Source: a virus. Taken from it: a stretch of DNA of 29,458 bases. This document shows, one piece after another, positions 1 to 29,458 of this stretch. Each line of letters opens with the position of its first letter. Position 1 is the stretch's first letter. The stretch covers positions 1 to 29,458 of IMG/VR virus record IMGVR_UViG_3300049812_004677. The stretch is one strand, 5' to 3'. Both the position numbers and the translations under genes were made by a program. Below the pieces are notes generated by a model. That model saw only the letters and a program-made list of their open reading frames with translations. It did no database searches and was not told where the DNA came from.

Positions 1-1008
1 AGCTTCGCGCTCGAAATGCTCAACGCCATGCTGACCGGCGACGATGATGATGGCGAGAGCTTCTACGACAAGATTCCCGATTACGAGAAGAGCCGCAATC
101 TGATCGTGATGATGCCGGGCACGTCCGAGTATGTGAAGATCCCGCTTCCCTACGGCTACAACGTGTTCTTCGTGGCCGGTCGATCGGGCGCGGAAATGCT
201 GCGCCGTGGCGGGGATCGCTGGCAGGAGACGATGGGTAACTTCGCAATGTCCGTCGCGGACTCGTTCAACCCGATCGGCGGCGCGGAAAGCCTGCTTAAC
301 CTGATCTCGCCCACCGTGGTCGATCCGATCGTGGACCTGTATCAGAACGAGGATTTTGCGGGCAATCCGATCATGCCGGAGCAGGCGCCTTACGACAGCC
401 CGGTTCCCGATTCCCAGCGCTATTGGGGAAGCGTCGGCCCGCACTGGAAAGCCATCACCGACTTCCTATCGAGCGCGACCGGGGGCGACGGGATCACCGA
501 AGGCGCAATCGAGGTTTCGCCGGAAACGCTGGAGTATCTGGCGGGCGTGGTGGTAGGTGCGGCTGGCTCGACCATCGACCGGCTTGCGGGTTTGGCTGGC
601 AAGACAATGGACCCGACCACCGACGTGGAAATGAACGACGTGATCTTCGCCCGCAAGCTCGTCGGACAAAAGCCCGGCTGGTACGACAAGAGCGTCTATT
701 ACGATCGCCAGGGCACCGTGGATCTGCACATTGACCGAACGAAAGACTATCTCGCCGCCGAGAACGTCGACGCCGCGCGCGCCTACGCGCAGAAGCACCG
801 GGCGATCATTTCGTTGGAGGGTATCTCGAAGGTCGCGTCTCGCGATATGCGCGATCTCCGCAAGGCGAAGCGCGCGATCGAGCATGAGTACGAGCTGGAG
901 CGCATCACGAAAGAGCAGCGCAACGAGCAGTACGATCGGATCTCGGAAATGGAGGGCCGGGTAATTCTCGCTTTCAACACTGCATGGAATGAGGCTATGG
1001 AGCGCTAA
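1..1008 (+). CDS. C-terminal part of a large phage polyvalent/internal virion protein (LPD38-like)
   Basis: The frame is open from the first base, so the N-terminus lies outside the window; 335 residues are visible. The stretch around residues 30-60 (NLIVMMPG, YVKIPLPYGYN) resembles the LPD38 domain found near the C-terminus of very large phage polyvalent proteins, which can be injected with the DNA or sit inside the virion. A glycine/alanine-rich helix follows near residues 180-200 (GVVVGAAGS), then a charged helical C-terminus (about 240-335) that could form a coiled coil. The TAA overlaps the ATG of the next gene. The LPD38 assignment is from memory of the family pattern and is moderately sure. 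The role in the virion is inferred from the family. Confidence 0.7.
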   Translation, partial: SFALEMLNAMLTGDDDDGESFYDKIPDYEKSRNLIVMMPGTSEYVKIPLPYGYNVFFVAGRSGAEMLRRGGDRWQETMGNFAMSVADSFNPIGGAESLLNLISPTVVDPIVDLYQNEDFAGNPIMPEQAPYDSPVPDSQRYWGSVGPHWKAITDFLSSATGGDGITEGAIEVSPETLEYLAGVVVGAAGSTIDRLAGLAGKTMDPTTDVEMNDVIFARKLVGQKPGWYDKSVYYDRQGTVDLHIDRTKDYLAAENVDAARAYAQKHRAIISLEGISKVASRDMRDLRKAKRAIEHEYELERITKEQRNEQYDRISEMEGRVILAFNTAWNEAMER

Positions 1009-1172
1009 TGGCCCTAGTTTTTACCGCCCTGATCTTTGTCGCGATCTTCTATATCGGACACCGCATAAGCGGGTGGGCGGTGAAGCCGTGGTATCCGCCT
1101 CACCTGATGCGGGCGCTCGGCGTGGCGCTGGTGGCGGGGGTGCTGCTGACCGTGGGCGTCGGCAGGCTCTAA
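1008..1172 (+). CDS. Small two-helix membrane protein
   Basis: A 54-residue ORF starts inside the stop codon of the upstream gene (TAATG), which suggests translational coupling. It has two hydrophobic segments, about residues 2-17 (LVFTALIFVAIFYIG) and 36-52 (RALGVALVAGVLLTVGV), joined by a short basic, aromatic loop. It is therefore probably an integral membrane protein. It is the last plus-strand gene of the structural module. Its stop overlaps by 3 bp the stop of the convergent HNH gene, with no room for a separate terminator. Function is unknown. A holin-like or virion-associated membrane role is possible but not shown. Confidence 0.6.
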   Translation: MALVFTALIFVAIFYIGHRISGWAVKPWYPPHLMRALGVALVAGVLLTVGVGRL

Positions 1173-1567
1173 CCGCGCCGCCATTCCTCCAATCGAATTA
1201 CCGATATAGCCACGAGGTCGCAGCCGGTTTCTTCGAGAAACTTGGCTTCGCTTCCGCAAAGGTGGACGCTGACCGTCCCGATGTTGTGGCACGTCGCGCA
1301 GATCAAGACCACGTACCAATGATCGCGCCGCCCGACCTTACCGGGCACGCTGGCGAGAATGTGGTGAAGCACAAGATCGCGCGTATTCCCGCAGCACTCG
1401 CATCGCCTCCGCTTACGCAAATCTTCGTGATAGCGCCGCTGTTCGGCGGTCGGATCGGCGCTGGCTTTGGGCCTCATGCGCTTGTGATCGACACGCCCCT
1501 CCGCTCGACGCTCCTTCTTGCGCTTCGAGTGCAGCGGAGTCTTTCGGCGAAGGGGCGTGCGCTTCAT
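1169..1567 (-). CDS. HNH-type nuclease, Ref/recombination-associated family likely
   Basis: This 132-residue protein begins with about 40 very basic residues (MKRTPLRRKTPLHSKRKK), as in DNA-binding HNH proteins. The nuclease core follows: CECCG near residue 76, LVLHHI near 86, and CATCHN near 110, a zinc-finger type HNH fold. The next stretch, SVHLCGSEAKFLEETGCDLV, resembles Ref, the RecA-dependent nuclease of phage P1 that boosts recombination. The ATG overlaps the TGA of the gene upstream (TGATG). Its position beside an Erf annealing protein and a RecE-like exonuclease fits a recombination role. The HNH call is firm; the Ref-like subfamily is a family-level inference. Confidence 0.75.
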   Translation of the reverse strand: MKRTPLRRKTPLHSKRKKERRAEGRVDHKRMRPKASADPTAEQRRYHEDLRKRRRCECCGNTRDLVLHHILASVPGKVGRRDHWYVVLICATCHNIGTVSVHLCGSEAKFLEETGCDLVAISVIRLEEWRRG

Positions 1568-1728
1568 CAGTAGCGGTTCTTTCGCAGCTCACGCGCGGCC
1601 CGACGGAGTGCGGATTGTTTTGCCTTCCGATCCCGACGCCAATCGCAGCCGCGGTAGGCAAAACCTGTCAGGAAACCGAGGAACAGGGAAAGCCCCACCA
1701 CGATAAGAATCAAATGCGTGTCGTTCAT
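1567..1728 (-). CDS. Small single-pass membrane protein with basic tail
   Basis: A 53-residue ORF sits between the Erf-type gene and the HNH gene. Its N-terminal half is a hydrophobic helix (about residues 5-24, LILIVVGLSLFLGFLTGFAY). The C-terminal half is rich in arginine and lysine, as expected for an inner-membrane protein with a positive cytoplasmic tail. It ends TGATG, with the TGA overlapping the start of the HNH gene, so it is translationally coupled. The tight packing is the main support. No family is recognised. Confidence 0.6.
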   Translation of the reverse strand: MNDTHLILIVVGLSLFLGFLTGFAYRGCDWRRDRKAKQSALRRAARELRKNRY

Positions 1729-1737
1729 AGAAAACCC

Positions 1738-2574
1738 CTATTTCTGGTCCGCGCGCTCTGCCGCGGTCTTGTTCTGATCGTGCCAAGTCGTGCCCGGCTC
1801 GGCATAGTTGTAGGCGAGGAACCCGCGCTTTTCGGGCGAGAGATTCTTGAAGTACACCTGATATGCGTCGACGCCATCCAGGGCGACTTGTCGAGCCTCT
1901 TCCGTCAGCTCTTGCCATACCGGCTGGAGCTGATCGAACGTCACGCCGCCGCGCCCGTCGTCGTCCTCGCCCTCTTCGATGATGTTGAGGATCGCTTTGC
2001 CGGAGTGGCGCTTGCCGTAGCTGGCCGCTGATCCTGCGCCCTGCGTTGCGTTCTTCGATCCGGTTGTGTCGACCGAAAGGGGCATCCACCCGCCGCGCTC
2101 CTCGAAAGCGAGATCGCCATCCGAATACGATAGCACCGGCTGAACCGTGACCATCGGCCCCTCCTGGCCGATATTGAACGTCAGGACGAGATTGTGCTTG
2201 GCGAGGATCGGGCGCGTCACCCGGTCAATGTCCTCCCATTTCGAGTAGCGCGATTGCACAGTCCCCTGCTTGTTGAGGATCGCTCCCTTCTTCGAGATAG
2301 AGGGCATTTCGAGCAGGGCATTGTGCTTCGCCATGCGGAACCGGCGCTCTGCCTCGCGGTCCTGCATCTGCATCGCGAGGTTGGCGAGCGCGGTGGTCTT
2401 GCCTGCGTCAACCGATGGATCGCGGCTGGCGCTCACAATGTCGCGCAGCATATTCATCGAGTCCTGGTGCATCGAGCTGGCCGCAACTTCGCGCCCCTCT
2501 GCCACCGCGACTGCATTGCCCTGTTCGGTCTCAATCGTTTGCGCTTCTCCGCGCGTCTGCTGTTCAGTTTCCAT
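1738..2574 (-). CDS. erf: Erf-family single-strand DNA annealing protein
   Basis: A 278-residue recombinase of the Erf superfamily, which binds single-stranded DNA and anneals complementary strands during phage recombination. Erf-type features: a conserved block near residues 95-120 (KGAILNKQGTVQSRYSKWEDID), HNLVLTFN near 128, and the diagnostic region GAGSAASYGKRHSGKAILNI near 188-208, followed by an acidic patch (EEGEDDDG). The C-terminal third is variable, as in the family. The start chosen at 2574 has a GGAAGGCA box upstream; another in-frame ATG at 2589 would add five residues. The gene overlaps the end of the HNH-AP2 gene by 11 bp. With the RecE-like exonuclease it forms a two-component recombination system. 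Confidence 0.85.
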   Translation of the reverse strand: METEQQTRGEAQTIETEQGNAVAVAEGREVAASSMHQDSMNMLRDIVSASRDPSVDAGKTTALANLAMQMQDREAERRFRMAKHNALLEMPSISKKGAILNKQGTVQSRYSKWEDIDRVTRPILAKHNLVLTFNIGQEGPMVTVQPVLSYSDGDLAFEERGGWMPLSVDTTGSKNATQGAGSAASYGKRHSGKAILNIIEEGEDDDGRGGVTFDQLQPVWQELTEEARQVALDGVDAYQVYFKNLSPEKRGFLAYNYAEPGTTWHDQNKTAAERADQK

Positions 2575-3106
2575 GTTTCTGCCTTCCATGATTAGGGTGA
2601 TATTGCTTCATTTTTTCCGCCGCCGCGCGAGCCGCAGCCGCCTCTTCCAGTGTCTCAAACGTGCCTAGATGGACGGTCCCAATCTTTGCGCCCCACCGCC
2701 CCCCTTTCGGGTAAACGCCGATCCTTCCGCTGGTATTGTTCCGAGGGGTCTTTCTGTTCTTCGCATTATCCGAAGGGCCGGAGGCGTTCAGGTTTGCAAT
2801 CCTGTTGTTACTCCCGTCCCCGTCGTCATGGTCTATCTGTGGCGGAGGATTCTCCCCATAATAGATCATCCATGCGGCATGGTGCGCTTTGATCGGTGCC
2901 CCCTCGAACGTGCCCATCAAATAACCTGCGCCATTGGGACAGTTAAACGCGAGCTTGCCCGCGTGCGCGCCGTTGAAAATCGCCGCCTGCCGCTCTCTCG
3001 AATAGCGCCCATCCCTGAATGTTTCCGGTGCCCTGTGCTTCCACGTCAGAGCGCCGGTTTCAGGATCATAAGCGACCCGCGATTGCAAAAGCTCGATGAT
3101 ATTCAT
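2564..3106 (-). CDS. HNH endonuclease with AP2 DNA-binding domain (probable homing endonuclease)
   Basis: This 180-residue protein has an N-terminal domain common in phage HNH proteins (VAYDPETGALTWK). The HNH core follows: HHAAWMIYYG near residues 95-104, IDHDDGDGSNNRIANL near 110-125, then the SDNAKNRK motif. The C-terminus is an AP2-type DNA-binding domain (GVYPKGGRWGAKI, HLGTFETLEEAAAAR). This architecture is typical of free-standing homing endonucleases. It sits between the exonuclease and the annealing protein, genes normally adjacent, so it is probably a mobile insertion. An upstream in-frame ATG at 3169 would overlap the exonuclease end; 3106 is preferred because family members start close to this domain. 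Confidence 0.85.
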   Translation of the reverse strand: MNIIELLQSRVAYDPETGALTWKHRAPETFRDGRYSRERQAAIFNGAHAGKLAFNCPNGAGYLMGTFEGAPIKAHHAAWMIYYGENPPPQIDHDDGDGSNNRIANLNASGPSDNAKNRKTPRNNTSGRIGVYPKGGRWGAKIGTVHLGTFETLEEAAAARAAAEKMKQYHPNHGRQKHGN

Positions 3107-3128
3107 CCTGTGGCTCTCGCACAATATC

Positions 3129-4592
3129 TTATATCTCGCAAGCCGATGCTGGGATTTCTTCGTCCGCAATGGTGTAGCTGGGGCGAATGTCTAACCAAGG
3201 ATCGGTCCCGAACACCTCGGCGCAGGTGCGGAAGGTCCGCTTGGCGTGGGCGATAATGTCCTTCGTCACGAGGTCGGTATCGCCGCCGCGCGGGAACCAG
3301 ACGCCGCGCGTGATCGGCGCTGCGCCCTTCTGCTGAAACACCCAGAGCCATTTGTCCGGTTCCTCGTGCTTCGCCCAATGGGTCGCGAACGCGAGCTGTT
3401 CGTCACGGTCGCCGGAGCAGGTGAACACCGCTTCCGCGCCCTGCTGGCGCACCAGCCCGCGCACGATCTCGGCCCCCTCGAAATAGACAACCGGCTGGAG
3501 GTTGTATTTGTAGGCCGCGATCTCGAACCGGATAGCGTTCTCGATGCTGCGCTCGCGCTGATTGCCGACGCTCTTGAGGTCGACCATCTTGTCGATCTGC
3601 ATATAGTCGACGCGCGCCTTCATCGGCACGCCGGTCTGGGGGCAATTCCATATCAGCGTGACCTCTGGGAAACCGTTGCGGAACGCCTCGCGCAATTCAG
3701 GATCGGCCTCGACCATCTTCGCGGCGATCTCCAGTTCCTCGAATTGGTCGATCGTGAGGAAGGTTTTGCCTTCGTGCTGCGCGCGATGTTCGGCGTCGAT
3801 GTTGGCGAACACGGAAGCATCGGGGTCGAGCGCCATGAGCTGCGCGATCCAGTCAGCCTTGACCGCGCTGCGCTCGTAAGGTTCGCCATCCGGCCCATCG
3901 GGGTCCATCACCTTCGACACCGGCTTGACCGGAGCTGCTTCGCTGAATTGCCCGATCCTCTCTTTCAGTCCCGCCACGTCGATCTTCGATCCGTCAGCGA
4001 ATTGAGCGAACGGCTTTCCATCCTCGACCATCGCGTAAGGCAGCGGCAAGTTTGCCTTGCGGTGCAGATCGGCGAGCTGGTCAACAAGATCCGGCTTGTT
4101 CCCGCGCGGCGCCACCGGCTGTTCGACCTCGTGCGTGGCGATTGCCGCCTTGATCTGGTCGGTGGATTCGAGCGCGTCGGGATAGTCGGCAGGATCGAGC
4201 AGCACCGCGAACCGGCTGGCGAACGCTTCCGGCCCCTCCATGATCCGGCAATGATACGCCTTCCCCATCGTGAAATGCTCGCGCTCGCCCTTCTCCTTCG
4301 CCTCCGCGATCAGTTTCGCGCGGCGCTTCGACAGCCAGGGCGTTGCCGCCCAGAAGATCATCGGCGATGCGGCGAGCTTCTTGATGCCGCTGTTCGAGAG
4401 CGCGGGCAGCGCGTGGTAATCATCATCGGCCATGCCAAAATAGATGCCGGGCGCGGGAAGCCCTGGCGTTTCCGGCAGGGTGTCGACGTTCACGATCGAA
4501 ACGGTCGCCGCGTGCGGGGTCCAATCCGGGTCCATGATCTCGCCGACGTAACCGAAGCGCTCGCCCGCCTCGCTGGCATTTCCTTCATTCAT
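3129..4592 (-). CDS. RecE/exonuclease VIII-like PD-(D/E)XK nuclease
   Basis: A 487-residue protein of the RecE-like, PDDEXK (DUF3799-type) group. These degrade double-stranded DNA from the 5' end to expose a single strand for the annealing protein. The domain opens with YHALPALSNSGIKKLAASP near residues 38-56, the usual substrate-binding start. The nuclease core lies near 325-340 with RVDYM and MVDLKS (the D...DxK catalytic pattern), followed by YKYNLQPVVYFEG with its conserved aromatic and glutamine residues. The start at 4592 is backed by an AGGAGT box. An earlier in-frame start at 4634 lies inside the upstream gene and has no such support. It pairs with the Erf protein downstream. Confidence 0.85.
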   Translation of the reverse strand: MNEGNASEAGERFGYVGEIMDPDWTPHAATVSIVNVDTLPETPGLPAPGIYFGMADDDYHALPALSNSGIKKLAASPMIFWAATPWLSKRRAKLIAEAKEKGEREHFTMGKAYHCRIMEGPEAFASRFAVLLDPADYPDALESTDQIKAAIATHEVEQPVAPRGNKPDLVDQLADLHRKANLPLPYAMVEDGKPFAQFADGSKIDVAGLKERIGQFSEAAPVKPVSKVMDPDGPDGEPYERSAVKADWIAQLMALDPDASVFANIDAEHRAQHEGKTFLTIDQFEELEIAAKMVEADPELREAFRNGFPEVTLIWNCPQTGVPMKARVDYMQIDKMVDLKSVGNQRERSIENAIRFEIAAYKYNLQPVVYFEGAEIVRGLVRQQGAEAVFTCSGDRDEQLAFATHWAKHEEPDKWLWVFQQKGAAPITRGVWFPRGGDTDLVTKDIIAHAKRTFRTCAEVFGTDPWLDIRPSYTIADEEIPASACEI

Positions 4593-4605
4593 TGCTGGGG
4601 TACTC

Positions 4606-4812
4606 CTATTTGAACAAGATCCGCGCGGCCTCATGCCCCGCGTCTGTCAGCCGGAAAATTGCCGAAGCGCGATAGAGAGGGTGCTTCTTCGCAGTCGCCC
4701 AGCCCGCACGCTCCAGCTCCCACAGTTCCGAATCGTCGCGCCGCGCGCACAAAACCCGATGGCAATACAGCGCGTGCAGCCTGGGGTGAGTAAGTGCGTT
4801 ATGGCGTGACAT
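4606..4812 (-). CDS. Small hypothetical protein, first gene of leftward operon
   Basis: A 68-residue basic protein with HRVLCARRDD in the middle and FRLTDAGHEAARI at the end. The ending recalls the last helix of winged-helix proteins, where LT..G is common, so a DNA-binding role is possible but weakly supported. It is the first gene after the divergent control region and lies 13 bp before the exonuclease start. A GCAGGA sequence about 8 bases upstream of the ATG can serve as ribosome-binding site. It may help regulate the leftward recombination operon. Confidence 0.55.
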   Translation of the reverse strand: MSRHNALTHPRLHALYCHRVLCARRDDSELWELERAGWATAKKHPLYRASAIFRLTDAGHEAARILFK

Positions 4813-4856
4813 TCGATCGGTCCTGCGGTTGCCTTCCGTCGCCTCTGATGCGGAAC

Positions 4857-4912
4857 AATGTGCGCGCTGTCAACAACACTGTGCTTGACAGGTACACATT
4901 CGCGAGCATATC
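4857..4912. promoter_or_regulatory. Divergent promoter/operator region with inverted repeat
   Basis: This lies between the leftward recombination operon and the rightward HTH gene. An inverted repeat, CTGTCAA (4867-4873) and TTGACAG (4885-4891), has an 11-base spacer, with an outer pair AATGTG (4857-4862) and CACATT (4895-4900) centred almost on the same point. The right arm contains a perfect -35 box, TTGACA (4885-4890); CATATC (4907-4912) at 16-base spacing is a fair -10 for rightward transcription. The left arm reads TTGACA on the minus strand, but no good leftward -10 is visible. A repressor bound here could block both directions. Promoter activity and operator role are inferred. Confidence 0.5.
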
Positions 4913-4921
4913 CCGCCGTTC

Positions 4922-5104
4922 ATGGATGAAGAAACCCGCCAGCGCATTGACGCATTCCTCGCCCGCCCCGGCATGAACAAGACCGCGCTTGCGAGCCTTG
5001 CCGGGGTCCACCCCAACACCTTGCACGGTTTGAAGAGAGACGATTGGAAGCCGAACCCGCGCACGATCGACGCGATCATGGCCGTGGTGGATCGTCATGC
5101 CTGA
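4922..5104 (+). CDS. Small helix-turn-helix regulator (Cro/CI-like)
   Basis: A 60-residue protein with one helix-turn-helix. The segment KTALASLAGVHPNTLHGLKR (about residues 20-39) has the expected pattern of a first helix, a glycine turn, and a recognition helix. IDAIMAVVDRH forms the last helix. The size and fold are those of Cro-like phage repressors. It is the first rightward gene beside a divergent region with an inverted repeat, so it probably controls its own promoter and the leftward operon. The ATG lies about 10 bases after the proposed -10, leaving almost no leader. The stop overlaps the next gene. Confidence 0.7.
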   Translation: MDEETRQRIDAFLARPGMNKTALASLAGVHPNTLHGLKRDDWKPNPRTIDAIMAVVDRHA

Positions 5105-5423
5105 TCTATTCGACTATCCGAACACGCCCGGATTCCAGAACACCGACACCTCGCGCGATGCCGCGAAGGATATGGTGCCATTCGCCCCCATGCTGAAAGA
5201 CCTCGTGCTTTCGGCGTTGCGCGAGCGGGCACCCATGACCAGCTACGAGCTGGCGCGCTATCTGCGTCGGCCCTACCATTCGATCCAGCCTCGAACGTCA
5301 GAGCTGTCGCGCTCCGGCGAGATCTTCGACTATGGGCTGCGTCGGACAAACCCAGAGACGCGCAAGAAGGCGATCGTCTGGGCCGCGACTCCAGTTTCAC
5401 CCAAGGAAGGACCCCAAGAATGA
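5097..5423 (+). CDS. Winged-helix-like hypothetical protein
   Basis: A 108-residue protein with no sure family. The start TSRDAA (about residues 17-22) is common in small phage proteins of this kind. The middle (KDLVLSALRERAPMTSYELARYL, about 34-56, then PYHSIQPRTSELSRSGEI) reads as a winged helix: a first helix, a helix-turn-helix with YELA, and a wing. A DNA-binding role is therefore likely. The gene overlaps the HTH gene before it (8 bp) and the next gene (ATGA), placing it in the same transcript. Confidence 0.6.
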   Translation: MPDLFDYPNTPGFQNTDTSRDAAKDMVPFAPMLKDLVLSALRERAPMTSYELARYLRRPYHSIQPRTSELSRSGEIFDYGLRRTNPETRKKAIVWAATPVSPKEGPQE

Positions 5424-5863
5424 GCGACACCAACGATACCCGCGGAGCAATCCACGACGGCGACGTGCCGGAGAATATGCGGCGCGTCCCGCAATCGAGC
5501 GTCGAGCGCGCCGCCGATGGCGCGATCATGCAGACCACCGCGCATAGCGTCGGTCATTTCCTCGACTTTATGGAGGACGGCCAGTTCTCGCAGGACGTGT
5601 ACGACGAGCTAAAAGAGGTCGCCGACGCAATGACCGTGGTGAGCGGCGCGACCGGCAACAAGGTCAAGGGCAAGCTCACGATCGAGATCGACCTGGAGAA
5701 AGATGGCGATCACTTCCGGTTGCAGGGCAAGTTCAAGTCGAAGAAGCCCGAAGAGCCGCGCCCGAAGTCTGTCGTCTGGCAGAACGAGCGCAACGATTTC
5801 ACCCGTTTCCCACCGAACCAGCGGCAGATGTTCGGGACTGCCCGCCCGGTTCGCAACGTATAA
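5420..5863 (+). CDS. Hypothetical early protein upstream of DUF2303 gene
   Basis: A 147-residue protein joined to the previous gene by an ATGA overlap. The N-terminal 30 residues are polar and probably disordered. The middle contains acidic helices (LDFMEDGQFSQDVYDELKEVADAM). A beta-rich stretch follows (KGKLTIEIDLEKDGDHFRL, about 89-107), then a lysine/proline-rich tail ending FPPNQRQMFG. Proteins of this shape are often encoded directly before DUF2303 proteins in alphaproteobacterial prophages, as here. Function is unknown; the link to the neighbour is by position only. Confidence 0.6.
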   Translation: MSDTNDTRGAIHDGDVPENMRRVPQSSVERAADGAIMQTTAHSVGHFLDFMEDGQFSQDVYDELKEVADAMTVVSGATGNKVKGKLTIEIDLEKDGDHFRLQGKFKSKKPEEPRPKSVVWQNERNDFTRFPPNQRQMFGTARPVRNV

Positions 5864-5887
5864 TCCCGATAGGAAAGGCATATCACT

Positions 5888-6862
5888 ATGAACGACACCA
5901 CCACCGACAAGAGCGAACCCGAAGGCGAAATGCTGTTCGTCCACGAGGGCGGCGTGCATGGCTCGGTAATCAAGCAGACGATCGAGCTGCTGGACGAGCA
6001 TCGCAAGGCCAGTATCGTGATGATGGACCTTGGCGACGACGGCCAGGCTCCGATCGTTATCCGGCCCAATGGCGCCACGGAAATCATGCCCGCCGATGCG
6101 TTCGACGATTATCTGGCGGAACCGCGGCGCCGGGAAGGCGAGGCCGTGTTGCTCGACCTGTCGAGCTTTATCGACCACGCCAATCGGTTCTCGGACGAAG
6201 ACTCGATCGTGTTCGCCGACAATGACCGGCGCGACCCTTCGCTTTGCGCGACGTTCGATTATCACCGCGCCGGTCACGACAGCGCCCCGCGCTTCGGTCG
6301 CCATACGTCGAAGTTCGCCTTCCCGCTTTCCGATGAATGGAAGGCATGGCGAGACGTGGACAAGGAGCCGATGAAGATGCGCGAGTTCGCCGCGTTTCTC
6401 GAAGATCGGATCATTGACGTGCTGCCTGCGGAAAGCCGCAATCTGAACGACGACCAGAAGCGCTATGTCGATAACCTGGGCGGCGAGCGCCGTATCGCCG
6501 AACCCGCCAAGCTGATCGAGCTGTCGAACGGATTGCAGGTGTTCGAGGAATCGGAAGTCTCCAGCGCCGTGCGCTTGCAGACCGGCGAAGCCAAGATGAC
6601 GTTCGCGAACCGCCACACCGACGGCCAAGGCGGCGATCTCAATGTCCCGTCGATGTTCGTGATCGGCATTCCCGTTTTCCAGAACGGGCCGGAATATCAG
6701 ATCCTCGTGCGCCTGCGTTATCGCAAGGTCGGCGCTGATCTGGTGTTCTTTACCGAGACGTGGCGCACCGATCGCGTGTTCGATCATGCGTTTGATGAAG
6801 CGCTCGACCGCGTGCGTGATGAAACCGGCTTGCCGGTCCTTCTGGGCCATCGCGAGAGCTGA
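5888..6862 (+). CDS. DUF2303 (YfdQ-like) family protein
   Basis: A 324-residue protein matching the DUF2303/YfdQ pattern. It has an N-terminal half with ATEIMPADAFDDYLAEPRRR, a conserved middle with FDYHRAG, APRFGRHTSKFAFPLSDEWKAW and MREFAAFLEDRIIDVLP, and a beta-rich C-terminal half (SMFVIGIPVFQNGPEYQI, LRYRKVGADLVF). Family size is about 270-330 residues, so it is complete. The family is widespread in prophages; its function is not established to my knowledge. The start has an AGGAAAGGCA box 8 bases upstream. A strong hairpin follows the stop, so the transcript may end or be processed there. Confidence 0.85.
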   Translation: MNDTTTDKSEPEGEMLFVHEGGVHGSVIKQTIELLDEHRKASIVMMDLGDDGQAPIVIRPNGATEIMPADAFDDYLAEPRRREGEAVLLDLSSFIDHANRFSDEDSIVFADNDRRDPSLCATFDYHRAGHDSAPRFGRHTSKFAFPLSDEWKAWRDVDKEPMKMREFAAFLEDRIIDVLPAESRNLNDDQKRYVDNLGGERRIAEPAKLIELSNGLQVFEESEVSSAVRLQTGEAKMTFANRHTDGQGGDLNVPSMFVIGIPVFQNGPEYQILVRLRYRKVGADLVFFTETWRTDRVFDHAFDEALDRVRDETGLPVLLGHRES

Positions 6863-6870
6863 AACTAAGT

Positions 6871-6898
6871 GGGGCGGCGCTACTGAAAGCGCCGCCCC
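6871..6898 (+). terminator. Strong hairpin after DUF2303 gene, terminator-like but without T-tract
   Basis: GGGGCGGCGCT (6871-6881) and AGCGCCGCCCC (6888-6898) form a perfect 11-bp stem with the six-base loop ACTGAA, starting 8 bases after the DUF2303 stop. An intrinsic terminator would need a run of T, but AACCCCAACC follows. It may instead protect or process the mRNA, or set the spacing of the next start 23 bases later. Confidence 0.5.
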
Positions 6899-6921
6899 AA
6901 CCCCAACCGGAAGGCAATCCC

Positions 6922-6984
6922 ATGGAGTTCCCCACCAATACGAGAGCGTTTGAGTTTGTGCAAGCCCGCGCGTTCGCAGCATGA
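6922..6984 (+). CDS. Mini-ORF coupled to the methyltransferase gene
   Basis: A 20-codon ORF (MEFPTNTRAFEFVQARAFAA) has a GGAAGGCA box five bases before its ATG and overlaps the methyltransferase start with its stop (ATGA). It fills the space between the hairpin and the methyltransferase gene, and the latter has no good ribosome-binding site of its own. A leader peptide that couples translation is the simplest reading. It could also be a real small protein. Evidence is only the start signal and overlap. Confidence 0.4.
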   Translation: MEFPTNTRAFEFVQARAFAA

Positions 6985-7541
6985 CGAAGCGCGCCGCTGG
7001 CAAGTTCGAGCGGAACGATCGGGACTTTTACCGGACGCCGCGCAGGCCAATCCTGCCTCTTCTGCCGCACCTGTCGCCGGGCACCGTGTTTATCGAACCC
7101 TGCGCGGGTGATGGCGCGCTGGTGAAGGTGCTGGAGAGCGAAGGGCATTTCTGCGCACGCGCGTTCGACATTGAACCCCAAGCGGAAGGCATACGCGAGG
7201 GCGATGCGACCACCTGCCGAGACGATAGCGCGGATTTCTACATCACGAATCCACCTTGGAAGGTCGAGCTGCTGCATCCGATTATCTGGAACCTGACGCG
7301 CAGTCTGCCGACGTGGCTCCTGTTCGATGCCGATTGGGCACACACCTTGCAGGCTTCCGGCCTTCGCAACGTCAAGGGGTTCGGTCAGCGCGATCTGCTG
7401 TCGCATTGCTCGCTGATCGTGAGCGTGGGCCGGGTGAAGTGGATCGAGGGCAGCGACAACCAGGGCTTCGACAATGCCGCGTGGTATCTGTTTCACCGCG
7501 ATGCCGGGCGCGGCCCCATATTTATCGGAAGGAAAAAGTAA
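6981..7541 (+). CDS. SAM-dependent DNA adenine methyltransferase-like protein
   Basis: A 186-residue protein with the two key motifs of an amino-methyltransferase. Motif I is FIEPCAGDGALV near residues 37-48 (SAM binding). Motif IV is NPPW near 89-92 (catalytic, typical of N6-adenine or N4-cytosine methylation). The start, DFYRTPRRPILPLLPHL, is typical of phage DNA methyltransferases of this short type. No separate target-recognition domain is visible, so the sequence specificity cannot be read. It may protect phage DNA from host restriction. The frame continues by overlap into the DUF1376/HNH gene. Confidence 0.8.
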   Translation: MTKRAAGKFERNDRDFYRTPRRPILPLLPHLSPGTVFIEPCAGDGALVKVLESEGHFCARAFDIEPQAEGIREGDATTCRDDSADFYITNPPWKVELLHPIIWNLTRSLPTWLLFDADWAHTLQASGLRNVKGFGQRDLLSHCSLIVSVGRVKWIEGSDNQGFDNAAWYLFHRDAGRGPIFIGRKK

Positions 7542-8035
7542 TGGGCTATCGCTGGAAAAGCGTTCGCTTCTACCCAGAGGACTGGCGAGCCGAGACGCGC
7601 GACTTGTCCCGGCTGGAGAAGGATCTTCTCTTTGAGATTTGCGTGACCAACTGGCGAACAGGTCGACCGATGGTTCTAGCGGAGCTTGTGTGGACGGTGG
7701 ACGATCAGTTTGCGCTAGGAGCTTTGGTCGCATCAGGGCGCGTCGTCCGCTCGGAAGCCGGGCTTTGGGCGCGTGTGTGCGACACGATGAAAAACCGAAC
7801 ATCGTATGGGAGATTGCCGAAACTGGCATGGGCGGCGATCCGCAAACGCATATTCGCCCGCGATGATTACACATGCCAGTATTGCGGGAGACGTGGTGGG
7901 CCGCTCGAATGCGACCACCGGACTCCTTTGAGCCAAGGAGGCGGCAACGAGGAAAGCAATCTCGTTACAGCCTGCCGCCCATGCAATCGCACAAAATGGG
8001 CCAGGACTCCCGAGCAGATGGGATGGGAAGTATGA
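7541..8035 (+). CDS. DUF1376-like N-terminus joined to HNH endonuclease
   Basis: A 164-residue two-part protein. Residues 1-85 (RFYPEDWRAETRDLSRLEKD, FEICVTNW) resemble the DUF1376 domain of phage replication proteins and are clearly related to the start of the next gene (FYMDDWSAGT, FQICTYNW). Residues 95-164 are an HNH nuclease: RKRIFARDDYTCQYCGRRG, LECDHRTPLSQGG, NLVTACRPCNRTK. The usual replication C-terminus is missing. A likely origin is duplication of the DUF1376 segment with capture by a mobile HNH gene. It overlaps both neighbours by one to four bases. The HNH part is firm; the DUF1376 relation is inferred from shared positions. Confidence 0.8.
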   Translation: MGYRWKSVRFYPEDWRAETRDLSRLEKDLLFEICVTNWRTGRPMVLAELVWTVDDQFALGALVASGRVVRSEAGLWARVCDTMKNRTSYGRLPKLAWAAIRKRIFARDDYTCQYCGRRGGPLECDHRTPLSQGGGNEESNLVTACRPCNRTKWARTPEQMGWEV

Positions 8036-8820
8036 GCAAGAGAAAACACAGCTTCATCCAGTTTTACATGGACGATTGGAGCGCGGGAACCATACGGATG
8101 CCCCGTATCGTCTGGTCAGTCTATTTTCAGATATGCACCTATAATTGGGACAAGGTGGCTTCCTGCCCGAAAGCGGAAGTCTATCTGATGACTTCCGACC
8201 TTCCTGATGGTCAGGGTGACGCGATTATCGAAAACCTGATCGAAACCGGGAAGCTCGAAAGAGACTCATCGGGTGGCGTTTACGCGCCTCGCGCCATCTT
8301 TGAGGGTGAGCGCGCTTACAATGCCTGGGAGGCGAAAAGCCGTGGTGGCAAGGGTCGCAGGAATGCGGCAGCACAAAAGGAAGACGCCCCGAAGAAAGCT
8401 AAACCTAAGCCGGAAGAGTCTTCGAAAGAGTCTTCGACAGAGCAAGAGCAAGAGCAAGAGCAAGAGCAAGAACCAGAGGAAGAGTCTGACGACTCTTCCA
8501 CCGCGACCGAGATCGTTCCTCGCGAGGCGTTGCAGATGGTCCCCGATGCTTGGAACGCGATGGCGGCGAAATGCGGCCTGTCGCAGATCGTGAAGATGAC
8601 CGACGAGCGGTTGAAGCGGCTGCGGGCCAGGGTGAAGGATTACGGCATCGACGGAATGCTGAAAGCGATCGAGAGCGTGCCGCAGAGCGCATTCTTGCTG
8701 GGCGACAATGACCGCGGCTGGAAGATGGACTTCAACGACCTCCTGTCGCCCGACAAGTGCGTTCGGCTGATGGAGGGCAAGTATCATGGCAAGAGGGGGA
8801 ACGCATGGCTGGAGAGCTGA
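8032..8820 (+). CDS. DUF1376-type replication protein (replisome organiser-like)
   Basis: A 262-residue protein. Residues 1-100 form a DUF1376-like domain (FYMDDWSAGTIRM, FQICTYNWDK, LERDSSGGVYAPRA). A highly charged linker with a run of Glu-Gln pairs covers about 115-160. The C-terminal domain (WNAMAAKCGLSQIVKMTDERL, WKMDFNDLLSPDKCVRLMEGKY) is the helix-rich ending seen in phage replication initiators and helicase-loader-like proteins (W..F..LL..D....L.EGKY). It probably marks the phage origin and recruits host replication proteins; no phage polymerase or helicase is in the window. Start ATGA overlaps the HNH stop; the 3' end overlaps the next gene by 16 bp. Confidence 0.75.
   Translation: MSKRKHSFIQFYMDDWSAGTIRMPRIVWSVYFQICTYNWDKVASCPKAEVYLMTSDLPDGQGDAIIENLIETGKLERDSSGGVYAPRAIFEGERAYNAWEAKSRGGKGRRNAAAQKEDAPKKAKPKPEESSKESSTEQEQEQEQEQEPEEESDDSSTATEIVPREALQMVPDAWNAMAAKCGLSQIVKMTDERLKRLRARVKDYGIDGMLKAIESVPQSAFLLGDNDRGWKMDFNDLLSPDKCVRLMEGKYHGKRGNAWLES
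8439..8468 (+). repeat. Five tandem copies of AGAGCA in the replication gene
   Basis: Five perfect copies of the hexamer AGAGCA encode alternating Glu and Gln in the linker of the DUF1376-type protein. Because the unit is six bases, slippage would add or remove two residues without changing frame, so linker length may vary among relatives. Confidence 0.9.
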
Positions 8821-9425
8821 TCCATTACGAGGGACCGCGCGCGCTGGTGGGCGCCGTGAGTGCGCTGGAGTGGGAATCGCCGGAGCCGGGCAGCGTGCCG
8901 GTCGAGCTGATCGACCAAGCGATTTCGGACGTTCGGAATATCCAGCCGCTCAAGAAGATCGAGCCTATGCTCGACGGGCCGGAGAGCAAGGCGCTGGCCG
9001 ACAAGATCGCGCCGATAGGGGCGGTGATTGATCCGAAGATCAAAGGCGAGGACAGGCGCGTGTGGACTGCCGGGCTGGTCAAAGCCTTGTCCGACCTTCC
9101 GCCGCGCACCGCCCGTTATGCCGCCGATCGCGCGGCGCATCGCCCGATGAAGTTTCTTAACGAGGTTCATGCCGCGATCCGCGAAGAGGCGAAGGGTGCC
9201 GAGACGCGAGCTGAGCTTGCTCTGCTGCGGTTGCAGCGCATGAAGCGCGAGCTGATGGAAGGCCAGCGCCCGGCGCTGACCGAAAGCAGCACCCCGATCG
9301 TGTGGACGCAGGAATCGGTCGACGCGCAAAACCAATGGTTTGCCGCCGCTGGCCTGGCCACGCGGTACGAATACGACGGGGCCGGGGGCGTGAAGGATAT
9401 TGACGCGCGGGAAAACAACGCCTAG
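8805..9425 (+). CDS. Hypothetical protein following the replication gene
   Basis: A 206-residue protein of unknown family, starting inside the end of the DUF1376 gene with AAGAGGGGGA as ribosome-binding site. The first 60 residues are polar with proline (EWESPEPGSVPVELIDQ). The middle (KIKGEDRRVWTAGLVKALSDLPPRTARYAADRAAHRP) is helical and basic. A second helix-rich stretch (REEAKGAETRAELALLRLQRMKREL) could form a coiled coil. Genes in this position in related phages often belong to the replication module, so a helicase-loading or DNA-binding role is possible, but no motif shows it. Confidence 0.65.
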   Translation: MAGELIHYEGPRALVGAVSALEWESPEPGSVPVELIDQAISDVRNIQPLKKIEPMLDGPESKALADKIAPIGAVIDPKIKGEDRRVWTAGLVKALSDLPPRTARYAADRAAHRPMKFLNEVHAAIREEAKGAETRAELALLRLQRMKRELMEGQRPALTESSTPIVWTQESVDAQNQWFAAAGLATRYEYDGAGGVKDIDARENNA

Positions 9426-9460
9426 CTGTCTATTCGGAAGGCAAATCCAAGGAGGTCCGC

Positions 9461-9934
9461 ATGGACGTTGAAGCAGTAATTCGCGAATGGATGGGGGCGA
9501 CCCGGCGCGCGAGGCAGATGAACCGCGCTGAAAAGCCGGAGCTTCCCGCGATGGACCGCGAGCAGGCCGAGGCGGCGCGTGAAGAGATCCGCATTCTCTA
9601 TTACGGCAGTGTGTGGGGCAGGCAGGTGTCGCGATCGGCGATGTTCGCTGTTGAGGTGGCTGAGCTGCGTCACGCTACCGAACGCGGCCAGAAGCCGGGC
9701 AAGAAGCAGGCGCTTCGCGACAGGATCATCGAGCGGGACGGTTCGGATTGCTGGCTGTGTCAGCAGCCGCTCGATGGCGATGCCACGTTCGAGCATAAGA
9801 CTCCGCGATCGGCAGGCGGTACGTGGCACATCGACAATCTCGCCTTGGCGCACACCCAATGCAATCGCGACCTTGGCCGCTTGCCGGAGAAGGCGAAGGA
9901 AGCCGCTCGCGCGGCTATTGCGGGAGATCGGTGA
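9461..9934 (+). CDS. HNH endonuclease
   Basis: A 157-residue protein with a helical N-terminal half (about residues 1-85) and a compact HNH nuclease at the C-terminus: RDRIIERDGSDCWLCQQPL (about 86-104), then ATFEHKTPRSAGGTWHIDNLALAH with the catalytic E-H pair and asparagine, and CNRDLG. The CxxC...C arrangement binds a structural zinc. The N-terminal helix resembles small phage HNH proteins encoded near replication genes. A GGAAGGCA box and a second AAGGAGG sequence lie upstream. The ATG of the next gene overlaps its TGA. It could be a homing endonuclease or a phage DNA-processing nuclease. Confidence 0.8.
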   Translation: MDVEAVIREWMGATRRARQMNRAEKPELPAMDREQAEAAREEIRILYYGSVWGRQVSRSAMFAVEVAELRHATERGQKPGKKQALRDRIIERDGSDCWLCQQPLDGDATFEHKTPRSAGGTWHIDNLALAHTQCNRDLGRLPEKAKEAARAAIAGDR

Positions 9935-10122
9935 TGGCGAGCTATTTCGACAGACCTGTTCGCAGTGGTGGGCGCGCTTGCGCCAGCTACGGCAACACGC
10001 GGCTGAATGAAGCGCCGCCCGCGCCGCGCCGCCGCCCGCCGCTGGCAAGTCGCGCTCGCGCGCTGGCGCTGATGGCGATCGGCGCCGGGGTCTATCACTT
10101 CGCGCTCGTCCTGATCGGGTGA
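9934..10122 (+). CDS. Small membrane protein
   Basis: A 62-residue ORF coupled to the HNH gene (TGATG). The first 40 residues are basic and proline-rich (RRRPPLASRAR). The last 20 form one hydrophobic helix (ALALMAIGAGVYHFALVLIG), so it is probably a single-pass membrane protein with a cytoplasmic N-terminus. No family is recognised. It is followed by a hairpin and a regulator gene with its own start signal, so it probably ends this translational block. Confidence 0.55.
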   Translation: MASYFDRPVRSGGRACASYGNTRLNEAPPAPRRRPPLASRARALALMAIGAGVYHFALVLIG

Positions 10123-10128
10123 GCTTAT

Positions 10129-10156
10129 GCAGGCCGGTGCGCCGCGCCCGGTCTGC
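10129..10156 (+). promoter_or_regulatory. Hairpin in the leader of the Ros/MucR-type gene
   Basis: GCAGGCCGG (10129-10137) pairs with CCGGTCTGC (10148-10156) over nine base pairs, one of them G-U, with a 10-base loop. It sits 28 bases before the regulator's ATG and its GGAAGGCA box. There is no T-tract, so termination is unlikely; a role in translation or RNA stability is inferred. Confidence 0.4.
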
Positions 10157-10184
10157 AATTCCACAGCGGCATGGAAGGCATATC

Positions 10185-10613
10185 ATGGATAGCAAAGACG
10201 CAATTCTCGACCAGCTCGATCGCGAGCAAGTGGCCGAGCTGACGACAAGAGTGGTCGCGGCCTATGTCGGTCGCAACGAAACGCACTCCAGCGAAATCGT
10301 GTCTCTGATCTCGGAAGTCGGCGGCGTGATCGCTGACCTGATCGGCGGGGGCGAAAAGGAACCAGAGCTGATTCCTGCTGTCGATCCCAAGCGGTCGGTG
10401 AAGGAAGATTACATTGTCTGCCTGGAGGATGGCGCCAAGCTCAAAATGCTCAAGCGCTATCTGCGGACCAATTTTGATATGACACCGGAAGAATATCGGG
10501 CGCGGTGGGGCCTCCCCGCAAATTACCCGATGGTCGCGCCGGGCTACTCGAAGGTGCGCCAGCGCCTCGCCAAACAAATCGGGTTGGGGCGCAAGCCTGG
10601 GAGCGGCAAATGA
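10185..10613 (+). CDS. Ros/MucR-family transcriptional regulator without zinc-binding histidines
   Basis: A 142-residue protein with the full Ros/MucR layout. An N-terminal oligomerisation region (TRVVAAYVGRN, about residues 21-31) is followed by PAVDPKRSVKEDYIVCLEDG (64-83), a zinc-finger-like core and the conserved ending MTPEEYRARWGLPANYPMVAPGY (99-121), then a basic tail. Where zinc-binding members have histidines, this one has Tyr92 and, in the second position, Asn96/Phe97 (MLKRYLRTNFDM); Cys79 and Asp82 remain. Zinc-free members of this family are known, so it may still fold and bind DNA. It has a GGAAGGCA box. It may tune phage or host genes controlled by host MucR. Confidence 0.88.
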   Translation: MDSKDAILDQLDREQVAELTTRVVAAYVGRNETHSSEIVSLISEVGGVIADLIGGGEKEPELIPAVDPKRSVKEDYIVCLEDGAKLKMLKRYLRTNFDMTPEEYRARWGLPANYPMVAPGYSKVRQRLAKQIGLGRKPGSGK

Positions 10614-10831
10614 GGCGCCCCGCATTTCCTATCGACACCCCGAACCGGGCCAGGATGGCGCGAAAGTATCTGGGACTCGACAAGGTTCAGATGGCCGAAC
10701 GGCTGCGGCTGGGTCAGCATGGCCGCGACACCGTGCGCCGATACGAAACCAAGGGCCTGCCCGGCACCGCGCAGCTCGCATACGAGAGGCTTGTCGAGCT
10801 GGGTCCTGAAACAGAAGGGAACGCGCCGTGA
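10610..10831 (+). CDS. Helix-turn-helix protein (XRE-like)
   Basis: A 73-residue protein starting in the stop of the Ros/MucR gene (ATGA). After a short N-terminus, RMARKYLGLDKVQMAERLRL (about residues 15-34) is the first part of an XRE-like helix-turn-helix; GRDTVRRYETKGLPGTAQLAYERLVEL supplies the recognition helix and last helix. The pattern (MAE.L..G....TVRRYE) is that of a DNA-binding repressor. It is probably co-expressed with the MucR-type protein. Target is unknown. Confidence 0.7.
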   Translation: MRRPAFPIDTPNRARMARKYLGLDKVQMAERLRLGQHGRDTVRRYETKGLPGTAQLAYERLVELGPETEGNAP

Positions 10832-11163
10832 GCAAGCACTACGGAACCGAATGGACCGGCAATGGCCGACAACCCGCTCGCCTCGAAATGGATTTCTGGC
10901 TGATCGTGGCGCGCGGGAACCCCCGGCCAAGCGTTCGCGTGACCGCAGGCCATCCCAGCCTCAAACGCAACGAGCGCGCCATCAATCTCAAGATGGTCCT
11001 GCCGGTGGCGCTGTTCGAGACACCTTCGATCACCGCGAAGATCAACGTCGAGGCACCGAGCGAGCGCGTCGACATAGACATTCCCGCGCTCAACGAGGCC
11101 GTGAAGCAAGCGATCGGCATGGACGTGGAGATCAGCGTGGCGGAGACGAACAATGGCGAATGA
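10828..11163 (+). CDS. Hypothetical protein
   Basis: A 111-residue protein with a GTG start that overlaps the previous stop (GTGA). It is beta-rich, with hydrophobic strands separated by charged turns (LEMDFWLIVARGNPRPSVRVTAG, NLKMVLPVALFETPSITAKINVEAP), and ends in a helix (IPALNEAVKQAIGMDVEISV). No family is recognised. The last 11 bp overlap the next gene. Its place after two DNA-binding proteins suggests the same transcript but not the function. Confidence 0.6.
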   Translation: MSKHYGTEWTGNGRQPARLEMDFWLIVARGNPRPSVRVTAGHPSLKRNERAINLKMVLPVALFETPSITAKINVEAPSERVDIDIPALNEAVKQAIGMDVEISVAETNNGE

Positions 11164-11683
11164 CCTTACCAACGATGTGCCGGTGACGCCAATCGACGAT
11201 TTGACCCAACGGGTGGCTTGTCGCTTACGTCAAAGCGGCTTGTATCGAGATTCCGATTTGGCAGAAGAACTCGAAAACGCCGCCCTGTCCCGCCTCACCA
11301 CCCAACCCGCGCCGGGTGATTTGGTGGAGGCGCTGAAACGATGCGCGACGGGCCTAGAGCAGGCGGCGGATCACTTGGAGGATTTCGCCACCCGGTGCCA
11401 CGTTCCCTACAGCCTTCGCGATGATGCGCTGGCGGATGCAGAATACGCCCGAAAGATGCTGGACAACATTGAGCAGCCCAGCGCCTTTGATCGCCGCAAG
11501 GAAGGCTTGGAAGCGGCAGAGCATATCGCGGAGGGCATCGCTGCAAGTTTCGCTAGGCTCGCAACCGAACATGAATGGGGCTCCAACGAGAACCTACAAT
11601 TCAGAGATCGCGGCGCTGGCGCGGATTTCGTCCTAACCGCGATCCGCGCGCAATTTCCAATCAATCTGGGAGCGATCCGATGA
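11153..11683 (+). CDS. Hypothetical helical protein
   Basis: A 176-residue, mostly helical protein. Repeated short helices in the middle (LVEALKRCATGLEQAADHLEDFA, LADAEYARKMLDNIEQ, EAAEHIAEGIAASFARLA) suggest a helical bundle. Base composition looks less GC-rich than the neighbours, which fits later acquisition. It overlaps the previous gene by 11 bp and the next by four (ATGA). No family is recognised; it belongs to the block of small accessory genes. Confidence 0.6.
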   Translation: MANDLTNDVPVTPIDDLTQRVACRLRQSGLYRDSDLAEELENAALSRLTTQPAPGDLVEALKRCATGLEQAADHLEDFATRCHVPYSLRDDALADAEYARKMLDNIEQPSAFDRRKEGLEAAEHIAEGIAASFARLATEHEWGSNENLQFRDRGAGADFVLTAIRAQFPINLGAIR

Positions 11684-12618
11684 ACGAACTTCGCGAAGCC
11701 CTTTGGTGGGCAACCGCCGTGATCGGCCATGGCATGAAGATGAGCGATAGCTTTTTGATCGCTGGCAAAAAAGTCACGGTCGAGGAGGTCTATAAGGCTG
11801 GTGTCGAATTATGCGACAGCACGAACGCGGGACTTGCCGATAGTGGGATCGCTGTTCTGGAGGCTGATTTTGACGCCGCCGATCGGGCCATCAAACTTCC
11901 GGCAACCTACAGCCAACGACTGGAACTCGCCAAGGCATTCGCTCGGCATCGCGTGTCAGTAGAGAGCGCGCCGAATGTTGCCTTGCAGGCGCGACAAGAG
12001 GTTCAGGAAGCGATCAAATGCCTTGAGAATGTGACTGCGGCATCGGATTACGAGAACTCTCTTGGGCAAGCCGAGAATGCACTGGACCGTGCCCTCGCCG
12101 CCCTATCCGCCGCCCAGCAGGGGCAGGGGGAGCCGGTTGCTTGGATGCATGATTTGCTGCGTTTGATTGCTCAACGGGCACAATACGCCACATCGGACGA
12201 TGCGCAGGAGGCGTTGACGTGGATTTATCACGCAGCGTCGAGAGCCGCTGGAGATGGTCAGAACATCCATCGTTTAGCTTTCGACACGCTTTACGTGAAC
12301 TTGCTGAAAACCAACCCCGATCATGCCTTTACCGAGTTCGCTCGCAGGGTTTCCGAAGGGAAGCCATGGGCACAATTGTTCGATGGGTTGGATAATTTTG
12401 ACGTATCGCCTCTTTCCACCGCTCCCCAGCCAGACCGGGAAAGTGTGCTGCGGGAGGCGCTAAACGAGGTCCGCTCCATCGCGCTGTCTTACAGCAATAT
12501 GGGGCACGTCGAAGGCAATAAGCGTGCGTTCGACATCATCAGCGACATTGACCGACGCCTCGCCCTCCTCACCCACCCCACCACCGATACGCAGAGCGAT
12601 GCGGTGGGGGAACCGTGA
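11680..12618 (+). CDS. Hypothetical accessory protein with GEPVAWMH motif (Ea22-like arrangement)
   Basis: A 312-residue protein coupled by ATGA to the previous gene. It has three parts. Residues 1-140 are helical (VEEVYKAGVELCD, EVQEAIKCLENVTAAS). A short Ala/Gln linker then leads to GEPVAWMHDLL near residue 150, a motif seen in many modular phage accessory proteins. Residues 150-312 include helices and a second linker (STAPQPDRESVLREALNEVRSIAL). Such mosaic proteins are common in prophage accessory regions, and their functions are mostly unknown. The arrangement suggests fusion of separate small domains. Confidence 0.6.
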   Translation: MNELREALWWATAVIGHGMKMSDSFLIAGKKVTVEEVYKAGVELCDSTNAGLADSGIAVLEADFDAADRAIKLPATYSQRLELAKAFARHRVSVESAPNVALQARQEVQEAIKCLENVTAASDYENSLGQAENALDRALAALSAAQQGQGEPVAWMHDLLRLIAQRAQYATSDDAQEALTWIYHAASRAAGDGQNIHRLAFDTLYVNLLKTNPDHAFTEFARRVSEGKPWAQLFDGLDNFDVSPLSTAPQPDRESVLREALNEVRSIALSYSNMGHVEGNKRAFDIISDIDRRLALLTHPTTDTQSDAVGEP

Positions 12619-12812
12619 TGGCCCGTTTCCATTCCAGTCAATGCAGTTGGCATTGCGATCAATATGAGCACGAATGCGATTGCGGGGTCTCGCGTCCAAG
12701 CACAGCGGCATGGGCCGAGCGAGAATTGATGGCAGCCGATGATGGCGTCGACCGCGCCAAAGATCGCGCCGCCGCCATCCGCAACACCACAGACACGGAG
12801 AGCGGATCGTGA
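12618..12812 (+). CDS. Small Cys/His-rich protein
   Basis: A 64-residue protein starting at ATG 12618, overlapping the previous stop (TGATG). A GTG three bases earlier is an alternative start. Residues 5-23 hold five cysteines or histidines in a tight pattern (HSSQCSWHCDQYEHECDCG), which could bind one metal ion. The remainder is a charged helix (AERELMAADDGVDRAKDRAA). No family is recognised. Confidence 0.5.
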   Translation: MARFHSSQCSWHCDQYEHECDCGVSRPSTAAWAERELMAADDGVDRAKDRAAAIRNTTDTESGS

Positions 12813-13054
12813 GCGAGGAACCGAAAACCTATGAGGAGTTGCAGGAGCAAATTGCTCGAATGCAGGATCGTGTGGCGCTTCATAACGGCAAACTGGCTGG
12901 CCTGGAAAAGGCATTCGCCAAGCGGCTCAACTCTCTCCGCAACGCAGCCCGCCTTGCAAATATCCGCGCTGACAAAGCCGAAAAGGCAATGCGAGCGATG
13001 GCTAAGGCCGTTGCTGAAATTGACAAACTATCGGCAGAGGAACCCCGCCCATGA
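12809..13054 (+). CDS. Small coiled-coil protein
   Basis: An 81-residue protein with a GTG start overlapping the previous stop (GTGA). Nearly the whole chain is one charged helix with regular leucine/alanine spacing (YEELQEQIARMQDRVALHNGKLAGLEKAF, IRADKAEKAMRAMAKAV), typical of a coiled coil. It is probably an oligomer or a partner of another small protein. Function is unknown. It is joined by ATGA to the Lar-like gene. Confidence 0.55.
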   Translation: MSEEPKTYEELQEQIARMQDRVALHNGKLAGLEKAFAKRLNSLRNAARLANIRADKAEKAMRAMAKAVAEIDKLSAEEPRP

Positions 13055-13422
13055 ACAACCCCAACCAGACCAACCCTGCCGAGATGGGGGAGGAATTGCT
13101 GCCGTGCCCGTTTTGTGGCTGCGCTGTAAGTCTCGAAAAGCAGACGCGACGCGATGAATATTTCGGCTCACGCGATTGGTGGCATATCGTAGGCAAACAC
13201 GAAGGGATCGGCGGGGTTTGCCCCGGACAAGTCCGAGGGCGAGGTTCGTCAGAAACCGCCACCACCGCATGGAACACCCGCGCCGCCCTCCAGCAATCCC
13301 ATACCGAAGGGGATAGGCTGCTTGCGGAGGCGGGAAATGCTTTGAGTGACATTGGCCGCGCTGTGGACGGCGACCTTATGGACCGCATCGACGCCCACCT
13401 ATCCAGTAAGGATCAAGCATGA
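13051..13422 (+). CDS. Lar-like restriction-alleviation family zinc-ribbon protein
   Basis: A 123-residue protein with the Lar signature: LLPCPFCGCAVSLE near residues 17-30 (first CxxC) and GVCPGQV near 55-61, ending in the conserved TTAWNTRA near 71-78. Lar proteins of prophages can lessen host type I restriction by changing modification activity; whether this copy does so is not known, since the family is broad and many members are untested. Residues 80-123 are an extra helical extension (LLAEAGNALSDIGRAVDGD). A second Lar-like gene lies at 16698. Confidence 0.7.
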   Translation: MNNPNQTNPAEMGEELLPCPFCGCAVSLEKQTRRDEYFGSRDWWHIVGKHEGIGGVCPGQVRGRGSSETATTAWNTRAALQQSHTEGDRLLAEAGNALSDIGRAVDGDLMDRIDAHLSSKDQA

Positions 13423-13718
13423 CTTCTCTCACCACGATCGCCGAGCGCGATCCGAACATCATCGCCCGGCTCTATCGCGGCGCTCAGGCGACCGAAGGGC
13501 TTGCGCGGGTGAAGCGTCTGGTCGATCGGCTGATGCCGCCACGCAGGGGCGCGCACGGTTTCTATGAACCGGAGCGTTTCTTTGCTGAAATGGAATCCGG
13601 GTATGGCGCGTGGCGCCGCGCGCTATCGAGGTCGCTGCTTCGCCGGATCACCAGCAAGATCGAGCGCCGTGACGCGGATCTGACCGCAATCGAAATGGCC
13701 GAAAGGATGGAACGATGA
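13419..13718 (+). CDS. Hypothetical basic protein
   Basis: A 99-residue, arginine-rich helical protein coupled by ATGA to its neighbours on both sides. The sequence reads as successive helices (NIIARLYRGAQATEGLARVKRLVDRLM, WRRALSRSLLRRITSKIERR) with an aromatic segment between (FYEPERFFAEM). It could bind nucleic acid or a partner. No family is recognised. Confidence 0.6.
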   Translation: MTSLTTIAERDPNIIARLYRGAQATEGLARVKRLVDRLMPPRRGAHGFYEPERFFAEMESGYGAWRRALSRSLLRRITSKIERRDADLTAIEMAERMER

Positions 13719-14035
13719 ACGACACCCCCGCAACCGACGAAGAGCAGGAAGCCGCGTTTCGGCGGAGCCTGGCTTTCAATACCGAGGCGGCGCGCGCTGG
13801 CCTGTTCGCCGCGGCGCTCGACATTGCCGAGACGATGAAAGAGGCGCAGGTTCCGCACGGCGAGTCCTGCATTATGACCGGCGCTGTCGAAATGGCGGTG
13901 CAGCTCTGGGCGCAGGTGAGCGAAACCGCTGGCGTCCCGCGCAAGAAGTCTCGCGAGACGCTGGAGAAGGAAATGCGCCGCTTCTTCGCGAAGCATTGGG
14001 GCAGGGCCAACGATCCGCCCGCGACCGAGCAATGA
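13715..14035 (+). CDS. Hypothetical helical protein
   Basis: A 106-residue protein in the ATGA-linked block. The N-terminus is acidic; the middle (EAARAGLFAAALDIAETMKEAQVPHG, CIMTGAVEMAVQLWAQV) contains two helices, and the C-terminus is basic (KKSRETLEKEMRRFFAKHWGR). No motif shows a function. It directly precedes the metallopeptidase gene and overlaps it. Confidence 0.6.
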   Translation: MNDTPATDEEQEAAFRRSLAFNTEAARAGLFAAALDIAETMKEAQVPHGESCIMTGAVEMAVQLWAQVSETAGVPRKKSRETLEKEMRRFFAKHWGRANDPPATEQ

Positions 14036-14658
14036 GCGCCCGGCGCCGCCCGATGCCTCCAGCGGCCATCCTCGACGCGCTGACGGGTGTGTTCGAGCCT
14101 GCGCCGGAGCTGGAGGCGTGGGCGCGCTCGTCGTTCATTGCTGACACCGGCCAGCTCGCGAACCCGGATCACCGCCATCTGCAACAGGCAGAGATCGGCT
14201 TCCTATGGACGAACGAGGAAAACAGCCGGGCGGGGCGCACCGTGATCGGGCAATGCGAGATCATGCCGCCGATGGCGATGGGGAAGTGGCAACGTGCCCG
14301 CGCCATCGCCCAGGTGTCGGCATGGTTCGGCGGCGTGCCTGACTTTCTCATTACGATCGATGCGCAGGCGGCGCAGGCGATGGACGATATGAGTTTCTGC
14401 GCGCTGATAGAACACGAGCTGTCCCATGCGGGACAGGCGATCGACGAATTTGGAATGCCAAAATTCAACAAACGGACGGGTTTGCCGGTCTGGGCCATTA
14501 AGGCGCACGAGGTCGAAGAGTTTGTTGGCGTGGTTAAACGCTACGGCTCGACAAGCCCCGCTCTTTCTGAAATGGTCAGGGCAATTAACCACGGCCCGGA
14601 GGTCGGCGCGGCTCAAGTTGCGCAGGCTTGTGGCACTTGCCTGCGGAGAATTGCGTGA
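14032..14658 (+). CDS. Putative phage metallopeptidase (HELSH type)
   Basis: A 208-residue protein of the phage metallopeptidase type. A helical N-terminus is followed by beta strands (VPDFLITIDAQAA, about residues 99-111) and the zinc motif IEHELSHAGQ (about 125-134), an HExxH variant in which two histidines and the glutamate would form the active site. Two later histidines or acidic residues (AHEVEEFVGVV) could give the third ligand. The region before the motif has the conserved strand-helix pattern of family members (YDMSFCALIEHELSH-like). The substrate is unknown. It starts by ATGA overlap and couples to a GTG-started HNH gene. Confidence 0.75.
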   Translation: MSARRRPMPPAAILDALTGVFEPAPELEAWARSSFIADTGQLANPDHRHLQQAEIGFLWTNEENSRAGRTVIGQCEIMPPMAMGKWQRARAIAQVSAWFGGVPDFLITIDAQAAQAMDDMSFCALIEHELSHAGQAIDEFGMPKFNKRTGLPVWAIKAHEVEEFVGVVKRYGSTSPALSEMVRAINHGPEVGAAQVAQACGTCLRRIA

Positions 14659-15143
14659 CGGAAGAATGGAAATTCGTGAAGGGGTGGCCTGAATACGAAG
14701 TCAGCAACCTTGGTCGTGTGCGCCGCACAGAAACAGGCGCGATCCGAAAGCCGGTGAACATTTCTGGCTATCAAGCGATGCGGCTTACCCGCCCAGGCAA
14801 AAGCCAAATGATTTTGGTGCATCGCGCTGTCGCCTTCGCTTTTCTTCCTCGCCGACGCAGCAAAGCGATGGAGGTAAACCACAAGGATTCGGACCGATGG
14901 AACCCGCGAGCGGATAACCTTGAGTGGGTGACGAGATCACAAAACCGACAGCATGGGTACGATCACGGATATTGCGATGCGCGAGGGTCTAGAAACGGCC
15001 ACGCGAAATTGATCGAAGCAGATGCGATACAGATACGGTCGGCTGCGAAGGGCGAATATCCAGCTCTGGCAGAGAGATTGGGTGTATCGCTTGCGACAGT
15101 ACGAGACGTGGCCGCTCGCCGAACGTGGAAACACGTCGCATAA
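14655..15143 (+). CDS. NUMOD4-HNH homing endonuclease
   Basis: A 162-residue protein of the phage homing-endonuclease type. It opens with NUMOD4 (EEWKFVKGWPEYEVSNLGRV, about residues 3-22). The HNH_3 core follows: LVHRAVAFAFLP, MEVNHKDSDRWNPRADNLEWV (about 75-95) and SRNGHAKL. The C-terminus (IQIRSAAKGEYPALAERLGVSLATVRDVA) is a helix-turn-helix of the NUMOD1/IENR type. The GTG start is used because it overlaps the metallopeptidase stop (GTGA). GC looks lower than the neighbours, consistent with mobility. It may have interrupted an older operon here, since a 62-base gap follows. Confidence 0.85.
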   Translation: MTEEWKFVKGWPEYEVSNLGRVRRTETGAIRKPVNISGYQAMRLTRPGKSQMILVHRAVAFAFLPRRRSKAMEVNHKDSDRWNPRADNLEWVTRSQNRQHGYDHGYCDARGSRNGHAKLIEADAIQIRSAAKGEYPALAERLGVSLATVRDVAARRTWKHVA

Positions 15144-15205
15144 AAGGGCTTGCGTGATGTTCCCGCGCGCGTTAATGACGCAATCAGGCAATCCAAGGAG
15201 CTACC

Positions 15206-15505
15206 ATGTATATGTTCGACGCATCCACCCCCGCCCAGCGTGCCGGTGACGCGCCTGCGCTCGGTCGCAAGATCAATTCCGCTGTCGTAAACCGCAGCTC
15301 GTTCCGCGATATGTCTGCCGCCGAGCGCACCGTATGGATGGGCTGGGCGAAGGCGCACGATTGGGGCGGCGCTCCGGCGCGCTGGGCCGCGAACGGCTCG
15401 ATGCTGGTCGAAGGCGTCGACTATGACGCTCGCACCAAGGAGGCGATCATCGTTCCTGCCGAGATCGCGCCCCCTGCCGAGCTTCGCGCATGGGCGGGTT
15501 ACTGA
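15206..15505 (+). CDS. Hypothetical protein
   Basis: A 99-residue protein with a good ribosome-binding site (CCAAGGAG, six bases before ATG). It has a helical tryptophan-rich centre (MSAAERTVWMGWAKAHDWGG, about residues 33-52) and a beta-like C-terminus (GVDYDARTKEAIIVPAEIAPP). The 62 bases before it contain only a weak TTGCGT/ACGCAA inverted repeat and the start signal. The gene is separated from the next by a 76-base gap holding the first two-hairpin leader. No family is recognised. Confidence 0.6.
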   Translation: MYMFDASTPAQRAGDAPALGRKINSAVVNRSSFRDMSAAERTVWMGWAKAHDWGGAPARWAANGSMLVEGVDYDARTKEAIIVPAEIAPPAELRAWAGY

Positions 15506-15517
15506 CCATATCGGTGC

Positions 15518-15560
15518 GGGGCTGGTCAGAGCGGCCCCCATCCGATGCGGCCATCGCATC
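15518..15560 (+). promoter_or_regulatory. Two-hairpin RNA leader motif, copy 1
   Basis: Hairpin 1 pairs GGGGC (15518-15522) with GCCCC (15534-15538) around the loop TGGTCAGAGCG. Hairpin 2 pairs GATGCG (15544-15549) with CGCATC (15555-15560) around GCCAT. ATCAAC and a GAAAGGCA box then lead to the ATG at 15582. The same layout, with an identical first loop and different first-stem bases, occurs 335 bases downstream. It is likely a cis-acting RNA structure; its role is unknown. Confidence 0.6.
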
Positions 15561-15581
15561 ATCAACCGAAAGGCAAATACC

Positions 15582-15836
15582 ATGAGCGTAAGCATGAATA
15601 TTCACCGCGTCAGCGCCATCAGGGCAGGGTCCGTGGCGCACCACAACTCGAATGCGGTTTCGATTCACGTCGAAACCGAAGAGGGAAAATTCGATCTGAC
15701 CTTGTTCAACCTCCCGACTGAGCAGGCGGATTATCTGTCGCGCGTCCTGTCGCCGATCGCGAGCAGGGTGTCGGAAGAATCCATTCGAGCCGACGAGCGC
15801 GCGAAGATTGCTACGCGCCTTGGCTTGGACATTTAA
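15582..15836 (+). CDS. Small hypothetical protein behind RNA leader copy 1
   Basis: An 84-residue protein with short beta strands (VAHHNSNAVSIHVETEEGKFDLTLFN, about 18-43) and a C-terminal helix (LSPIASRVSEESIRADERAKIATRL). The start is preceded by GAAAGGCA and the two-hairpin leader, so it is independently controlled instead of coupled. No family is recognised. A second independently led gene follows at 15920. Confidence 0.6.
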   Translation: MSVSMNIHRVSAIRAGSVAHHNSNAVSIHVETEEGKFDLTLFNLPTEQADYLSRVLSPIASRVSEESIRADERAKIATRLGLDI

Positions 15837-15852
15837 GCCGACCCCATCGCAC

Positions 15853-15895
15853 GGCGGCGTGGTCAGAGCGCGCCGCCATCGATGCGGTCTGCATC
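15853..15895 (+). promoter_or_regulatory. Two-hairpin RNA leader motif, copy 2
   Basis: Hairpin 1 pairs GGCGGCG (15853-15859) with CGCCGCC (15871-15877) around TGGTCAGAGCG (15860-15870), the same 11-base loop as copy 1. Hairpin 2 pairs GATGC (15881-15885) with GCATC (15891-15895) around GGTCT. ATCAAC and GGAAGGCA follow, with ATG at 15920. The first stem differs from copy 1 yet keeps pairing, which supports selection on RNA structure. Confidence 0.65.
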
Positions 15896-15919
15896 ATCAA
15901 CGACACGGAAGGCAAGAAG

Positions 15920-16153
15920 ATGAAAACCGAACGCCAATACATCGAAGTCCAGTTCCCGAACGGCGAACGGACCTACACCTATCACCACGATGGCGATCCG
16001 GTCGGCGCTGGCGAACAGGTCAAGCTACCAGGGCGCGGCGAGGACGATGGCTGGCAGCGGGGAACCGTCGTCACCGCCTTTGTCGATAAGCCTGCGTTCG
16101 AGACGAAAGCGATCCTTGGCGTGATCGAGCCTGATGGAATGGGAGGTCGGTGA
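15920..16153 (+). CDS. Small hypothetical protein behind RNA leader copy 2
   Basis: A 77-residue, mostly beta protein (YIEVQFPNGERTYTYHHDGD, VKLPGRGEDDGWQRGTVVTAF, ETKAILGVIEP). The spacing of the strands (V.LP......GTVV) resembles small SH3-like or PriA N-terminal-like folds found in phage proteins; this is a weak guess. The start has GGAAGGCA and the second two-hairpin leader. It overlaps the next gene by TGATG. Confidence 0.6.
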   Translation: MKTERQYIEVQFPNGERTYTYHHDGDPVGAGEQVKLPGRGEDDGWQRGTVVTAFVDKPAFETKAILGVIEPDGMGGR

Positions 16154-16701
16154 TGGGGCGTGAAGTGAGAATGGTGCCCGCTAACTGGCAGCATCCGGTC
16201 GCCTATAATTACCATCGCGGCGAAAACTGCCTTGTGCCTCTTTATGAAAACAGAGGCGATTACGAGGACCGAGCCGCCGAATGGGACGAAGGCTGGGCCA
16301 AATGGCAAGAGGGCCTGTGCGAGCAATACGGCGAGGGTCCGAAGTGGGGACCTATCGACGAAGAACATCGCGCAATGCGTTACACTGATTACGCTGGTGA
16401 ACGCCCTTCGCCAGACGATTACATGCCAAATTGGCCCGCGTCAGAACGCACTCATTACATGATGTATGAGGACACAAGCGAAGGCACCCCGATTTCGCCT
16501 GCATTCGAAACGCCAGAAGAACTTGCGCGGTGGCTTGCTGACAACGGAGCAAGTGCATTCGGCGGTTCAACTGCAACTTACGATCAATGGCTTGCAACAT
16601 GCCGAGGCGCATGGGCTCCAAGCTTAGTCGCCATCAACGGGCAACTTGAGACAGGCGTCGAGTTTGCTGCCCGCACCCAATCAAAGGACACCCCGCAATG
16701 A
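16153..16701 (+). CDS. Conserved phage hypothetical protein (GREVRxVP family)
   Basis: A 182-residue protein beginning GREVRMVPANWQHP, a start seen in many phage and prophage proteins of unknown function. The next segment is rich in tryptophan and acidic residues (AAEWDEGWAKWQEGLCEQYGE). A conserved-looking part with GTPISPAFETPEELARWLADNGAS (about 113-136) ends the chain. ATG 16153 is used; the GTG three bases earlier would add one residue. No enzyme motif is visible. The gene and the next Lar-like gene show a somewhat lower GC content. Confidence 0.65.
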   Translation: MGREVRMVPANWQHPVAYNYHRGENCLVPLYENRGDYEDRAAEWDEGWAKWQEGLCEQYGEGPKWGPIDEEHRAMRYTDYAGERPSPDDYMPNWPASERTHYMMYEDTSEGTPISPAFETPEELARWLADNGASAFGGSTATYDQWLATCRGAWAPSLVAINGQLETGVEFAARTQSKDTPQ

Positions 16702-17063
16702 ACGCGCCTGTAGAGAGTAAGCTGCTGCCGTGTCCGTTTTGTGGGGCGTCTGCGATGCAAGGTTTGACTAAAGCCGTGCCGTGCCAGCTTCACGGTGAAA
16801 AGCTCCAGCGCTTCGAGATTTGGTGCCCGCATGGTTGTGCGCGCATCAATCGTGTGAACCGCAAGCTAGCCATCACCGCATGGAACACGCGCCCCCAAGT
16901 GGCCGAATTGGTCGAGGTTTTCCAATGGGCTTTCGACACTCTGATCGAACTCAATCCGAGCAATTACGATCACAATAACGTCTGCGAAGTGAACGCCGCA
17001 GCCGTCGAGGTCATGCTTGGCCTGAAACCGATCCTCGCCTCCCACAAGGGAGAGCAACCATGA
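16698..17063 (+). CDS. Second Lar-like restriction-alleviation family protein
   Basis: A 121-residue protein with LLPCPFCGASAMQG (about residues 9-22), a second zinc pair in IWCPHGCARI (about 42-51) and the ending ITAWNTRP (about 59-66), the Lar pattern. Residues 70-121 are an additional helical region (VFQWAFDTLIELNP, AAAVEVMLGLKP). It is coupled by ATGA to both neighbours. Its zinc pairs differ from those of the gene at 13051, so the copies are not a recent duplication. An anti-restriction role is a family inference. Confidence 0.7.
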   Translation: MNAPVESKLLPCPFCGASAMQGLTKAVPCQLHGEKLQRFEIWCPHGCARINRVNRKLAITAWNTRPQVAELVEVFQWAFDTLIELNPSNYDHNNVCEVNAAAVEVMLGLKPILASHKGEQP

Positions 17064-17215
17064 AGCAATCGCACGCCCCCCGCATGGTATCGCCCAAGCA
17101 CTTCTCCGGCGCCCTATGCGGGAAGCGCGGCGCGGAGATCACCGTCAACCGCCCCACCTGTCCCGAATGCCTCGCCAGGCTGGAGCAGAGCAAGGAACCG
17201 ACCAATGCAGCATGA
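17060..17215 (+). CDS. Small zinc-ribbon-like protein
   Basis: A 51-residue ORF starting in the Lar-like stop (ATGA). It has Cys20 and the pair CPEC (about residues 34-37) in a short basic chain, enough for a partial metal site. Its frame continues into an overlap of 11 bp with the next gene. The tight overlaps at both ends are the main support. No family is recognised. Confidence 0.5.
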   Translation: MKQSHAPRMVSPKHFSGALCGKRGAEITVNRPTCPECLARLEQSKEPTNAA

Positions 17216-17462
17216 CTCGAACCGGGAAGCTCGATGCTATTGCGGCACGACGCGCCCGTCAGACCCCGATAGCCTCGCGTTCTTCCAGTACCGAGGACCG
17301 GGCAGCTCGCACGCGACCACCACCTGCAAATGCGGGTACGCGCTCGAAGCGCACGATAAGCCTCACGTTCAGAAGCAATGCGCCATCACCGGCAAGGGAC
17401 AGACACCGCGCGGCCCGGCGCCATACGATAGCTTCTATTGCGGATGCAGAGGATGGGATTGA
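17205..17462 (+). CDS. Cysteine-rich small protein
   Basis: An 85-residue protein with three cysteine pairs: CYCG near residues 11-14, CKCGYALEAH near 41-50 and YCGCRGW near the end, plus histidines. It may hold one or two zinc ions and bind nucleic acid. It lies in the accessory block between the Lar-like gene and the Dam-like gene. No family is recognised. The next gene starts in its stop (TGATG). Confidence 0.55.
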   Translation: MQHDSNREARCYCGTTRPSDPDSLAFFQYRGPGSSHATTTCKCGYALEAHDKPHVQKQCAITGKGQTPRGPAPYDSFYCGCRGWD

Positions 17463-17734
17463 TGGACAAGGACACGCTTCGACACCTGTTCATTCGGGTA
17501 TGCCGGGATAGCGGGTTCCAGCTCGACACCGTTCGCGCCACCCAGCTCGCCGCGGCCATCGCCAAGGTTCACCCGCTCGACGTGTGGAGAGCCTTTCCCA
17601 GCTACGACACCATGGGAGAGATCGCCGAAGGCACGCATCCCGCGCTCAATCTGCCGATCTATGCGCCCGTTCGCGTCGAGCATCACCCGGTAGGCCGATC
17701 ATCCACCACGAAGGACACGAGAGAGGACGTTTGA
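17462..17734 (+). CDS. Hypothetical protein
   Basis: A 90-residue protein. The N-terminal half is helical (DTLRHLFIRVCRDSGFQL, ATQLAAAIAKVHPLDVWRAFP). The C-terminal half has proline turns (NLPIYAPVRVEHHPVG). The ATG at 17462 is used because it overlaps the stop of the preceding gene. It is three bases from the methyltransferase start, so both are in one transcript. No family is recognised. Confidence 0.55.
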   Translation: MDKDTLRHLFIRVCRDSGFQLDTVRATQLAAAIAKVHPLDVWRAFPSYDTMGEIAEGTHPALNLPIYAPVRVEHHPVGRSSTTKDTREDV

Positions 17735-17737
17735 CCG

Positions 17738-18229
17738 ATGGGACATTGGGAAAATGACGGGAAAAGCGACGAGTGGTACACGCCCCCGCATATCTTCGCC
17801 GCGCTCGGATGCGACTTCGACCTCGATGTAGCGCCCGCTCGCGATGGGGAAAGCTATGTGCCTGCCGCTGCTGGCTGCATGGATGGACTGACCGACGCTT
17901 GGCACGGTTTCGTATGGATGAACCCGCCGTTCGGCGGTCGCAATTCTCTCGCGCCGTGGCTCGATCGCTTCCTGTTTCATGGGAGCGGGATAGGACTCAC
18001 CCCCGATCGGACAAGCGCGCCATGGTTCCAAGACTCTTGGAGTAGAGCCGATGCTGTCTTGTTCACCCGGAAGATACGCTTCCTTCGCCCCGATGGGACA
18101 GAGGGTAAGTCTCCATCCACCGGCACCGCGCTATGGGCCGCAGGAGATAGAGCCGTGAAGGCATTGGAGAGAGCTGCGCCAAGCCTGGGCATTCTCGCCT
18201 ACCCGAAGAAGCCAACCAGACCCGACTAG
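17738..18229 (+). CDS. dam: Phage Dam-like N6-adenine DNA methyltransferase
   Basis: A 163-residue protein of the phage DNA N6-adenine methyltransferase family. It has the family start DEWYTPPHIFAALGCDFDLDVA (about residues 11-32) and the catalytic motif VWMNPPFG (about 58-65, N-P-P-F). The ending SPSTGTALWAAG (about 125-136) is also typical. It transfers a methyl group from SAM to adenine, probably to shield phage DNA from restriction or to affect gene control. It is one of two methyltransferases here; the other (6981) has NPPW. The target sequence cannot be read, but Dam-like members often recognise GATC-type sites. Confidence 0.88.
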   Translation: MGHWENDGKSDEWYTPPHIFAALGCDFDLDVAPARDGESYVPAAAGCMDGLTDAWHGFVWMNPPFGGRNSLAPWLDRFLFHGSGIGLTPDRTSAPWFQDSWSRADAVLFTRKIRFLRPDGTEGKSPSTGTALWAAGDRAVKALERAAPSLGILAYPKKPTRPD

Positions 18230-18295
18230 CGAACCCGAATGGATCGTGCCAGAAGAGGCGCGTTTCTGCCCTATCACTGGAAGCTACGGAAAATC

Positions 18296-18820
18296 ATGGC
18301 TGAATTAACTGACCCCCAGAAACGTGAGATTGTGGAGGCATTGGCGTGCTTCACGGAACCGGCAGCGATCATCACTTACTTCCAGACCGAACACGAGCTG
18401 GATCTCGACCACAAACAGGTGGGCCGATACGATCCAACGCGGTCCTACTATGCGGCGGGCGACCGATGGCGCGAGGTCTTCGATGCGCGGCGCAAGGCAT
18501 ATCTCGAAGACGTGCAGGCTGTCCCGATCGCGAACCAAGGCTATCGCCTCCAGCTCTTGCAGGAAGGGATCGAGGCGGCGCGGAAGGCGCGGAATTGGGG
18601 TATGGTGGCGAGCCTGTCGAAGCAGGCGGCAGAAGAGGTCGGCGGCGTACTGACCAATCAGCGCAATGTGGCGATTGACGATAAGCGCAAGCAGGCGATC
18701 CGCGATATGACCCCGGAAGACCGGAAGCTGGCGCTGGCCGAGATCGTGCGGCGCGCGCAGGAGCAGCTACTCGCGACCGATCCGCCCGGCACCAGCGAAG
18801 GGAGCGCCGCGGTTCAATGA
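18296..18820 (+). CDS. terS: DUF2280 small terminase subunit
   Basis: A 174-residue protein that fits the DUF2280 pattern: KREIVEALACFTEPAAIITYF near residues 9-29, HKQVGRYDPTRSYYAAGDRW near 40-59, and AEEVGGVLTNQRNVAI near 117-132. It should recognise phage DNA to start packaging with the large terminase. ATG 18296 gives the common family start (MAEL); an earlier in-frame ATG at 18239 has no clear need. It is 2.1 kb from the large-terminase ATPase half, with small genes between, an unusual separation. The next gene starts in its stop (ATGA). Confidence 0.8.
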   Translation: MAELTDPQKREIVEALACFTEPAAIITYFQTEHELDLDHKQVGRYDPTRSYYAAGDRWREVFDARRKAYLEDVQAVPIANQGYRLQLLQEGIEAARKARNWGMVASLSKQAAEEVGGVLTNQRNVAIDDKRKQAIRDMTPEDRKLALAEIVRRAQEQLLATDPPGTSEGSAAVQ

Positions 18821-19005
18821 GCGAAAAGCTGACGATAGGCGATCCGATCAAGGTTCAACTGTTCATGCGGACGCCGGGAGGCCAACGCGAAGAGTGGCGA
18901 GCGGCAACGGTGTGTTCCGTTTCGCCTAAGGCTATCGGGGCCGCGTTCGCAGACGGTATGCGCCTCGCCATCCCCAAAGGGCAGGGCCGGGTGAAGCGCG
19001 CATGA
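18817..19005 (+). CDS. Small hypothetical protein
   Basis: A 62-residue, basic, beta-rich protein (LTIGDPIKVQLFMRTPGGQREEWRAATVCSV, about 5-35). The strand pattern around VC..S and the glycine turns could be an SH3-like barrel. It is coupled to the small terminase (ATGA) and to the next gene. No family is recognised. Confidence 0.55.
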   Translation: MSEKLTIGDPIKVQLFMRTPGGQREEWRAATVCSVSPKAIGAAFADGMRLAIPKGQGRVKRA

Positions 19006-19235
19006 CCGAGCGCGAGATACCGCAGCCGACACGGCTCCCGCTTTCCCCCGTCTCGCTCACCAAAATGTCGCGCGAGGGGTTCCCTTGTCCCTATTGCGGC
19101 ACGCGCCCCGACCTCGCCTGCGATCACCGGCTGGCAGAGAAGGCGAAGCCCCGCCCGGTACTGGAAGGTGACGATCGACCGCCACGCGCCGACCAGCGCG
19201 AGACAGGCATGAATTACCATAGGCGCAAGCTCTGA
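19002..19235 (+). CDS. Small zinc-finger protein
   Basis: A 77-residue protein with FPCPYCGTRPDLACDHRL near residues 28-45: two cysteines in CxxC, then cysteine and histidine, a one-zinc finger. Both ends are basic and probably disordered (KAKPRPVLEG). It follows small coupled genes downstream of the small terminase. Function is unknown. Confidence 0.55.
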   Translation: MTEREIPQPTRLPLSPVSLTKMSREGFPCPYCGTRPDLACDHRLAEKAKPRPVLEGDDRPPRADQRETGMNYHRRKL

Positions 19236-19384
19236 TGCTGACCGCAGCCGAATCGCGCCGCGCGACCCAGATCGAGGACGCAGGCGGGCAGCGCGAGCTG
19301 ACGCAGGCCGAGCTGAACGAATACGGGCGCCTCGCGCAAAACTCGTGGCAGCGGTACTGCAAGTCGATAGGAAGGCGACCATGA
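19235..19384 (+). CDS. Small hypothetical protein
   Basis: A 49-residue ORF that starts in the previous stop (TGATG) and ends in the next start (ATGA). It contains a polar helix (RELTQAELNEYGRLAQNSWQ). It is kept because it fits exactly between two coupled genes. No family is recognised. Confidence 0.5.
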   Translation: MLTAAESRRATQIEDAGGQRELTQAELNEYGRLAQNSWQRYCKSIGRRP

Positions 19385-19695
19385 TCCCGAAGATACCCCG
19401 ATACGAGTACGGTCCGAAGATGATCGAGCAGGCCGCGCTTGCCGATCGCCTCCCACCGATCGGCAAGCAGATCCTCGATCGCCAGATCAAGGCGTACATC
19501 ACAATGGTGGAGGACGTGCTGGAGAAGCTACCGGCAGACGGCGCGGTAGCCGTTCGGATGAAGGACAGCGCCCGCGATTCCAGCGAGATCAACATCGAGT
19601 ATGAGCTGATCGCGTTCGAGGATTACCGCCACGTCGCCACGCCGCACACGCGATGGCCGTGGCAGGCGTACACCCGGAAGGGCGTGCAGGAGTGA
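19381..19695 (+). CDS. Hypothetical protein
   Basis: A 104-residue protein. A helical N-terminal half (MIEQAALADRLPPIGKQILDRQI) is followed by a strand-rich C-terminal half (AVAVRMKDSARDSSEINIEYELIAFEDYRH). The pairing of a conserved-looking IEYEL strand with a YRHV segment suggests a small alpha/beta domain. It overlaps both neighbours by four bases. No family is recognised. Confidence 0.6.
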   Translation: MIPKIPRYEYGPKMIEQAALADRLPPIGKQILDRQIKAYITMVEDVLEKLPADGAVAVRMKDSARDSSEINIEYELIAFEDYRHVATPHTRWPWQAYTRKGVQE

Positions 19696-19919
19696 GTGAA
19701 ACCCTGGCCCAAGCTCGCGACCGGACAGCGAAGGAGCTGCGCTTCGATGGCGTGTTCCGCGCGTACCCATGGCTCTCGCTCGATAGCTGGAGGCCGATCG
19801 CTTATGTGTCCGACGGCAGGCTGGGGAAGGAGACGTTCGGCGAGATCCACCCGACCGAGGCCGCAGCGATTGAAGAGTGTAACCAGCTCAACCGCAAGAG
19901 TGCGGGAAGAGTGTTCTAA
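19692..19919 (+). CDS. Hypothetical protein
   Basis: A 75-residue protein with a GTG start overlapping the previous stop (GTGA). Its sequence has aromatic residues in a beta-like region (FRAYPWLSLDSWRPIAYVSDG, about 21-41) and a C-terminal helix (PTEAAAIEECNQLNRKS). No family is recognised. A 16-base gap with GGAG follows before the next start. Confidence 0.55.
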   Translation: MSETLAQARDRTAKELRFDGVFRAYPWLSLDSWRPIAYVSDGRLGKETFGEIHPTEAAAIEECNQLNRKSAGRVF

Positions 19920-19935
19920 CACAGGAGAAAGACCC

Positions 19936-20316
19936 ATGGCCGCTATCCATTTCGTCGGCATTTTCGCCCTTGTCTCTGTCTGCGCGTTCACATTCTTCCG
20001 TAGCTGGGTCAGGATGAAGAACGAGCAGTACCCGGAGGCGGAAGAGCCGATCGGTCCTGATGTCGATTGGGAATACGGCGAGCCTCGCCCACCCGGCTGG
20101 AACCGGGGCGTGCTGCATTACTTCCACAACGGCGAGGAAGGCCGCGGGGGCGCGCCCAGAAACGGATGGCGCTGGATCGAAAACCACACCAGCCCCGCAT
20201 GGCGGCATGGAGAGCATCACCGACGCGCTCGCTCGCTGCAACATGGCGCTCGACACCCTTCGCTCCGAGGCTTCGCGCTTCGAGAGCGGTGGCCTTTCCC
20301 TCTAAGCTGGAACTGA
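19936..20316 (+). CDS. Small membrane-anchored protein with doubtful C-terminus
   Basis: A 126-residue ORF with AGGAGA eight bases before the ATG. Residues 3-21 are a hydrophobic helix (AIHFVGIFALVSVCAFTFF), so the protein is probably membrane-anchored. Residues 30-90 are acidic and aromatic (VDWEYGEPRPPGWNRGVLHYF). From about residue 90 the composition becomes arginine/histidine-rich and the codon usage in that part is unlike the rest, while an overlapping frame at 20207 has the codon pattern of real genes. The true protein may be shorter or may shift frame there. Confidence 0.5.
   Translation: MAAIHFVGIFALVSVCAFTFFRSWVRMKNEQYPEAEEPIGPDVDWEYGEPRPPGWNRGVLHYFHNGEEGRGGAPRNGWRWIENHTSPAWRHGEHHRRARSLQHGARHPSLRGFALRERWPFPLSWN
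20207..20305 (+). CDS. Small ORF overlapping the preceding gene, possible frame-shift partner
   Basis: A 32-codon ORF (SITDALARCNMALDTLRSEA) lies inside the end of the membrane-protein gene in another frame. Its third codon positions are mostly G or C, as in true genes here, whereas the longer frame loses that bias in this part. It ends 13 bases before the Tad2-like gene. It may be a separate small protein or the true C-terminus reached by a frameshift. Confidence 0.35.
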   Translation: MESITDALARCNMALDTLRSEASRFESGGLSL

Positions 20317-20318
20317 CC

Positions 20319-20822
20319 ATGGACAAGATGACATTCGGCGATGCGCTCGCCGCTCTCAAAGACGGCAAGCTCGTCGCTCGCGAAGGCTGGAACGGTAAGG
20401 GTATGTTCCTCTTCCTCGTGCCCGGCTCGACCTTTAAGGTGAACCGCGCCCCGCTTCTCGGCATCTACCCGGAGGGGAAGCAGATCGACTATCACGCCCA
20501 CATTGATATGCGGACGGCCACCGGGGAGATCGTGCCTTGGCTCTGTTCGCAAACTGACGCGCTGGCGGAGGATTGGTGCATTCTCGGTGAAGCCTCTGGC
20601 GCATCTGACGTCGAGCGCTCCGCCGAGCAGGCCACCGTCACGATCGGCAACGAAGGGCACGAGCAGAGCGGCGAACCCAAGACCCTGCGCCAGCCGCAGC
20701 CCGGTGAACCCGAACCGCTCCTGCCAATGCTGCGCGAGATTGCGACCGTGATGCGCTATGCAAGCTTTGGGCGAACCGCCAATCGCATCGAGCGCTACAT
20801 CGCATGGGCGGAAGACGTTTGA
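20319..20822 (+). CDS. tad2: DUF2829 / Tad2-like anti-Thoeris protein with C-terminal extension
   Basis: A 167-residue protein. Residues 1-90 match DUF2829: FGDALAALKDGKLVAREGWNG (about 6-26), MFLFLVPGS, HIDMRTATGE and the diagnostic ending VPWLCSQTDALAEDWCIL (about 72-89). Tad2 proteins of this family bind the cyclic ADP-ribose-type signal made by Thoeris ThsB, keeping the defence effector silent; anti-defence activity here is inferred from the family. Residues about 91-167 are extra: a polar Glu/Gln/Pro linker, then a helical unit (LLPMLREIATVMRY, NRIERYIAWAEDV). It lies among the small genes between the two terminase genes. Confidence 0.8.
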   Translation: MDKMTFGDALAALKDGKLVAREGWNGKGMFLFLVPGSTFKVNRAPLLGIYPEGKQIDYHAHIDMRTATGEIVPWLCSQTDALAEDWCILGEASGASDVERSAEQATVTIGNEGHEQSGEPKTLRQPQPGEPEPLLPMLREIATVMRYASFGRTANRIERYIAWAEDV

Positions 20823-20824
20823 CC

Positions 20825-20912
20825 CCAGGCCGGTCTGATCCACCGGCTTGCGGGAGGGGACGCTGTAGGGCATAGCCCCCATCGCCCTATGGGCATCCTC
20901 TCCCAGACCTGG
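20825..20912 (+). ncRNA. Candidate structured RNA (three-way junction) before the large terminase
   Basis: An 88-base stretch without a plausible ORF folds into a three-way junction. P1 pairs CCAGG (20825-20829) with CCTGG (20908-20912). P2 pairs CCGGT (20830-20834) with ACCGG (20842-20846). P3 pairs GGGAGGGGA (20852-20860) with TCCTCTCCC (20896-20904), nine pairs with one G-U. An inner stem pairs TAGGGC (20866-20871) with GCCCTA (20884-20889). An intrinsic terminator follows directly. It could be a small RNA or a leader element. A packaging (cos/pac) site is another possibility, given its place before the large terminase. Confidence 0.55.
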
Positions 20913-20945
20913 CCCCGGCGTTCGCGCGTCGGGGCTTTTTCTTTT
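20912..20945 (+). terminator. Intrinsic terminator before the large terminase
   Basis: GCCCCGGCGT (20912-20921) pairs with GCGTCGGGGC (20926-20935), ten pairs with two G-U, around a four-base loop. The run TTTTTCTTTT follows at 20936-20945. This is the clearest Rho-independent terminator in the window. It ends the rightward transcript after the Tad2-like gene and the structured RNA, so the terminase must have its own promoter or rely on readthrough. Confidence 0.85.
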
Positions 20946-20970
20946 CGTCGCTGTGGTGATAGATAGCGCC

Positions 20971-21834
20971 ATGCTTCTCGACCCCATAGCCAGAATGATC
21001 GACACCATGGGCCTGCGCCATGCTTCGCCGGAGCTGGTGGCCGCGATGTTCGATGATGAAGCCGCGATCGAAATGCTGGAGCAATTCGAGGTCGAGCGCG
21101 AGGAAGAGCGGTTCGGCAAGTTTGGGCACCTGTTCCCCGATATGGACGCCTGCGAGAGCATCGACGCAGAGGGTAAGCGCTTTCATTCCGTCGGCGAGTT
21201 TCGCTTCTACGCCCGCGACTATTACCAGAAGCACCTTGAGTTTTTCCGCCAAGGCGCGAGCTTCCGCGCTCGATGCCTCATGGCCGCGAACCGCGTCGGC
21301 AAGACCTTCTCGGCAGGCGGGTACGAAATGGCCTGCCACCTGACCGGCGATTATCCGCATTGGTGGCCGGGCAAGCGCTTCCGCCATCCGATCCGGGCCT
21401 GGGCCTGCGGCAAGACCAACGAGACAACGCGCGACATTGTGCAGACCACGCTTCTCGGTGACGTGGAGTATCAGGGCGCCCGCAAGCTCGTGGACGGTTC
21501 GGGTGTGATCCCGCGCGAGCGCATCGGCACCGACGCCGGGCAGCTCACATGGAAGGCGGGTGTCGCAGATCTCGTGGACACGATCCGAGTCCGCCACATA
21601 TCGGGGGGCTGGTCGAAGCTGGGCTTGAAATCCTACCAGCAGGGACGCGGGAGCTTCGAGGGCACCGCAGTTCATGTGATCTGGGACGACGAGGAACCAC
21701 CAATGGAAGTTTATGGTGAGCAGATCATCCGTACCGCGACCACGAAAGGGATTCTGATGCTCACCTTCACGCCGCTCGAAGGTATGTCCGAAGTGGTGCA
21801 GCAATTCCTCCCGGCAAACGACTTCCAGCAATGA
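20971..21834 (+). CDS. terL: Large terminase, N-terminal ATPase half (split gene)
   Basis: A 287-residue protein corresponding to only the ATPase half of a large terminase, the motor that packages DNA into the capsid. The Walker A motif is AANRVGKT (residues 105-112). Walker B is VIWDDE (236-241). The coupling motif is TFTPLEG (265-271). It then stops at PANDFQQ, where a full-length protein would continue into a nuclease domain. That nuclease half lies at 28578, some 6.7 kb downstream. ATG 20971 is preferred over GTG starts at 20953 and 20956. No frameshift is seen: the end is an ordinary stop that overlaps a small downstream ORF (ATGA). Confidence 0.9.
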   Translation: MLLDPIARMIDTMGLRHASPELVAAMFDDEAAIEMLEQFEVEREEERFGKFGHLFPDMDACESIDAEGKRFHSVGEFRFYARDYYQKHLEFFRQGASFRARCLMAANRVGKTFSAGGYEMACHLTGDYPHWWPGKRFRHPIRAWACGKTNETTRDIVQTTLLGDVEYQGARKLVDGSGVIPRERIGTDAGQLTWKAGVADLVDTIRVRHISGGWSKLGLKSYQQGRGSFEGTAVHVIWDDEEPPMEVYGEQIIRTATTKGILMLTFTPLEGMSEVVQQFLPANDFQQ

Positions 21835-21914
21835 GCCGCCTCCTTGCGGTTCGCGGGGTCTGCCGGTATGCGATCAGGTGTCAGACTGAAACCGAAACGA
21901 AGGCTATCCGCTAA
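21831..21914 (+). CDS. Tiny ORF coupled to both neighbours
   Basis: A 27-codon ORF starts in the stop of the terminase ATPase gene (ATGA) and stops in the start of the next gene (TAATG). Its product is basic at the start (MSRLLAVRGVCRYAIRCQ). Exact overlaps at both ends support translation, perhaps to couple the terminase half to the fibre cassette. It may be a remnant of a longer gene. Confidence 0.45.
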   Translation: MSRLLAVRGVCRYAIRCQTETETKAIR

Positions 21915-22318
21915 TGGCATTCCAGTTCTCTACCGCGTCTCGCAATGCTGCGCTCGACGCCATCGAAACGGCAATCGGGACCGGCGCGGTCTTGAAGATT
22001 CGCTCTGGTGCCCTTCCGGCTTCCGCAGGCGCTGCCGATAGCGGGACGGTTCTCGCCACCCTCAACTTGCCGAGCGATTGGCTTGCTAACGCCTCTGGTG
22101 GCAGCAAGGCTAAGTCAGGCACTTGGGAGGACACCAGCGCCGACGCCCAGGGCGCGGCGGGGCACTTTCGCGTCTATGCGTCCGATGGCACCTGCCACAT
22201 TCAGGGCACGATCACCGTAACCGATGGCGGCGGCGATATGACGGTCGACAACACGAACATCGCGGCAGGGCAGTCGATCAGCGTGACCGCGTTTACGATC
22301 ACCGCTGGCGGGGCGTAA
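21914..22318 (+). CDS. Structural-type hypothetical protein before the tail fibre
   Basis: A 134-residue protein without charged catalytic motifs. It has an N-terminal helix (TASRNAALDAIETAIGTGAVLKI) and then beta-rich Gly/Ser/Thr sequence (AADSGTVLATLNLP, ITVTDGGGDMTVDNTNI, SISVTAFTITAGG). Such proteins are common next to tail-fibre genes in phages with glycine-rich fibres and are likely virion components. It lies 12 bases from the fibre gene. The family name is not recognised. Confidence 0.65.
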   Translation: MAFQFSTASRNAALDAIETAIGTGAVLKIRSGALPASAGAADSGTVLATLNLPSDWLANASGGSKAKSGTWEDTSADAQGAAGHFRVYASDGTCHIQGTITVTDGGGDMTVDNTNIAAGQSISVTAFTITAGGA

Positions 22319-22330
22319 CGTCTCTCTCTG

Positions 22331-25300
22331 ATGGCGATCACTACCGCCTTCCTGAAAGCCGGAACGACTAGCTGGACGGTTCCTGCAGGCGTTTCGAGCG
22401 TCACGGTGCACTGCACAGGCGCGGGCGGGAATGGCTTTGCTCCCACGAATGGCTCCGGCGGTGGCGGTGGCGGTGGCGAGTATGCTCGCAAGGATGCGCT
22501 GGCGGTTACACCGGGCAGCACAATCACCTGCCAAGTCGCGTCAGGTAATTCTGGCGCGGACACATGGTTTTCGTCCGTTTCTACGGTGCTGGCCCGCGCT
22601 GGCGCAGAGGGTGCGTCAGACGCGCTCAACGGTGCACCTGGAGGCGCGGTTGGCGTTGGCGATTTTGTGCGAGCGGGCGGTGATGGTGGCATCGGTAGCG
22701 GTGGCGCGGGGTCTGGCCCAGGCGGTGGCGGCGGTGCTGCGGGGCCTAATGGTGCTGGTGCGCGCGGCGGCGACAAGAACAATTCTGGCGGTGGCGGGGG
22801 CGGTGCCAACGGCGGAAGTGCCGGGCAGACGCCCGCCAATGGTGGTACTGGTGGAGCAGGCGGCAATAATCGCCTCGGACAAGGCGGTGGTGTCGGTGGG
22901 ACATCGACCATCATACCTGGAGATGGTGTCAACGGTGGTGGTGGAGGCGGAACGCGCGGAGCGGCGACCGATTCGGTCAGGAACGGCGGCAATGGTTCGA
23001 CCGACACCATCTGGACCGACAACAGTGGCGGGCCGAATAACAACCAAACGGCAGGCCCTGGGTCTGGCGGTGGGGGTAGCGCCGCGACGAGTGCGACGGT
23101 TCCGTATCGAGGCGGGCACGGCGGGACTTACGGCGGCGGCGGCGGTGGAACGCGCAACACCGGCAGCGGCCTGCAATTACCCGGTCTGGGCGGTGATGGC
23201 CTCATTGTCCTGCAATACGAAGCCGGGGCAGGCGGGAACACGATCACTGGCACCGCAGCGGGCACCATGCCCCTTGCCGGATCAGGTCAGGCCATCGCGA
23301 TCAACCGGGCAAGTGGAACCGGCTCGCTCGCCCTGACCGGCTCGTCAGCGGCGAAACTGCCTATCGCTGCAAGCAGTAGCGGCTCACTCGCCCTAGCCGG
23401 TTCATCAAACACCGCGGTGCTGACCCATGCCAGCGCAAGCGGTGATCTACCGCTGACGGGTAGCGCCGCAACCATTTCGGACAACACCGCCAACGTAGCA
23501 GGTGCGCTCGACCTGACCGGCAAAGCGACTTCATCGGTATCAGTAAACGCGGCCAGCTCTGGTGCGCTCGAATTGAGCGGAGCGGGTTCGATCGCCACTG
23601 TTGCCCTGGCTCTCCATGCCGAAGCAAACGGGCTGCTCGTTCTGGCCGGTTCAGCCAACGTGCGGAACAAGCCTCGCGCGGGGTCGCCGGGTGCCCCTCT
23701 CCCCGTCAGGCGGCAAGCCCCTGCGAAGGGGCGCATCCCAGCTAATTCACCCGGCGAAATGAAATTCACGGTTCGGGACACGCCGCCGATCCGCACGCAA
23801 AAGCTGGAGCTGTTGCGTCAGGCTCTATCGGTGACGGTGCTGGACGATGTTCTGCCGTCGACCACGATCACCAATCACGGACAGGACGAGGGGCCGCTGA
23901 CGCCCCTGTCCATTCCGCGCATCGACATTGGCAAGGTGGTGGAGACGAGCGAAGGCTCGACGCTCCAGCTATCCGAGGCTGTCCCGCTGGTAACGGTCGC
24001 ATGGCAGGCGATCGGCGACGGGCAATCGTACACGGCGGAATGGCGCGCGCGCGTGACCGAGAGCGTGGAAGATCCGGTGTCTCTCGACACGGCCATGTTC
24101 ATCTATTCGGCCACCGGCATCTATCTTGGGGAGTATGCTCGAACAGTCCAAGATGACACTTGGGAAGAGAGCGACGGGTGGCTTATCGCAACGACAGCGG
24201 CCAGCGCCGCCGATATTCGCAAGGCATTCCCTCGCGCCGCCTATGTCCGCGCCGCCCTGATCCCAGAAGGCGGAGAGGCTACGAAGCAGGTCGCGCGGGG
24301 GCGCGTGTTCAACGCCAGCACGAGCGGCGGGGCGGAAGCATTCGCAGAGCTGGCGCGCGTGCGCGCCGAAGCGGCAGAGGTCGCCCGGCTTGCGGCAGAG
24401 GGAGCGGCCAGTGCCGCCCAAATCGCACAGGCGATCATCGAGCTGGCAGAGGCGAACACCAACGCGGCGCTTGCACTCGCCCAGGGAGCGCGTGATGCCG
24501 CCCGCGATGCAGAGGCGTCGGCGATCGACCAGGCCCTTGCCGCAGCAAATTCCGCATCGGTCGGCGCCGGGTACGCGCAGACCACAATCACGAAGGCCGA
24601 CGAAGCGGCTGGTTCGGCTTCGATCGCCACCGCCCAAGCTCTTGTCGCGCAGGGGCATTCGGATGAAGCGGGCACGAGAGCTATCGCAGCCGCGACCAGC
24701 GCCGATGCCGCCGAGATCTCGAACACCGAAGCGGCCAGCTCTGCCAGCGCCGCGCAGCTCGATCGAGTGGCGGCGGAGTCCGCGCGCGAGGAAGCCGACA
24801 CATTCGCATCTGCCGCTGCGCTCCACGAGCAGACAGCGGGCACTTACGCCACCGATGCAGAGAGCTTTGCCGGAGCCGCGCAGGTCAGCCAGACTAACGC
24901 CGCGACCAGCGCAGGAGAGGCATCCGACAGCGCCGGGGCTGCTTCGACCTCGGCAGGACAGGCCAGCACGAGCGAGAGCAACGCAGCGGGAAGCGCGGCC
25001 ACCGCCAGCGAGCAAGCCGGGCTTGCAGCCACCGCGCGCAATGCAGCCGGGGAAAGTGCCAGCGCATCGGCTGACAGCGCATCGGTCGCCACCGCGCAGG
25101 CTGATGCAGCCGGGCAATCCGCTCTCGCCGCCAACGCCAGCAAGATTGCCGCCAATACGGCGCGTAGTGGCGCGGAGGCAGCGCAAGCCATCACGGTTTC
25201 GGCGCGCGACACCGCCCTGGGAGCAGAAGCGTCCGCCGTGTCGGCAAGTCAGCTCGCAGTCTCAAGCTCGACCCGATCCAAGTCCAACATTCAAACCTAC

Positions 25301-27688
25301 GGGATGACGCCGAACGCGACGTTCGTGGACTCCATGGATAGCTGGTCCCTGACAAACGGATCGCGAATTGTCGGCTCGGCAGAATATGGCGTTCGTGCCC
25401 GGCTATTGGCGCAAGGTGAGCTGCAATCCCTTCATCGGCACCCGGTCAATCCGAACCGCGTTTATGAGGTCAAGGCCAACTATAACATTCTGAACCAGCC
25501 GCAGGAATCGCTGATCGGCTTGGCCTGCTTCGATGTGGCTGGAACCCTTTTGGGCCGAATTTACGCCCCCTCACTTGGCGGTCAAAGAGCGCCGGGCGCA
25601 TATCAGGTTTCGCAGGTATTCACAGGGACAGCCAACCAGCCGACGTTCTTTGGCGATTCCACCAAATTCATCATCGGAACCGCAACGGTCCAGCCGATTT
25701 TCATCGGCAATCGCAACTCCGTCAGCGGAGGGATTACCGATGTCCGCTGGGTGTACCTCGATGACGTAACCGAGCGTGTGCTTTCAGAAGCCGCAGCCAG
25801 CATTGCGGAAACAGCTCGTATCAGCGCTTCGCAGGATGCGGCTGCGGCAGAGGCATCGCGCGTCCTCGCGGCAGCGGCCAAAACCGAGGCCGAAAACGCA
25901 AGCGGTGACGCGGCAGGGTTCGCAGCAACGGCATCCAACGCCGCGTCAGACTCGGCCAGCGCGAAAACGCAGGCAGAGGGCGCGGCATCAATAGCTACGA
26001 GCCAGAAGGAGCTTGCCGTCAGCGCACGCGGAAGCGCAGAGGCGGCGAGAGACACGGCACTCGGCTATCGAGACACAACGCTTGGCTATCGTGACGCTGC
26101 GAACCAGCACCGCGCGGAAGCCGCTCTGTCCGCCAGCCAGGCCGCTACGTCGAAGGTCGATGCGGAATCCGCAGAAGCGGTCGCGATCTCGAACGCCCAA
26201 CTATCCGCCGCGGTCAACGGCGCGCGAGGCGGCTATCAGGTTCATTTTCAGCGCGATGGGCTACTGGCGACCCGGCAATATACAGCCAATCTTTCGGTCG
26301 ATGTAGCTCCCGTTCTGCCGGGCAACGGTGTCTCGTTCTATAACGATCAGGGATATGGAAGGGCCATCCTGCAAAGCGCCGCCGCAGACTACATTCGCGC
26401 TCGTCAATATATCCCGATCCGAGCGGGCGCGATTTACAGAATAAGGGGCACGCTTTCCGGTTCGTCGGATTCCACCGGCAGCAGCCGGATAGGGCTTGCC
26501 TGCTACAATGCGGGCGGCAGCTACGCAGGTTTTTATAGCGGTGTGTTCGTGCAATCCGCGAATACTAGTGGGCCGTTCCAAACCTACGAGTTCACGGTGA
26601 CAGCCGGGGAGATCCGCGGAGCGATCGGGAACGCCGATTACATCGCGCTCGCATGGGCGTTCAATATTGGGGGCGCCGGTTCGACGGCTTTTGCGCTTGG
26701 CGAGATCGAGGAAATCTCCGCCCTGAAAAGTCTTGAGGCGAGCGTAACGGTCAATCAGGCGGCAGTGGCGACATTGCAGTCAGCGTCCGCTCTGTATGAA
26801 GTGATCGTCGCCGCCAGCGGCTCAAACCCGGCGATGGTGCAGCTATTGGCCGGGCTGGGCGGCTCCAAAGTAGGCATTGTTGCCGACACGTTCGCGGTCG
26901 GGAACAAGATCGACGGCATCATCAAAGAGGTCATTCGCGTTCGTAATGGGCAAGCGGAGATTGAGAGCGCGTTGATCCGAAAGTTGCTTGTTCCGCCGCG
27001 CGCAGACTCCGCGATCAATATGCTGGTCGAGCTGGCGCCTATCATCGTGAGCGGTAGTCATGGGCAGACGATCGACTATCAGGGCGGCGCCAGCTTTGGG
27101 TCCGCGCCGTTGCGCATCGAGCCGGTGCTGGAGGATTTACCTGCTCTTGCAACGGGCGAGAAATGGACGATCTCAACGCAAAAATTTGGTAGCGGGTTCA
27201 TTCCGTCTGTGACCAAGACCGGCCCTGGCAGCTATACGTCGCATAACGCAGGCAATTCGCGTTCCCAGGCTGGCACGCCTCAGTACGTAGCCGATAAGAC
27301 TCAAGCCGAACCCTCATATAATCGTCGATATGTGTTCTCGACGCTGGTGGGTGCCGCGGTTACGCAGACCGTTGAAGAGGGGATCAACCGCTATCGCTAT
27401 CGCGCGGAAGGGACGCTCTACGCATGGGTCGGCGGGACGCTAACGGCGGTCGGAAGCTATAACGCAGAGTGGCAGAGCGATGGTGCGCCGGTCAGCGCAA
27501 GCCGCACCATTACCACGCTGGTTGATGTGGGAGCCGACCTTGGCGCTAGAAGCCCTATGTTCGGCGCGCATCCGACCGTAGGATCGCTGGGATCACTGGC
27601 TGTGTCGTGGGAAACGTCCACGGCAGGCGCGCCGGTTGTGGTGAACGACACGATTCGCTGGAGGGTCTATGCGCCCGCCCGCACGTAA
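22331..27688 (+). CDS. Giant modular tail fibre / host-specificity protein
   Basis: A 1785-residue protein with clear modules. Residues 1-300 are a glycine-rich domain (runs of Gly, N-terminal LKAGTTSWTVPAGVSSV as in phage Gly-rich fibre starts). Residues 307-445 hold about seven repeats of 20 residues built on G.L.LTGSA. A folded domain covers about 450-660. An alanine/serine/glutamate-rich helical stalk covers 667-987. A first jelly-roll-like domain is at 987-1153 (FVDSMDSWSLTNGSRI), then a second stalk to 1295, a second similar domain to 1470, and a C-terminal region to 1785. It should bind the host surface. It has no close ribosome-binding site but follows 12 bases after the upstream stop. 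Confidence 0.85.
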   Translation: MAITTAFLKAGTTSWTVPAGVSSVTVHCTGAGGNGFAPTNGSGGGGGGGEYARKDALAVTPGSTITCQVASGNSGADTWFSSVSTVLARAGAEGASDALNGAPGGAVGVGDFVRAGGDGGIGSGGAGSGPGGGGGAAGPNGAGARGGDKNNSGGGGGGANGGSAGQTPANGGTGGAGGNNRLGQGGGVGGTSTIIPGDGVNGGGGGGTRGAATDSVRNGGNGSTDTIWTDNSGGPNNNQTAGPGSGGGGSAATSATVPYRGGHGGTYGGGGGGTRNTGSGLQLPGLGGDGLIVLQYEAGAGGNTITGTAAGTMPLAGSGQAIAINRASGTGSLALTGSSAAKLPIAASSSGSLALAGSSNTAVLTHASASGDLPLTGSAATISDNTANVAGALDLTGKATSSVSVNAASSGALELSGAGSIATVALALHAEANGLLVLAGSANVRNKPRAGSPGAPLPVRRQAPAKGRIPANSPGEMKFTVRDTPPIRTQKLELLRQALSVTVLDDVLPSTTITNHGQDEGPLTPLSIPRIDIGKVVETSEGSTLQLSEAVPLVTVAWQAIGDGQSYTAEWRARVTESVEDPVSLDTAMFIYSATGIYLGEYARTVQDDTWEESDGWLIATTAASAADIRKAFPRAAYVRAALIPEGGEATKQVARGRVFNASTSGGAEAFAELARVRAEAAEVARLAAEGAASAAQIAQAIIELAEANTNAALALAQGARDAARDAEASAIDQALAAANSASVGAGYAQTTITKADEAAGSASIATAQALVAQGHSDEAGTRAIAAATSADAAEISNTEAASSASAAQLDRVAAESAREEADTFASAAALHEQTAGTYATDAESFAGAAQVSQTNAATSAGEASDSAGAASTSAGQASTSESNAAGSAATASEQAGLAATARNAAGESASASADSASVATAQADAAGQSALAANASKIAANTARSGAEAAQAITVSARDTALGAEASAVSASQLAVSSSTRSKSNIQTYGMTPNATFVDSMDSWSLTNGSRIVGSAEYGVRARLLAQGELQSLHRHPVNPNRVYEVKANYNILNQPQESLIGLACFDVAGTLLGRIYAPSLGGQRAPGAYQVSQVFTGTANQPTFFGDSTKFIIGTATVQPIFIGNRNSVSGGITDVRWVYLDDVTERVLSEAAASIAETARISASQDAAAAEASRVLAAAAKTEAENASGDAAGFAATASNAASDSASAKTQAEGAASIATSQKELAVSARGSAEAARDTALGYRDTTLGYRDAANQHRAEAALSASQAATSKVDAESAEAVAISNAQLSAAVNGARGGYQVHFQRDGLLATRQYTANLSVDVAPVLPGNGVSFYNDQGYGRAILQSAAADYIRARQYIPIRAGAIYRIRGTLSGSSDSTGSSRIGLACYNAGGSYAGFYSGVFVQSANTSGPFQTYEFTVTAGEIRGAIGNADYIALAWAFNIGGAGSTAFALGEIEEISALKSLEASVTVNQAAVATLQSASALYEVIVAASGSNPAMVQLLAGLGGSKVGIVADTFAVGNKIDGIIKEVIRVRNGQAEIESALIRKLLVPPRADSAINMLVELAPIIVSGSHGQTIDYQGGASFGSAPLRIEPVLEDLPALATGEKWTISTQKFGSGFIPSVTKTGPGSYTSHNAGNSRSQAGTPQYVADKTQAEPSYNRRYVFSTLVGAAVTQTVEEGINRYRYRAEGTLYAWVGGTLTAVGSYNAEWQSDGAPVSASRTITTLVDVGADLGARSPMFGAHPTVGSLGSLAVSWETSTAGAPVVVNDTIRWRVYAPART

Positions 27689-27720
27689 GGTAATCAGAGC
27701 CGCCACAAAGGAGACAACCG

Positions 27721-28029
27721 ATGGCCGAGACGAAAATCACGGACAAAGAAGCCGCCGCGATGCGGGAAAAGCTCGCCAAATACGACGCGGAGAAAGCCGC
27801 GGAGCGCGAGGCCGCGCGCATTGAAGCGCTCAAGCCTGTCATCGCGTTCACCGAAACCGATGCGTTCAAGGAGGTCGCCGAGAAAATTGGCGAACTGGCC
27901 GACAGCGCGAAGGACACTCAGGCGTACCCGCATTTGAATTGCATCCGGGTGGGTGTCGCGAACCTCCCGGCAGCAATCACCGAGGCAAACCCGACCACTC
28001 AAACCGACCCCACCCCTCCCACGAGCTGA
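27721..28029 (+). CDS. Small protein after the tail fibre (possible fibre partner)
   Basis: A 102-residue protein with AAAGGAGA before the start. Residues 1-70 are a highly charged helix (TDKEAAAMREKLAKYDAEKAAEREAAR), likely a coiled coil; the end is proline/threonine-rich (NPTTQTDPTPPT). Genes right after fibres often encode assembly helpers, so a chaperone role is possible. No family is recognised. It ends close to the HNH gene. Confidence 0.6.
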   Translation: MAETKITDKEAAAMREKLAKYDAEKAAEREAARIEALKPVIAFTETDAFKEVAEKIGELADSAKDTQAYPHLNCIRVGVANLPAAITEANPTTQTDPTPPTS

Positions 28030-28041
28030 TCCTTGCCGGGC

Positions 28042-28590
28042 ATGGATCATTGGCATCGACTCGATCGCGAAAAGGTCTGCATATCCTGCGGGCAGGGGAA
28101 ACCTTTGTCTGCATTCTACTCCTACGGATACACCACCACGCAGGGGAAGCGCAGCACGCGATATGAAAGTCGATGCCAGCCATGCGCGCGAGCAAGGCGC
28201 AAGGCGCAGTATCATGCCGATCCGGTAAAGGCAGGGGCCATCAACAAGGCATGGAAGGATGCCAACAAGCAGCGGATAGCTGCCTATAATCGTGAGAGGC
28301 AGGCAGACCCCGATCATCGCGCGCTGAAAGCAAAAAGCCAGCGCCTGCGGAAAGCGCGGATGCGTAGCGGCGAAGGGGATAATGATGCCATCCGAGCAAT
28401 CTACGCAGAAGCTATGCGCGTGGAAAAACTTGTCGCGGATTGCCCTGTTTTCAATATTCCCGAACTGGGTCACAAAATGCACGTCGATCATATTCGCCCG
28501 CTTTCAAAAGGCGGAAGGCACCACGAAAATAATCTGCAAATTTTGCCTATTGGTCTGAATATGAGAAAGGGCGTGAAATGCCCGGCATAA
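28042..28590 (+). CDS. HNH endonuclease at the terminase split
   Basis: A 182-residue free-standing HNH protein. The N-terminal zinc part has VCISCGQGKPLSAFY (about residues 13-27) and CQPCARARRKAQYH (about 46-60). A basic helical region follows. The HNH core is MHVDHIRPLSKGGRHHENN (about 151-169), then LNMRKG near the end. ATG 28042 is used; an in-frame TTG at 28033 is weak. The 3' end overlaps the terminase nuclease half by 13 bp. Its location exactly where the terminase gene is broken points to a homing endonuclease that inserted there. Base composition is lower in GC than the fibre. Confidence 0.85.
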   Translation: MDHWHRLDREKVCISCGQGKPLSAFYSYGYTTTQGKRSTRYESRCQPCARARRKAQYHADPVKAGAINKAWKDANKQRIAAYNRERQADPDHRALKAKSQRLRKARMRSGEGDNDAIRAIYAEAMRVEKLVADCPVFNIPELGHKMHVDHIRPLSKGGRHHENNLQILPIGLNMRKGVKCPA

Positions 28591-29351
28591 TTGATCCCAC
28601 AAAGAACACCCCCAAAAGCAGGGTTCTGATTACTGCCGGTTGGGATAGCGTCCCACATCTAGACTCACAGGCCAAAGCGGAGCTTCTTGAGGAAACGCCG
28701 GAGTGGTTGCGTGATGCCCGATCGAAAGGGATTCCCAGCCTGGGCGCCGGGGCGATCTATCCGATTCCCGAAGAGCGTATCCGCGTCGATCCATTCCCGA
28801 TCCCCGATCACTGGCCCCGCGCCTATGCGCTCGATGTGGGCTGGAATTGGACCGCCGTTCTCTGGTGCGCCTGGGATCGAGACAACAGCATCAAATATAT
28901 CTACGGCGAGTACCTTGCCGGTGAAGCGCTCCCCACCACACATGCAGCGGCCATCAAGGCGCGCGGCCCATGGATCCCCGGCCTGATCGACCCGGCTGCG
29001 AATAATCGCGGGCAGCGTGATGGCGAGCGCCTGATGGCGGATTATCAGGAAGCCGATCTCGATCTGACCAAAGCCGACAATTCGGTCGAGGCCGGGCTGG
29101 TGAAGTGCTGGCGCGATCTCTCGATCGGGCGCACCAAGATCTTCTCGACGCTGCAAAACTTCTACGCCGAGTATCGCCTGTATCGCCGGAACGAGAAGGG
29201 CGTGATCGTGAAGAAGAAGGATCACTTGATGGACTGTATGCGCTATCTCCATAATTCGGGCGCCGAGATTGCGTCGATTAAACCCGCGATCGAGAATGGC
29301 CCCAGCCTCTTCGCCAATCTGCCAACCGATAGCCGACAGGGATCGTACTGA
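28578..29351 (+). CDS. terL: Large terminase, C-terminal nuclease half (split gene)
   Basis: A 257-residue protein holding the RNase H-like nuclease half of a large terminase, which cuts phage DNA at the start and end of packaging. The short start (MPGIIDPTKNTPKSRV) leads into WDSVPHL (22-28) and RDARSKGIPSLGAGAIYP (45-62), linker features of this terminase group. Probable catalytic acids are Asp86 (ALDVGW), Asp138 (LIDPAANN) and Asp215/Asp219 (KDHLMDCMRYL). No Walker motif is present. With the ATPase half (287 residues) the total is 544, normal for a large terminase. It starts within the HNH gene and its stop overlaps the next gene (TGATG). Confidence 0.9.
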   Translation: MPGIIDPTKNTPKSRVLITAGWDSVPHLDSQAKAELLEETPEWLRDARSKGIPSLGAGAIYPIPEERIRVDPFPIPDHWPRAYALDVGWNWTAVLWCAWDRDNSIKYIYGEYLAGEALPTTHAAAIKARGPWIPGLIDPAANNRGQRDGERLMADYQEADLDLTKADNSVEAGLVKCWRDLSIGRTKIFSTLQNFYAEYRLYRRNEKGVIVKKKDHLMDCMRYLHNSGAEIASIKPAIENGPSLFANLPTDSRQGSY

Positions 29352-29458
29352 TGAACATGACCACCGGAACCCTGCGCGCTGGAACCGCGCTTGTGCCGCC
29401 CAAGATCGCCGGAGAAAGCTCGATCGCCTTGATGGAGACGGTGGAAGAGCAGGAAGAC
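29351..29458 (+). CDS. Start of the next virion gene (portal protein likely), partial
   Basis: Thirty-six codons are visible before the window ends. The product begins with polar, flexible sequence (MNMTTGTLRAGTALVPPKIA) and turns acidic (METVEEQED). It starts in the stop of the terminase nuclease half, the usual place of the portal gene. The fragment has no diagnostic motif, so the portal assignment rests on gene order alone. Confidence 0.4.
   Translation, partial: MNMTTGTLRAGTALVPPKIAGESSIALMETVEEQED

Follow-up and report, generated by a model that had tools for sequence, protein, structure and literature searches.

Two-hairpin RNA leaders between stop codons and Shine-Dalgarno sequences in unrelated phage contigs

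We identified a repeated, structured RNA leader in the gap between the stop codon of one phage gene and the Shine-Dalgarno (SD) sequence of the next, and sequence comparison indicates that it is part of a small family of cis RNA elements in at least three unrelated phage contigs. In this family the stop codon is followed by a segment of 8-16 nt (segment a), a GC-rich hairpin 1, about 3 nt, hairpin 2, the SD and the start codon. The stretch of DNA analysed here (the window) is an entire IMG/VR virus record of 29,458 bases. Its two copies, at 15506-15573 and 15837-15912, fill the stop-to-SD part of the intergenic gaps 15506-15581 and 15837-15919, which precede two unrelated orphan genes (Table 1).

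Table 1. Features of the two leader copies and the genes that follow them (window coordinates).
Feature	Position	Strand	Basis
Stop codon TGA of the upstream ORF 15206-15505; start of the copy 1 leader	15503-15505	+	
Copy 1 segment a, CCATATCGGTGC; potential partner of the 5' arm of hairpin 2	15506-15517	+	computed folding
Copy 1 hairpin 1, GGGGC-TGGTCAGAGCG-GCCCC; 7-nt loop GUCAGAG, closing pairs G-C and U-G	15518-15538	+	
Copy 1 hairpin 2, GATGCG-GCCAT-CGCATC	15544-15560	+	
Copy 1 SD, AAAGG, 8 nt before ATG	15569-15573	+	
84-aa orphan gene after copy 1; no PHROG or Pfam match	15582-15836	+	
Copy 2 segment a, GCCGACCCCATCGCAC, immediately behind stop codon TAA (15834-15836)	15837-15852	+	
Copy 2 hairpin 1, GGCGGCG-TGGTCAGAGCG-CGCCGCC	15853-15877	+	
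Copy 2 hairpin 2, GATGC-GGTCT-GCATC	15881-15895	+	
Copy 2 SD, GGAAGG, 7 nt before ATG	15907-15912	+	
77-aa orphan gene after copy 2	15920-16153	+	

Both two-hairpin copies lie where a preliminary description of this DNA had placed them, each before a small gene (84 and 77 aa), and the two genes are unrelated to each other. Hairpin 2 ends 21 nt before the ATG in copy 1 and 24 nt before it in copy 2. A "GGAAGGCA-like box" reported at 22-25 bases before the ATG is instead an ordinary SD, which ends 7-8 nt before the start codon. Upstream of the 84-aa gene its reading frame stays open as far as an ATG at 15423 (15423-15581), so that copy 1 is formally translatable; the ATG at 15582 is the only start of this frame with an SD, and GC content by codon position does not settle whether 15423-15581 is translated.

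The two gaps align with a local alignment score of 34, compared with a maximum of 18 in 2000 shuffles and a best score of 18 among about 3000 random real pairs drawn from the window. Three of the nine pairs of hairpin 1 have both partners replaced between the copies and remain paired, around an identical 11-nt stretch, which confirms the earlier observation of an identical loop on changed, still-pairing stems; the element as first described is real. Once its closing U-G and G-C pairs are assigned to the stem, the loop is energetically one of 7 nt, GUCAGAG. Hairpin 2 is the same in both copies save for one G-C to G-U change and therefore gives no covariation evidence. The pair-count control has little power on just two sequences, the observed value being reached by 70 of 500 shuffles, so that more copies were needed. 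The fold energy is significant for copy 2 (z -3.5) and modest for copy 1 (z -1.5 to -2.1).

Further copies were found in other viruses. The pattern GGTCAGAGC-GATGC-GCATC matched 61 stretches in IMG/VR, among which the only two independent matches with a stem of at least 7 pairs (at most one mismatch) around GTCAGAG were in L086 and L114/L121; the GATGC/GCATC of hairpin 2 in these homologues belonged to the search pattern itself. Both copies sit between a stop codon and a start with an SD. The element is thus present in two further viruses, with two copies in L134 (the same contig as L114) and one in L086. The second L114 copy, which the pattern did not select, matches the TGGTCAGAGCG loop exactly and has a different hairpin 2 (CCGC-ATCA-GCGG). 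A covariance model built from the two window copies alone (R1) scores L134:6643-6708 at 41.6 bits, compared with 33 bits for the best, noise-level score among 385 alphaproteobacterial genomes, while L134:6020/6030, which lies outside the training set of both R1 and the model R2, scores 23.5 and 27.7 bits, respectively. The window has no protein in common with either the L134 or the L086 contig, and these two have one weak match in common. In a MAFFT alignment of four copies, made from trimmed sequences without fitting to structure and with the loop set in register by hand trimming, 94.4% of cells are paired and five pairs of hairpin 1 carry double changes. The covariation score is 0.38, a value that none of 500 shuffled alignments (0.17) reached; sliding the partners gave no more than 0.12. 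The preliminary description had held that a lack of homologues, or homologues whose stems lose pairing, would speak against it; instead, two further viruses carry the element with its pairing kept. Selection on RNA structure, as it had suggested, is supported by pairing maintained in three viruses, while its reading as a protein-binding leader or sRNA target is no more than a candidate.

The plan of the leader extends beyond these copies. L086 contains about ten gaps of the two-hairpin plan, before genes with the SD CCGGAGACTC, and its gaps gave 10 matches to a descriptor of that plan (a few of them being alternative stop codons of one gap), compared with 0.3 in shuffled gaps; other loci were near background. 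Over the 1208 gaps of all fetched loci there were 54 descriptor matches against 38.7 in shuffled gaps, so the plan is not general to phage gaps. Altogether, order and spacing are common to 15 leaders, two from the window, three from L134 and ten from L086: stop codon, hairpin 1, short linker, hairpin 2, SD and start, with 8-16 nt from stop to hairpin 1 and 14-24 nt from hairpin 2 to the start. The loop GUCAGAG is identical in 5 of the 15, from three phages and on differing stems, and the 11-nt loop is the same in both window copies and L134:6020. Hairpin-1 loops in L086 include GNRA (GCGA, GCAA), UNCG (TGCG), GUCAGAG and others, the third L134 leader carries yet another, and hairpin 2 in L086 is often GATGC-N5-GCATC. 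Because hairpin-1 loops vary among the L086 and L134 leaders, the layout is the constant feature. Likewise, GUCAGAG cannot be what makes the leaders work generally, since neighbouring leaders use other loops.

Other searches gave no further members. IMG/VR patterns combining the full loop with GCATCATC had no match, exact patterns being apt to miss variants; the looser TGGTCAGAGCG-CATC-GATGC pattern and a first pattern scan of genome contigs gave 5 matches each, all attributed to chance, and CGATGCGG-GCATCATCAAC gave 21 coding-type matches, mostly copies of one prophage sequence. Scans confirmed by tblastn with the 99-aa and 84-aa proteins revealed no relatives, a viral scan with the L114 primase-like protein returned two known contigs only, and BLAST of the two leaders in INPHARED gave chance matches only. 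The search of alphaproteobacterial genomes with covariance models that the preliminary description had recommended (R1 and R2, 385 genomes) returned noise or nothing, with about 16 candidates scored per genome and no positive control, and absence from these genomes is weak evidence. The leader pattern matched twice in the same 385 genomes, which is about the chance expectation, and R1 gave noise on 31 relatives of the upstream metallopeptidase. A 28-bit candidate, L111, had no visible start context and was regarded as chance. Several leader-sized gaps of Citromicrobium phage vB_CbaS-RXM (L158) hold other repeats without the leader; those near 23358, 27847, 29563 and 32560 carry the repeated palindrome AGGACAAATTGTCCT with flanks GTTGACG/CGTCAAC, which is a repeated gap element of a different kind.

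The gene content of the window (terminase, HNH endonucleases, replication-initiation protein, DUF2303 and methyltransferases) is that of a complete or partial tailed-phage genome. The closest named relatives of the DUF2303 protein are mostly from alphaproteobacterial phages (34-36% identity), and megablast of 12-22 kb of the window against INPHARED found no match. A metallopeptidase-like phage gene (phrog_513) ends at 14658. In relatives it is directly followed by a homologue of gene 18239, and the block 14655-18229 is absent there, which identifies this block as an accessory-gene insert carrying the leaders. The insert splits two genes that adjoin in about 30 related contigs and contains an HNH endonuclease, orphan genes, a Lar-like gene and a methyltransferase; a NUMOD4/HNH endonuclease gene at its start may be the agent of insertion. 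The Lar-like protein (16698-17063) is weakly similar to the Lar restriction alleviation protein, below the Pfam cut-off. Elsewhere, the window encodes an LPD38 polyvalent-type protein (16-1008) and a 1785-aa protein (22331-27688) with a weak PHROG match only (phrog_4474) and no Pfam family. Positions 20877-20950 of this phage record match the Rfam suhB/mmgR sRNA family (RF00519) at 42.8 bits (gathering threshold 41), followed by a terminator-like hairpin and a T run; this may be a phage-borne copy of an alphaproteobacterial sRNA.

The preliminary description overlooked two features: the leaders start at the upstream stop codon, and in computed folds segment a, which directly follows that codon, can base-pair with the 5' arm of hairpin 2, lengthening hairpin 1 and excluding hairpin 2. 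For the core of copy 1 the two folds are about equal (-27.3 and -27.2 kcal/mol), copy 2 favours the extended fold by about 6 kcal/mol, L134:6021 disfavours it by 5.7 kcal/mol, and in most leaders the two lie within about 3 kcal/mol. Across the 15 leaders, a leader's own segment a yields a gain of -8.3 kcal/mol compared with -5.6 kcal/mol when swapped with that of another phage (p 1.4e-4), and shuffling segment a gives a combined p of 5e-4, with leaders of one phage being related and hence non-independent in both tests. Individual tests are mostly non-significant (p 0.02-0.7), copy 2 excepted. A switch operated through segment a is possible on these predicted energies.

Taking the family, its placement, its conserved pairing and its recurring loop as observed, we infer a function from them and tentatively propose, with somewhat less than even confidence, a cis-acting structured mRNA leader that occupies the stretch from stop to SD, uncouples the two genes and keeps the next SD open, possibly by alternating between two folds. 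Hairpin 1 would lie at the leading edge of the ribosome that ends translation of the upstream gene, and hairpin 2 would lie just clear of the 30S footprint at the next start. Such a structure would uncouple neighbouring genes and prevent upstream RNA from pairing with the SD, giving the small gene its own constantly open start site, and might also shield the message from decay. Moreover, a terminating ribosome that covers segment a could shift the balance from the extended hairpin towards the two separate hairpins. Folding predictions for the core leaders leave the SD open or at most marginally paired, and the leaders contain no promoter and no intrinsic terminator. An uncoupling, start-presenting leader would best explain the layout, given an open SD, the absence of a T run or promoter, and a placing tied to both ribosomes. 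Sharp changes in structure at ORF boundaries have been described in E. coli operon mRNAs (PMC5318159). Uncoupling alone, however, does not account for the strict conservation of GUCAGAG on a changing stem, which favours either a ligand or a heptaloop of special stability. Given that GNRA and UNCG loops replace GUCAGAG in sister leaders of L086, we lean towards GUCAGAG being a stable heptaloop rather than a ligand site.

Were a ligand involved, a phage or host protein or an sRNA would bind the exposed GUCAGAG loop and the small genes would be switched together, much as coat protein, RegA and N are hairpin-binding proteins. The recurrence of GUCAGAG in three phages on differing stems, and of the 11-nt loop in the window copies and L134:6020, argues for such binding, but the GNRA, UNCG and other loops on the same phages' remaining leaders argue against it. 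In addition, the only annotated sRNA-like gene of the window (suhB/mmgR) pairs with the loop no better than with shuffled loops (fraction 0.27-0.43), and no phage-coded binder common to all was found, the window sharing no protein with the other two phages; we consider a ligand rather unlikely. We regard as unlikely, too, a translation-controlled switch by which ribosomes ending upstream cover segment a and let hairpin 2 form, the extended hairpin forming otherwise, so that the downstream gene reads upstream translation. It would account for a segment a that always begins within a few nucleotides of the upstream stop, for two folds of similar energy in most leaders and for the better fit of each leader's own segment a, but the SD is buried in neither fold, and copy 2 and L134:6021 lean strongly in opposite ways. 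It is also doubtful that the leaders form a new phage cis-regulatory RNA family in which the terminating ribosome switches the fold of the next leader and the heptaloop GUCAGAG is recognised by a factor or is stable in the manner of a tetraloop.

Two further accounts were considered. The hairpins might stabilise or process mRNA, either by blocking 5'-to-3' loss of the downstream message or by marking cuts that divide the transcript into messages for individual genes, a role played in T7 by RNase III hairpins. In favour of this reading, the stems at gene borders are GC-rich and capped by very stable loops (GNRA, UNCG). It leaves the fixed distances to stop and start and the kept loop unexplained, the leader has no known cut site, and we judge it distinctly improbable. 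Alternatively, the leader could be a tag that moves with small accessory genes as a homology site for exchange, its RNA fold being secondary. The window copies do lie inside an accessory block missing from relatives, and the start-associated sequences (SAS) and extended SAS (ESAS) of cluster K mycobacteriophages are likewise tied to subsets of small genes; recombination, however, needs no compensatory stem changes, which would reduce identity, and a tag of this kind seems very improbable.

Among known elements, no Rfam 15 family matches the leaders, even at E-values up to 5, in line with the earlier statement that no named motif resembles them. The loop TGGTCAGAGCG is also a common 3' half of the tRNA D-loop and D-stem, whereas the leader lacks the D-stem partner GCTC and pairs its loop differently; a tRNA was rejected on this ground and on the absence of any ARAGORN prediction, and the match is probably a coincidence. 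An intrinsic terminator was rejected as well, with no T run behind either hairpin and no + strand match at the leaders. Translational bypassing, suggested by a stop codon followed by a stem-loop, seems unlikely, no landing site having been seen. The antitermination RNAs of lambda (boxB/nut) and HK022 (put) are phage hairpins with a conserved loop, and put has two hairpins. These elements are found where early transcripts begin, as a rule once per operon, whereas the leader stands directly before an SD between genes, in up to ten copies per contig, and no boxA was seen; lambda-type nut sites combine boxA with a boxB hairpin that N/Nus factors bind and lie near an early promoter, and no promoter-like site was found in 15000-16300. 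Structured 5' leaders and RNase III hairpins in T7 and T4 messages also affect phage mRNA. The leaders resemble these in having GC-rich hairpins at gene borders (T4 review, PMC3014915) and share with them no demonstrated sequence or loop.

How the expression levels of small genes are set among abutting or overlapping phage genes is poorly understood, and a structured spacer is a candidate. If the proposed function is correct, a spacer between a terminating and an initiating ribosome that is kept by compensatory change in unrelated phages would be a natural operon insulator or coupler, and useful in design. The nearest concept is that of the mycobacteriophage SAS and ESAS, which in cluster K recur many times at the translation starts of some non-structural genes (PMC3203893). 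The SAS spans the start site with a constant 13-nt sequence, GGGATAGGAGCCC, and the ESAS comprises upstream inverted repeats of 17 bp with sequence-conserved arms and a spacer of 4-13 bp, of unknown function (PMC3203893). Like them, the leaders are repeated before the starts of small genes and place inverted repeats upstream. Unlike the SAS, they contain no 13-mer GGGATAGGAGCCC, the start regions reading AAAGGCAAATACCATG and GGAAGGCAAGAAGATG, and, in contrast to the ESAS, their hairpin-1 arms measure 5-9 bp and vary in sequence around a conserved loop. They have two hairpins and number about 10 in L086, 3 in L134 and 2 in the window, compared with many SAS/ESAS copies per genome. If true, the function proposed for the leader would give ESAS-like repeats a testable mechanism.

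Follow-up and report, generated by a model that had tools for sequence, protein, structure and literature searches.

A large terminase encoded by two genes

The virus studied here probably carries a two-gene large terminase (TerL), whose gene would have been divided by small indels, with both halves made and reassembled in trans and other genes inserted between them later. The window (the whole of virus record IMGVR_UViG_3300049812_004677, 29,458 bp, linear and probably partial) has two ORFs in place of a single TerL polypeptide, 6,743 bp apart and with four genes between them, all on the plus strand. The upstream gene, terN (20953..21834), encodes the ASCE (P-loop) core of a large terminase, with Walker A (AANRVGKT), Walker B (VIWDDEE) and motif III (TFTP), and is matched by the Terminase_6N family (PF03237, E 1.9e-13) and by phrog_31467. 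The downstream gene, terC (28578..29351, 257 aa), is predicted to encode the lid subdomain plus an RNase H-fold nuclease, and is matched by PHROG terminase-large profiles (phrog_5653; phrog_2, terminase large subunit). Translation of terN from its GTG start at 20953 gives 293 aa and from the alternative ATG at 20971 gives 287 aa; the latter yields the total of 544 aa (287 + 257) claimed in a sequence-only reading of this DNA, which had also described the motifs, the stop and the separate start of the two ORFs as we find them.

That reading expected the ends of the two proteins to join smoothly, and comparison with an intact TerL (locus L019, by tblastn) bears this out: residues 1-198 map to 21181-21816 and residues 199-430 to 28584-29282, tiling both window halves with zero gap and zero overlap. 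An intact terminase elsewhere, named by the same reading as the sign of decayed halves, did not appear: the 29.5-kb record, linear and probably partial, gave no further terminase match. Judged by homology and by its parts, the window pair is a TerL, but not a single-chain TerL.

The intervening segment had been described as a tail-fibre cassette, and a fibre-like gene does make up most of it, but the insert comprises four genes, including an endonuclease gene that had been overlooked. A 134-aa virion structural-type protein (21914..22318; phrog_3758, head and packaging, E 8e-35) is followed by a 1785-aa probable tail fibre or tail-tip protein (22331..27688; phrog_4474, unknown function, E 1e-11), the C-terminal part of which is weakly matched by Phage_Tail_Tip (PF09327, E 2.5e-4, just under the curated cut-off). 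A 519-aa homologue of this large gene lies inside the corresponding gap of locus L005. Next come a 102-aa protein without convincing family match (27721..28029) and an HNH/endonuclease VII-like gene of homing-endonuclease type (28033..28590; PF01844, phrog_1035), whose 3′ end overlaps the start of terC. The only Rfam match in the window is an mmgR/suhB-type RNA upstream of terN.

Position of the break

Intact proteins have a median of 30 residues (range 24-71) between motif III (TFTP) and the W of 'AGWDDVPHL'. At split loci, terN ends 22 aa past the P of motif III, and the first residue of terC is about 10 aa ahead of this W. Profile-based sequence comparison of the terN alignment with the PDB yielded chance matches only, and a fold search instead found TerL ATPases: for the AF2 model of TerN (pLDDT 89.5), the best solved matches were the ATPases of P74-26, D6E, T4 and Sf6 TerL (Z 12-15). 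The structural alignment of TerN ends at Sf6 gp2 residue 162, D6E 186-189 and T4 305-306, and the nuclease part of TerC begins at Sf6 210, D6E 233, T4 361 and P22 289. The P22 nuclease (4DKW) matches TerC with a profile E of 9e-45 and a structural Z of 25.7, and its construct begins at TerC residue 54. Because about 40 residues thus lie between the end of TerN and the start of the nuclease, and because in D6E the lid precedes the linker to the nuclease (230-241; PMC5727402), we assign TerC residues 15-53 (28620..28736) to the ATPase lid subdomain.

On these models the break is inside the ATPase domain, between the ASCE core and the lid, leaving TerC with lid and nuclease together. The description of the two proteins as an ATPase half and a nuclease half needs amending in this respect, as the structure and profile matches place the ATPase lid on TerC rather than the break between domains. 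When folded alone, TerC has low predicted confidence over its first 19 residues, which would fit a need for a partner but is only suggestive.

Recurrence of the split among relatives

Using each half alone and alignments of both as queries against IMG/VR and GTDB genomes, we collected 305 loci with both halves, 173 as one ORF and 132 as two, in a sample that is relative-enriched, best-hit-ranked and includes a few loci duplicating one contig, and so does not reflect natural frequency. The site of the split was constant across the 132 two-ORF loci. Locus L043 looked split but is probably a frameshifted intact gene, and was counted as not split in the junction-position, selection and later counts. 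The proposal that related genomes be searched for the same split was thus answered in the affirmative, including in named-strain assemblies: Azospirillum (L193-L195), Sphingopyxis flava (L204), Novosphingobium (L230), Metarhizobium (L192) and Acidovorax (L234, L235, L242, L238), with further carriers among Halomonas, Litchfieldella, Chromohalobacter, Roseomonas, Acetobacter and others. Some of the named-strain split loci are prophages. Among the named phages inspected, only the complete circular record MW202785 is split, with two neighbouring CDS both labelled 'large terminase protein', and MW202478, MW202738 and MT192033 have a one-ORF TerL.

The spacing of the halves ranges from about 50 bp of overlap to a gap of 8.8 kb (L326), and 62 non-redundant loci have gaps of more than 90 bp. 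Nearly all predicted ORFs in these gaps (160 of 165, picked mechanically) lie on the strand of the ter genes.

Conservation of both halves

K117, D246 and E247 in TerN and D86 in TerC are the same in each of the 114 non-redundant split loci. For the nuclease acids listed by the sequence-only reading, the claim holds for D86 and for D215 (110/114), whereas D138 (91/114) and D219 (89/114) are not invariant in split loci. The dN/dS ratios of both halves were mostly 0.04-0.25, with a highest value of 0.43 (Nei-Gojobori, eleven pairs, in some of which dS is near saturation), and the eleven include pairs of Acidovorax type with gaps of differing length (0.9 to 2.8 kb). Within split loci, the lid on TerC (1.47 bits of entropy) is about as conserved as the TerN core (1.44 bits) and slightly more so than the nuclease (1.54 bits), and its conservation is equal in split and intact loci. 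Each of 20 longer records (25-64 kb) has one terC-type match and no extra terminase locus by PF03237. Judged by these substitution patterns, both halves are under purifying selection and are not remnants.

Junction geometry and order of events

Where the two halves are directly adjacent (52 pairs), the overlap is 4 nt in 23 pairs (ATGA/GTGA type), 8 nt in eight and 1 nt in seven. Such small stop-start overlaps are the usual geometry of translational coupling. In alignments of one-ORF and split relatives, the variable loop differs by small frame-changing indels.

In a FastTree phylogeny of 263 loci, the split or one-ORF state changes 26 times, compared with a mean of 85 after shuffling, and the window falls in an all-split clade of 41. 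An IQ-TREE phylogeny of 78 loci gave 17 state changes, at least nine of them forced by branches with SH-aLRT of 95% or more, and monophyly of the splits was rejected (AU p 5.5e-5, on a quick tree with partly long branches). Deep branches of these trees are only partly resolved, and the state changes may be gains or losses; the one-ORF gene of Cupriavidus L201, beside the split L199, may be a re-fusion.

Since many adjacent pairs overlap as ATGA/TAATG, the best reading of these alignments and trees is that fission by small indels came first, and that HNH genes, fibres and other cargo probably arrived later. Two loci with an HNH gene alone in the gap, L209 and L164, have adjacent splits as sisters (L205 and L186, respectively). 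The L209 HNH gene, moreover, opens with a copy of the 5′ end of terC (none of 300 shuffles was as good) and overlaps terN in the ATGA form that terC has in the sister group. Together these observations favour fission first and endonuclease second, on what are few informative sister pairs.

Proposed mechanism

The site that we propose for the fission of TerL is the variable loop, some 30 residues long, that separates motif III (TFTP) from the conserved 'KYLVQAGW' at the opening of the lid; small indels in this loop would have created an ATGA or TAATG stop-start junction. The two products, TerN with the ASCE ATPase core and TerC with lid and nuclease, would be co-expressed and would reassemble non-covalently: the lid of TerC would dock on the core of TerN and so rebuild the ATPase site and an active packaging ring on the portal, with one TerN-TerC pair at each motor position. 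As independent genes, they would leave a junction that tolerates insertions, among them HNH genes, tail-fibre cassettes and small genes of virion type, of which the 6.7-kb insert of the window would be one outcome.

Assembly in trans, which the sequence-only reading had raised, is in our inference the most economical reading of the paired halves. T4 gp17 likewise exists as two TerL fragments when cut, but that break is artificial, sits at the linker between lid and nuclease, and retains ATPase and nuclease activity while translocation is lost (PMC3012670). By analogy, this result warns against assuming free trans-complementation, although the cut lies elsewhere: the natural break falls some 50 residues upstream of it and keeps the lid attached to the nuclease, a difference that may explain its viability.

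Gap contents and alternative explanations

Gap cargo is varied: L002 and L204 have fibre-like genes (PHROG tail fibre), other gaps hold large ORFs, and in L116 and L326 there are 11-14 predicted genes. Of the 62 gaps, 9 contain an HNH-type gene from one of two families, or a remnant; the HNH gene is the sole gap gene in L164, L209, L301 and L313, the L007 gap has the HTH remnant of one, and relatives of the window HNH gene lie in the gaps of L020, L164, L209 and L249. An HNH homing endonuclease that inserted into an intact terL could itself have made the split, as has been proposed for nrdA of Aeromonas phage Aeh1, with the adjacent ATGA pairs arising by later loss of the endonuclease, and we consider this possible, if rather doubtful. 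It would account for the density of these genes, 9 per 106 kb in gaps against 10 per 3.70 Mb outside, an enrichment that is overstated because the profiles were trained on seven gap copies (without these, 2 in 106 kb against the same 10 outside). It would also suit the copy of the terC start in the L209 HNH gene; L020 has the same start duplication at the protein level (MSKYLVQAG), more weakly in DNA, and for the window's own HNH gene we found only a 10-bp match to the terC start, which is not significant. Against insertion as the cause stand the adjacent-split sisters of L209 and L164, the lack of an endonuclease of the two searched types in most gaps and in every adjacent split, and the canonical stop-start overlaps of adjacent pairs, which hold no insert residue. 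The Aeh1 analogy drawn by the sequence-only reading is accordingly apt in that an HNH gene does lie between the window halves, but in lineages with informative sisters the split seems older than the endonuclease; in L020, L301/L313 and L326 an endonuclease could have been the splitter.

The remaining alternatives concern what becomes of the halves. Joining by intron splicing, for which there is a precedent in the spliced terL of phage ICP1 with its adjoining homing endonuclease (PMC10448857), or by a split intein, is very improbable. No group I or II intron was matched in the window at E up to 1 (Rfam, in which an undescribed intron type would give no match), nor any intron in seven relatives at gathering thresholds; at almost all split loci the TerN stop and the TerC start codon fall within the natural linker, and the 4-nt overlap of 23 of the 52 adjacent pairs is not needed for splicing. 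Each end extends only about 14 residues beyond the conserved domain, within natural linker length, and such a stretch is too short for intein halves. The linear, partial nature of the window record might suggest a contig artefact or the decayed remnants of a replaced terminase, yet the same layout recurs in S. flava L204, Azospirillum L193-L195, Acidovorax L234/L235/L242 and the complete circular MW202785, both halves show purifying selection and invariant catalytic residues, and 20 longer records have a single TerL each. On recurrence and selection we reject misassembly and decay for the group, including the mis-joined contig or lone remnant that the sequence-only reading had allowed for, and hold them to be highly unlikely for the window as well. 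A division of labour, with TerN as a stand-alone translocating ATPase resembling phi29 gp16 and TerC as a stand-alone maturation nuclease in no obligatory complex, draws on phi29-type motors, in which the packaging ATPase has a vestigial nuclease domain (PMC7672431). We think it unlikely, given that TerN would be without a lid and that the lid, a moving motor element in the T4 and Sf6 models (PMC5727402), is on TerC and conserved like the core.

Relation to known systems

With the single-chain TerL of the Terminase_6N or P22-Sf6-D6E-T4 type, the pair shares the core, lid and RNase H nuclease, in the same order and with the same motifs and folds; it differs in being two polypeptides, broken between core and lid, from genes up to 8.8 kb apart in our sample. 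Split essential phage genes are already known. Aeh1 nrdA, divided by mobE, is fully active as two proteins, T4 topoisomerase gene 60 (mobA) and gene 43A/43B of Aeromonas phages are also split, and the review of these cases allows for the endonuclease having entered a gene that was split beforehand (PMC2988022). Like these genes, terL is an essential phage gene in two coding regions, the products of which are shown or thought to reassemble in the earlier cases, and some of our loci likewise have an HNH gene at or near the junction; here, in contrast, the gene encodes the packaging motor, fission is repeated at one site and often without an endonuclease, and the gap carries large structural cargo. 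Also known is the terL of ICP1, in two parts with a homing endonuclease nearby, but joined by RNA splicing, whereas we found no intron in the window. Outside phages, cox2 of the wasp Campsomeris has likewise been divided by fission so that it encodes complementary polypeptides, and the interval between its parts holds foreign ORFs and a putative nuclease gene, although it is a mitochondrial enzyme, called by its author the first animal case (PMC5374615).

In the open-access literature searched we found no description of terL as two unspliced genes; within that literature, a terL of this kind, repeatedly made and with fibre cassettes in its junction, is apparently new.

TerL is a standard phage marker gene, and split halves may be missed or counted as short or unknown proteins; the best PHROG for terN is annotated 'unknown function'. 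How TerL turns ATP hydrolysis into DNA movement is debated, with electrostatic inter-domain pull, lid movement and trans-arginine models all proposed (PMC5727402). We lean, on balance, towards a natural two-polypeptide motor in which core and lid-nuclease would need no covalent link, with repeated fission between core and lid, and with a junction that would serve as a landing site for host-range (fibre) and mobile genes between two essential genes. A family living with a break between engine and lid points to which link may be dispensable, and offers ready-made test material.

Gene organization around the split terminase

Among relatives carrying both halves of the large terminase (TerL), terN, the ATPase core gene, and terC, the lid and nuclease gene, are separated by 11-14 predicted genes in L116 (interval 10961-18332) and L326 (1251-9983); about half of these genes are common to both loci, and the gene content includes probable fibre genes of 1144 aa and 946 aa. 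In two Cupriavidus loci (L201 and L203), compared with L199 from Herminiimonas, an intact, one-ORF TerL is nested amid splits whose halves lie without a large gap, and terN and terC have possibly re-fused there into one gene.

Besides the HNH gene at terC, the 29-kb contig harbors five more HNH or HNH-like genes, of the NUMOD4-HNH_3, HNH and HNH_3 types: 7256-8035, 9461-9934 and 14628-15143 on the plus strand, and 1169-1567 (a weak match) and 2564-3169 on the minus strand. The other genes of this contig noted here are on the plus strand, including the C-terminal portion of a large polyvalent protein (LPD38; 1-1008), interrupted by the contig end, and a Dam-type DNA adenine methylase (PF05869; 17738-18229). 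Shortly 5′ of terN lies a gene with a Tad2-like domain (PF11195, Thoeris anti-defence 2-like; 20067-20819). Immediately 5′ of terN, an Rfam search identified a suhB/mmgR small RNA (RF00519; 20877-20950, plus strand; full model, 42.8 bits, E 8.6e-6), which was not detected in 7 relatives at the gathering threshold.

The DUF2280 protein encoded approximately 2.1 kb upstream of terN (18239-18820) may be a terminase small subunit. Because DUF2280 homologues also sit 3-7 kb 5′ of terN in L003, L004, L006 and L007, the packaging module seems to be dispersed.
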